DNA of 44,963 nucleotides from Bacilli bacterium (lineage in GTDB: Bacteria; Bacillota_I; Bacilli_A; RF39; UBA660), in assembly GCA_017512495.1 (NCBI GenBank), contig JAFWGF010000038.1:1-44963 (forward strand). Direction: 5' to 3'. Shown here one piece after another: positions 1-44,963 of the stretch. The stretch's first letter is position 1; the number at the start of each line of letters is the position of its first letter. Under the pieces are notes generated by a model. The model was not told the DNA's origin. It did no database searches and saw nothing but the letters and a program-made list of their open reading frames with translations. Position numbers and translations under genes: made by a program.

Positions 1-1091
1 AAATTTAATTCTTTAATTAAACTAGAAGGATAATAACTATTAAAAGAAGATTCTAATTTATAAGATAAATACAAGTTATTAATTCTACTTAATAAATAAG
101 TAACTATTTCTTTTTCTCTATTATTTAAATAATTAGTTTTATATAACTTAACTTCTTCTTTAATACTATCTGATATATAATCAATATCTTTTCTAATCTT
201 AGGTAAACTATCTTGATTAAAACCTAGGACAAAAACATATTCATCTTCAGTAAATTCATTAGTATCTAAAGCTGTAATCTTAACAGACTTATCATATTTA
301 ATTTCTGGATAGTAAGTATTCTTTAATTTATCAATAAGTATCTTTTTATAAATATCATCTTTATCTAAAAAAGATAAACTATTAATAACTGAAACTAGTT
401 TTTTATTAGTAACTGAATTATTTTCTAAATTTAAAATATTGTTTTCTAAATAATTCTTTACTATTTTCGAACTATAAATAGAATTATTCATATTAATAGT
501 AATTGGTATTTTATAATAACTAAATATTTTCTTAATAGTATATAAATATTCTTCACTAATATTACAAAGATATATTTTATTAATATCTACTCCACTATTT
601 ATTAATTCTATTATTTTAAGACAAACAGCATTTACTTCTAACTCGATAGTTTTATATTCATATACTGGTACTTTAATAACACTTTTTTTATTATTAAATT
701 TATAATTCAAAGCTTCTTCTTCATATAAATCTAAGTCATAATAACCATTTACTTCAATATTAAAATCTTCTAAATATTTTTTAAAGTTTTTAGAAAAAGA
801 TAACAAATTATTTTTAATTAAATCTAATTTAATATTTTTTAAAAAACTTAGTTTATTATCTTTATAGGTATTATTAATATCTATTACATATAAATTATTT
901 AAATATACTTTCGCAACATCTATATTTAAATCATATTTATCCATTAAATAATAAAGAGCTCTTTCATCATAATTAAAATAGTATTTATTTAAATACTCTT
1001 CTTTTGTCATATATTTAACATTACTTAATTCATTATCTAAACTAAGTAATTTCATTTTAATATCATTTGGAGAAATAATAAGCTTTTTCAT
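1..1091 (-). CDS. AddB-like helicase/PD-(D/E)XK nuclease, N-terminal part (runs off the window)
   Basis: An open frame runs from an ATG at 1091 (preceded by GGTGGTAAT) to the window edge without a stop, giving about 363 residues. Around residue 290 it reads TEDEYVFVLGFNQDSLPKI, which resembles the 'VFVLGvNdGxlP' segment of AddB/RexB and UvrD-like helicase-nucleases that repair double-strand breaks. No Walker A motif is visible in the N-terminal part, as in helicase-dead AddB-type subunits, and the segment comes earlier than in typical AddB, so the protein may be a shortened form. The nuclease domain would lie beyond the window. The reading frame is certain; the family assignment is moderate. 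Confidence 0.6.
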   Translation of the reverse strand, partial: MKKLIISPNDIKMKLLSLDNELSNVKYMTKEEYLNKYYFNYDERALYYLMDKYDLNIDVAKVYLNNLYVIDINNTYKDNKLSFLKNIKLDLIKNNLLSFSKNFKKYLEDFNIEVNGYYDLDLYEEEALNYKFNNKKSVIKVPVYEYKTIELEVNAVCLKIIELINSGVDINKIYLCNISEEYLYTIKKIFSYYKIPITINMNNSIYSSKIVKNYLENNILNLENNSVTNKKLVSVINSLSFLDKDDIYKKILIDKLKNTYYPEIKYDKSVKITALDTNEFTEDEYVFVLGFNQDSLPKIRKDIDYISDSIKEEVKLYKTNYLNNREKEIVTYLLSRINNLYLSYKLESSFNSYYPSSLIKELN

Positions 1092-1115
1092 ATTACCACC
1101 AATAATATTATAGCA

Positions 1116-1140
1116 TGAAAAAAGCAGAAATTATTCTGCT
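1116..1140 (-). terminator. Rho-independent terminator of yceD-rpmF
   Basis: On the minus strand, AGCAGAA and TTCTGCT pair around a 4-nt loop, followed by a T run. The rpmF stop codon (1131-1133) lies in the loop. Confidence 0.85.
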
Positions 1141-1337
1141 TCTTTTACAACTTCAACTTTTCCTTTGTATGATCCACATTTTGAACAAACTCTATGTGGT
1201 TTAATCATTTCCCCACAACTTGGACATTTAGTCATTCCAGGAATATCCATAGCGTTATGGCTTCTTCTCATTCTCTTTCTAGTTTTAGAAACCTTACGGA
1301 AAGGAACAGCAAACATTTGAATATCTAACTTCATCAT
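1131..1337 (-). CDS. rpmF: 50S ribosomal protein L32
   Basis: Small basic protein of 68 residues with the L32 signature: [18 protein letters not shown] near the N-terminus, then CPSC and CSKC pairs that form the zinc ribbon of the C+ form of L32. It is a structural component of the large ribosomal subunit. The start is placed at ATG 1337 because AAAGGAG lies upstream at proper spacing; a longer frame from 1358 would put this ribosome binding site inside the gene. A short MMKLDIQMF leader precedes the usual AVPFRK start, so a downstream ATG is possible. It follows yceD by 7 nt, the classic yceD-rpmF pair, and ends in its own terminator. Confidence 0.96.
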
Positions 1338-1344
1338 ATGATAA

Positions 1345-1821
1345 TCACTCCTTTTCAATATCTTTTAATAACTCACTAAATGGATTGTTTTCTAACTTTA
1401 GTTCATCTTCACTAATTAATCTCCATCCATCCCCATGAAATTTACTGAGATCTTGTTCCTTAGTAAACTGTAAGGGGATCTCTAGTACTATATTTTCCCA
1501 CAAAAAGCTTAAAATATCAAGCAAATTTTCATTTTTTAAGTTATTTTCTCCAATAAAATCACTATATTCTATTGTGAACGGGTATGAAACATTTTCTAAA
1601 CTAATTGAATCTGGTATGATCATTTCTCCATCAATAGTACATTCAATATAATCATTTAATTCATTAGATTCATTTTCTTTTCTAATTATTTTACCTATAA
1701 CATTAATATTACTTAGTTCTTTTATTTCAGTATTTTTATAATAACTATTATCTATTTGATAATTCCCACTAATATCTATTTCTTCTACAGTATTACTATG
1801 TAATAAACTTAAATCTATCAT
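1345..1821 (-). CDS. yceD: YceD/DUF177 family protein (23S rRNA accumulation protein)
   Basis: 158-residue acidic protein of the DUF177 family, which is almost always encoded directly upstream of rpmF and is linked to 23S rRNA accumulation in plants and bacteria. The C-terminal half shows the family pattern: [13 protein letters not shown], where the usual paired cysteines are reduced to one, then [20 protein letters not shown], close to the conserved 'D..p.lwE.i.LeiP' block. A GGTG-type ribosome binding site precedes the ATG at 1821. Co-transcribed with rpmF. Confidence 0.85.
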
Positions 1822-1828
1822 AATACAC

Positions 1829-2407
1829 CTACTTATTAATAGCTACTGAAGAGTTTTCCTCTACTAATTGAATAACTCCATTATAATACATTTCACTACC
1901 AGCAGGTAGTTTACTATCTTGTTTAATCCATACTCTAATAGAAATATTATTAGTATCTAAAGCTTCTACTTCATTATCTAATAAAACTCCATCTTCTAAT
2001 TCATCTAAATTATATATTTCTGTATCGTCTTTATCTGCTTTAACTGAAATCCTAATATCTTCTTTAGGTATTAAACTTTCTTTATCATACTCTTCATTCT
2101 TTTCATTATTATCAAGTATTTTTACTTTATATCTAACATTTTCAGTTAGATTATTTTTAATAGTTATTGTATATGCCTTTGAAGATAAACCAACTGAATC
2201 TGTTACAGGAGTAATTTTATCAATAGTAATCTTATCCCCACTAGCTTCATGATATGTTACATCCAAAGAATCTGAGTTAAAATCAATATTACGATTATTT
2301 TGAAATTTATTATAAATAAAATAAGTTGAGATTACTGCGAGTAATAAAATAAAAGTAATATATACAGTATTCTTAATAAATTCTTTTCTTCGATTATATC
2401 TATACAT
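1829..2407 (-). CDS. Membrane-anchored protein of unknown function with an extracytoplasmic beta-rich domain
   Basis: 192 residues from ATG 2407, chosen because GGAGAGG sits 6-7 nt upstream; the longer GTG frame (2413) abuts that site. A basic N-terminus (YRYNRRKEF) precedes one hydrophobic segment at about residues 12-32, so the rest probably lies outside the membrane. The exposed part is a likely beta-sandwich: it contains AYTITIKNNLTENVRYKVKI and a final block around SKLPAGSEMYYNGVIQL. The architecture resembles the product at 31619-32155 (anchor plus 'IKNNgtlp.ki', 'slspGeElEYkm'), suggesting a lineage family of anchored proteins. No function can be assigned. It ends 8 nt before yceD. Confidence 0.75.
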   Translation of the reverse strand: MYRYNRRKEFIKNTVYITFILLLAVISTYFIYNKFQNNRNIDFNSDSLDVTYHEASGDKITIDKITPVTDSVGLSSKAYTITIKNNLTENVRYKVKILDNNEKNEEYDKESLIPKEDIRISVKADKDDTEIYNLDELEDGVLLDNEVEALDTNNISIRVWIKQDSKLPAGSEMYYNGVIQLVEENSSVAINK

Positions 2408-2490
2408 AAACACCTCTCCATGTAATATAATTATCTATCTTTTTTTATAAATATAAAATGCTTTTAAACATTTTATTTAGTTTTTTACAA

Positions 2491-3396
2491 TTATTTACAT
2501 AGCTTATTTAAAACACTATAAACTGCTTCTAAAGTATTACAAGTAACAATAAAACAACTATTATGACAAAATCTAAGACCTTTTATTCCAGAAACTTCTT
2601 CTAAATCACCATTAGTTAAGCCAGCCCATTCTTTTGGAAAAGGCATTCTACTTTCCTTATCACTACTACTTTTAGGTACTGTTTTAATTGCATAACCTCC
2701 ACGATTAGAAGGAAAAGCAACAAATTTAATATTATTATATTTTTCATCACTTATAATTGTCTCTTCATATGGTAAAAACTCATCTAAAACTATATATTCT
2801 TTATCATTTTCTATATCATTTAAAACTTCTTTTACTTTTATATCAGCTTGAACTTTACCATTAATATAAATTATATCTTCATATAATATCTTTTCAGCAA
2901 CTTCTACTGCTTTAACAAATTGTTCACTTTCATCTTCCATAGATTCATATCCTGGATTAAATAGCTTTATAACATTACTTAATGTTTTTACTTTATAATT
3001 AGCTTCAATCTTTGGAAAGAAACCATTATCATCCGCATCAATTGCTTCTATTAAGTCTTTATCTACTCCTACAAATAATGAATCTATATTATCATAATTA
3101 TTCTTTTCTAAATATTCTTTTCCAAAACGTTTCCATAGTAAACCTATAGAACTATAAGTAATACCATTATCTCTTTTTAAAGCATCTATTTGATGATGAT
3201 CAAATTCTTTTCTACCAATGTCATAAACAAAAGTATTAGGCTGTACTTTTTCCCAGTCTATTTCTGAAATACGATATACTTTTAAATCACCTAAATACAG
3301 ATGAAGAAACGCAGTTGCGAATACTTCATCAGCATGCATAGTACCATTATGCGTAATACAATTAGCTTCATTATAGTTATTAACTACTGTAATCAT
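2491..3396 (-). CDS. MYG1/UPF0160 family protein, DHH-like metal-dependent hydrolase
   Basis: 301 residues, full length for the MYG1 family. The N-terminus carries THNGTMHADEVFATA (about residues 15-29) and then VYDIGRKEFDHHQ with the DHH triad near residue 66, the metal-binding signatures of this group. Eukaryotic MYG1 is a 3'-5' RNA exonuclease; bacterial members are poorly characterised, so nuclease or phosphoesterase activity is inferred from the family. The C-terminal block (WAGLTNGDLEEVSGIKG, FCHNSCFIV) is also typical. Cytoplasmic, with no signal sequence. It lies 12 nt downstream of the metallopeptidase gene. Confidence 0.9.
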   Translation of the reverse strand: MITVVNNYNEANCITHNGTMHADEVFATAFLHLYLGDLKVYRISEIDWEKVQPNTFVYDIGRKEFDHHQIDALKRDNGITYSSIGLLWKRFGKEYLEKNNYDNIDSLFVGVDKDLIEAIDADDNGFFPKIEANYKVKTLSNVIKLFNPGYESMEDESEQFVKAVEVAEKILYEDIIYINGKVQADIKVKEVLNDIENDKEYIVLDEFLPYEETIISDEKYNNIKFVAFPSNRGGYAIKTVPKSSSDKESRMPFPKEWAGLTNGDLEEVSGIKGLRFCHNSCFIVTCNTLEAVYSVLNKLCK

Positions 3397-3408
3397 ATAT
3401 ACCTCTTT

Positions 3409-4074
3409 CTAATTACGATCTCTTGCGATTAATACTAAACGTAATACCTGTAGTGCAGCAGTTGCGACAGCAGCTACATAAGTAAGAGCTGCAGCTGTTA
3501 ACATTTTACGACAATATTTATGTTCATCTGCACTTACTATTCCAAGTTCAGTAATTTGTTTTAAAGCTCTAGAACTAGCATTAAATTCTACTGGTAATGT
3601 AATTAATTGAAAAGCTAAAATAACTAATTCCATAATAATACCAATTCTAATAAAACCTATTGCTCCCATAACCAAACCAATCATAATCGCAACATAACCC
3701 AAAGTAGAAGCAATATTTACAAGTGGTACAATACTACTTCTAAGCCTTAAAAAGAAATATCCATCTTTATCTTGAATAGCATGTCCACATTCATGTGAAG
3801 CAACACTAACAGAAGCTAATGATGTATTATTGTAAATATCTGTTGATAGTCTAACTACTTTAGATCTTGGATCATAATGATCAGTTAATGTACCCGGTTG
3901 TTCCTCAACTTTTACGCTCTTTAAACCATTTGCATTTAAAATCTTTCTCGCAACATCTGCGCCAGATAAACCTTTTACGGCTTTAATTCTTCTAGTTTGA
4001 TTATAAGCACTATTAATATAAGCCTGTGCACCTAATGTAATTATTAACGTAATTCCTAAAATTATCATTTCCAT
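3409..4074 (-). CDS. Membrane-bound neutral zinc metallopeptidase (YugP family)
   Basis: About 221 residues from ATG 4074, preceded by GAGAGG at good spacing. It belongs to the Zn_peptidase_2 family (YugP-like). The catalytic HExxH reads SVASHECGHAIQ near residue 93, and a downstream PVEFNASSRA carries the likely third ligand. Hydrophobic segments are seen at the N-terminus, at about residues 110-150 and at the C-terminus, so the enzyme is embedded in the membrane. The substrate is unknown; a role in membrane protein turnover is inferred from the family. Read in the same direction as the flavoprotein genes upstream. Confidence 0.88.
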   Translation of the reverse strand: MEMIILGITLIITLGAQAYINSAYNQTRRIKAVKGLSGADVARKILNANGLKSVKVEEQPGTLTDHYDPRSKVVRLSTDIYNNTSLASVSVASHECGHAIQDKDGYFFLRLRSSIVPLVNIASTLGYVAIMIGLVMGAIGFIRIGIIMELVILAFQLITLPVEFNASSRALKQITELGIVSADEHKYCRKMLTAAALTYVAAVATAALQVLRLVLIARDRN

Positions 4075-4106
4075 AATTATCACCTCTCTAATATTATAGC
4101 ATAAAA

Positions 4107-5693
4107 TTAATCTATTTTATATTTCTTAATTATTTCTTCTGCTACTTTTATCCCATCAATCGCGGCTGTAGTAATACCACCAGCATAACCAGCACCTTCA
4201 CCACAAGGATAAACTCCTAAAATATTACTTTGAAACTCTTCATTTCTCTTAATAATAACTGGTGAACTAGTTCTTGACTCTATACCTAAAAGAACTGCAT
4301 CTTCTCGATCAAAACCCTTAATTTTTCTACCAAAATTATCAATTCCCTCTTTTATAGAATCAACTATTTCTTTATTAAATAAATCATTTAAATTACTAAG
4401 AGTATATTTTCCCTTTGTATTAGGAATAATTTCTCCTAATTCTTCACTGACTTTGTTATTTTTAAAATCTTTATAAAGTTGAACTGGAATGAAACCCTTT
4501 CCTAAATCATATGCCTTTTCTTCTAATCTTCTTTGAAATTCTATTCCAGAAAACAATTCATTTCCAAAGTCTTTACTATCTACTGTTACTACAATCGCAC
4601 TATTAGAATTTCTTTCGTCTCGCTTATAGTTACTCATTCCGTTGACTACTAGTCTATTCTTTTCACTAGAAGCATTTACTACAAAACCTCCCGGACACAT
4701 ACAGAATGAATATACTCCTCTACCAGTACTAGTTTGATATGTTAATTTATAACTAGCTGGAGGTAATAACTTATAATTATCACCATACTGACTCTTATTA
4801 ATCATATCACTAGGATGTTCTATTCTAAGTCCTATTGCGAATGGCTTAGATTTCATTTCTAAATGATTATTATTTAACATATAAAAAGTATCTCTGGCAG
4901 AATGCCCTATTGCTAAAACTAAAACGCTACAGTCAATTCTTTCTTTATTATTAATTTCTATTCCAATTATTTTATTATCTTCAATTACTAAATTAGTTAA
5001 CTTAGTATTATATAAAAATTCTCCACCTCTATTAATAATCTTATTACGCATATTAATAATAACTTCTCTTAATATATCTGTACCAATATGAGGTTTTTGT
5101 AAATACATTATTTCTTCAGGAGCACCGTTTTCTACAAATATTTCAAATACTTTCTTACCTCTAAACATTTTATCTTTAATTAAAGTATTTAACTTACCAT
5201 CAGAAAAAGTACCTGCTCCACCTTCTCCAAACTGAACATTTGATAATTCATTTAATTTATTAGTTTCAAAGAACTTATTAACTGTTTTAACTCGATCTTC
5301 AACCTTTTCCCCTTGTTCAATAATAATTGGTTTATATCCTAATTCTGTTAATAGGTAACTACAAAATAAACCACTAGGTCCACTACCAACTATTACTATT
5401 TTATTATCAAGTTTCTCATTACCACTTTCCGGAAAAACATATTCTTCTTTAGGACTAAGAAAGATATCACTACTATTATTGTTACTTAATATTTTATTTT
5501 CTAAATCAGTATCTACATCAAATTCATAAACATACAAAATATTGTTTTTATCACGCGCATCAATAGACTTTTTAATTATTGTAAAACTCTTAATATCACT
5601 TTCTTTTGTCTTTAAAATATGACTAATCTTTTTCTTTAAATGATCATTATTATCATTTGAAATAGGTATTTTTACTTGTCTTATTCTAATCAT
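4107..5693 (-). CDS. FAD-dependent dehydrogenase (COG2509-type)
   Basis: 528 residues from ATG 5693, which overlaps the end of the upstream flavoprotein gene by 8 nt (ATGATTAG). After a domain of about 90 residues comes the dinucleotide-binding motif VIVGSGPSGLFCSYLL at about residues 98-113, then FGEGGAGTFSDGKLNT and a C-terminal PCGEGAGYAGGITTAAIDG, all typical of the uncharacterised FAD dehydrogenases of COG2509. It likely binds FAD non-covalently in the cytoplasm; the substrate is unknown. Start choice: the longer GTG frame (5702) overlaps the ribosome binding site. Confidence 0.88.
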   Translation of the reverse strand: MIRIRQVKIPISNDNNDHLKKKISHILKTKESDIKSFTIIKKSIDARDKNNILYVYEFDVDTDLENKILSNNNSSDIFLSPKEEYVFPESGNEKLDNKIVIVGSGPSGLFCSYLLTELGYKPIIIEQGEKVEDRVKTVNKFFETNKLNELSNVQFGEGGAGTFSDGKLNTLIKDKMFRGKKVFEIFVENGAPEEIMYLQKPHIGTDILREVIINMRNKIINRGGEFLYNTKLTNLVIEDNKIIGIEINNKERIDCSVLVLAIGHSARDTFYMLNNNHLEMKSKPFAIGLRIEHPSDMINKSQYGDNYKLLPPASYKLTYQTSTGRGVYSFCMCPGGFVVNASSEKNRLVVNGMSNYKRDERNSNSAIVVTVDSKDFGNELFSGIEFQRRLEEKAYDLGKGFIPVQLYKDFKNNKVSEELGEIIPNTKGKYTLSNLNDLFNKEIVDSIKEGIDNFGRKIKGFDREDAVLLGIESRTSSPVIIKRNEEFQSNILGVYPCGEGAGYAGGITTAAIDGIKVAEEIIKKYKID

Positions 5694-6906
5694 TATCTTC
5701 ACCTATATCTTTACCTGCAAGTAAACCGCTTATCCAGCAAGTAGTTAAGTTATATCCACCACAATTACCGTTCATATCTAATAATTCTCCTATTATATAT
5801 AATCCTTCTATAATATTAGATTCCATTGTTTGATAATTAATTTCACTTAAAGGTATACCTCCATTACATATTTGAGCACTATCATATGATTTTGTTCCTG
5901 TAATAGGTATTTCTAAGCTTCTTAAGTTATGACATAATCTTAATTTTTCTTCATTAGTTAAATCTTTATAATAACTATTTCCTTTTAAATCACTAACTTT
6001 AATAAGCATATTAACTAATTTATAGTTTAAAAATCCTTCTAATAATTCAGTTAGATTCTTATTACTATTCTTTTTACTATAATTATCTAACCATGGTGTA
6101 ATTAATGTTTCTATAAAAGGTACTAAGTTAATTTTAATTACTTCTTTTCTACCTTCATCTAATCCCCTAGTAACATAATTGCTTAAATTAAATGTACATA
6201 TACCACTAATACCATAATTAGTAAATTGTAATTCTCCTACTTCTGAATCAAGATATTTATTATCTTCAAACAATTCCATATAAACATCAGTTCTAACTCC
6301 ATCTATCTCTTTTAAATATTTAAAATCTGATGTTAATTGAACTAATGCTGGAAGAGGTTTAATAATACTATGTCCTAGTTTTTCTAACAAACTATATCCT
6401 AATCCATCACTACCTGTCTTAGGATATGCTTTACTTCCCATTGAAACAATTAATTTATCACACGTATATTCTTTATCAAAACATTTAATAATAAACTTGT
6501 CTTTCTTTTCAATATCAAGTACTTCACTATTACAAATAATTTCTATTCCTTTTGATTCAGCTTCATGAAGTAATACATTTTTAATAGTAATAGCTTGATT
6601 AGAAAATGGATAATAATAACCATTCTTAATCTTTGGAATAACACCTAATTCATCAAAGAAATCTTTAACACTATTTAGATTCTTATCACTAATTATCTTA
6701 TTAACAATATCAATATTATTACTATGATAATTTTTAGTACTAAATACTTCGTTAAAATAATTACATTTACCATTACCAGTTAATAATAATTTCTTCAATG
6801 GACTACTATTCTTTTCTAATAAAATAACATTATTATTCTTATTTTTTGCTTTAATAGCTGCGGTAATACCACTAGGACCTCCACCTATTACAATAATATC
6901 ACTCAT
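5686..6906 (-). CDS. BaiN/HI0933-family flavoprotein
   Basis: 406 residues, normal for the HI0933/YhiN/BaiN family. IVIGGGPSGITAAI at the N-terminus binds the FAD ADP moiety; LLLTGNGKCNYFN and SMGSKAYPKTGSDGLGY are hallmark family blocks, and the C-terminus has GELLDMNGNCGGYNLTTCWISGLLAG. Some family members reduce bile-acid intermediates, but that function cannot be assigned from the sequence alone. First gene of a two-flavoprotein operon, with an AAGGAGG ribosome binding site and a TATAAT (6931-6936 on the opposite strand) upstream in the divergent promoter region. Confidence 0.9.
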   Translation of the reverse strand: MSDIIVIGGGPSGITAAIKAKNKNNNVILLEKNSSPLKKLLLTGNGKCNYFNEVFSTKNYHSNNIDIVNKIISDKNLNSVKDFFDELGVIPKIKNGYYYPFSNQAITIKNVLLHEAESKGIEIICNSEVLDIEKKDKFIIKCFDKEYTCDKLIVSMGSKAYPKTGSDGLGYSLLEKLGHSIIKPLPALVQLTSDFKYLKEIDGVRTDVYMELFEDNKYLDSEVGELQFTNYGISGICTFNLSNYVTRGLDEGRKEVIKINLVPFIETLITPWLDNYSKKNSNKNLTELLEGFLNYKLVNMLIKVSDLKGNSYYKDLTNEEKLRLCHNLRSLEIPITGTKSYDSAQICNGGIPLSEINYQTMESNIIEGLYIIGELLDMNGNCGGYNLTTCWISGLLAGKDIGEDND

Positions 6907-6969
6907 AGGACAACCTCCTTAATCAAACATATTATATCAAAAAAAGCTAATTATTACTACTAAATAATA

Positions 6970-6998
6970 TTGTTAAAAAAGTAAATTTAATATATACT
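6970..6998 (+). promoter_or_regulatory. Promoter of the plus-strand deacetylase gene
   Basis: TTGTTA (6970-6975), a 17-nt spacer and TATACT (6993-6998), 15 nt before the ATG at 7014. A minus-strand TATAAT for the flavoprotein operon lies at 6931-6936, so this intergenic region is divergent. Confidence 0.7.
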
Positions 6999-7013
6999 AA
7001 AGATGGTGATAAT

Positions 7014-8660
7014 ATGAGTAAGAAGAAATATAAATTAAAACATAAAAAAAGTATTTTAATATGCATTATATTATTAATTATCTTAGCTATAGGAGGATTC
7101 TTTATCTATAAAAAGCTAAGTAATGATAAAGCTATAAAAACATTAAAAGCTAACTATAATCAATATATTATTACTAATAAAAAAGCTAATTTATATGATA
7201 AAAAACATAATAAAATAGGAACCATCTCAAGTGGCTACTATTTAGAATTAACTAAAATCAGTAATCTAACTCTTAAGAATAAATATCTACAGATTAACAA
7301 TACTCCTTATTATCTTTCTTATAAAGATATTAAGAAAACTGAGCAAAGAAAAGAAAAAGAAATTGAAAAAGATAATAATTCTTATTATTTAGATCTTAAT
7401 AAAAAGCTTATAACTAATAAAAAGATATCTTTATTAAAAGATAAGAAAAAAGTAGTTACTTTAAATAAATTAACTACTGATATTAGAAGTATTGATGATA
7501 ACTATTACTATATCAACTTTTTAGGAGAAGATTTAAAAGTAAAAAAGACAAAATCTATAAAAATACAAAACGGTAAGGAAACAAAAGATAACAGTTATAT
7601 AACTACTATTGTTTATGATAAGATTAGTGATAATTGTTCTGAAGATACTTGTTTCCATCCTAATAGTATTAAAGCTCATATCAACAGATTACAAAAAGAA
7701 GGATATTATTTTATAACTGGTGACGATTATATAAGATATTTAAAAGGATATGTTAATTTAAAAGATAAAGCTGTTGCTTTATATACTAAAGAAAGTAATG
7801 ATTTTACTAAACAAATAGAAGATGAATTAAAAGTTAAAATTAATTCTACTAATAATTTAAAATTTACTAATAATAATAAAAAGACAACTAGAAATGATAA
7901 ACTTGATAACATAAATAATTATTATCCTAAAAAATATATGATAATTGATGAATACTTAAAAATGGCTGAAGGACAAGATGTTACAGATAATGGTCAAGGT
8001 GATATAGCAACTGCAATACCTGTAGTTAATTATCATTTCTTCTATGATGCTTCTACTGAAACGTGTAACGAATCTATTTGCTTATCTACTCAAAAATTTG
8101 AAGAACAATTAAAATGGCTACAAGAAAACAATTATAAAACATTAACTATTAATGAATTTGTAGATTGGAAAGAAGGATATATTGAATTACCTAGTAAATC
8201 TGTCTTATTAACTGTAGATGATGGAGCTATGGGTACTGGTAAACATAATGGTAATAAATTAATTCCATTATTAGAAAAATATAAACAACATGCAACTTTA
8301 TTCTTAATCACTGGCTGGTGGGAAATAAGTAACTATCAATCACCATATTTAGATATTCAATCACATACTCATGATTTGCATTATGAAGCACAATGTGCTG
8401 ATGGTCGAGGTAAGGTAGCTTGTTCTGATTATAATACAGTTAAAAATGATTTAACTAATTCGTTAACTGCATTAAACGGTGATAAAACATCATTCTGTTT
8501 CCCATTCTATTCATATGATAAAGAATCACTACAAGTATTAGATGATTTAGGATTTAGAGTAGCCTTTATTGGAGGAAACGCCAGAGCTACTAGATCACAA
8601 AAAAATCACTTAGTAACAAGATATCCAATCTTAAGCGATATTACGCTAAACGCTTTATAA
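7014..8660 (+). CDS. Membrane-anchored polysaccharide deacetylase (NodB domain) with a degenerate duplicate domain
   Basis: 548 residues. A basic N-terminus and one membrane segment (about 15-32) precede an SH3-like region (about 50-110). The C-terminal NodB domain contains LLTVDDGA (about residue 399, the usual TFDDG), SHTHDLH (about 449-453, the metal-binding H-x3-H) and FCFPFYSYD. This suggests removal of acetyl or related groups from wall polysaccharide outside the cell. Residues about 197-262 repeat the entry to the NodB domain (compare DNCSEDTCFHPNSIKAHINRL with ETCNESICLSTQKFEEQLKWL), but the DDG site is replaced by LYTKES, so the first copy looks catalytically dead. It is the only plus-strand gene and has its own promoter and terminator. 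Confidence 0.85.
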   Translation: MSKKKYKLKHKKSILICIILLIILAIGGFFIYKKLSNDKAIKTLKANYNQYIITNKKANLYDKKHNKIGTISSGYYLELTKISNLTLKNKYLQINNTPYYLSYKDIKKTEQRKEKEIEKDNNSYYLDLNKKLITNKKISLLKDKKKVVTLNKLTTDIRSIDDNYYYINFLGEDLKVKKTKSIKIQNGKETKDNSYITTIVYDKISDNCSEDTCFHPNSIKAHINRLQKEGYYFITGDDYIRYLKGYVNLKDKAVALYTKESNDFTKQIEDELKVKINSTNNLKFTNNNKKTTRNDKLDNINNYYPKKYMIIDEYLKMAEGQDVTDNGQGDIATAIPVVNYHFFYDASTETCNESICLSTQKFEEQLKWLQENNYKTLTINEFVDWKEGYIELPSKSVLLTVDDGAMGTGKHNGNKLIPLLEKYKQHATLFLITGWWEISNYQSPYLDIQSHTHDLHYEAQCADGRGKVACSDYNTVKNDLTNSLTALNGDKTSFCFPFYSYDKESLQVLDDLGFRVAFIGGNARATRSQKNHLVTRYPILSDITLNAL

Positions 8661-8672
8661 ACATCGTTAAAT

Positions 8673-8697
8673 AAGAAGGTTTTATCCTTCTTTTTTA
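8673..8697 (+). terminator. Rho-independent terminator of the deacetylase gene
   Basis: AAGAAGG and CCTTCTT pair around a 6-nt loop and are followed by a T run, 12 nt after the stop codon. Confidence 0.9.
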
Positions 8698-8758
8698 TTC
8701 TGAAAATCATAATTATATATACTGAGTATTGCATTTTTATATTAATTTATTTTAATTT

Positions 8759-9610
8759 TTATAACTTTTTTAATAAATTAACTAATATATCATTATCTTC
8801 GATTCTAGATATTTCAAAACATTTTTTACCTAAATCTTTAAAACTAGCTCCACAGTGATACAATGCCTTTTTATCAATAATTATAAATCTATCATGAAAC
8901 GTATTATTAATTATTAACTCTACATTTTTATACTGCATTTTATATTTTTCATAATCTTGATTATTATACTTGTTAGTCACTATTTTTACATTCTTTTTTG
9001 TTTTAGAAAGTATATCTAATATGTTTTTATCAATGTAATTATCAATTAGAAAAACTTCCTTTTTGCTTTTATTAAAAATATCTATTAAAAGTGAATAAGC
9101 ATCATATATTTGACCTTTAAAGAACAAATGGTTTTTCTTCTCTTTAAAGTCAGAAAAAGTATTTTCTACTAGTTTTAATCTTTCTTCATGTTCTAAAACC
9201 AAATTGTTTATATATTTTTGTTCAATTAAGTTAGAAGAAATATATTTTCTCATAGTGATAAAAGCTTCTATTATTTGAATGTTAATAGTTATAGCAATCT
9301 CTGAATTAAGTATTCCAGATAGCATTGCCACACCTTCTTCTGTAAATGCATATGGTGGTCTACGTAACCCTATTAAATCACTTTTGGAAATCACAAAATG
9401 TGATCTCCAATCCATAAATTCTTCGTTTGTTAACTGAAACATAAAATCATCTGGAAATCTTTTTATATTTCTTTTGACTGATTGCATGAAAACTCTTGTT
9501 TCTGTATGGTAAAGTTTTGCTAAATCTCTATCTAGAATTACTTGTTTCCCTCTAATTTCATAAATCATGTCTTCTATTTTTATTCTATCTTTTGATATAA
9601 TATTGTTCAT
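8759..9610 (-). CDS. ORF6N-domain DNA-binding protein with a C-terminal phospholipase-D-like region
   Basis: 283 residues. The N-terminal 120 residues match the ORF6N domain seen in phage antirepressor-like proteins: YEIRGKQVILDRDLAKLY, then RFPDDFMFQLTNEEF and AFTEEGVAMLSGIL. The C-terminal region (about 165-283) contains EVFLIDNYID and HDRFIIIDKKALYHCGAS, resembling a PLD-like fold with a single HxK-like half-site (H-D-R). It stands alone between the deacetylase and ftsW with its own promoter and no phage neighbours. Such genes are typically horizontally acquired; a regulatory or defence role is only inference. Confidence 0.85.
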   Translation of the reverse strand: MNNIISKDRIKIEDMIYEIRGKQVILDRDLAKLYHTETRVFMQSVKRNIKRFPDDFMFQLTNEEFMDWRSHFVISKSDLIGLRRPPYAFTEEGVAMLSGILNSEIAITINIQIIEAFITMRKYISSNLIEQKYINNLVLEHEERLKLVENTFSDFKEKKNHLFFKGQIYDAYSLLIDIFNKSKKEVFLIDNYIDKNILDILSKTKKNVKIVTNKYNNQDYEKYKMQYKNVELIINNTFHDRFIIIDKKALYHCGASFKDLGKKCFEISRIEDNDILVNLLKKL

Positions 9611-9635
9611 TTAAACCTCCTGAATGGTAAAAAAT

Positions 9636-9664
9636 ATTATATCAAACAAATATTCGTACATCAA
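9636..9664 (-). promoter_or_regulatory. Promoter of the ORF6N gene
   Basis: Minus-strand TTGATG (9659-9664), a 17-nt spacer and TATAAT (9636-9641). The -35 box overlaps the ftsW stop codon. Confidence 0.7.
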
Positions 9665-10746
9665 CCATTATTTCTAGAAATGTTTAAAATTATTCCAATA
9701 CTTGCCATAGATACTAATAAAGATGATCCTCCATACGAAAGAAATGGTAAAGTTACTCCAGTTACAGGTATTAAACCAACTACTACCATTAAATTCATAA
9801 TAGCTTGAAATATTAATTGAAAAGTAATCCCAAATACTAAATACTTTGAAAACAAATCATTTGAAGAAAGAGCTATTTTAATACATCGATAAAATATCAC
9901 TATAAATAATCCCACTACAATAATAGCTCCTACTATTCCAAATTCTTCAGCTATTACTGAAAAAATAAAATCTGTTTGAGGTTCTGGTAAGTAGAAATGT
10001 TTCTGAATTGAGTTTAAATAACTTGTTCCTAAAAGACCATGAGGTCCAATAGCAAACAAGCTTTGAATTATTTGAAATCCTGTACCTAATTGATCTTTCC
10101 ATGGATTAAGAAAAGAAGTAATTCTATTCATTCGATAAGGTGCAATTACAATTAAACCAATTATCCCAACTAAACCAATTACTCCTCCTCCTAAAAAGAA
10201 TTTTATATTTAAGCCACTAATAAACAGTAATGAAATAATAGCTAAAAACATAATTGTACCAGTACCTAAATCAGGTTGTAACATTATAAGTCCAAAGAAA
10301 ATTAAGACTATTATTAAAAGAGGTATTATTCCAATTATATTATTCTGTAAATAAGATTCATTACGGGAAAGATATTTACTACTAAAAATAATCAAGCCAA
10401 TTTTTGCAGCTTCACTAGGTTGTATTCCTAAAGAACCAATACCAAACCAGCTTCTACTTCCATTTCTAATACTACCTATACCTGGAATCAAAACTAATAT
10501 TAATAAAATTAAACAACTAAATAAAATAATATTAGCATACTCATAATAAAAATTATAATTAATTTTAGAAACAAATAACATTAATAGAACTCCAAGAACC
10601 AAAAATATTAATTGATATTTCAAATAGTGAAAACTATCATTAAACTTATATTCTGCCCAAATACTTGAAGCTGAATAAATCATCATAACTCCAAAAATAG
10701 ATAAAATTATGACACTGAATAATAATACTTTATCTATTTTTTTCAT
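9661..10746 (-). CDS. ftsW: SEDS-family peptidoglycan polymerase (FtsW/SpoVE type)
   Basis: 361 residues with about ten membrane segments. Diagnostic SEDS blocks are FGVMMIYSAS, NGSRSWFGIGSLGIQPSEAAKIGL, MLQPDLGTG, PEPQTDFIFSVIAEEFG and the C-terminal LPFLSYGGSSLL. FtsW/SpoVE proteins polymerise glycan strands from lipid II together with a class B PBP. In this window the possible partners are FtsI (32164-34308) and the interrupted SpoVD-like PBP (11870-21485). Whether this is the vegetative FtsW or the SpoVE counterpart cannot be decided from the sequence; its place after a spoVD-like gene and mraY recalls the Bacillus order spoVD-murE-mraY-murD-spoVE. A terminator separates it from mraY, and a TATAAT at 10764-10769 may start its own transcript. 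Confidence 0.93.
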   Translation of the reverse strand: MKKIDKVLLFSVIILSIFGVMMIYSASSIWAEYKFNDSFHYLKYQLIFLVLGVLLMLFVSKINYNFYYEYANIILFSCLILLILVLIPGIGSIRNGSRSWFGIGSLGIQPSEAAKIGLIIFSSKYLSRNESYLQNNIIGIIPLLIIVLIFFGLIMLQPDLGTGTIMFLAIISLLFISGLNIKFFLGGGVIGLVGIIGLIVIAPYRMNRITSFLNPWKDQLGTGFQIIQSLFAIGPHGLLGTSYLNSIQKHFYLPEPQTDFIFSVIAEEFGIVGAIIVVGLFIVIFYRCIKIALSSNDLFSKYLVFGITFQLIFQAIMNLMVVVGLIPVTGVTLPFLSYGGSSLLVSMASIGIILNISRNNG

Positions 10747-10778
10747 GTAATCACCTTAATAAAATTATATGATTTAGA

Positions 10779-10803
10779 TAAAAAAAAAGAACTTTCGTTC
10801 TTT
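10779..10803 (-). terminator. Rho-independent terminator of mraY
   Basis: AAAGAAC and GTTCTTT pair around a TTTC/GAAA loop, followed by a long T run on the minus strand. It overlaps the mraY stop codon at 10802. Confidence 0.88.
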
Positions 10804-11782
10804 ATACCCAAACTCCAAAAATAATTCCAGCCATTGATAAGATTAATCCTGCAACCCAAAATAATTTAACAATATCACTTTCAGACCAACCTAATTTTTC
10901 AAAGTGATGATGTAAGGGTGTCATTAAGAATAATTTTCTATGAAAAACTTGAACCCAAAATGTTTGAATAATTACAGATAAAGTTTCAATGACAAATACT
11001 GAGGCAACTACCAATAACGTCAACTCACGATGAGTAAGTATTGCGATAGCACCCATTACAGCACCTAAAGCAAGTGATCCAGTGTCTCCCATAAACACTT
11101 TAGCTGGATGTGTATTATAAATTAAGAATCCTATCAAACTACCAGTTAAAATCAAACTAAATATTCCAATATCTTCAAATCCAACTGATAATGATATAAG
11201 TGCAAATGCAATAAAAGCAATTGCGGATAAACCACCAGCCAATCCATCAAGACCATCAGTTAAATTAACCGCATTACTGGCACCAACTAAAATAAATAGA
11301 ATTGCTAAACCATATAACCAACCAAAATTTATATCGATATGTAGAGTTCCAACTACCCATGAAGTTTGACCTCCACTACGCATGTAAATATAAAAGAAAC
11401 CAATTGCAATTAAAACTTGCATAAATAATTTCTGATAAGTTGTTAATCCTTCATTATTACCTTTTCTAATTGATAGAAAGTCATCTAAAAATCCAATACA
11501 AGCATATCCTATAAAAACTAATAATACTATTCCCAAATTAGATGTATAAGATATTTTACCTGTAAATATTAATCCTAATGTTGCGACTACGGTTGGAATA
11601 ATAAATATTAAACCTCCCATAGTAGGAGTTCCTTCTTTCTTACGATGTGCATCTCCAACAAAAATGGAAATTTTTTGACCAATATGAAGTTTTTTTAAGA
11701 TTGGCAACATAAATAAACCTAACACAACAGATGATAAAAAACCAATCATTATGGCAAAAATAGCTTTCGTCAATAACAGCAT
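10802..11782 (-). CDS. mraY: Phospho-N-acetylmuramoyl-pentapeptide transferase
   Basis: 326 residues from ATG 11782, placed by CGGAG 8 nt upstream; a longer GTG frame starts at 11791. MraY attaches phospho-MurNAc-pentapeptide to undecaprenyl phosphate, giving lipid I at the inner face of the membrane. Family blocks are visible: HRKKEGTPTMGG, GFLDDF (substrate and metal aspartates), NLTDGLDGLAGG, FMGDTGSLALG and the HHHFE motif in MTPLHHHFEKLGW. About ten membrane segments. It has its own extended -10 promoter, so it need not depend on the split PBP gene upstream. Confidence 0.97.
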   Translation of the reverse strand: MLLLTKAIFAIMIGFLSSVVLGLFMLPILKKLHIGQKISIFVGDAHRKKEGTPTMGGLIFIIPTVVATLGLIFTGKISYTSNLGIVLLVFIGYACIGFLDDFLSIRKGNNEGLTTYQKLFMQVLIAIGFFYIYMRSGGQTSWVVGTLHIDINFGWLYGLAILFILVGASNAVNLTDGLDGLAGGLSAIAFIAFALISLSVGFEDIGIFSLILTGSLIGFLIYNTHPAKVFMGDTGSLALGAVMGAIAILTHRELTLLVVASVFVIETLSVIIQTFWVQVFHRKLFLMTPLHHHFEKLGWSESDIVKLFWVAGLILSMAGIIFGVWV

Positions 11783-11806
11783 ATTTTTCACTCCGTTTCT
11801 TAAATA

Positions 11807-11815
11807 ATTATATCA
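11807..11815 (-). promoter_or_regulatory. Extended -10 promoter of mraY
   Basis: TGATATAAT on the minus strand, 25 nt before the mraY start; no good -35 box is seen. It lies downstream of the interrupted PBP, so mraY can be expressed without readthrough. Confidence 0.6.
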
Positions 11816-11869
11816 TACTAATAAAAATAATATGCTAAATTAGATTCCATTTACAAAAAAGTTTACATA

Positions 11870-12898
11870 TTATTTCATAAATAATCTAATTTTACTTCTA
11901 TCTTCAATAATAGTTCCTGATTTTGGAGATTGAAAAGATACAATATTTCCTGTTCCTGATTTAACAATTTCAAAATTTACTAGTAATTTTTTAGCTTCTT
12001 CATAACTCTTACCTACTACATTAGGAACTTCATAAGTAACTTTATCATTCCACTCCAAATCCTTTTTTATTTCATTTTCTTGTTTTTCTATACCTAAACT
12101 ATCAATAATATCTAATAATATTCTTCTTGCGATAGGAGTTGTTGTATAACTAGATAACATAGCTGTATTCTTAGGATTATCAATAGCTAAATAGAAAACA
12201 GCTTGGGGATCATTTGCTGGTACTACACTCATAAATGACATTATATAATTATTAGCTAAGTATTGACCATTTTCTACTTTTTGAGCAGTACCTGTTTTAC
12301 CTCCAATTCGATAGCCTTCAATATAAGCGCTTTTTCCTCCACCCTTCGCAACTACACTTTCCAATGCATATCGCATTGTTGCGGATGTCTTTCCACTAAT
12401 AACTTGTTTCTTGAAAACCTTATTATTCTCATATATAACATTATCAATATTATTACTAACACTCTTCACAATATAGGGCTTATATAAATATCCCCCATTT
12501 ACCACTGCACTAACTGCCATTACCTGTTGAATAGGTGTAACACTAATACCTTGTCCAAAAGCAGAAGTTGCGAGTTCTACATTGCCAACTCTATTAAGGG
12601 GAAATATAATTCCGTTACCTTCGCCATTCAAGTCAATTCCTGTTTTTGAACCAAATCCAAATTTATTTATGTAACTAAATAGTTTTTCTTTTCCTAAAAG
12701 TTGTCCTAACTTCACAAATCCTGGATTGCAAGAATTTTCAATGACTTGAAGAAAGGTTTGGTCACCGTGACCTCCAGCTTTCCAACATTTTAAAGTACTA
12801 CCATCAACTCTAACTTTACCTGAATCATAAAAATGATCCTTAAATATATCTACTACTCCCTCTTCAACGGAAGCAGCCATAGTTACTATTTTAAACGT
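11870..12898 (-). pseudogene. SpoVD/FtsI-like class B PBP, 3' part (transpeptidase and PASTA), separated by the element
   Basis: 342 residues open from the 14-bp repeat to the stop, without its own ribosome binding site or plausible start. It begins TFKIVTMAASVEEG, the continuation of a PBP SxxK block whose serine is encoded 7.7 kb away at 20622-20624. It holds the SxN motif (ENSCNPGF, fragment residue about 53), the KTG motif (GGKTGTAQ, about 203) and one C-terminal PASTA domain (VPNVVGKSYEEAKKLL to SKIRLFMK). Joined in frame to the 5' part it makes 630 residues, near the roughly 645 of Bacillus SpoVD, which also has one PASTA domain. No frameshift or stop has accumulated, so the gene looks kept intact. 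Translation in the inserted state is doubtful. Confidence 0.92.
12885..12898 (-). repeat. Right attachment-site core (attR), copy 1 of the 14-bp repeat
   Basis: Reads ACGTTTAAAATAGT on the minus strand, identical to 20608-20621; the bases next to it on both sides differ between the copies. It encodes T-F-K-I-V of the PBP SxxK block in one frame and the recombinase stop codon (12891-12893) in another. Confidence 0.92.
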
Positions 12899-14576
12899 TG
12901 TTACCCTTTTCAGTAAAAAAAACATTATAAGTAAACTTATTTGTTTGTCTATCTTTTCGTAATTTCTCAATACTAGAATAATTATTATTATAAATATCAT
13001 CACTATTAATTAATTTCATATAAATATCTAAATTAAGATAATGTCGATTATTATTAATTTTAGATATAATAATTTTAGAAACAAAATTTCTAATAAAATC
13101 TTCTAACAAGTCATTAGTCAATTGATTATTAATTTCATATTTAATTTTTTCTAAATTAAATGTATCTTTAATATTAATTTCTGTTAATATTTTTCTTTTT
13201 TTCTTTTCTAATTCTTTAATCTCTTTTTCGTATTTTATAAATTGCCCTTTTAATTGTTCTCTCTTTATTTCTCCTGAAAAAACTAAATCTAACAGCATAT
13301 TCTTTTTACTTTCTATATTTTTTAATTGTTCCTCAACAGTTTGAAGCTCTATATCATATTGCTTAGTTTTATCTACATCAGCATATATCTTACATAGATC
13401 ATTATTGATTAGCTCTTTATTTGTAATAGTTTTTCTCATGATATTTAAAAATATATTATATAAATCTACTTCAGCAATAATCGGAGAACTACAAAGAGCC
13501 AAACTATGTTGCAGGTAAAGTCCACAACACCAAACAGCTCTTTTCTTATTTCTACTATTATAGGTTCTTTGAAAAATTGTGTTATCATCTTTACAATATA
13601 TTTTTGATGATAAAGCATATTTAACACCACCTACACAACAGTTATTGTTCTTATACGATAAAGATCTTTTCTTCAATATTTCATTAGCTTTTAACCATAA
13701 TTCTTCAGAAACAATTGCTGGTACTCGTCCATCTTCATTTTTATAAATAATTTGTTCTTCTACGCTATTCTTCTTTCTTTTTTTAGTACGATAATCAAGT
13801 ACCTCATAAGTTCTAGCTCTATAAAATCCTTTATATTTAGGATTTTCAATCATTCTTTTTAAAGAGTTTTTATCATATAATTTACCCTTTTTATTTAAAT
13901 AACCTTCTTCTCCTAATTGCCTTGCTAATTTAGATAAACCATATTCACCAGTAGCATATAATTCAAATAATTTCTTAATCATTTGAGCTTCTTCTGGTAC
14001 TACTATTAATTTACAATTATCTTTACGATAGCCCGTAATATTTGATGAACCTAATACATGACCCTTTTCTATTGCTTTACGATATCCAAATTTGACACTA
14101 GTTGATATTTTTTTAGATTCTTCTTGAGCAATGTTAAATAAAATATTTAGCGTTAATTCAGAATTAAAATCAAAAGTATTAAGAGCTTGATTTTCAAAAA
14201 AAACTCCTACGCCAGCATCTTTTAATTCTCTAATATAGTGAATACTATCTTCTAAATCTCTCGCAAATCTAGAGACATCTTTAGTAACAATTAAATCAAA
14301 TTTATTAGTTTTAGCATCTCTTATCATTTTCATAAACTCTTGTCTTTTATCAGCTCTTGTACCAGTAACACCTTCTTCTACATAGCCAGGCACATACTTC
14401 CATTTAGGTTTACTTTTAATATAATTATCATAATAATCTAATTGATTTTCTAATGAATTAAGTTGAATATCACTATCAGTAGAAACTCGACAATAAAAAG
14501 TAACACGCAAAGGAATATTATAAATTTTTTCACCAGACATTATTTGTCTTGATATTTCATTAAAAATGATATACAC
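12891..14576 (-). CDS. Large serine recombinase (site-specific integrase/excisionase)
   Basis: 561 residues from GTG 14576. The resolvase domain (about 24-170) has the nucleophile in FYCRVSTDSD (Ser32) and the catalytic SRFARD. The Recombinase domain follows (about 190-300, LARQLGEEGYLNKKGK and PKYKGFYRAR), then a zinc-ribbon region with Cys residues (about 315-370) and a long charged coiled coil (about 410-470), the layout of phiC31/TnpX/SpoIVCA-type enzymes. It should join and separate the att sites at the element ends. Start doubtful: AGGAGG lies 1 nt from the GTG, while ATG 14540 (MSGEKIYN) has no good site. The gene follows a 42-residue ORF and has a terminator ahead, so it is transcribed apart from the cargo. 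Confidence 0.95.
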   Translation of the reverse strand: MYIIFNEISRQIMSGEKIYNIPLRVTFYCRVSTDSDIQLNSLENQLDYYDNYIKSKPKWKYVPGYVEEGVTGTRADKRQEFMKMIRDAKTNKFDLIVTKDVSRFARDLEDSIHYIRELKDAGVGVFFENQALNTFDFNSELTLNILFNIAQEESKKISTSVKFGYRKAIEKGHVLGSSNITGYRKDNCKLIVVPEEAQMIKKLFELYATGEYGLSKLARQLGEEGYLNKKGKLYDKNSLKRMIENPKYKGFYRARTYEVLDYRTKKRKKNSVEEQIIYKNEDGRVPAIVSEELWLKANEILKKRSLSYKNNNCCVGGVKYALSSKIYCKDDNTIFQRTYNSRNKKRAVWCCGLYLQHSLALCSSPIIAEVDLYNIFLNIMRKTITNKELINNDLCKIYADVDKTKQYDIELQTVEEQLKNIESKKNMLLDLVFSGEIKREQLKGQFIKYEKEIKELEKKKRKILTEINIKDTFNLEKIKYEINNQLTNDLLEDFIRNFVSKIIISKINNNRHYLNLDIYMKLINSDDIYNNNYSSIEKLRKDRQTNKFTYNVFFTEKGNNV

Positions 14577-14584
14577 TCCTCCTA

Positions 14585-14713
14585 TTATTTATTTAACTTC
14601 TTTAAAAGTTTATCATTTACTATTAAATAAGTTTCCTCATCAATCACTCTTTTATTATATAAATTCTTATTAATAAGTATTTCGATATTAATCATAAATT
14701 TATCATTCATCAT
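14585..14713 (-). CDS. 42-residue protein encoded upstream of the recombinase
   Basis: ATG 14713 (or 14710) to TAA 14585, after a GGTGAT ribosome binding site. The product starts MMNDKFMINIEILINKNLYN and ends in lysine-rich KLLKKLNK, with a predicted short helical hairpin around RVIDEETYLIV. The pattern 'lyn-krvIdeetYl.vndkLLkkL' resembles SHOCT-like tails found in small proteins beside recombinases. It stops 8 nt before the recombinase GTG, so the two are probably cotranslated; a directionality or regulatory factor role is possible but unproven. A candidate promoter lies between it and the cargo terminator. Confidence 0.6.
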   Translation of the reverse strand: MMNDKFMINIEILINKNLYNKRVIDEETYLIVNDKLLKKLNK

Positions 14714-14720
14714 ATCACCA

Positions 14721-14748
14721 CTAAATATTATGAATTTTATTTTTTAAT
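14721..14748 (-). promoter_or_regulatory. Candidate promoter of the recombinase operon (resembles a sigma-E-type site)
   Basis: On the minus strand TCATATT, 13 nt, CATAATAT, ending just upstream of the 42-residue ORF. The first block fits the Bacillus sigma-E -35 pattern (KMATATT); the second fits its -10 (CATACANT) at 5 of 7 fixed positions, and the spacer is about 1 nt short. A vegetative reading, TTCATA-17-TAATAT, is also possible. In such AT-rich DNA, chance is a serious alternative. Confidence 0.3.
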
Positions 14749-14751
14749 ATG

Positions 14752-14775
14752 AAAAAAACGTATTTATATACGTTT
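14752..14775 (-). terminator. Rho-independent terminator of the element's cargo operon
   Basis: Minus-strand AAACGTAT and ATACGTTT pair perfectly around 4 nt, followed by T residues. The stop codon of the LicC-like gene lies in the loop. It isolates the cargo operon from the recombinase operon. Confidence 0.9.
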
Positions 14776-15828
14776 CTTAATTATATTATCTTCTTTATTT
14801 TCATGGGAATAAACATGCTTTTCATGATTAATTTCAAACGAAAAAGAATATCTATCTTCATTAGCTTCAATTGGTTTAATATTAGTAATATTCTCTTCTT
14901 TCACACCATAATAATCTGCAATTTCTTTTAAAGTATTACTATGAGAATCACTGATATATGAAGAATCAAATTTACGTAATTCATCTAATGAATCAAATTC
15001 AAATATGACATCAGAAGGATACTCATGTATTTTCATTAAAGGCAATTTATTTAAATTATCTTTTAAAACATCTTCCCATAATACCTTTTTATATTGACCT
15101 TCTTGAGAAAAATCTTCCTCGAGTAGTTTTAAAATACTTTTAGAAAAATCTTTATTCCAATAAGCATGTCCTAACATTATAAAACCTTCAGTACCAGATT
15201 TAGAAATACTAGAAATATATCCTTGATTATTTGGCTCCATATACCATTCGTTAGTTTCTTCTGTTACTTTAATAGCTGAATAAAATGATTCATAAACATA
15301 TTCCTCAAAAGGATTCTTACTAAAGTAATTATCTGAAGAACAAACATAAGAATTTTTTAAATAATCTTTTGCCATAAAAAGTGTATATGTATTATTAAAT
15401 TCATTATATTTTGGATTATAAACCAATTTAATTCCAGTATATTTATCTTTCAAATACATAAATTCTTCATGTTTATATCCTAAAACAATAATTATGTTTT
15501 CAATTCCAGATGACTGCAATTGTTCTATTTGTCTTTCTATTAATATTTCTCCTTTAACATTAAGTAATCCTTTTGGTTTTTCTAAAGATAAGGGGACAAA
15601 TCTTGAAGATAAACCCGCAGCCATAATTACAGCATTATCTACCTTGAATGGTTCTAATTGTTTTAAACCCATATCAGTTATTACATCTTCTTTGATCCAG
15701 TTTTTATCATAAAAAACACTTATTTGATTACTAATTATATCTTCTGATATATCACCTAAATAAGAAAAGCACTTTTTTACACCATACTTTTTTATAGCTA
15801 ATAATATTTTAAATTCTAATTCATTCAT
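14764..15828 (-). CDS. LicC-like CTP:phosphocholine cytidylyltransferase with an N-terminal winged-helix domain
   Basis: 354 residues. Residues 1-60 look like a small helix-turn-helix domain (KILLAIKKYGVKKC to ITDMGLKQLEPF). The nucleotidyltransferase domain follows: VIMAAGLSSRF at 67-77 and EKPKGLLNVKGEILIERQI from 83 bind the nucleotide, and CSSDNYF gives the metal-binding aspartate. Enzymes of this type make CDP-choline from CTP and phosphocholine for decoration of surface polymers or lipids. The neighbouring choline kinase-like gene 10 nt upstream supports phosphocholine over a sugar-1-phosphate substrate. Last gene of the cargo operon. The exact substrate is inferred. Confidence 0.82.
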   Translation of the reverse strand: MNELEFKILLAIKKYGVKKCFSYLGDISEDIISNQISVFYDKNWIKEDVITDMGLKQLEPFKVDNAVIMAAGLSSRFVPLSLEKPKGLLNVKGEILIERQIEQLQSSGIENIIIVLGYKHEEFMYLKDKYTGIKLVYNPKYNEFNNTYTLFMAKDYLKNSYVCSSDNYFSKNPFEEYVYESFYSAIKVTEETNEWYMEPNNQGYISSISKSGTEGFIMLGHAYWNKDFSKSILKLLEEDFSQEGQYKKVLWEDVLKDNLNKLPLMKIHEYPSDVIFEFDSLDELRKFDSSYISDSHSNTLKEIADYYGVKEENITNIKPIEANEDRYSFSFEINHEKHVYSHENKEDNIIKKRI

Positions 15829-15838
15829 ACACTCAGTC

Positions 15839-16753
15839 CTATTTTATTTTTTTATATTGTTTAATGTTATCATGAAGTCTTTCATAACGACCACTTGCAT
15901 ATTCTCTCATAAAGTCTCCATCAAATGGTACACGTGCTAATCCCCAAAGAGTCCATAAATAATCAATCAATATTTTTTCAATAATAAAATGTTTTCTTTC
16001 ATCATCAGTTATATTTCTTTGATAATAAGATTTTAATAATATATTATCTTCAACATCAGAATAATTAGCTTCAATAGAAAGACATGATAAGTCCCAAACA
16101 GCATCATTCATACCAGAAAATTCCCAATCAATTAAATATAACCTATCATCTTCATCTAAAACCCAATTATCTACTAATGAATCATTATGACAAGGAACAA
16201 TATTTATCTCAGATTTATCTTGTAATCCCTTATATAAATCAAAAACATAACTACGAGTATCAGAATAATCATCATATAGCGAAACTTGATAATCAGAAAT
16301 TATCTTTTCATATAAAAGTGCTTTTTCAAAAACATCAAATATAACACCTGTATCAACTAATGAATTATGTAATTTAGAAAAAATATTAGCTGCTTGCTTA
16401 ATAATATCTTCTCTTTTCATAACATCTTCATTCATTGGTTGTGGATTCTTAATAAACCTCATTATCTTATAACCTTTTTCATCAAAGTATAGAAGTTCTG
16501 AATCAATTCCTAGTTTACAAGCTAATTCAGTACTCTTTTTTTCATCGATACGATTAATCATTTCATCAGTACCTTCACCAGGAATACGAACTAAAAACTC
16601 TTCTCCATTTTCTAAAGTAACTTTATAAGAATGATTCATCATTCCACCTAATCTTTTTATGTCAACAAATTCACTAATTCCAAAAACTTTATTTAATAAT
16701 TTCTTTATTTCAGCAATATCTTCTTTTTCAATTTCTCTAACTAATTCTGCCAT
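15839..16753 (-). CDS. LicA-like choline kinase (APH/choline kinase family)
   Basis: 304 residues of the aminoglycoside phosphotransferase/choline kinase fold. RLGGMMNHSYKVTLENGEEFLVRIPG (about 34-59) is the nucleotide loop and lysine-strand region; VPCHNDSLVDNWVL (about 186) is the Brenner-type catalytic loop; LIDWEFSGMNDAVWDLS (about 207) holds the metal-binding DWE/DxE. It should phosphorylate choline, or possibly ethanolamine or a related alcohol, with ATP in the cytoplasm, feeding the LicC-like enzyme next to it. GGGGAGAT precedes the ATG. No LicB choline importer or LicD transferase is found in the window. Confidence 0.85.
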   Translation of the reverse strand: MAELVREIEKEDIAEIKKLLNKVFGISEFVDIKRLGGMMNHSYKVTLENGEEFLVRIPGEGTDEMINRIDEKKSTELACKLGIDSELLYFDEKGYKIMRFIKNPQPMNEDVMKREDIIKQAANIFSKLHNSLVDTGVIFDVFEKALLYEKIISDYQVSLYDDYSDTRSYVFDLYKGLQDKSEINIVPCHNDSLVDNWVLDEDDRLYLIDWEFSGMNDAVWDLSCLSIEANYSDVEDNILLKSYYQRNITDDERKHFIIEKILIDYLWTLWGLARVPFDGDFMREYASGRYERLHDNIKQYKKIK

Positions 16754-16767
16754 TCTATCTCCCCTAA

Positions 16768-16944
16768 CTACTTAATCGAAATATCATCTGATTCTTTTTC
16801 CTTATTTTTATCTTTTATTTTTACTTTCTTTTTAAACTTCTTTATAAAAACTCCAACAATTGCTCCTAAAGCAACAACTATTCCTGTGATAACTTGAATT
16901 GTATAAGTCATAACTGAAGGATCAATATATAATACATTAATCAT
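16768..16944 (-). CDS. 58-residue single-pass membrane protein
   Basis: ATG 16944 to TAG 16768, overlapping the end of the YidC-TagF gene by 8 nt (ATGATTAA), with an AGGAGG ribosome binding site inside that gene. The product starts MINVLYIDPSVMTYTIQVIT, then a hydrophobic run (GIVVALGAIVGVFI, about residues 21-34), then a highly basic tail (KKFKKKVKIKDKNKEK). Topology is probably N-out with the basic tail in the cytoplasm. Tight coupling suggests a subunit or stabiliser of the membrane assembly made by its neighbours; no homologue is recognised. Confidence 0.75.
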   Translation of the reverse strand: MINVLYIDPSVMTYTIQVITGIVVALGAIVGVFIKKFKKKVKIKDKNKEKESDDISIK

Positions 16945-18904
16945 GTTTCCTCCTTTTAATTTTCTCCTGAATAGAATTAACTAAATACTTAGCTGCAACT
17001 TCACTACTCGTACCTATATTATATACATTCTCTTCAAAAAAGTCTTCTATCTTTTTTGAATACTTTGTCTTATTTTTAACCATATCTTTCGCAACTTTAT
17101 CAATAGTATTTAATTTGTCTAAATCAATACTTTTACCAATAATATCTCTAGAATATAATTCAAATATTTCAATACCTAATTCTTGATAATCTTTATTTAA
17201 TACACGCATTGGTGTATTAATAGATATTACTGGTCTCTTAGTTATAAAAGCATATTCATAACTTATCCCTGACCAATCAGTAATCAATATTTCAGAGTCT
17301 AAAATATTACCAATAGTAGAATAATCATCTTGAATAATAACATTTTTATTATTATAATACTTGTCTTTTAATTGTTTCATTTTATTCTTGTTATGCTTTA
17401 CATAATATGGATGAGGTCTAACTATAAGTTTAAAATTCTTCTTTAAAATATTTATTATTTCATCAATACAAGTTTCCATAATATTATCTTTTTGCCATGA
17501 TGGAGCAATTATAATAGTTTTATTGTTTTTAAATTTTTCTTCTATTAACATTTCATCCAATAAAGGATAACCAACATCAACTACTTTTCTTTTTAAATTA
17601 TAAACTTTATTTCCCTCTGTTATTTCTTTTCTTTGATATTTACCAAAAGCAAATATAGTATCAAAGTGATCTAATGATCCCTTCTTACAAGAACAATTAT
17701 AGTTACCTATTCCATGATGAATAAAAATATATTCAATATCTTTTCTTACATAACTCCTTTTTATATGATATTTATCAAGATCAGGAACAGTCATTAAAAC
17801 TATATCACTATCCATTTTCATCATCAAAGAAATAAGTTTTTTTTCACCAATATAATAAGCTTTAAACTGTTCTGTATTTTCTTTTAAAACAGGATCAGAA
17901 TAATCACTAGTAATATAATGAATAATAAGATTAGAATGTTCTAGTAAATAATTAATTATTCCTCGATAATATTTATAATAACCACTATCTTCAGCATAAA
18001 TAACTAAATGCTTATTATCTATTTTAAAAAATCTTTTATAATCAACCTTTTCTTGTTTAATAACATCTTTACTTCTATCTTCAACAGTTAAAGTTGCTAA
18101 TTCTGCATTAGATTTTTCTAATTCAGAATAATCAATATACTTAGTAGGTTTCATAACTGTATTAAGTAAGAATAAAACTACCATAGCAAGTAAATTACTA
18201 AAAATCCAATATAAAGCTACTCCTGCTGGTACATAAAGTCCTAGATACAAAGATAAGGAAACAGAAATTAACATAGTAATAATTTTATATCTTGTACTTT
18301 GTTCTCTTTGTAAAACATTTTTCTTCATATCATATAAACAATAAATTAATGAAGAAAGAGCCGCTAAAAGAGGAAATAAATAGTTATGAAGATTAACAGG
18401 TATCAAAGATAAATCATAATTAAAAACCTCTAAATCAATTTTTTCTAATTCTTTATTATTAATTTCATGATTCTTTACTTTTCTTAATACTTCTAATTCT
18501 TGATAATTAGATTCTTCAGACACTTCTGCTACTAATAAATCTCTAGTCTTAGAATCTACATTAGAAATATAGGTAATTGGATTATTAACAATTTGAACAA
18601 AACAAATTAAGATAACAAGTTGAATAATTAAAGGTATTACTGATAAAAAAGGATTATATTTTTCCTCTTTATACAATTTACTTTCAAGTTCTGTTATTTT
18701 ATCATCATCACCATAATAATCGATTTTTATTCTATTTATCTTAGGTCTTAAAGAAACTAATTTAATGGAATTCTTTTGAACTAGCAAAGATACCGGAAAT
18801 AAAATAATTTTAGAAACAATCGTGAAGAAAAGAATTGCCAAACCATAATTATGAAACAGATTATAAAAGAACTTCATAAAGATGCTTAAAAAACTAGTAA
18901 TCAT
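16937..18904 (-). CDS. Fusion of a YidC/Oxa1-like membrane domain with a TagF-like CDP-glycerol glycerophosphotransferase domain
   Basis: 655 residues. Residues 1 to about 250 form a YidC/Oxa1 core: SIKLVSLRPKINRIK, LYKEEKYNPFLSVIPLIIQL, NPITYIS, then further membrane segments ending VPAGVALYWIFSNLLAMV. Residues about 290-655 are a GT-B-like TagF/CDP-glycerol glycerophosphotransferase domain: IFIHHGIGNYN (about 395), IIAPSWQKDNIME, LIVRPHPYYV and ITDWSGISYEYAFITKRPVI (about 543). Known YidC proteins insert membrane proteins and TagF enzymes polymerise or transfer alcohol-phosphates; here the YidC part more likely serves as a membrane platform or a lipid or protein handler for the transferase. 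It follows the LtaS-like gene by 14 nt and overlaps the 58-residue ORF. Confidence 0.9.
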   Translation of the reverse strand: MITSFLSIFMKFFYNLFHNYGLAILFFTIVSKIILFPVSLLVQKNSIKLVSLRPKINRIKIDYYGDDDKITELESKLYKEEKYNPFLSVIPLIIQLVILICFVQIVNNPITYISNVDSKTRDLLVAEVSEESNYQELEVLRKVKNHEINNKELEKIDLEVFNYDLSLIPVNLHNYLFPLLAALSSLIYCLYDMKKNVLQREQSTRYKIITMLISVSLSLYLGLYVPAGVALYWIFSNLLAMVVLFLLNTVMKPTKYIDYSELEKSNAELATLTVEDRSKDVIKQEKVDYKRFFKIDNKHLVIYAEDSGYYKYYRGIINYLLEHSNLIIHYITSDYSDPVLKENTEQFKAYYIGEKKLISLMMKMDSDIVLMTVPDLDKYHIKRSYVRKDIEYIFIHHGIGNYNCSCKKGSLDHFDTIFAFGKYQRKEITEGNKVYNLKRKVVDVGYPLLDEMLIEEKFKNNKTIIIAPSWQKDNIMETCIDEIINILKKNFKLIVRPHPYYVKHNKNKMKQLKDKYYNNKNVIIQDDYSTIGNILDSEILITDWSGISYEYAFITKRPVISINTPMRVLNKDYQELGIEIFELYSRDIIGKSIDLDKLNTIDKVAKDMVKNKTKYSKKIEDFFEENVYNIGTSSEVAAKYLVNSIQEKIKRRKHD

Positions 18905-18918
18905 TTTATTTCTCCTTC

Positions 18919-20544
18919 CTATTTTTTTAGATCATATATATTCCCTGTAGATTTAATTGTTTTTTCATTCCAAGCCTCTCCTTGTTGAACAACTTCAACC
19001 ATATGACTTTCATTTCCATACACATAAAGTAACATTTTTCTGTCTCGATTCGGATCAACATCAGCAAACAATTCACTACTTTGCTTTTCATTAAGTAAGT
19101 CAAAATAAACACTTTTTAAATCAGTATAAGAAACAGGTATATCTGATCTTTCCAAACCATGATGTTCATTAATTCCTTTAATAAATAAAATTGGATTTTG
19201 TCTACCTTCATAACCGTTTCCTAGAGCATAACCATGATCAGCCATGATAATAATATTAGAATTATCATAGACATTACTTTCTTTTAATTGTTTTAAGAAA
19301 GCATCAATTATCAAAATACTAGATTCTAATTTATCATAATAAGTTCCATTATTAGCACCAATATTCTCTACTTTGTTATTTAAATCAAATGGTACATGAG
19401 CTCCTTCTATATGAATAAATTTAAACATATTAGTATCAGTTGTATTTAATTTTCCTTTACGAAACTCATCATACGCTATTATATCATTCCAATCATATAA
19501 TCCTTCATTATTGTATACTACTTTATTTTTAAATCTAATAGTTTCTATCTTTGAAAGTCTTTTTAAAGGAAAAGGAAGATATTTAAATAAAATATACTTT
19601 TTTTGCTCACGTAAATAAATAAAAGAATCTATACTTTTATTTGTATTTTTTAAATTAGCAGTTACTTTATAACCTTCATCTTCCCAAATAAGATCATTTG
19701 TATATAGATTAATAGCATAATTATTATCTTTTAGTGTTTTAAATAAATAAGAATTACTATAAGCTTTATTACTATAGTCAGAGAATGAAGTTTTGTTCTT
19801 ATTCCATTTGTTTGTCAGAATAAAAGGAATAGAATCCCTTGTATAAATATAAGTTGAAGTCGTATCTTTATAAAAAGTAAAATCATCAAATACATTTTCA
19901 TGCTTGTTTTTTTGCATAATTTCATCAAACATAACTGCATCAACTGCATCTAACATTAAAATAATAAAGTTACGATTAGTTGAAGCAACTTGATAATTCT
20001 CAGTTGTTGATAAAACATATTTTTTTTGAAACAAAGAATTCTTCATCACAACAATATTTCCAATAATAGCCATACTTAAAATCAAAGAAACAAAAATACA
20101 AGCATAAACAGTTAATTTATAAATATTATCGAAACCAATTTTTTTAGGTAAAAATATACCAATAGCTATAATAACCAGCCATAAAGTAATAGAAACTATA
20201 TTAGGTATTACATATTTGCTCCAAATAACTTTAGAACCATCTATCCATGGTAGTTCAATATTAAAAAAATTACCTTGTAAAAACAATCCCAAAAAAATAA
20301 GAGCAATCACAAGAAAAACAATGTCATAGATTTTTTTGTTTTTAACAAAACGATATAAAATTGTAAATACTAAGCAAAAGAAAAGAAAGCACCCTAAAAA
20401 AGATAAAATAATCGTCGGAAAAATATCATAAATATCAAATGTAAATTCATCTAAATTTGTAACATACAATGCGAATGGCTCATATAAAAAAAGTAGAAAA
20501 GAAAGAATAAAACTTAATCCATATCCAAATATTAATTTTTTCAT
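18919..20544 (-). CDS. LtaS-like sulfatase-superfamily membrane enzyme (phosphoalcohol transferase or phosphatase)
   Basis: 541 residues from ATG 20544; GGAAGTGG lies 6 nt upstream, and a longer TTG frame begins at 20559. About five membrane segments occupy residues 1-160, followed by an alkaline-phosphatase/sulfatase domain: FIILMLDAVDAVMF (first metal ligand, about 195), KDTTSTYIYTRDSIPF (likely catalytic Thr, about 227-230), FIHIEGAHVPF and IIIMADHGYALGNG (DHG, about 434). The layout matches LtaS and phosphoethanolamine transferases, which work on the outer face of the membrane. First gene of the cargo operon, 49 nt inside the left repeat, with an extended -10 promoter. The substrate is unknown. 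Confidence 0.82.
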   Translation of the reverse strand: MKKLIFGYGLSFILSFLLFLYEPFALYVTNLDEFTFDIYDIFPTIILSFLGCFLFFCLVFTILYRFVKNKKIYDIVFLVIALIFLGLFLQGNFFNIELPWIDGSKVIWSKYVIPNIVSITLWLVIIAIGIFLPKKIGFDNIYKLTVYACIFVSLILSMAIIGNIVVMKNSLFQKKYVLSTTENYQVASTNRNFIILMLDAVDAVMFDEIMQKNKHENVFDDFTFYKDTTSTYIYTRDSIPFILTNKWNKNKTSFSDYSNKAYSNSYLFKTLKDNNYAINLYTNDLIWEDEGYKVTANLKNTNKSIDSFIYLREQKKYILFKYLPFPLKRLSKIETIRFKNKVVYNNEGLYDWNDIIAYDEFRKGKLNTTDTNMFKFIHIEGAHVPFDLNNKVENIGANNGTYYDKLESSILIIDAFLKQLKESNVYDNSNIIIMADHGYALGNGYEGRQNPILFIKGINEHHGLERSDIPVSYTDLKSVYFDLLNEKQSSELFADVDPNRDRKMLLYVYGNESHMVEVVQQGEAWNEKTIKSTGNIYDLKK

Positions 20545-20576
20545 ATTTACCACTTCCAAATTTTATATCCAGAACA

Positions 20577-20585
20577 ATTATATCA
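20577..20585 (-). promoter_or_regulatory. Extended -10 promoter of the element's cargo operon
   Basis: TGATATAAT on the minus strand between the left repeat and the LtaS-like start. The -35 region would lie in the attachment-site arm (a TTGTAC is present, but 20 nt away). It lies inside the element and so travels with it. Confidence 0.6.
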
Positions 20586-20588
20586 TAT

Positions 20589-21485
20589 TTACATAAAAAC
20601 CGGTACAACTATTTTAAACGTACTACCCGGTTCATAAGATGCCCAGATAGGCAAATTTCTACTTAATACTTCTGAGCTATATTTAGAATAATTATTAGGA
20701 TCATAACTAGGTAAAGAACTCATTCCTAATATTTCACCTGTTTTAGGCTTAACCACAACTGCTAATGCCATATCTGGATTAAACATATCTTTAATATTAT
20801 TCATTTCTCTTTCCAAAGATTTCTGTATCTTAATATCAATAGTTAAATTAATATTCATTCCTGAAGTTGGAGCTACATAGATATCATTTAGATTAATTCT
20901 ATTTCCATGAGCATCACTAAAATACTTAATAGTACCATCTTCACCTTTTAAATACTTATCATATTCTAATTCTAAACCTGATAAGCCTTGATTATCTATA
21001 CCAACATAGCCCAAAGCATGAGCAAGTAATTTACCATTAGGATAATATCTTTTAGACTCTTTTACTAAATAAACCCCATCATAATGTAAATTATTAATCT
21101 TCTCTGCAATTTCATAAGACAATCTTCTACCTTCAGGATGAACTCTTTCAATTGATGTTTTTTTATAAACATGTTTTCTTATGTCACTATTTAGTATTCT
21201 AGATAAATCTCTAGTAACCCTTTCCTTATCTTTAATTTGATTCGGTACTAACACTAACGAAGCAGTAGTTAAATTATCTGCTAAAACAACACCATTTCTA
21301 TCTAATATTTTTCCTCTATCAGCTTTTAAAACTAAATTTCTACTCCATAGATCATTTGCCAAAGAAGATAATTTATTATGTTGAAATAATTCAATATAAA
21401 GTACTTTTAATACTACTAATAATAACATAGATACTAATAATATAAATAATATCTTTATTCTCTTATTAATATTTCTTAAAAACAT
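20589..21485 (-). pseudogene. SpoVD/FtsI-like class B PBP, 5' part, truncated by the element
   Basis: 298 residues from ATG 21485 (AGAGGTGAATT upstream). A single membrane anchor (about 12-32) is followed by the class B PBP dimerisation domain: LVLKADRGKILDRNGVVLADN, KRYYPNGKLLAHALGYVG, NQGLSGLELEYDKYLKGEDG, then ILGMSSLPSYDPNNY. The reading ends in YEPGSTFKIV followed by five element-encoded residues (VPVFM) and a stop at 20589. Ser288 is the catalytic serine, so cutting occurs immediately after the nucleophile codon. The product may be made as a stable, inactive anchor domain. Upstream is the LysR gene and its terminator, with no clear promoter for this gene. Confidence 0.93.
20608..20621 (-). 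repeat. Left attachment-site core (attL), copy 2 of the 14-bp repeat
   Basis: ACGTTTAAAATAGT on the minus strand. It follows GGTAGT of the PBP side and precedes TGTACCGG of the element side. Confidence 0.92.
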
Positions 21486-21510
21486 AATTCACCTCTACAA
21501 AAAGATATGA

Positions 21511-21538
21511 AAAAAAAAGAATATTAATTATTCTTTTT
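21511..21538 (-). terminator. Rho-independent terminator of the LysR gene
   Basis: AAAAAGAATA pairs with TATTCTTTTT around a 5-nt loop that contains the LysR stop codon; T residues follow on the minus strand. Confidence 0.85.
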
Positions 21539-22405
21539 TAGTAACTCAATAAATTTCTTAGTAGAAGTAGTTAAAAACTCTTCTATATATACACAACATA
21601 TATCTACTATAGGTAAATCATCAAATTGAACTATTCTATAATCATTTTTATCATTTTGATTATTTATCACATCTTCACTTAAATAACCAATACCTAAACC
21701 TGATCTAACCATCTCTAAAATCATCTCACTAGTATTAGCTTCAATCAATGGCTTTAGTTTAATATTCTTAGATTCCATAAACTCCTCTAATTTAGAATAA
21801 AAAGATGTACCATATTCTGGTAATATTAAATCATATTTAATAAGATCTTCTACTTGATTAATCTTTATCTCTTTATTTATTCTTTTATTATATACAAAGC
21901 AATTATTTACTTGTGACAAAGCCAATTTAGTAAGATTCTTTTTACCAGTAATTGGCAATGTATCGATAATAATATCTAAGTTTCTTTCTTCTAACATTGG
22001 AATCATTTCAGAAGTGGATTTACTAATTATTTCAAATGTAATACCAGGATATTTTCTTTTAAAAGTAGTAATATATTCGGATAAATAAGAATTACTAATT
22101 TGTGAAGTAATACCTATTTTAATATTGCCAATACTAAGATTATCTAAATTTTTTAAATGCTTTTCAGCATCACTTAAAATACTAAAAGCAGTAGAAACAT
22201 AACCATATAATTCTTTTGCTTCTTCAGTAGGTTCTATACCTTTAGAATTTCTATAAAATAATGTATATCCTAATTGACTTTCTAATTCTTTTAAACTATA
22301 ACTAATAGCTGGTTGGGAAACATATAGTTTAGCTGCTGTTTTAGATATACTTTTTTCTTCGTATAAGTATAAGAAAATTTTATATAAATTATAATCTGTA
22401 TTCAC
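21524..22405 (-). CDS. LysR-family transcriptional regulator
   Basis: 293 residues from a GTG start at 22405 preceded by AGGTGGG. The N-terminal winged helix-turn-helix is canonical: FLYLYEEKSISKTAAKLYVSQPAISYSLKELESQLGYTLFYR. The effector domain follows (GNIKIGITSQISNSYLSEYI; MVRSGLGIGYLSEDVI). The ligand is not predictable. It lies between an ABC exporter operon (upstream, same strand) and the interrupted PBP and is preceded by a near-consensus promoter. LysR regulators often control a neighbouring gene, so the PBP or the exporter are candidate targets, without direct evidence. Confidence 0.93.
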   Translation of the reverse strand: MNTDYNLYKIFLYLYEEKSISKTAAKLYVSQPAISYSLKELESQLGYTLFYRNSKGIEPTEEAKELYGYVSTAFSILSDAEKHLKNLDNLSIGNIKIGITSQISNSYLSEYITTFKRKYPGITFEIISKSTSEMIPMLEERNLDIIIDTLPITGKKNLTKLALSQVNNCFVYNKRINKEIKINQVEDLIKYDLILPEYGTSFYSKLEEFMESKNIKLKPLIEANTSEMILEMVRSGLGIGYLSEDVINNQNDKNDYRIVQFDDLPIVDICCVYIEEFLTTSTKKFIELLKKNN

Positions 22406-22425
22406 AATCCCACCTCATGGCGTTT

Positions 22426-22454
22426 ATTATAGTTTGTTCTTATACAAAAGTCAA
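22426..22454 (-). promoter_or_regulatory. Promoter of the LysR gene
   Basis: Minus-strand TTGACT (22449-22454), a 17-nt spacer and TATAAT (22426-22431), a near-consensus vegetative promoter. Confidence 0.85.
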
Positions 22455-22474
22455 ATGTTATAAATTGTTTTTAT

Positions 22475-22507
22475 AAAAGAAAAAGTGCAGGCTACGAACC
22501 CACACTT
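22475..22507 (-). terminator. Rho-independent terminator of the ABC exporter operon
   Basis: On the minus strand AAGTG/CACTT, plus inner G-C and G-U pairs, form a stem of about 9 bp whose loop holds the permease stop codon; TTTTTCTTTT follows. Confidence 0.75.
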
Positions 22508-23268
22508 GAATATCTCTTCATTCCTAAATGAAAAACTATTATACATGGTAATAAATATATTATTACTAATAAAGGAGATAACCCATATATAATAGTATCT
22601 TTCTTACCTAAAAAATATAATAATGGATAATAATTTACAAAAGCATAAGGAATTATAAAAGTAAAGAACAAGACAAAACCTTTAGAGAATACTCCTATTG
22701 GATATTGAGCCATATGTTTACCTCCATCAGTAAATACATTTCTAACTTCTAATCCTTGAACTGTGTAAAAGCAATAAGAAGCTGCTAATAAGAATATTCC
22801 AAAAAAGATAATACAAGCAGATAATAGCATTAATAATAAAGTTATTACTCTCATAATATTCCATTCAATATGAAGATGTAACAGAGCTACTATCATGACA
22901 ATAATTGCTTGAATTACTCTAGCACTTTTAACAAAATCACCATCACTACAAAGTACTTGTAAAATAATATTTCTAGGTCTAAGTAATAATCTATCAAAGT
23001 CTCCTCTAATAATCAATCTATCAAAACGATCTACTCCTCTTGCAAAAACTTCATTCATAGAAAAACCAAATTGAATGATAGAAAAACATAAAAGGACTTC
23101 ATACATTGTAAAACCTTTAATATTATCAAACTTTGCAAATAAAGCTATTATTATAAAATAATAAGTAAAAAACACTAGTATTTGGGAAAGAAAAGATAAA
23201 ATGAAATTCACTCGATACTCTAATTCTCCTTTTAAATGCATAGCGAGTGATTTAAAATAAATTTTCAT
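22492..23268 (-). CDS. ABC-2 family permease (COG3694-type), second membrane subunit
   Basis: 258 residues with about six membrane segments, e.g. FILSFLSQILVFFTYYFIIIALF. It contains the motif FDRLIIRGDFDRLLLRPRN (about 80-98), which is typical of DUF990-type ABC-2 permeases whose loop contacts the ATPase. The upstream permease gene stops with TAA directly before this ATG, so translation is coupled. With its two neighbours it forms a complete ATPase plus two-permease exporter of unknown substrate; related systems are linked to drug or antibiotic export. Confidence 0.88.
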   Translation of the reverse strand: MKIYFKSLAMHLKGELEYRVNFILSFLSQILVFFTYYFIIIALFAKFDNIKGFTMYEVLLCFSIIQFGFSMNEVFARGVDRFDRLIIRGDFDRLLLRPRNIILQVLCSDGDFVKSARVIQAIIVMIVALLHLHIEWNIMRVITLLLMLLSACIIFFGIFLLAASYCFYTVQGLEVRNVFTDGGKHMAQYPIGVFSKGFVLFFTFIIPYAFVNYYPLLYFLGKKDTIIYGLSPLLVIIYLLPCIIVFHLGMKRYSSVGS

Positions 23269-24072
23269 TTATCCTCCTTGAACCACTACTCTTTTCAAAT
23301 TCTTTTTCATTAATAAATTTCCTATTACGATTAATAATATTAACCAAATAAATTGAATAATAATTGGTAATATACAAGAATTAATTTGTATATTACCAAC
23401 ATAAATTCTAAAAGGTAAATCACTTATATATTGGAATGGTAAAACACTTGATATTTTTTGTAAAAATAAAGGGAAGAATGGTATTGGTACTACTATACCT
23501 GATAATATATCCGCAATAGTTATCATTAAATTAACAATTCCTTTTTCACTCATAGTAGCTAATGTAACTATCGGATACAAAACTGTTAAAGCTGTTACTA
23601 GAAGAGAACCTATCGTAAGTGATAATAAGAAAACTATAAAACCAATAAATGATACTGGTAAACCTAACCCATAAGGTTCTGGTAATAAAGAAGTAACAAT
23701 TATTAACGGAAAGAACCTTAATGTTACTGCAGCTAGTTTTTGACCTAGTACTTTAAAAAACCACATAAAGTACAGATTCTTAGGTCTAGCTAATTCATAA
23801 GATATTGTTCCTTCTCTAACCATTTTAAATAATTCTTCATCTCTAGTAAATTGATTTACTAAAGCAAGCAATGCTTGATTCAACCATAAGTAAGTAATTG
23901 TCTCACTTAAAGTCATAGGAATATTTTTACCACCAGATTCATAAAAAGCAATATAAACCATGATATAGACAAATCCAAAGAAGAATTGGGTAGATATACC
24001 AGCCCATGCAGCACTTCTATATTGAAGCCCTGTAATAAACTTTAATTTAAAATAAGTATAATAGGCTTTCAA
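23269..24072 (-). CDS. ABC-2 family permease (COG4587-type), first membrane subunit
   Basis: 267 residues with about six membrane segments. Family features are WLNQALLALVNQFTRDEELFKMVREGTISYELARPKNLYFMWFF (about 64-107, split by one loop), the cytoplasmic coupling loop, and PFFPLFLQKISSVLPFQYISDLPFRIYVG toward the C-terminus. Its start overlaps the ATPase stop by 4 nt. It forms the membrane channel with the next permease. Confidence 0.88.
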   Translation of the reverse strand: MKAYYTYFKLKFITGLQYRSAAWAGISTQFFFGFVYIMVYIAFYESGGKNIPMTLSETITYLWLNQALLALVNQFTRDEELFKMVREGTISYELARPKNLYFMWFFKVLGQKLAAVTLRFFPLIIVTSLLPEPYGLGLPVSFIGFIVFLLSLTIGSLLVTALTVLYPIVTLATMSEKGIVNLMITIADILSGIVVPIPFFPLFLQKISSVLPFQYISDLPFRIYVGNIQINSCILPIIIQFIWLILLIVIGNLLMKKNLKRVVVQGG

Positions 24073-25049
24073 ATCTGATAGTCCTCATATAATCTAACTA
24101 TCATTTTATCGATTGGTTCTTCTAAAATCTCAATATCTTCAATAGAAATTCGATGAGATAAAACTGTTAACAATTCAGAAATAGAAATTAATTTAGTATT
24201 AATTACTAAGTCATATCCTTCTTTATTCTTCTTTTTACTAATAATACCCTTTTTCTTAATATTTAATGAATCTTTAGTCTTAATACTAATATAAGTCTCT
24301 GTTTCATACATGTTCTTTAGTTTTTTTAGACTACCATCATATAAAACTTTACCCTTTCCAATTAAAATGATTCTTTTAGCGAGTGTCGTTATATCCGACA
24401 TATCATGAGTAGTCAGAATTATAGTTGTCTGTTTTTCTTTGTTTAATTTCTTAATAAAATCTCTGACTAACTGTTTTGAAACAGCATCTAATCCAATAGT
24501 TGGTTCATCTAGAAATAATATTTCTGGACTATGTAATAAAGATGCCGCTATTTCACAGCGCATTCTCTGGCCTAGACTTAATTGTCTGACAGGAATGTTT
24601 ATGATATCTTTTAGATTTAATTTTTCAATCAAATCATTTTTAGTAGATAAATATTCTTCTTCAGGAATTTCATAAATATCTCTCAATAAATCAAACGTAT
24701 CTTCAGCTGGAATATCCCACCAAAGTTGACTCTTTTGACCAAAGACTACACCGATTTTTTTGACATATTTTACTCTTTCCTTCCATGGAGTCATACCAGC
24801 TATTTTGCACTCTCCTGAATCAGGATTTAAGATACCACTAAGTATTTTTATAGTAGTACTTTTCCCTGCTCCATTTGGTCCAATATAACCAACTATTTCT
24901 CCTTTTTCAATAGAAAAAGAAATATCATCTACTGCCTTAATATCCAAATATTCTCTCTTCAAGAATGATTTGAATGCTTCTTTCAAGCCACTTTTCTTCT
25001 TCGCAACTCGAAAGGTTTTAGATATCTGCTTAACCTCGATGAATGACAT
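24069..25049 (-). CDS. ABC transporter ATP-binding protein (COG4586-type)
   Basis: 326 residues. Walker A GYIGPNGAGKSTTIKIL, the ABC signature LSLGQRMRCE, Walker B EILFLDEPTIGLDA and the switch histidine in ILTTHDMSDI are all present, so it should hydrolyse ATP. The C-terminal 80 residues are a family-specific extension (KTKDSLNIKKKGIISKKK onward). It energises the two permeases encoded immediately downstream. First gene of the operon, preceded by AAAGGAGTG and a leader hairpin. Confidence 0.93.
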   Translation of the reverse strand: MSFIEVKQISKTFRVAKKKSGLKEAFKSFLKREYLDIKAVDDISFSIEKGEIVGYIGPNGAGKSTTIKILSGILNPDSGECKIAGMTPWKERVKYVKKIGVVFGQKSQLWWDIPAEDTFDLLRDIYEIPEEEYLSTKNDLIEKLNLKDIINIPVRQLSLGQRMRCEIAASLLHSPEILFLDEPTIGLDAVSKQLVRDFIKKLNKEKQTTIILTTHDMSDITTLAKRIILIGKGKVLYDGSLKKLKNMYETETYISIKTKDSLNIKKKGIISKKKNKEGYDLVINTKLISISELLTVLSHRISIEDIEILEEPIDKMIVRLYEDYQI

Positions 25050-25073
25050 TTAAAAACTCACTCCTTTCCACGC

Positions 25074-25103
25074 AAAAAAACCACATATTTGTCATATGTA
25101 GGT
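25074..25103 (-). promoter_or_regulatory. Leader hairpin with T run ahead of the ABC operon (possible attenuator or operator)
   Basis: On the minus strand ACCTACATAT and ATATGTGGT pair (one bulged T) around a 5-nt loop and are followed directly by seven T residues, only 9 nt before the AAAGGAGTG site. The gene upstream already has its own terminator at 25155-25197, so this second terminator-like structure lies in the leader. No known riboswitch or T-box is recognised. Confidence 0.55.
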
Positions 25104-25154
25104 ATGCAAAATACATAGTTGAATTGCGAAACGTCGATATCAACATATCATAAA

Positions 25155-25197
25155 CCAAAAAAAAAGTAAAGATAAAAATTACTTTTTCTTTACTTTT
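25155..25197 (-). terminator. Rho-independent terminator of the superoxide reductase gene
   Basis: AAAAGTAAAG pairs with CTTTACTTTT around a 16-nt loop, with a long T run following on the minus strand. Confidence 0.8.
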
Positions 25198-25537
25198 ATT
25201 TTAATTCAGCTTCCCATAAACTATGCTTATTACAATAACTATATGCTTTTATACCCTCTTTATAATCAACTTCTACTTTAGGCTCATCACCAGGATTAAA
25301 GTGTTTAATAATTTGCATATCTCCGTAATCAACCATAATCCATTCAATATAATGATCATCTTCCATTACATGATTAACAGATACCATTACTTTATTTTCA
25401 TTTCTTTCAAAGACAGGCACATGTTTTTCAAAAGCAGCATCTACACTATTAGCCTTTAATATTTTCTCATCAACATTTTCATTCTCTTTTAATACTAACA
25501 TAATGTTATTAGTATGAGGGCACTTAATTATTTTCAT
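25196..25537 (-). CDS. Superoxide reductase (neelaredoxin-like, without a functional desulforedoxin domain)
   Basis: 113 residues. All five ligands of the catalytic iron centre are visible: His39 (EKHVPVF), His56 and His62 (VNHVMEDDHYIEW), Cys102 and His105 (YCNKHSLWEAE). The enzyme reduces superoxide to peroxide in anaerobes, pointing to an anaerobic or microaerophilic host. The N-terminal segment (KCPHTNNIMLVL) has a single Cys and looks like a decayed desulforedoxin-type zinc/iron site. Its ATG is 22 nt downstream of the gene for the 1212-residue protein, so it may be read from the same transcript. Confidence 0.9.
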   Translation of the reverse strand: MKIIKCPHTNNIMLVLKENENVDEKILKANSVDAAFEKHVPVFERNENKVMVSVNHVMEDDHYIEWIMVDYGDMQIIKHFNPGDEPKVEVDYKEGIKAYSYCNKHSLWEAELK

Positions 25538-25559
25538 TATATTCCTCCATTTTTAAATT

Positions 25560-28500
25560 TTAATGTCTCATTGAATGACTAGTTTCATTACTTTCTATAT
25601 CAAAATCAACGTCAGTAACAGCACCTAATTCTCTATCAATAAATGCTTCTATATCTTCATCACTCAACATATCATCAATATCACTATCATCGTTATCATT
25701 AGCATTTTCATCAATGTTACTATCGCTGTTATCATTAGCATTTTCATCAATGTTGCTATCGCTGTTATCATTAACACTTAAATCAATGTCTCTATCATCG
25801 TTATCATCAAGTTCTTTATGACTACGCATTTTTTTAGTAATAGAGTCATCATATTCTTTATTAGAACTATATCCCTTACTTTTCATTCCTTGATAAACCT
25901 TATTAGCTAAAGCAGCTGAACTTGCGGCAGCTATTAAAGTAGTATACATATCACTTGGAAGTGAAGCTAATGCTTCATAATGATCAATACTCAAATCATA
26001 CAACTCATGAGATATATCTACACTCTGTCCAATAGCATTATGCATCTCAGTAATAGCATCAGGATGAGCAACAGTATATTCTAAAGCATGTTGAACACCC
26101 TCAAGGTTAAAATTATGAGTAGCAGCATATGGTTCTAATACTTCTAAACAATTATCAGCAACATCTGCTAAAACTTCTTGAGAACCATTTGCAACATTGA
26201 TAATTTCATCCATTGTTTCGTGATTATTAATAATACCTCTTCCGTTACGAATTGCAATATCACTTAATTGATTATTTACATCCTCATAAAAACCATTATA
26301 GAAATCATGATTATCACTATCTAAGGCACGATATTTATCACTAAATTTCCAATTACTCATATCCAAAGCTTCTCTTTCAAGAGAATTAGAAACAGTAAGT
26401 ACATCTTGATTAGCTTGTGCTTTCATACCTTCAGTATAATCTTTAGTAAAGCTAATTTGTTTTTTAGCATCGCTATGTACTACATCCATTACTTGATCAA
26501 TTTGTGCATTATGCTCATCAACTCTTAATTGCTCATTTTTTACATCAACATGATGTACTTTATATGCATTAATAGCACTTATACCAGCACTAGCAATTGC
26601 AATTGTTGAGAATAAATCTCTTAAGAATGGATCATCTCGATAATCAAGTTTCTTAAGTAATGGTAAATAATATTTCTTACCAACAGACTTGTCTCCAAAA
26701 ATACCTTTTTTAATCTCTGTATTATCAGCAAAACAAGTTTCTTCTCCTAAGAATCCCTCAACTATATCCTCATCATTACCAGTTGCTAAACCTGATTCTA
26801 ATTGACTACCAAATTGAGCAAGAGTTTTTGTTAATTCTTCATCAAAATCATGTCTCTTAGAATGTCTTAATCCTACATAATTCATTCTCGTTTTAGCGGC
26901 CTTAAAGACTTCTTCCATTCCATGAAGACCTTGATGACCTAACAATTTATCACCTGCAGCTCTTTTAGCCATAATAACTTTTATATTTTCAGCACCAAGA
27001 TGCATTAATTCTTTATATTTTTCCCGTAAATCATCAGATTTAGATATTGGGGTATTTTCTATTTCTTCTTTTAAAGCTTCTTTTTCTCCTAAAATAACAA
27101 ATAAATTATCATAACAATGTCTTATTTCTTCATTTAAATTTTCTACTTTTTCCATAACCCATTTAGACATACGTGTCATAATAAGACTATTCACTGGAAT
27201 AAAGTCAACATTCTGCATTACTGAATTACCAACATATTGATCATATAAAGTTTGTAATTCTTTTTCACTCAAATTATTTAATCTAGTATTGATAGTTTTT
27301 ACAGCATTTCTTCCACGATTAGTTAAAAGAATTCCACTAATCCATTTATTTACTTTTGAACTAACAAGTCTAGTAACAGCTCCTAAGAAATGTACAATAT
27401 TATAATCTACTTGACCAGAATGCAATTCATTTTTAAAATTTTGCCAACTTTTAATATTAATAGCATTATATCTATTAGCATCCTTAACTCGAAGACCGCC
27501 AATATCTTTAGTAACTTTATAAATAACTTCAGTATAACGTAAGTTTCTATCTACTCTATCAGAATCAACTGGTTCAGACATCGGTTCTACAGGTTCACTA
27601 TTTGTAGTAACAACAGGTTCTGGAGTAGCTTGATCTACTACTGGAGATCCATCTAAAACTACTGTGTCTGCTAAATTAGGATTATTATCTGACGCAGCTG
27701 GTATTATTGGAGTTCCATCTAAAACAATTGTATCTTCTAGATTAGGATTATTATCTGATGCAGCTGTTATCATTGGAGTTCCATCCAATACAATTGTATC
27801 TTCTAGATTAGGATTATTATTTTCGTTCTCTGATATAACTCCATCCAAATCTTTAGAATCATTTATATCGATAAAAACAGTATTATTAAATGCTTCTCTT
27901 CGCTTAACATCTTCTAATGTATAAGGTAACTTAACTACTTCTTTATCCAAATTATCAATTATTAATGGTCTAGAGCAATTATAATATCCTCTTATTAAAG
28001 CATCTTCTTCTGTCATATAGACAGTTCCGTTATCAACGTATACATTAATAGAAGGTTCATCATTCTTAGAAAATACTGGTATACCTTCAGAACGAATGAT
28101 ATTGAAATTAAATGGAGAAGCATCTGATTCTGCTAATTTTAATACATCTTCTGCATCGAAAAATGGTAAACTAATAACTTCTTTTTCTGATTCATCTAAT
28201 TTAATTGGATTAGAATCACTACGATATCCTAATTTTTCAATATCTTCTTCTGTCATATAGACAAGTCCGTTATGAATATACACATTAATAGTATCATTCT
28301 GTTCTTTCATATCAGCAGCAACTTGTTGCATATCATCTGACGTAGCTGCTGGCTCAATAACATTTTTCTGATTATCAACGTTATTTCTAATAGCCTCAGG
28401 TAATTGATTTGCGTTCTCTTTAGCTACTGCAAGATCATCTGAAGTTACATCAGTAACATTACTAGACCCTTCATAGTAATTTTCATTATTTACATATAAA

Positions 28501-29198
28501 GCTTGAATTAAATCCAACGTTGGAACTTCTCTATTATTAAGTTTAGCAGTAGCAATTTCATTGAAAGCCTCATTAATTAAATCTTCTACTTCTTTTCTCT
28601 CTTCCTTTGAAAGATCTTTTGGATTTTTATCAAGTTCTAAGCCCTTTTTAGCAAGTATCTGAGCAAATAGTTTTTGATTTTTAAAATGTCCAAATATCTC
28701 TTTTCTTTCTTTTTCTGTTAAATAATTTAACATTATCTTTTTTGCTACAGCTTCATCCTTTTTTTCTTCTACAGATTGCTTAGCTGCTTCTTGATATTTT
28801 TTTTCTTTTTCTAAATCTATTTTTTCTGCATTTAAATCTCTTATTTTATCAATAATTGAATTAGCTGTTTCTTCATCAGTAGCAGCTTCATATTCTTTTA
28901 TAAATTCATTTATTTTACTATCTTTTTCAGTATGAAACTCACTAATTTCTTTCAATTTCTTTTCTAGTTCTAATATTGTTTTTTTAGCATTTTCTATTTC
29001 TTTTTCTAATTCATTTTTTTCTTTTAAATCATCTGCTGATAAACCTAAGTTTTTCAAATCTTTTTCTCTTTGTTGACGAGCAGCTGCTAATTCAACCCTA
29101 AGATCTGCACTATTAGGATTTTCATCACCAGTATCATCGATATCAAAAGTAACAGCAGCTTCGTCTATATTTTTACCATCTAATTTTACATCACTCAT
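25560..29198 (-). CDS. 1212-residue coiled-coil/repeat protein of unknown function
   Basis: No signal peptide or clear membrane anchor; only two weak hydrophobic stretches appear (about 866-882, STIAIASAGISAINAY, and about 1090-1110, LIAAASSAALANKVY). Residues about 45-190 are strongly charged and predicted coiled coil. Two similar blocks follow (about 303-345 and 381-425, each with INVYxxNGxVYMTEED and an LP ending). Three 22-residue tandem copies built on NNPNLEDTIVLDGTP lie at about 460-518. The middle (560-860) is helical, and the C-terminus has acidic NDNSDSNIDENA copies and an SHSMRH end. Probably a structural or cytoskeletal-type cytoplasmic protein, but this is a guess. Cotranscribed with the DUF1292 gene. 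Confidence 0.75.
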   Translation of the reverse strand: MSDVKLDGKNIDEAAVTFDIDDTGDENPNSADLRVELAAARQQREKDLKNLGLSADDLKEKNELEKEIENAKKTILELEKKLKEISEFHTEKDSKINEFIKEYEAATDEETANSIIDKIRDLNAEKIDLEKEKKYQEAAKQSVEEKKDEAVAKKIMLNYLTEKERKEIFGHFKNQKLFAQILAKKGLELDKNPKDLSKEERKEVEDLINEAFNEIATAKLNNREVPTLDLIQALYVNNENYYEGSSNVTDVTSDDLAVAKENANQLPEAIRNNVDNQKNVIEPAATSDDMQQVAADMKEQNDTINVYIHNGLVYMTEEDIEKLGYRSDSNPIKLDESEKEVISLPFFDAEDVLKLAESDASPFNFNIIRSEGIPVFSKNDEPSINVYVDNGTVYMTEEDALIRGYYNCSRPLIIDNLDKEVVKLPYTLEDVKRREAFNNTVFIDINDSKDLDGVISENENNNPNLEDTIVLDGTPMITAASDNNPNLEDTIVLDGTPIIPAASDNNPNLADTVVLDGSPVVDQATPEPVVTTNSEPVEPMSEPVDSDRVDRNLRYTEVIYKVTKDIGGLRVKDANRYNAINIKSWQNFKNELHSGQVDYNIVHFLGAVTRLVSSKVNKWISGILLTNRGRNAVKTINTRLNNLSEKELQTLYDQYVGNSVMQNVDFIPVNSLIMTRMSKWVMEKVENLNEEIRHCYDNLFVILGEKEALKEEIENTPISKSDDLREKYKELMHLGAENIKVIMAKRAAGDKLLGHQGLHGMEEVFKAAKTRMNYVGLRHSKRHDFDEELTKTLAQFGSQLESGLATGNDEDIVEGFLGEETCFADNTEIKKGIFGDKSVGKKYYLPLLKKLDYRDDPFLRDLFSTIAIASAGISAINAYKVHHVDVKNEQLRVDEHNAQIDQVMDVVHSDAKKQISFTKDYTEGMKAQANQDVLTVSNSLEREALDMSNWKFSDKYRALDSDNHDFYNGFYEDVNNQLSDIAIRNGRGIINNHETMDEIINVANGSQEVLADVADNCLEVLEPYAATHNFNLEGVQHALEYTVAHPDAITEMHNAIGQSVDISHELYDLSIDHYEALASLPSDMYTTLIAAASSAALANKVYQGMKSKGYSSNKEYDDSITKKMRSHKELDDNDDRDIDLSVNDNSDSNIDENANDNSDSNIDENANDNDDSDIDDMLSDEDIEAFIDRELGAVTDVDFDIESNETSHSMRH
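27640..27820 (-). repeat. Tandem 66-bp repeats inside the 1212-residue protein gene
   Basis: Three consecutive copies encode NNPNLEDTIVLDGTP-type units with small changes (the last has LADTVVLDGSP). The spacing is a multiple of 3, so copy number can change without a frameshift. Confidence 0.8.
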
Positions 29199-29210
29199 CT
29201 CTGTTACCTC

Positions 29211-29483
29211 CTAACGATTTGCTTCCTCATCTATTTTCATTAATACATCATTAATCATATCTAATTCTTTGGGATCAGTTATATCTTCTAATATACCCTC
29301 AACATTAAATGGATCGAATGCAGAAACAAAAATATTTTTTCTACCATTCTTCATACTATGATCTGTATAGCCTATATAAGATTTCAAAGTATCTTCACAA
29401 TCAAAAGTAAATAAAACATCATATTCTTTAGTCTCTCCGTCTTTTTCTACTTTTATTTTATCTTGTTCCATTACAAACTCCAT
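29211..29483 (-). CDS. DUF1292 family protein
   Basis: About 90 residues from ATG 29483 (GGGAGGA 6 nt upstream; an earlier TTG frame begins at 29498). DUF1292 proteins (YrzB-like) are short, acidic and of unknown function, common in Firmicutes. Typical features here are EYDVLFTFDCEDTLKSYIGYTD and NIFVSAF, then an acidic C-terminal helix. It precedes the large repeat-protein gene by 12 nt and is likely cotranscribed from the promoter at 29519-29547. A six-codon leader ORF (MDIWEE) ends just before its ATG. Confidence 0.85.
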   Translation of the reverse strand: MEFVMEQDKIKVEKDGETKEYDVLFTFDCEDTLKSYIGYTDHSMKNGRKNIFVSAFDPFNVEGILEDITDPKELDMINDVLMKIDEEANR

Positions 29484-29518
29484 TTTTATTCCTCCCAAAT
29501 GTCCATATTCTCCTTATA

Positions 29519-29547
29519 ATTATATCATTGTCAAAAAAACAAGTCAA
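29519..29547 (-). promoter_or_regulatory. Promoter of the DUF1292/1212-residue protein operon
   Basis: Minus-strand TTGACT (29542-29547), 17-nt spacer, TATAAT (29519-29524) within an extended TGATATAAT. Confidence 0.85.
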
Positions 29548-29568
29548 TTAATAGAACCTACTTTTAGC

Positions 29569-29596
29569 CTAAAAAAAGTAGGAATAATCCTACTTT
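29569..29596 (-). terminator. Rho-independent terminator of the 29590-30153 gene
   Basis: AAAGTAGGA and TCCTACTTT form a perfect 9-bp stem with a 4-nt loop and a T run on the minus strand; the stop codon lies in the stem. Confidence 0.92.
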
Positions 29597-30153
29597 GTAG
29601 CTTTTATTTTTACGTTGATATAATCATCTTTACCTAAAGTTCCTGGAGTATCCATTTTAATCACGTAATAAACATCTTTTTTCTTATCTTTAGCTACTTT
29701 ACCACCGTCTATTATTGATTGTTCTCCCTCTGATAAAAGATTCTTATTACTACCATACTCAGTCAATTTTATTTTAGAATCAGTAGTATTTTGAACATCA
29801 ATTGTATATTTTAAATCCTTCTTATTAACATACTTAGAATTATAATTAGATATTCTAACGATGTATTCAGATGACTGATTAAGAGCTCTTAAATTAACAC
29901 TAAAAGCCGATTCATCTTCTTTATTAACTATTGGTACATAAATATTAGCACTTATTCTATTATCATGTTCTTTCTTCTTAACAATTGCTACTATTCCTAA
30001 AAATACTACTAAAACTACTAGAATACAAAATATTGCTTTTAAAACAATTAATGAATCATCTGTTTTAGTAACTTTCTTTTTTGTCTCCTTTGTCTTCTTG
30101 ACTTCTTTTTCCTTCTTATTCACTTTCTTCGTTTCTTTTTTCTTTTCTGCCAT
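29590..30153 (-). CDS. Membrane-anchored protein of unknown function
   Basis: 187 residues. A lysine/threonine-rich, highly charged N-terminus (1-32, KKK/ETKK-rich) precedes one membrane segment (VLKAIFCILVVLVVFLGIV, about 38-56). The rest is an exposed domain rich in beta-strands (FSVNLRALNQSSEYIVRISNYNSK, then TIDVQNTTDSKIKLTEYG), resembling extracellular beta-sandwich domains. No family is recognised. It is translated just after the 457-residue membrane protein and is probably in one operon with it. Confidence 0.7.
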   Translation of the reverse strand: MAEKKKETKKVNKKEKEVKKTKETKKKVTKTDDSLIVLKAIFCILVVLVVFLGIVAIVKKKEHDNRISANIYVPIVNKEDESAFSVNLRALNQSSEYIVRISNYNSKYVNKKDLKYTIDVQNTTDSKIKLTEYGSNKNLLSEGEQSIIDGGKVAKDKKKDVYYVIKMDTPGTLGKDDYINVKIKATK

Positions 30154-30161
30154 AATAACCT

Positions 30162-31535
30162 CTATTTCTTTAATCTTTCTTTTAATTTATCTTTTCTTGT
30201 TTCATATTTATTTGTTTCTTCTTCTGTAAGTGTAGATTTTAACACAACATCTGATAGTTCTTCTTCTATTTTAGTTTGCTTATTTACCTCTGAATTCATA
30301 GTAACAGTACCACTCAAAATACTTACTTTATTCTTAATATATTTAAATGATATTTTCTTTTCATTATTAAATGAATTATTTTCTTTAAAATTACTATATT
30401 TAGAAGAATATATAATATCATATTTCGTTTTAGTATCATCAAAATTAAAACTATAATAAATACTATTATCATTCTTCTCTGCTTTTAATTCCCCTATTTC
30501 TTTATCTTTTGAATCATATATCTTACATTCAAATATTTTATTATTATCAGTAATATTCATCTTGTAAATAATGGTACTATCTTCATTATAATATAAGTTC
30601 CCCTTTTCTAATGTTCCTTCATAAGTATAAGTCTTTTTTTCATCACCATCTAAATGAATAAGTTCATACTTTAAAATATTATTCAAATACTTACTAGTAT
30701 AAATGTTTAAAGTATATGATTCTTTCTTTCCTAGAATAGTTTGACTATTTTTAATTTTATATTTACTAAAATCTTTAAAAGTACTAGTTAATATCTTATT
30801 AGCACGCTCATCTTGTTTTAAATTATCAATAACATCATTTATTATTAAATGCATTTTTTTATCATCTAAGCGAATAGAAACTCTATTAACGTTTGTACTA
30901 GAACCATTTATATTCTCATTTACACGAGTTTTATCAAAATATTCTTCTTTCAAACTATTCTTTAATGCTTTAACAATAGCTTCATGAAGATAATCAATAT
31001 TATCAATAGTAGTATTTTCCTCATCTAGTATTTCAAAATAATTATTAGTTCCATTATTAATATATTTTTTCATGATATCTTCTACATAATAATATTCAGT
31101 AGCATTATCAATCAAAAATTTATAATCAAGTAACTTTTCTTCATTAAGTAAACTATGTACCTCAAACAAAGCTTTTTTCTTCTTTTTATCTTGGATTAAA
31201 ACAATATCATTTTTTGAGTTAGATAAATTTTTAATTGTTTTATATTTTTCTTGATATTCAACATCAGTACTACTTTTCTTTAAGTAATCTTCACTATCTA
31301 AATCAAAATCAAGAGTTGTTTTTACAGCAAATGAATCACCCAAATTATATTTTCTATCTACTTTAACATAGTTTGATACTTTAGCATCAATCTTATCAAT
31401 ACCAACACCAACTATGTAATTGATTTTAGTTAATTTAGCAAAGTAAAATCCCAAAAATATTGAACCAGTAGCAATTAACACTAACAAAACTATTATAATT
31501 ATCAAAATCTTTTTAGGTTTTTTCTTTTTATTCAT
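30162..31535 (-). CDS. Membrane-anchored extracytoplasmic protein of unknown function
   Basis: 457 residues. Basic start (MNKKKKPKK), one membrane segment (ILIIIIVLLVLIATGSIFLGF), then a long exposed region of alternating polar and hydrophobic strands with motifs such as YNEDSTIIYKMNITDNNK and TYTYEGTLEKGNLYY, and a charged helical C-terminus. The strand pattern resembles lipid- or polymer-binding beta folds. The function is unknown. It has its own strong promoter, 24 nt ahead. Confidence 0.7.
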   Translation of the reverse strand: MNKKKKPKKILIIIIVLLVLIATGSIFLGFYFAKLTKINYIVGVGIDKIDAKVSNYVKVDRKYNLGDSFAVKTTLDFDLDSEDYLKKSSTDVEYQEKYKTIKNLSNSKNDIVLIQDKKKKKALFEVHSLLNEEKLLDYKFLIDNATEYYYVEDIMKKYINNGTNNYFEILDEENTTIDNIDYLHEAIVKALKNSLKEEYFDKTRVNENINGSSTNVNRVSIRLDDKKMHLIINDVIDNLKQDERANKILTSTFKDFSKYKIKNSQTILGKKESYTLNIYTSKYLNNILKYELIHLDGDEKKTYTYEGTLEKGNLYYNEDSTIIYKMNITDNNKIFECKIYDSKDKEIGELKAEKNDNSIYYSFNFDDTKTKYDIIYSSKYSNFKENNSFNNEKKISFKYIKNKVSILSGTVTMNSEVNKQTKIEEELSDVVLKSTLTEEETNKYETRKDKLKERLKK

Positions 31536-31559
31536 TAGGCATCACTTCCCACTATATTA

Positions 31560-31587
31560 ATTATAACAGAAACAAATACTTTGTCAA
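31560..31587 (-). promoter_or_regulatory. Promoter of the 457-residue protein operon
   Basis: Minus-strand TTGACA (31582-31587), 16-nt spacer, TATAAT (31560-31565), 24 nt ahead of the start codon. It is interleaved with the terminator T-run of the upstream gene. Confidence 0.8.
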
Positions 31588-31620
31588 AAAAAAAGAAGCA
31601 ATTTATAATAATTACTTCTT
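31585..31620 (-). terminator. Rho-independent terminator of the dcw operon's last gene
   Basis: AAGAAGTAATT pairs with AATTGCTTCTT (one G-T) around 6 nt, followed by a T run on the minus strand; the stop codon of the 31619 gene lies at its edge. Confidence 0.85.
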
Positions 31621-32155
31621 AATTAGATTCTGTTATTAAAGCTATATTATAACTAAAATTCTTTGGCACGTTATTATTAATTGAAGGATTGTAATAAATA
31701 ACCATCTTATACTCTAATTCTTCTCCTGGAGATAATGACTTACCTTCAATATCAGAAGTAGTTATAGTAACAGGATGAATTAGTTTTTTATAAGCTTCCA
31801 TATCATAATCAGGATTTCTTAATACTTTAACAATTTTAGCAGGTAACGTTCCATTATTCTTAATAATTGCTTTATATGTTAATTCATCATGAGCAGCAAA
31901 TAAAGAAAATTTCATATTAATAATTTTACCTGATGAATCAATACTTACTTCACTTAGAGGTTCTTTGCTAGATCCTTTTACTGAACTTTGCTTACTAATA
32001 TCTCGAAAAACCACATTAAAGCTTTCTTCTTTATCTCTATAAGTCTTTAATTCTATTGATATAGCAATAAAGCCAATTGCCATTAAAATAATCGTAACAC
32101 ATAAAACAATAATTATATTATTACGAATATTAAGTATCCTTTTCACACTAATCAT
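31619..32155 (-). CDS. Membrane-anchored protein of unknown function, downstream of ftsI
   Basis: 178 residues; one membrane segment near the N-terminus (IIIVLCVTIILMAIGFIAI) and an extracytoplasmic domain with likely beta strands: TYKAIIKNNGTLPAKIVKVL and SLSPGEELEYKMVIYYNP. The pattern resembles the product at 1829-2407, supporting a family of anchored proteins. It lies 8 nt after the ftsI stop and ends the division cluster at a terminator, so a wall or division role is possible but unproven. Confidence 0.7.
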   Translation of the reverse strand: MISVKRILNIRNNIIIVLCVTIILMAIGFIAISIELKTYRDKEESFNVVFRDISKQSSVKGSSKEPLSEVSIDSSGKIINMKFSLFAAHDELTYKAIIKNNGTLPAKIVKVLRNPDYDMEAYKKLIHPVTITTSDIEGKSLSPGEELEYKMVIYYNPSINNNVPKNFSYNIALITESN

Positions 32156-32163
32156 CCCTTTTA

Positions 32164-34308
32164 TTATTGATATTTAGGAGCTAAATTCAAAGTTATCTCC
32201 ATTCCTTCAGTTATACCAGTTCCGGGAGCAACAGATTGTTCAACAACATATCCTACTCCATTTAAATTAACTTTTAAACTTAATTTTTGTAAAACATCTT
32301 TACTAACTTTAGAAGATAATCCTACAACACTAGGTACTGTAATAGCATTATCATTAGTAATCAAATATATTATATCATTATTTGTAATAATATTACCACT
32401 ATTTGGAGATTGATTTATAACTTTATTACCATTTCCAATAATTTGATATCTTATACCATTACTATCTAACTCTGCTTTTACTTTATCAATATTTTTATTT
32501 GTATAACTATTTACTTTATAATCTTTTATTTCAATAGTAGTATTAGTACTACTATCACTATTACCATAATATTTAGAAATATTACCAACTATTTCTTTAA
32601 CAGCATTACTAATTGGTTTTTGACTTCCACCACTTGGTTTTTTTACAGATGCATAAATAATAACTTGCGGATTACTCTTTGGATAAATACCTGAGAATGA
32701 AGAAATAATATCTTCCTTTCCACTCAAATACCCACCATTTTTTTCATTAGCTACTTGAGCTGTTCCTGTCTTACCAATAAGCTCTCCACTATCAATTCGA
32801 TAACCTACACCTGTATTACCACTTCCATTAACACAGTCACTCATTAATTGATACATTTTTTGAACAGTACCAGTAGAAGCAACTCTTTCTATTTCTTTTC
32901 TCTTATTTTCTAAAATTACTTCTTTTGTTTCAGAATCAACTATTTTAGAAACAATAAATGGTTCTAATAACATTCCATCATTAGTTAATGGTGTCATTGC
33001 TTTAACATTTTGAATTGGGGTTGTAGTTATACCTTGGCCAAATCCAGCATTATATATTTCTGTTTCATATCTAAAATCTAGTTTACCTTTTGATTCATTT
33101 GGTAATTCAATACCAGTCTTCTTTCCAAATCCTAGTTTTTTAAAATATTGTTTCAACATAATACTAGACATATGTCTATTAATTAAGTTGATAACTCCTA
33201 CGTTACTACTCATAGCATAACCTCGATCAAATGAAATAGTTCCCCAACCATTACGATCCCAGTCACCTATTTCTGTACCATCACTAGTTTTATATACACC
33301 AGAACGATATGTTTCTGCTCCATTATATACACCATTTTCCATTGCGGCCATATAAGTAAATGTTTTCATTGTACTTCCAGGTTCATATGGATATGATGTT
33401 AACATATTTAAATAACTAGTTAAATCTCTTTTATTAGGATCAAAAGAAGGATTACTACTAGTACCTAAAACAGCACCAGTTTTAGCATCTAAAACAGTTA
33501 TAGTAAACCATTCCCAGCCATATCCTTTACTAGAATTATTAATTGCTTGCTCAACAAAGAATTGAATATTAGAATCAATCGTCAAATAAACATCTTTTCC
33601 TTGAATAGCTTCTTTTCTAACTACCGGAGTATCAGCTATTTTATACCCCTTTAAGTCTTTTTGATAAGTAATATAGCCATCTTCTCCTCTTAATAATTTA
33701 TCAAAATGCTTTTCAATACCTAATTCACCAACAATAGTACTATCTTCATCATTAGTATTAGTAGTATAGCCTATTGTATAAGAAGCAAAATCACCTTTAG
33801 GATAATATCTTTTAAAACTTTCTATAAAATCTAGTCCTGGTAAATTTAAATCTTCAATCTGCTTCTTTTTTAATTCATTAAGACCTTTACCTTTAATCCC
33901 GAATTCAGTTTGATAAACATTTTCTTTACTTAAATATTTTAATACTTCTTCTCTATCCATTTCTAATACTGGAGCCAGTTTATTTGCAGTATCTTCTTTA
34001 TCTACTACATGTTGAGGTCTTTTTTTATTAGTAGTTCTCTTAGGATCTAAATAAGCAATTAATTTATAAGAAGCTACATTTTGAGCTAAAACATCTCCAT
34101 TAACTGAATATATAGAACCTCTACTAGCAGATATTACATCAGTTCTAGTAGTTCTATTACTAGCAAGTGTTTTTAAATCAACACCATCTATTTCTTTAGA
34201 TAAACCTAATTGGATGATTCTCCCAATCATTAGGCAAAATAAAAGAAGAGAACCTAATATCACCAATTTTGAATACTTAATATTATTTTTTCTCCTCTTT
34301 TTAGTCAA
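32164..34308 (-). CDS. ftsI: Class B penicillin-binding protein, division transpeptidase (PBP2B/FtsI) with two PASTA domains
   Basis: 714 residues from TTG 34308 (AGGATGTG upstream). An N-terminal membrane anchor is followed by the dimerisation domain (RGSIYSVNGDVLAQNVASY) and the transpeptidase: SxxK in EPGSTMKTFTYM (about 311-316), SxN in AMSSNVGV (about 366) and KTG in IGKTGTAQ (about 512). Two PASTA domains end the protein (about 590-650 and 653-712, the latter VPSVVGLSSKVSKDVLQKL). It cross-links septal peptidoglycan. Encoded after ftsL in the dcw order, so it is the vegetative division PBP and remains intact while the second PBP is interrupted. Confidence 0.95.
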   Translation of the reverse strand: MTKKRRKNNIKYSKLVILGSLLLFCLMIGRIIQLGLSKEIDGVDLKTLASNRTTRTDVISASRGSIYSVNGDVLAQNVASYKLIAYLDPKRTTNKKRPQHVVDKEDTANKLAPVLEMDREEVLKYLSKENVYQTEFGIKGKGLNELKKKQIEDLNLPGLDFIESFKRYYPKGDFASYTIGYTTNTNDEDSTIVGELGIEKHFDKLLRGEDGYITYQKDLKGYKIADTPVVRKEAIQGKDVYLTIDSNIQFFVEQAINNSSKGYGWEWFTITVLDAKTGAVLGTSSNPSFDPNKRDLTSYLNMLTSYPYEPGSTMKTFTYMAAMENGVYNGAETYRSGVYKTSDGTEIGDWDRNGWGTISFDRGYAMSSNVGVINLINRHMSSIMLKQYFKKLGFGKKTGIELPNESKGKLDFRYETEIYNAGFGQGITTTPIQNVKAMTPLTNDGMLLEPFIVSKIVDSETKEVILENKRKEIERVASTGTVQKMYQLMSDCVNGSGNTGVGYRIDSGELIGKTGTAQVANEKNGGYLSGKEDIISSFSGIYPKSNPQVIIYASVKKPSGGSQKPISNAVKEIVGNISKYYGNSDSSTNTTIEIKDYKVNSYTNKNIDKVKAELDSNGIRYQIIGNGNKVINQSPNSGNIITNNDIIYLITNDNAITVPSVVGLSSKVSKDVLQKLSLKVNLNGVGYVVEQSVAPGTGITEGMEITLNLAPKYQ

Positions 34309-34323
34309 GATATCACATCCTAA

Positions 34324-34623
34324 TTAATTGTTTCTCGCAACAGACTTTATATTACCATTATTATAACTCAATCCCTGTTGTTCTGCAACTTCTTGAATTT
34401 TTGTTAAAGATGCTAATTCATCAATTGTCATTGTTAATGACTCATTAGTCTTCTTTTGTATTTCTATTTCTTTCTTTTGTTTTTCTACTTCAAAGTTTAC
34501 TTTAGCTAATGTTGCTTTAGAAAAAACTATTGAAATAGGAGCTATAACCAATAAGAAAATAGCTAGAGAATAAATTAATTTCTCAAACTTAGACATTTTA
34601 ACTTTCTTCTTGTATTTTTTCAT
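34324..34623 (-). CDS. ftsL: FtsL-like cell-division protein
   Basis: 99 residues; basic start, one membrane segment (about 14-34, IYSLAIFLLVIAPISIVFS), then a coiled coil (VNFEVEKQKKEIEIQKKTNE), the topology of FtsL/DivIC. It lies between rsmH and ftsI, the standard dcw order. It would form the FtsL-DivIC-DivIB complex that activates septal synthesis. Assigned by position and topology, since sequence conservation in FtsL is low. Confidence 0.88.
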   Translation of the reverse strand: MKKYKKKVKMSKFEKLIYSLAIFLLVIAPISIVFSKATLAKVNFEVEKQKKEIEIQKKTNESLTMTIDELASLTKIQEVAEQQGLSYNNGNIKSVARNN

Positions 34624-34633
34624 AAAATCACTC

Positions 34634-35563
34634 CTATTTGATTTTTTCTATTACTCGTAACTTAGAGCTTCTAGCTCTAGGATTATTTTCTATTTCTTCT
34701 ACACTAGGATTAATCGCTTTATTATATACCAATTTAAAATCTGGTAAATATTCTTTTGGTATATTAGGTAATCCCTTTACTTTATCATCTATCCTACATT
34801 TTTCATTAAATATTCTTTTTACAGTACGATCTTCTAAAGAATGAAAAGTAATAATAGCGCAACGTCCCCCTACATTTAGTATTTCCAAAGCTTGTAAAAT
34901 AGCCGGTTCTAAAACATCTAGCTCATGATTAACCTCAATTCTAATTGCTTGAAATATCTGTCTTGCTGGATGTTTATCAATTCTAAACTTCATTGGAACT
35001 GCTGTTTTTATTACTTCAACTAATTCTAAAGTTGTCTCAATTGTCTTATCTTTTCTATATTCAACTATTCTTTTAGCAATATTATTTGCAAATTTAGATT
35101 CTCCATATTCTTTAAAAATATGAGCTAATTCTTCTTTTGAATAGTTATTTACTACTTCATAGGCTGATAGTTTTTGATCTTTATCCATTCTCATATCAAG
35201 TTTTGCATCATTATGATATGAAAAACCTCTTTCTCTATCATCCAACTGTGGTGATGAAACACCTAAATCGAATAAAATGGCATCTACCTTTGACACTCCC
35301 AACTTTTCTAACTCTTCTTTCATATTAACAAAGTTACTCTTAATGATAGTGAAGTTAGTACCGATCTTTGATAAACGATCGGTACTATGCCGAATTGCTT
35401 CACTATCTTGGTCAAAGGCGAATAAATAACCCTCTTTTATTCTATCTAAGATGTTACTACTGTGTCCTCCATAGCCTAAGGTTGCGTCTACTACAATACT
35501 ATTTACTTTTAAATTTAGGGAGGAAATAGATTCATTAAGTAATACGCTAATATGTTTTTCCAT
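34634..35563 (-). CDS. rsmH: 16S rRNA (cytosine(1402)-N4)-methyltransferase RsmH
   Basis: 309 residues. HISVLLNESISSL, DATLGYGGHSSNIL (SAM-binding), FAFDQDSEAI, DAILFDLGVSSPQLDDRERGFSY, and at the C-terminus TFHSLEDRTVKRIF and NPRARSSKLRVIEK are family signatures. It methylates N4 of C1402 in the 16S rRNA. Its start overlaps the mraZ stop codon by 1 nt. Confidence 0.97.
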   Translation of the reverse strand: MEKHISVLLNESISSLNLKVNSIVVDATLGYGGHSSNILDRIKEGYLFAFDQDSEAIRHSTDRLSKIGTNFTIIKSNFVNMKEELEKLGVSKVDAILFDLGVSSPQLDDRERGFSYHNDAKLDMRMDKDQKLSAYEVVNNYSKEELAHIFKEYGESKFANNIAKRIVEYRKDKTIETTLELVEVIKTAVPMKFRIDKHPARQIFQAIRIEVNHELDVLEPAILQALEILNVGGRCAIITFHSLEDRTVKRIFNEKCRIDDKVKGLPNIPKEYLPDFKLVYNKAINPSVEEIENNPRARSSKLRVIEKIK

Positions 35564-36000
35564 TATAGATCAACACTCTCGTTAAATAAATTTTCGGCTA
35601 TGTCTGACATACTGTCCTTAGTAGAATCGAAGAAACTATCCCATAATTCTTTAGACCAAATCTCAAGTCTATCTCCTGTACCGATTACTACACAGTCTTT
35701 TATAAGTTTAGCGTAATCTACTAACGGTGTATTAATATTGATACGTCCTTGTTTATCCAATTCTACATTGGTAGCACCTGACATAAAGAAACGATTAAAA
35801 GTTCTCGCATCTCTTTTAGTGAAAGGTAAAGCATTAAGTTTATTAGTAATATTAGCCCAGTTTTCTAATGAATAGACAAAAAGACAATTCTCAATTCCTC
35901 TGGTAACAATAAACTGAGTTCCTAATTCATCACGAAACTTAGCCGGAATAATAATTCTTCCCTTTTCATCTATCGTATGATGATATTCTCCTATAAACAT
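35563..36000 (-). CDS. mraZ: Transcriptional regulator MraZ
   Basis: 145 residues from ATG 36000 (GGGGGAT upstream); a longer frame to 36012 is less likely. Family blocks: GEYHHTIDEKGRIIIPAKFRDEL, the second half-domain with NVELDKQGRININTPLVDYA, and DRLEIWSKELWDSF. MraZ is an AbrB/SpoVT-like DNA-binding protein that represses the dcw cluster by binding repeats upstream of its own gene; such repeats are visible here at 36009-36031. Confidence 0.97.
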   Translation of the reverse strand: MFIGEYHHTIDEKGRIIIPAKFRDELGTQFIVTRGIENCLFVYSLENWANITNKLNALPFTKRDARTFNRFFMSGATNVELDKQGRININTPLVDYAKLIKDCVVIGTGDRLEIWSKELWDSFFDSTKDSMSDIAENLFNESVDL

Positions 36001-36008
36001 AATATCCC

Positions 36009-36031
36009 CCACTTTTCACCACAATCAACCA
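36009..36031 (-). promoter_or_regulatory. MraZ operator: three TGG direct repeats at 10-bp spacing
   Basis: On the minus strand TGG occurs at 36009-36011, 36019-36021 and 36029-36031, exactly 10 bp apart, between promoter and gene; the units read TGGTTGATTG, TGGTGAAAAG and TGGGGGAT. This matches the direct repeats bound by MraZ in other bacteria. Confidence 0.8.
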
Positions 36032-36043
36032 CTACTTAATTAT

Positions 36044-36072
36044 ATATTACATAAATACATCTAAAATGTAAA
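36044..36072 (-). promoter_or_regulatory. Promoter of the mraZ-rsmH-ftsL-ftsI operon
   Basis: Minus-strand TTTACA (36067-36072), 17-nt spacer, TAATAT (36044-36049), followed by the MraZ repeats. Confidence 0.75.
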
Positions 36073-36116
36073 TAATAAACAACACTTTTTTTGGGGGATT
36101 GACAATTTATTTACAA

Positions 36117-36144
36117 ATAAAAAAAGCAACTGTTTGCAGTTGCT
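36117..36144 (-). terminator. Rho-independent terminator of yqeG-yqeH
   Basis: AGCAACTG and CAGTTGCT form an 8-bp stem with a 4-nt loop, followed by a T run on the minus strand; the yqeH stop codon touches the stem. Confidence 0.92.
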
Positions 36145-37156
36145 ATATCAAACTCTTTCTTGTAAAAGTATCTATACCATTATCAATATAAACGTCTATT
36201 ACACCTTTATTAACAATCTTAATAAATCCTAGACCATTAATTACTAAATCTTCATCATATTTAACATTATAAGTAACTTTAGCCTTATCCTTTAGTTCAT
36301 TATTATTAATAATATTCAATAATCTCTTTACTTTTAAATCATTAGATATAAATAAAGTAAAACTATTCTTTTCACCTTCAACATAATCTATTCTTAATAT
36401 ATCTTCAATAATAATTGATTGATTCTTACGTAATTGATATGTTCTAGGTTTTATCTCTTTCTTAGGAGAAATCTTTTTAACAAGTTTTTCATCAACATGA
36501 TTTAAAACAGAACCAGTATCTATCAATCCTGGAGTATCTATTAATGTTAAAAGTTTATTAATCTCAATACTAATAGTATTTAATGTCGTAGAAGGTAATG
36601 GACTCATAGTTAATTCTTGAGTATCATTTTCTGAATAATTCTTAATCAATTTATTAATCAAACTACTCTTACCAGCATTAGTATGACCTACTACATAGAC
36701 ATTATTACTTGTTTGATATTCTTGTATCTTACTAAGCAAATAATCAATATTATAATTTTTATTTACTGAAATTACTACTACTTCTTCAAAATGAATATTC
36801 TTAGATTCTAGATAATTAATTAACTTAGTTTCTTTAACTGATTTTGGTAAAACATCTTTTTTATTTAAAACTAAAATCATTTTATTAGAAATATAATTTC
36901 TTATCTCTTCTATATTCTGTTCTAAATTTAACAAATCAGTTACATATAAAACCAAATCACCTGTTTTACCAACTTCTTTTAAAATATTCAAGTATTCATC
37001 ATTTGATTTTACTACAACTTGATATTCACCATAATTCTTCATTCTAAAGCATCTTTGACAAATATCATTATCTAAACTAGTAGTATAACCCTCTTGTAAG
37101 ATATTTTGATCTTGCAGGAGGACTCCACATCCAGCACACTTTTTATCATTATTCAT
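36143..37156 (-). CDS. yqeH: Ribosome biogenesis GTPase YqeH (circularly permuted)
   Basis: About 337 residues from ATG 37156, which overlaps the yqeG stop by 8 nt; a longer frame to 37192 would engulf the AAAGAGG site. An N-terminal zinc finger (KCAGCGVLL, ICQRCFRM) precedes a circularly permuted GTPase: G4 LNKKDVL first, then G1 GHTNAGKSSLINKL (about 154) and G3 DTPGLI. YqeH assists assembly of the 30S ribosomal subunit. Runs with yqeG, a common pair in Firmicutes. Confidence 0.95.
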   Translation of the reverse strand: MNNDKKCAGCGVLLQDQNILQEGYTTSLDNDICQRCFRMKNYGEYQVVVKSNDEYLNILKEVGKTGDLVLYVTDLLNLEQNIEEIRNYISNKMILVLNKKDVLPKSVKETKLINYLESKNIHFEEVVVISVNKNYNIDYLLSKIQEYQTSNNVYVVGHTNAGKSSLINKLIKNYSENDTQELTMSPLPSTTLNTISIEINKLLTLIDTPGLIDTGSVLNHVDEKLVKKISPKKEIKPRTYQLRKNQSIIIEDILRIDYVEGEKNSFTLFISNDLKVKRLLNIINNNELKDKAKVTYNVKYDEDLVINGLGFIKIVNKGVIDVYIDNGIDTFTRKSLI

Positions 37157-37667
37157 AATATTTACCTCTTTCAAATATTCCTCTCTTTTCATAGTGTTTA
37201 ACTATTCGAGATTCTATTTTACGATTTAAACCGGTAATTTTTAAATCTTTTTCACCTAGCGGATCAACCAATATTGTTTTTATATGATATCTATTACCAG
37301 CTAATACATCTGTAACTATTTGATCACCAATAATACACATTTCTTTCTTTTTTAGTTTATATTTAGCTTTTACACGTATTAACCCTTTAATAGAAGGCTT
37401 CATACTCCAAGCAACTCCATCTATTCCTAATTCTTCTAAATATGGTTTTAATCTTTTTCTAGTATTATTAGAGATTATTATTACAATAAAATCTTTCTTT
37501 AATTTATTAATTAATTCTTTTGTATCATCAGGGCAATTTTTATGAGATATTAAACCTAAAGTATTATCTAAGTCAAAAATCAAACATTTTATGCCCTCAG
37601 TTTTTAATTCTTTATAATTAATATCAAAAATATTTTTTTGATAAATTTTTGGTTTAAAAACTCCCAT
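37149..37667 (-). CDS. yqeG: YqeG-family HAD phosphatase
   Basis: About 172 residues from ATG 37667 (AGGAG upstream). HAD motifs: IFDLDNTL (nucleophile Asp), IIISNNTRKR, and IIGDQIVTDVLAGNRYHI (metal ligands). It belongs to the YqeG IIIA phosphatases, always next to yqeH; the substrate is unknown. Cytoplasmic. Confidence 0.92.
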   Translation of the reverse strand: MGVFKPKIYQKNIFDINYKELKTEGIKCLIFDLDNTLGLISHKNCPDDTKELINKLKKDFIVIIISNNTRKRLKPYLEELGIDGVAWSMKPSIKGLIRVKAKYKLKKKEMCIIGDQIVTDVLAGNRYHIKTILVDPLGEKDLKITGLNRKIESRIVKHYEKRGIFERGKYYE

Positions 37668-37684
37668 CAAATCACTCCTCATGT

Positions 37685-37714
37685 ATTATACTAAAAAAAC
37701 ACTATTTTGTCCAA
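37685..37714 (-). promoter_or_regulatory. Promoter of yqeG-yqeH
   Basis: Minus-strand TTGGAC (37709-37714), 18-nt spacer, TATAAT (37685-37690). Confidence 0.7.
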
Positions 37715-37715
37715 T

Positions 37716-38627
37716 TTAGACCTTTGATTTCTTACTTAAAACTATCTTATTATAGGTTTTACCAACATGTGAATGACAGTATTGACATTCATCATTTCCA
37801 GCTTCTATTTTCGCTCCACAATTAGGACAAACCAATTCATTACTATCGCTACTTATAATATATTCTAAATTATAGTGATTATGTAATTTACTATTATCAC
37901 TACCCCTAATTATTTTCTTTGTACCAGTATTTATAACATAATCATAGAAAACAACATGCATATAAACAGAAACAATAATAATGCCATTTTCTTCTTTTAT
38001 ATCTATAATATCAGCAACTACTAAGTCAAAATCATTCATAATATTTTGACCATGTTTTCTTTTTAATACCGCTAAATCGGATTTATAAGATTCATATAAT
38101 TCAGCAGTACACAACTCTTCCAATTTAGCATAATCAAAATCCATCCAAGCTTTTTGAATTTCAATGAATTTTTGATAAAGATTATTAATTAACTCTGCTT
38201 CAGTTAAATCCGGGAAGAATTGTTTTACTAAAGAATCATCATCTCCGATATGAGCATTGGTATCTTGAATATTCTCATATTTAAATCCCTTTGAAGATTT
38301 TGTTTTTATTGCCATTCCAAAAGCTCTAGCAATAATATACAAGTAATAAAAAAGAATAAGCAAAGTCACTACTGTAAAGAAAATATGATCTGCACTAGAG
38401 GCGTTTCTTCCAGAAGATCTATAACTGCTACTAGAACCATAATCATGATCAAAACTATCCCAATCAGAACTAGAAGAACTTCCCCAATCAGAGCTAGAAG
38501 AACTTCCCCAGTCAGAACCACCATAGTCACTATCCCATCCTGAATCAGCATAAACAGCAGTTGGAACAATAATACCAACTGCTAAAACTATTAATATTTT
38601 ATAAATTGTAAGTTTTAGTTTTTTCAT
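37716..38627 (-). CDS. Tim44-like domain membrane protein with a serine-rich linker and zinc ribbon
   Basis: 303 residues. A signal-type hydrophobic start (about 7-26) is followed by a low-complexity WGSSSSSDWGSSSSSDW segment (about 30-75), a membrane span (FFTVVTLLILFYYLYII) and a cytoplasmic Tim44-like domain (about 135-245; WMDFDYAKLEELCTAELYESY, IIVSVYMHVVFYDYVI). A zinc ribbon follows (CPNCGAKIEAGNDECQYC). Tim44-like proteins in bacteria are of unknown function. The next gene encodes a soluble relative, suggesting a pair. Confidence 0.85.
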   Translation of the reverse strand: MKKLKLTIYKILIVLAVGIIVPTAVYADSGWDSDYGGSDWGSSSSSDWGSSSSSDWDSFDHDYGSSSSYRSSGRNASSADHIFFTVVTLLILFYYLYIIARAFGMAIKTKSSKGFKYENIQDTNAHIGDDDSLVKQFFPDLTEAELINNLYQKFIEIQKAWMDFDYAKLEELCTAELYESYKSDLAVLKRKHGQNIMNDFDLVVADIIDIKEENGIIIVSVYMHVVFYDYVINTGTKKIIRGSDNSKLHNHYNLEYIISSDSNELVCPNCGAKIEAGNDECQYCHSHVGKTYNKIVLSKKSKV

Positions 38628-38642
38628 ACAACCTCTTTTTAT

Positions 38643-39170
38643 TTATACATATAATTCTAAATAATAATCAAAATCTTCTGATTCAAATATTCTTCCACAA
38701 TTAGGACATTTTCCACTTTCAATAACATTTAAAGACATTCCACAACCTAAACATCTCACCACATTGTCTAAACCAGTTCCTATTTTTTTTGCAAAAATTG
38801 CTTGATGTATTACTTCCCTAGGAGCATTCTTATCACCATAAAGGTATTTTCCGTTTTCAGAATAATAAGTTTCATAATACCTACAATAAGCATTACAACT
38901 AATTTTATAATAACCGTTAACTTCCTCAATAGATTTAATTTCAGTAGAAACATTAACTTGCTCATAAGTTAAAACTTCATGATTTGCTTTTGCTTCATCT
39001 ACCTTTTTTTTAAAATTATTAAACACTTCATCACTAACAAAACTATTAATTGTATCTAATTCATCTAAAGTAATTGCATTATACATTTTCTTAATAATAT
39101 TATTAGCTTTACTTATAAATATACTACTATTGAAACTACTATCTTTTTCTACTAGTTCTTCTATTGTCAT
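38643..39170 (-). CDS. Soluble Tim44-like protein with zinc ribbon
   Basis: 175 residues without signal or membrane segment. A Tim44-like domain (LDELDTINSFVSDEVFNNFKKK; EVNGYYKISCNAYCRYYETYY) is followed by a zinc ribbon with CLGCGMSL and CPNCGRIF. It appears to be a paralogue of the downstream membrane protein. Its start follows the deacetylase gene stop (39179) by 8 nt, so all three are probably cotranscribed. Confidence 0.8.
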   Translation of the reverse strand: MTIEELVEKDSSFNSSIFISKANNIIKKMYNAITLDELDTINSFVSDEVFNNFKKKVDEAKANHEVLTYEQVNVSTEIKSIEEVNGYYKISCNAYCRYYETYYSENGKYLYGDKNAPREVIHQAIFAKKIGTGLDNVVRCLGCGMSLNVIESGKCPNCGRIFESEDFDYYLELYV

Positions 39171-39178
39171 AAATCCTC

Positions 39179-40618
39179 CTAGTTATTAACTCTTTGAGTA
39201 ACCATCTCTGTAGACATAGTTATTTTATCCATTGGATAACCATTATTTTTACAATAATCAATTATTCTACCAATTGCATCTCTTGTATGAGTTTTAATAT
39301 CATGCATCAAAACTATATTAGCTCTATCTCTACTTAAATTATTAACTACATTTGCATATACTTGATTTGGATCAGTAGTTCCACCAGCATCTCCTGAAGA
39401 TATATTCCAGTCATAATATTTATATCCTTCAGCTAAAGTTCTTGCGGTAATACGACTCATAATTCCCGGTGAATAACGACGAGAAATAGTATTACTAGCT
39501 CCTCCAGGAAAACGAATAATTTTAGATTCTTGTCCAGTTATTCTTTTTACTCTTTCACCAACAGCATTTAAATCAGCAAAATAAGCTTCATCAGATGAAT
39601 AAATACGAGCATAATCATGACTAGCAGTATGTAGTGCTACTGTATGTCCTTCATCAAATTCACGTTTAATTAAATCATCTGGTCCTTTATTAGTTACAAA
39701 GAAAGTTGCTTTTACACCCTTTTCCTTTAGAATATTTAAAATAACATCAGTAGTACCACTCTGTGGACCATCATCAAAAGTTAAGTAAACTACACCCTTT
39801 TTCTTTTCATTAACTATAACTTTACGAGTAGCATTGCCTTCATTACCAGCAGTATCTTTAACCTTATAAACCATTGTATATTCTCCAACTTGAGCAATAT
39901 TAGTGTTATTCTCCACAGTAACTTTATTACTCAAATCCCCATCACAATTATCAACAGCTTTTAATCCAGGCTCTTGATAATTATCACCAATGTACAAATA
40001 TAGTTGACTTGGATCATTCAAAGTAATAACAGGTTTTTCAATATCTTTAAAATAAACATTTTTAACAATCTTATTTGTATTACCTGAACTATCAATAACT
40101 TTATAAGTTATTTTATCTTTACCAATATTTACTTGTACTTTTTTAGATAAATCCCCATCATAATTATCTGTAGCTTTTACCTCTTCTGCTTTTACTTCAC
40201 TACCAGGACATACATAAACATCATCTTTACTAATATCTAGCTTAGGTTTCTCAGTATCCGCAACAATTACCTTACGTTCTACAGTTCTAGAAAATATACC
40301 TTTACCTACTTTATATTTAATTGAATAAGTACCTAACTTTTTAGAATTAACTTTACCAGTTAATTTAACATCACTTGTAATATCATCACCTAATAGAGTA
40401 GCTTTATATCCTTTTTCAACATATTTATCTTTGTAGTTTATAACAACTTCATTTTTACCTTTTAAATCTATTTTTGGTAACAATAATAATTCATATGCAC
40501 CAAACAAAACAACTAAAAGGACAACTATGCAAAATAAAGCAATAGTCGTTGGACTAATATAGCCTTTAGTCTTAATGAATCTTTTGATTTTTCTTTTTAA
40601 TTTCAATCTACTACTCAT
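39179..40618 (-). CDS. Membrane-anchored polysaccharide deacetylase with Ig-like repeats (PgdA-type)
   Basis: 479 residues from ATG 40618. One membrane segment (about 20-45) precedes three tandem DUF5011/Ig-like repeats (about 55-270; for example KATDNYDGDLSKKV and KAVDNCDGDLSNKV). The NodB domain then has VVYLTFDDGPQSGT (about 280; catalytic DD), HTASHDYARI (metal-binding H-x3-H), RFPGGASNT and NIVLMHDIKT, all motifs of peptidoglycan GlcNAc deacetylases that confer lysozyme resistance. It is intact, in contrast to the duplicated 7014-8660 protein. Confidence 0.92.
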   Translation of the reverse strand: MSSRLKLKRKIKRFIKTKGYISPTTIALFCIVVLLVVLFGAYELLLLPKIDLKGKNEVVINYKDKYVEKGYKATLLGDDITSDVKLTGKVNSKKLGTYSIKYKVGKGIFSRTVERKVIVADTEKPKLDISKDDVYVCPGSEVKAEEVKATDNYDGDLSKKVQVNIGKDKITYKVIDSSGNTNKIVKNVYFKDIEKPVITLNDPSQLYLYIGDNYQEPGLKAVDNCDGDLSNKVTVENNTNIAQVGEYTMVYKVKDTAGNEGNATRKVIVNEKKKGVVYLTFDDGPQSGTTDVILNILKEKGVKATFFVTNKGPDDLIKREFDEGHTVALHTASHDYARIYSSDEAYFADLNAVGERVKRITGQESKIIRFPGGASNTISRRYSPGIMSRITARTLAEGYKYYDWNISSGDAGGTTDPNQVYANVVNNLSRDRANIVLMHDIKTHTRDAIGRIIDYCKNNGYPMDKITMSTEMVTQRVNN

Positions 40619-40620
40619 AT

Positions 40621-40667
40621 AAACCACTCTCTACCTAAATTATATTAAAAATGAGTGGTTTTGTAAA
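40621..40667 (-). promoter_or_regulatory. Promoter of the deacetylase operon, with an inverted repeat spanning the -10 box
   Basis: Minus-strand TTTACA (40662-40667), 17-nt spacer and TATAAT (40639-40644). A perfect 9-bp inverted repeat (AAACCACTC at 40653-40661, GAGTGGTTT at 40621-40629) has one arm in the spacer and the other over the ribosome binding site, centre-to-centre 32 bp. It may be an operator. Confidence 0.65.
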
Positions 40668-40670
40668 GAA

Positions 40671-41357
40671 TCAAGTCCTATTATGTTTTAAAAATTCTCT
40701 TAACAATTTAGTTAAAGCTCTCTTCTCAATTCTTGAAACATAACTTCTAGAAATACCCATCTTTTTAGAGATACTTTTCTGTGTTTCTTCTTTCTTATTA
40801 TCTAAACCATAACGGTCAATTATTATTCTCTTTTCCCTAGGTGTTAAAACATCCAAATACTTGTATAACAAATTAATATTATCTTTTAATTCAATGTCTT
40901 CTGAAAAATCTTTATCCTCTACTTCTAAAATATCTCCTAAAGCAATTTCATTACCATCTTTATCATAACCAATTGCCTCATTAATAGAAACATCTTTATT
41001 ATACTTATTATTCTTACGAAAATACATAAGTATTTCATTCTCAATACATCTAGCACAATAAGTAGTAATTTTAACATTCTTATTAGGAGAAAAAGTATCT
41101 ACTCCTTTAATTAAACCAATAGTACCAATACTAATCAAATCATCTTGATCAGTATAATTATTATCATATTTCTTAGCAATATGTGCAACTAATCTTAAAT
41201 TATGCTCAATTAATTTATTACGAGCAGTAATATCTCCTTCCATTTTTTTCTTTATACATTCTTCTTCCTCTGAACTAGATAATGGTTTTAAAAAAACATC
41301 ATTAGAATAACTACCAGTAAAACAAAATAAACTTCTTATTAATTCAATTAAAAACAT
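40671..41357 (-). CDS. sigK: SigK-like sporulation sigma factor with an apparent pro-sequence
   Basis: 228 residues. It shows the typical SigE/SigK core: PLSSSEEEECIKKKMEGD, ARNKLIEHNLRLVAHIAKKY, DLISIGTIGLIKGVDTFSPN, TYCARCIENEILMYFRKN, and region 4 with DRYGLDNKKEETQKSISKKMGISRSYVSRIEKRALTKLL (split by one loop). The N-terminus (MFLIELIRSLFCFTGS, then YSNDVFLKPL) aligns with the Bacillus pro-sigma-K, whose pro-sequence is cut before a tyrosine after serine. AGGTGAT precedes the ATG. This suggests a sporulating or ex-sporulating ancestry; the function in this host is inferred. Confidence 0.85.
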   Translation of the reverse strand: MFLIELIRSLFCFTGSYSNDVFLKPLSSSEEEECIKKKMEGDITARNKLIEHNLRLVAHIAKKYDNNYTDQDDLISIGTIGLIKGVDTFSPNKNVKITTYCARCIENEILMYFRKNNKYNKDVSINEAIGYDKDGNEIALGDILEVEDKDFSEDIELKDNINLLYKYLDVLTPREKRIIIDRYGLDNKKEETQKSISKKMGISRSYVSRIEKRALTKLLREFLKHNRT

Positions 41358-41384
41358 ATAATCACCTAAGTAATTATATGTCTA

Positions 41385-42791
41385 TTATCTTTTTAACTTT
41401 CCCATTACAGTCTTATATGATGATTTTAAGAATTCTTTATTACTAATATATGCATAAATACAAACAACTAGTAAATTAAAGATATCTAAGTATAGATTAC
41501 GTTGATAATAAAGAATTATTGAAAAAGTAAATATTATTATACTTTTTAAAACTAAACCTTTTTCTAATTTAATATTAACATATTTTTTTAAATCAATATG
41601 TCTATATAACATCATTACAAAGTATGATATTGCGGTTGATATAGCTGCTGCATATAATCCAATTCTTTTAATAAATATTATATTAATTAAAATATTAATA
41701 ATAGCTCCCATTACAGCAGTAGATGCAACTTGTTTAGATAATTTCTTAGCAAGATAAACTTGACTATATAAACAAATAGCTACATTGAAAACACTACCTA
41801 AAACTAAATATGGTATATAATTATATGCTCCATTATATTTTGCGTTTATAAGTATTGGAAAAACAAATGGCATACAAGCAATCATTCCTACTCCCATCGC
41901 AATAAATAGTTTCATGATTGTATTAAATATATCAGAAAAGAATTCATCACGATCTTTACTATTAATATGTAAAGCAGCACTTTCACTCCAACTTAAATTA
42001 AATACTCCAGTTAAACTAGAAATAATTGTTGGAAACTTATTACTAATCGCATATAAACCATTAGCTGATGCTCCTAAAACAATTGAAATAATACTTCTAT
42101 CACTAACATTAACTATCCACCAACTAACACCATTAGGTATTAAAGGTATTGAATACTTATACATTTCTTTTAATAGTTTATGATCAACTAATTTAAAATC
42201 TATTTTAGAAGCTAATTTTAATCTAATAAATAAATATAATGAACAAATAAAATTAGCTAGAGCCATAGATATAATCATACCTTCTGCTCGTAATCCTACA
42301 AAACAAATCAAGAAAATGTTTGAAAATATTGTAGTAATACCAGTAAGAATACAACTAATAGAAAAATCTACAGTCTTACCAAATCCCCTAGCTATCTGTA
42401 AGAAATTACCTGATAAAACACAGACAATTATATCTGCTAGGATTAACCATCTAAATGGTATTGTTACAAAACAAGTAACAATTATATATAAAATACTAAA
42501 TATACTTAAACTAATTAATAAAACATAAAAGTTATTACTAATCAATTTCTTAGTATCTTTTTCACTACCTCTAGAATCAATTAAGTACCTAAAAATACTC
42601 ATTTCTAATTCTAAAGTAATGATTGGAACAAGTAATGTTACATAAGTTTGAATTAAATCAACTAATCCATAATCACTAGTAGCTAAATAAGCTGTATATA
42701 AAGGAAGTAAGAAAAATGATATTAATTGTGTACATACTTTTCCTAAGAAAATAATAATTGTATTCTTAGCTAATTGCTTTTTCTTATTCAT
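41385..42791 (-). CDS. Wzx/MATE-type polysaccharide flippase
   Basis: 468 residues with about 12-14 membrane segments, typical of MVF/PST flippases. LAKNTIIIFLGKVCTQLISFFLLPLYTAYL at the N-terminus (one transmembrane pair) and YSIPLIPNGVSWWIVNVSDRSIISI in the middle are family blocks. It likely flips lipid-linked oligosaccharide or teichoic-acid precursors across the membrane. The substrate is unknown. Its start overlaps the VanZ-like gene end by 8 nt. Confidence 0.88.
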   Translation of the reverse strand: MNKKKQLAKNTIIIFLGKVCTQLISFFLLPLYTAYLATSDYGLVDLIQTYVTLLVPIITLELEMSIFRYLIDSRGSEKDTKKLISNNFYVLLISLSIFSILYIIVTCFVTIPFRWLILADIIVCVLSGNFLQIARGFGKTVDFSISCILTGITTIFSNIFLICFVGLRAEGMIISMALANFICSLYLFIRLKLASKIDFKLVDHKLLKEMYKYSIPLIPNGVSWWIVNVSDRSIISIVLGASANGLYAISNKFPTIISSLTGVFNLSWSESAALHINSKDRDEFFSDIFNTIMKLFIAMGVGMIACMPFVFPILINAKYNGAYNYIPYLVLGSVFNVAICLYSQVYLAKKLSKQVASTAVMGAIINILINIIFIKRIGLYAAAISTAISYFVMMLYRHIDLKKYVNIKLEKGLVLKSIIIFTFSIILYYQRNLYLDIFNLLVVCIYAYISNKEFLKSSYKTVMGKLKR

Positions 42792-43239
42792 TTAATCTCC
42801 TCCTTTTATATATTAAATAATAAATATAAGTAGCTAAACTACCACCTATAGTATCAATCAATACATCGAGTACTTCTCCACTACGTCCAGAAACAAAAGT
42901 TTGATGTATTTCATCACTACATGCATATAATAATACCACAATTATACTAATAATTATACTTTTCTTACTTAATCCAAATTCTTTTAAGAAACTAATTATT
43001 AGTAAACCTAAAATAAAATACAAAGTAAAATGAGCAGTCTTTCTAACAAATACAACTGTCTTTTCAATATATTTTTCTTTCTCTTCTTCTGTTAACTTTC
43101 TATGTAAAATAGTCTCAGTAAATTTAACTATTACACTATCGCTCTTTTTCTCAGATACTTCACCATTATCAGCACTTAAAGAAAATATAAAAGCCATACA
43201 TAATATAATAAGTATAAATTTAATTATCTTTATAATCAT
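42784..43239 (-). CDS. VanZ-like family protein
   Basis: 151 residues, four membrane segments. Family blocks: FVRKTAHFTLYFILGLLI and YACSDEIHQTFVSGRSGEVLDVLIDTIGGSLATYI. VanZ-like proteins are linked to glycopeptide (teicoplanin) resistance or phosphate-lipid handling, but most are uncharacterised. A TGATATAAT (43255-43263) lies just upstream as a probable extended -10 promoter; the flippase follows in the same operon. Confidence 0.9.
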   Translation of the reverse strand: MIIKIIKFILIILCMAFIFSLSADNGEVSEKKSDSVIVKFTETILHRKLTEEEKEKYIEKTVVFVRKTAHFTLYFILGLLIISFLKEFGLSKKSIIISIIVVLLYACSDEIHQTFVSGRSGEVLDVLIDTIGGSLATYIYYLIYKRRRLNE

Positions 43240-43254
43240 ACTTTCACCATAATT

Positions 43255-43263
43255 ATTATATCA
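43255..43263 (-). promoter_or_regulatory. Extended -10 promoter of the VanZ-flippase operon
   Basis: TGATATAAT on the minus strand, 15 nt before the start codon, with no clear -35 box. Confidence 0.5.
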
Positions 43264-43270
43264 TAATAAA

Positions 43271-43293
43271 CAAAAAAGAAGCATATAGCTTCT
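43271..43293 (-). terminator. Rho-independent terminator of the surface-protein gene
   Basis: AGAAGC and GCTTCT pair around a 5-nt loop and are followed by a T run on the minus strand, 13 nt after the stop codon. Confidence 0.88.
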
Positions 43294-43305
43294 ATTATTT
43301 TTGTA

Positions 43306-44963
43306 TTACTCTACAACATATGGATCTGCCATACTACCAGTACCACTTACATATTCAGTGCCTGGTTTTAGAGATATTACAGGGCGAACGCCACTAGAGG
43401 TATGAACACTAGCTTTATTAAGACCAGAAGAATCAATATAAGATCCATATGAATACCAAACATAAAAACTTGTTGGCGAAGCACTCCAGTAATTTCTTCC
43501 TGAACTTTTAATATTACCATTATTTAGTAACTGTGTTTCTGGAAATGCTATTAGTCCTACAGGATATGTCAATTGTGCTTTAGTATTTGACATACTAAAT
43601 CTATCAGTTATATTAACACAGTTTAAATCATTTGTTGCATTATGATTTTTAAAAGTTAAAGAAGATGTTATATCTCCACCATTCGAATCCCAACCGTTTA
43701 GTGCTAATATACTTCTATCATTACAAAAGATTGTATCTTCCAGTTTTGAAGTATAGTTTGTCATATATCTTTTATACCATGCATCTATTCCTGTCTTTAT
43801 GGTCGAATTTATTTGATTGACATCATTAGAACTTAACATATTTATTAACGCTGTAGGTTCATCAATTACATCGCTTAATTGAGTATAATAAATACTTGAA
43901 TCACTTATATAATTAATATAATTCACTACTGCACAACTTGTTCCTGTACTAAAACACGTATAATGATGTGTAGAAATCAAATTTTGATTTTCACCTAGCA
44001 CATAATCCCATATTTCTTTTATATCACCAGTTAAGGTATATATTCCCCCACTGTAACTAACGCTTGAACTATATTTGTAGATATTTGCTACACTAACATA
44101 TTGATAGAATGAATCCCCTGTATTAGGAGAAATATGTATAAGATTAGCACAAGTTGCACTTGTTCCAGTACAAGCGTATTTGTTTTTATAACTAGAATAC
44201 TGACCATTAAACCAATCTTCATATTTTACAAGTGTTGGATTATTTATGGTATATGTACCATTTCCATTATCAGTATAAGTATCACCTATCATCATAGATA
44301 CAGTCAAATTGCCACCAATCAAACTCTTATAACTCAAATACGTACTACTCTCTGCTAATACATATCTCGCTTGTGTATCTGAACCACTACCTCCAGTCCA
44401 TAAAATGTATTTTCCTACTAATTCGCTATAATCACTTAAATTCGAAATTGGTTGAGGATTGATCAATGTATATTGATCAGTTGCTATATTTCCATAATCT
44501 ATTGCATCAGAATAATAATAACTAGTATTTATTGACATAATACTGTCCCGAATATAGCTCGTTTTAGAGGTCCCAGTTCCAGGATAACTTTTGTTATACA
44601 TATAACCAACATAAGCTGGGGAATCATAATTTTGATTAAATTGTAATGTCCCAAATTCTGAATAATGAGAATCTCCTTTTAACGTTAAAACATAATATGT
44701 TGTACCACTACTTAATGCATCTATCAAATACAAAGTTGCACATGTTCCAGTTGAAGATGTGCTTTTACATGTGTATTGTCCAGTTTGGATTGTGCCTGTT
44801 GTAATGGTTCCATTAAGTGAAAAGACATTATTTGTTTTATCATATGCGTAACTTGTTCCATAATAGTATGTTGTAGACATTGATTGTGTTGTTCTAGAGC
44901 CATATCCCACATGAGTTCCTCTAGTATTTAAACATTGATTGTTCTCTACTTCACCATTGTAAA
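43306..44963 (-). CDS. Large secreted/surface protein, C-terminal part (runs off the window)
   Basis: At least 552 residues, open at the window edge, so the true start lies beyond it. It is rich in Ser, Thr, Tyr and Asn and contains repeated blocks of one or two Cys per copy: YTCKSTSSTGTCATLYLI, YACTGTSATCANLIHI and YTCFSTGTSCAVVNYI. The C-terminus (SSGRNYWSASPTSFYVWYSY, then GVRPVISLKPGTEYVSGTG) resembles the exported 'WSASPS...VRPVISLK' proteins of gut Firmicutes/Tenericutes. No LPXTG anchor at the end. Function unknown; likely on the cell surface. Confidence 0.75.
   Translation of the reverse strand, partial: YNGEVENNQCLNTRGTHVGYGSRTTQSMSTTYYYGTSYAYDKTNNVFSLNGTITTGTIQTGQYTCKSTSSTGTCATLYLIDALSSGTTYYVLTLKGDSHYSEFGTLQFNQNYDSPAYVGYMYNKSYPGTGTSKTSYIRDSIMSINTSYYYSDAIDYGNIATDQYTLINPQPISNLSDYSELVGKYILWTGGSGSDTQARYVLAESSTYLSYKSLIGGNLTVSMMIGDTYTDNGNGTYTINNPTLVKYEDWFNGQYSSYKNKYACTGTSATCANLIHISPNTGDSFYQYVSVANIYKYSSSVSYSGGIYTLTGDIKEIWDYVLGENQNLISTHHYTCFSTGTSCAVVNYINYISDSSIYYTQLSDVIDEPTALINMLSSNDVNQINSTIKTGIDAWYKRYMTNYTSKLEDTIFCNDRSILALNGWDSNGGDITSSLTFKNHNATNDLNCVNITDRFSMSNTKAQLTYPVGLIAFPETQLLNNGNIKSSGRNYWSASPTSFYVWYSYGSYIDSSGLNKASVHTSSGVRPVISLKPGTEYVSGTGSMADPYVVE

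What the first reader, a model, noticed from the sequence alone, without database searches (positions are those of the whole stretch)
12885..20621. A 7.7-kb serine-recombinase element interrupts a penicillin-binding protein inside its catalytic SxxK codons, in a way that excision would repair exactly
The sequence shows a 14-bp direct repeat at both ends (12885-12898, 20608-20621), a serine recombinase beside the right end, and PBP coding sequence on both outer sides that rejoins in frame to GSTFKIVTMAAS. The serine codon is left on one side and the lysine codon (in the repeat) is kept on both. The rest of the gene on each side is undamaged over 288 and 342 codons, which argues for recent insertion or for conservation because excision occurs. 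Intervening elements in sigK, spsM, comK and nifD are known to do this; I know of none in a PBP active-site motif. Whether excision happens here is inference.
Basis: partly seen in the sequence, partly recalled or inferred. Interest (0 to 1): 0.93.

Follow-up and report, generated by a model that had tools for sequence, protein, structure and literature searches.

The report
Spore enzyme gene split by DNA elements
A gene for a spore-wall enzyme (SpoVD) is cut inside its active-site codons by a 7.7-kb mobile DNA element that is likely spliced out precisely when the bacterium makes spores, and related species carry such elements at three fixed places in the same gene, sometimes two at once.

Summary
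A 7.7-kb element (12899-20607) with an exact 14-bp core at both ends sits inside the SxxK lysine codon of a penicillin-binding protein gene. The gene is spoVD, the sporulation PBP; a separate intact PBP2X/FtsI-like gene lies at 32164-34308. The element has a large serine recombinase (LSR), a tiny ORF upstream of it (candidate directionality factor), and four surface-polymer-type cargo genes. In 10 of 28 genus genomes with a SpoIVA match, spoVD is interrupted (7) or ends at an att site (3), at one or more of three sites: A (STFK), B (NSCN), C (TPIQ|Q). Sites A and C have their own recombinase clades. In one record (SIG202) A and C are both occupied, so spoVD lies in three pieces. In two species sharing a site-C element, the gene pieces stayed under purifying selection. 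The tiny ORF lies under a promoter-like site resembling those of spoIVA, spoVD and spoVE. In two genomes, contigs sharing exactly 99 or 141 nt break at an att site, which suggests that empty and occupied sites coexist. Most likely these are skin/gin-like intervening elements excised in the mother cell. Excision itself was not observed.

The parts
20608..21485 (-). spoVD 5' part (codons 1 to the SxxK lysine); its frame runs on into the element and stops at 20589
   Evidence: TIGR02214 E 1.2e-75, profile 5-293; 77% identity to G015
20608..20621 (-). att core, gene 5' side (attL)
12899..20607 (-). intervening element, site A of spoVD
   Evidence: homology breakpoints and repeat
12885..12898 (-). 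att core, gene 3' side (attR)
11870..12901 (-). spoVD 3' part (transpeptidase remainder and PASTA)
   Evidence: TIGR02214 E 1.1e-124, profile 290-634; PF00905, PF03793
12891..14576 (-). large serine recombinase (561 aa); stop codon inside the core
   Evidence: PF00239, PF07508, PF13408; site-A clade 100/100
14585..14713 (-). 42-aa ORF directly upstream of the recombinase, candidate recombination directionality factor
   Evidence: a small ORF of similar pattern lies upstream of the other site-A and site-C recombinases looked at; coordinates; no confident Pfam hit
14725..14732 (-). predicted sporulation-type -10 (CATAATAT) of the small ORF
   Evidence: score 5.2; one non-sporulation gene start of 234 scores higher; 47 positions of the whole window reach this score on either strand
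14764..15828 (-). cargo: nucleotidyltransferase (LicC-like by inference)
   Evidence: PF00483/PF12804
15839..16753 (-). cargo: choline/ethanolamine kinase family protein
   Evidence: PF01633 E 4e-19
16937..18904 (-). cargo: YidC-type membrane domain fused to CDP-glycerol glycerophosphotransferase
   Evidence: PF02096, PF04464
18919..20544 (-). cargo: sulfatase-family membrane protein
   Evidence: PF00884 E 5e-9; no NCBIfam hit
21502..21509 (-). sporulation-type -10 of spoVD (CATATCTT)
   Evidence: score 19.0, second best of the window; this site is in the training set
10802..11791 (-). mraY, downstream neighbour of spoVD
   Evidence: ORF; identity named from its sequence and dcw context, no family search
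9661..10746 (-). spoVE/ftsW-type gene; -10 at 10764-10771 is the best promoter hit of the window
   Evidence: TIGR02615 spoVE 415.7 bits (cut-off 448.8); TIGR02614 ftsW 395 bits (cut-off 337.5); promoter score 21.1, not in training
32164..34308 (-). separate intact PBP (PBP2X/FtsI-like)
   Evidence: best NCBIfam hit strep_PBP2X 372.7 bits, below its cut-off of 1050; E 5.4e-29 to the spoVD 3' part
40671..41357 (-). sigK, uninterrupted
   Evidence: NF004471 SigK 296 bits (cut-off 252); TIGR02846 278.6 (cut-off 298.65)

Best explanation
A 7.7-kb serine-recombinase element splits the sporulation gene spoVD inside its active-site lysine codon, and it is predicted to be excised in the mother cell during sporulation, which would rebuild the gene. 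Shown by sequence: the split, the exact 14-bp core, the dyad-symmetric att sites, the recombinase, the tiny ORF upstream of it, and the in-frame reconstruction. Inferred: (1) the mother-cell sigma factor (sigmaE type) transcribes the tiny-ORF/recombinase operon together with spoVD and spoVE; (2) the tiny protein switches the recombinase from integration to excision; (3) attL x attR recombination in the terminal mother cell rebuilds spoVD and releases a circle; (4) SpoVD then makes spore cortex peptidoglycan; (5) the forespore chromosome keeps the element, so it is inherited. Catalytic-motif codons are hit because a site-specific recombinase needs a conserved target in a gene the vegetative cell does not use.
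For: Identity: both parts match spoVD_pbp, and the intact G015 orthologue passes the curated cut-off (691.5 vs 688). Host: G000 carries Spo0A over cut-off, full-length SpoIVA over cut-off, SigK and a SigE-like factor below its cut-off. Genus: close SpoVD matches in 27 of 28 genomes with a SpoIVA match and in 0 of 11 without, save a 39-residue 51% stub at a contig edge of G009, 60% complete. Recurrence among the 28: 16 intact, 7 interrupted with an adjacent LSR, 3 with a gene end or contig end at an att site, 1 frameshifted, 1 not found. Five named MAGs, selected by their LSR, have the 5' part ending at site A (5 of 5) and SpoIVA over cut-off (5 of 5). Site-A and site-C recombinases are separate 100/100 groups. 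Selection: G028 vs G004, both with the site-C element, pN/pS 0.176 (348 codons) and 0.10 (216 codons), with LSR dS 0.38 and gene dS 0.26-0.35, as expected for shared descent of the interrupted state. Promoter: tiny-ORF upstreams of spoVD elements against other gene starts, Mann-Whitney P 4e-8 (11 rows) or 2e-6 (8 rows), rows being related. Coexisting forms: G006 contigs share exactly 99 nt starting at site C; G018 contigs share exactly 141 nt ending at site B. Small elements: 3.7 kb in G028 (one ATPase gene, tiny ORF, LSR) and 3.1 kb in G004 (a 157-aa ORF, tiny ORF, LSR).
Against: No excised junction or circle of this element is in the G000 assembly. Whether these bacteria sporulate is unknown. 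The tiny ORF has no confident family match. The promoter model was trained on unverified promoters; 47 positions of the window, both strands, reach the tiny ORF's score of 5.2, nine of them in the element, so the case rests on its place. G033 site B (-0.7), G060 (1.5), SIG202 (0.9 and 1.0) and the dac elements (1.3, -7.2) score weakly. G015, the nearest relative, is intact, so the window's own insertion could be recent, and its gene halves show only that they have not decayed (pN/pS 0.30 and 0.14 to G015; intact pairs 0.24-0.29). Contig branching could reflect mixed strains rather than excision. SpoIVA in G002, G004 and G019 is only a fragment below the cut-off.
Confidence: 0.8

Rival explanations
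1. A site-specific mobile element has simply inactivated spoVD in a lineage that no longer needs it; the conserved codon is only a convenient target and excision is incidental.
For: 11 of 39 genus genomes have neither a SpoIVA match nor a close SpoVD, so sporulation seems to be lost in places. Site-A elements in G063 and G064 are 99.99% identical over 6.7 kb while the host gene parts are 81% identical, so elements move between species. G019 has a frameshifted spoVD without an element.
Against: The 10 genus genomes with an occupied or broken site all have a SpoIVA match, fragmentary in G002 and G004; interrupted pieces in G028/G004 evolve at pN/pS 0.10-0.18; where SpoIVA is missing spoVD is absent rather than interrupted; small elements keep the recombination module.
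Confidence: 0.12
2. Excision and reinsertion are stochastic in growing cells, a phase-variation switch on sporulation ability rather than a developmental step.
For: Integrated and empty paths appear to coexist in assemblies of G006 and G018. The C. botulinum yin element was found in both forms in a pure culture (PMC10747680, abstract and passages).
Against: The tiny ORF/LSR operon has a promoter-like site of the spoIVA/spoVD/spoVE type in several elements; known relatives are timed in the mother cell (PMC5025042, PMC4191935, passages).
Confidence: 0.1
3. The split is an assembly or binning chimera.
For: The genome is a draft in 51 contigs; several relatives break inside the gene.
Against: Both flanks keep the genus synteny (LysR gene upstream; mraY downstream); the breakpoints share an exact core at a dyad centre; independent records show the same codon.
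Confidence: 0.02

Closest known systems
gin element in gerE of Bacillus cereus ATCC10987 (PMC5595907; abstract and passages seen)
   Same: Element without phage genes inside a mother-cell sporulation gene, short direct core (9 bp), serine recombinase plus a directionality factor, in-frame reconstruction
   Different: gin is 28.6 kb with three recombinases and one target site; here one LSR with an adjacent tiny ORF, target spoVD, three sites in the gene across species
skin elements in sigK of B. subtilis and C. difficile (PMC5025042; abstract and passages seen)
   Same: LSR; in C. difficile also a small protein (CD1234) under sigmaE control that directs excision in the mother cell
   Different: Here sigK is uninterrupted and spoVD is split; the sigmaE link is only predicted
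SPbeta/spsM, vfbin/spoVFB, vrin/spoVR, yin/yabG (PMC4191935, PMC10747680; passages seen)
   Same: Intervening element within a sporulation gene; yin also has a 14-bp repeat
   Different: Those are prophages or prophage-like; this cargo has no phage gene by Pfam and the target is a PBP
Heterocyst interruption elements in nifD, nifH, hupL (PMC4874684; passages seen)
   Same: Several element variants at fixed positions in one gene, up to four in one nifD; removal in a differentiating cell type
   Different: Cyanobacteria and nitrogen fixation; another host group and developmental programme

Membership tests
Sporulation gene-intervening elements (skin, gin, vfbin, yin, SPbeta) | Inserted within the coding sequence of a sporulation gene, both parts collinear | tested here: met
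   TIGR02214 on both parts and on the intact orthologue; coordinates
Sporulation gene-intervening elements (skin, gin, vfbin, yin, SPbeta) | Site-specific recombinase encoded in the element | tested here: met
   LSR domains
Sporulation gene-intervening elements (skin, gin, vfbin, yin, SPbeta) | Direct-repeat core whose recombination restores the reading frame | tested here: met
   in silico
Sporulation gene-intervening elements (skin, gin, vfbin, yin, SPbeta) | Directionality factor under a sporulation sigma factor | tested here: inconclusive
   tiny ORF recurs, promoter-like site; function untested
Sporulation gene-intervening elements (skin, gin, vfbin, yin, SPbeta) | Excision during sporulation | not testable with these tools
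   no reads or cultures
Sporulation gene-intervening elements (skin, gin, vfbin, yin, SPbeta) | Host forms spores | tested here: inconclusive
   Spo0A, SigK, SpoIVA and a SigE-like factor present; phenotype unknown
Prophage | Phage structural or replication genes in the element | tested here: not met
   recombinase and four surface-polymer-type genes by Pfam
Integrative conjugative element | Conjugation genes | tested here: not met
   none among the window element's five large ORFs; a coupling-protein-like ORF, named from its sequence, lies upstream of the site-B recombinase of G033

The most novel reading that the evidence does not exclude
spoVD is a shared multi-slot DNA-splicing platform: at least two, probably three, catalytic-motif codons each have a dedicated recombinase lineage, elements jump between species into the same codon with swappable cargo, and in species with two occupied slots the mother cell must excise both elements to assemble one cortex enzyme, so spore formation is gated by DNA splicing of a cell-wall enzyme rather than of a sigma factor.
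Probability: 0.55. Interest if true: 0.85.

Novelty: new variant of a known kind. Interest (0 to 1): 0.74.

Why it matters
It would extend programmed DNA excision in sporulation, known from genes such as sigK, gerE, spsM, spoVFB, spoVR and yabG, to a peptidoglycan enzyme at its active site, in a genus where it recurs in about a third (10 of 28) of the genomes with a SpoIVA match. Three fixed sites, recombinase groups specific to the site, species with and without each element, and 3-kb elements make the long-standing question (selfish passenger or regulatory checkpoint?) testable by comparison. The LSR/tiny-ORF modules with defined att sites are also candidate genome-engineering recombinases.

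Tried and rejected
Considered and set aside: generic vegetative PBP (a separate PBP2X/FtsI-like gene is intact; spoVD_pbp is the best match); prophage or ICE for the window element (no such genes); mere chance repeat. SHOCT for the tiny ORF: only E 0.065, not claimed.

Led nowhere or weak: the IMG/VR scan with the window recombinase found no relative; with a site-C recombinase it found two at 40-45% identity (read). G018 contig C57 (an LSR like that of the spoIVA element) shares no sequence at E 1e-3 with the first 3000 of 8468 bases of the contig holding intact spoIVA, so coexistence at spoIVA is not shown. The 5' parts of G033 and G059 spoVD were not found. Of the paper searches I saw listings, and passages of seven papers (PMC5553647 included); none showed a natural element in spoVD, spoIVA or a carboxypeptidase. 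They did show a laboratory ICEBs1 insertion in B. subtilis spoVD with no detectable excision (PMC3715440, passages). Only open-licence papers are held, so absence from print is not established.

Dropped rows and slips: in the promoter test L083 (score 16.4; interrupted gene unknown) and the near-copies L076/L077 were left out of the 11 rows; two of 42 training upstreams lacked CATA and were dropped. In one search the window's own spoVD stayed by mistake among 235 'non-sporulation' starts; the count 1 of 234 excludes it, the Mann-Whitney values include it. The 8-row set still holds three members of one site-C clade. In the same gene set the spoVD starts of G060 and G032 scored only 1.8 and -12.1. 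The tree holds 20 recombinases; G064 was left out as a near-copy of G063 (1 difference in 1731 nt).
Full report
WHAT IS THERE. The window is a whole contig (C42) of a 1.37-Mb draft genome, 86% complete. On the minus strand a PBP gene of the dcw cluster is split: 5' part 20608-21485, 3' part 11870-12901, with mraY and an spoVE/ftsW-type gene downstream. The parts match spoVD_pbp (TIGR02214) at positions 5-293 and 290-634 of 636 with 255 and 417 bits; the intact orthologue of the nearest relative, G015, scores 691.5 against a cut-off of 688. The contig also carries a separate PBP2X/FtsI-like PBP (32164-34308) and an uninterrupted sigK (40671-41357). So the interrupted gene is the sporulation PBP, SpoVD, whose role in cortex synthesis is recalled from B. 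subtilis.

THE JUNCTION. The exact 14-bp core occurs twice in the genome, at the two breakpoints. Joining the flanks at the core gives ..GGT AGT ACG TTT AAA ATA GTA ACT ATG.. (GSTFKIVTM), like intact relatives. The best dyad axis of both the predicted empty site and the predicted circle junction is the centre of the core, inside the lysine codon; the circle junction has 15 of 26 arm positions paired, a value reached by 0.43% of window centres. That is the usual layout of large-serine-recombinase sites (established knowledge). The recombinase gene's stop codon lies in the core.

THE MODULE AND CARGO. The LSR (PF00239, PF07508, PF13408) is preceded by a 42-aa ORF (14585-14713). A tiny ORF of similar pattern precedes the other site-A and site-C recombinases looked at; it has no confident family, and I propose it as the directionality factor. 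Cargo is a nucleotidyltransferase, a choline-kinase-type protein, a YidC/glycerophosphotransferase fusion and a sulfatase-family membrane protein, probably for surface-polymer decoration (inference). Other elements have other cargo: a DUF4143 ATPase in G028, plasmid- or phage-like ORFs in L075 and a coupling-protein-like ORF in G033; the last two are named from sequence only.

THE GENE IS HIT AGAIN AND AGAIN, AT THREE PLACES. Of 39 genus genomes searched, 28 have a SpoIVA match, 25 of them over the family cut-off; G002, G004 and G019 hold fragments. Among these 28: 16 have spoVD as one open frame (G005, G007, G012-G015, G017, G020-G022, G024-G026, G030, G031, G061); 7 have an LSR directly beside a spoVD break (G000 at site A; G002, G004, G028, G059, G060 at site C; G033 at site B); 3 have a gene end or contig end at an att site without a neighbouring LSR seen (G032 A and C; G018 B; G006 C); G019 has a frameshift without an element; in G011 none was found. 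G004 also breaks at site B. Among the 11 genomes without SpoIVA none has a close SpoVD match, save a 39-residue, 51% stub at a contig edge of G009, which is 60% complete and may be a spore former with gaps. A scan of named genomes with the window LSR gave five MAGs (four uncultured Bacilli BRZ bins and SIG202); in all five the 5' part of spoVD ends at site A, and all five have SpoIVA over cut-off. In SIG202 (L078) the middle piece is followed by a site-C LSR and the last piece: one gene in three parts with two elements. In L075 the middle piece ends at site C, and in L076 and L077 at or next to site B. Site A is the SxxK motif, site B the SxN motif (NSCN), site C lies at TPIQ|Q; motif names are recalled.

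ONE RECOMBINASE LINEAGE PER CODON. In a 20-row tree site-A recombinases (5) and site-C recombinases (6) each form one group with 100/100 support; site B has one row. Site-A elements of G063 and G064 are 99.99% identical over 6.7 kb and 98.4% over a further 3.9 kb, their recombinase genes differ at 1 of 1731 nt, while their spoVD 5' parts are 81% identical (dS 1.19). So the element moved recently into the same codon of another species.

SELECTION ON THE BROKEN GENE. G028 and G004 share a site-C element whose recombinase dS (0.38) is like that of the host gene (0.26 and 0.35), as expected if the interrupted state was inherited. Over that span the pieces changed with pN/pS 0.176 (348 codons) and 0.10 (216 codons). 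For the window the pieces are undamaged: pN/pS to G015 is 0.30 and 0.14, against 0.24-0.29 for intact pairs, but part of that time precedes the insertion. The G028 and G004 elements are only 3.7 and 3.1 kb: one other gene each, the tiny ORF and the LSR, which fits a module kept for excision.

TIMING. A 28-nt matrix from 22 spoIVA and 18 spoVD upstreams (T-rich spacer, CATA-type -10) ranks the spoVE-type gene, not used in training, first in the window and spoVD second. Of 234 other gene starts one scores above the window's tiny ORF (5.2). Over the whole window, both strands, 47 positions reach that score, nine of them in the element, so the argument rests on place. Tiny-ORF upstreams score 6.0-13.4 in four site-C elements and 9.1 in two site-A MAGs, but -0.7 in G033, 1.5 in G060, 0.9 and 1.0 in SIG202, 1.9 at spoIVA and 1.3 and -7.2 in the dac elements. 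The 11 spoVD-element values exceed other genes with P 4e-8, or 2e-6 with 8 rows; the rows are related. In C. difficile the directionality factor CD1234 is under sigmaE and SpoIIID (PMC5025042, passages). The promoter type here is predicted, not measured.

EXCISED FORMS. The G000 assembly holds only the integrated form. In G006 two contigs overlap by exactly 99 nt starting at site C, and in G018 by exactly 141 nt ending at site B. Overlaps of such lengths are what a branched k-mer assembly graph leaves (recalled; the assemblers are not known to me), so a second path seems to start exactly at the att site: coexisting empty and occupied sites, either from excision or from mixed strains.

WIDER PATTERN. 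spoIVA is interrupted near codon 120 beside an LSR in G033; in G024 the 3' part of spoIVA is preceded by the end of a like recombinase at a contig end. A D-Ala-D-Ala carboxypeptidase (Peptidase_S11) is interrupted by its SxxK region (motif recalled) in G026 and G004, and at a contig end in G028; close copies occur in 25 of the 28 genomes with SpoIVA and in G009.

COMPARISON AND NOVELTY. It works like skin, gin, vfbin, vrin, SPbeta/spsM and yin (PMC4191935, PMC5595907, PMC10747680, PMC5025042; passages) and, in having several slots per gene, like cyanobacterial nifD elements (PMC4874684, passages). Searches of the held papers (listings, with passages of seven papers) showed me no natural element in spoVD, spoIVA or a PBP; only open-licence papers are held. 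I rate it a new variant of a known kind: new target, catalytic-motif sites, several site-specific recombinase lineages in one gene, and a gene in three pieces.

VERDICT. Observation confirmed; interpretation supported with the key addition that the gene is spoVD and the phenomenon is recurrent. The unproved steps are excision, its timing and the role of the tiny ORF.

Noticed in passing
L085 (G033:C16) and L092 (G024:C41), with L094 and L093: spoIVA is also interrupted near codon 120; in G033 a distinct serine recombinase lies directly beside its 3' part, in G024 the end of a like one at a contig end.
   Followed up: partly
L080 (G026:C28), L089 (G004:C36), L081 (G028:C32 end): A D-Ala-D-Ala carboxypeptidase gene with nearly the same distribution as SpoIVA is interrupted by its SxxK region by another serine-recombinase element.
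   Followed up: partly
L143 (IMG/VR contig): A relative recombinase is followed by the 3' part of what reads like a D-Ala-D-Ala carboxypeptidase, beside helicase-like and second-recombinase ORFs.
   Followed up: no
genus genomes G001, G003, G008, G009, G010, G016, G023, G027, G029, G034, G035: These 11 of 39 have no SpoIVA match and no close SpoVD, suggesting loss of sporulation inside the genus (G009 is only 60% complete and may be an exception).
   Followed up: partly
window 16937-18904: YidC-type membrane domain fused to CDP-glycerol glycerophosphotransferase; 4064 of 7997 scored candidates match, and many of the 120 listed carry both Pfam domains, so it is a widespread family.
   Followed up: partly
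L032 (G019:C23): spoVD is frameshifted by a short deletion, with no element; pseudogene or assembly error.
   Followed up: no
L076 and L077: Near-identical site-A elements in two species whose host gene parts are 81% identical: recent transfer into the same codon.
   Followed up: yes
window 25560-29198: 1212-aa protein with a repeated NNPNLEDTIVLDGTP-type motif, in the spoVD neighbourhood.
   Followed up: no
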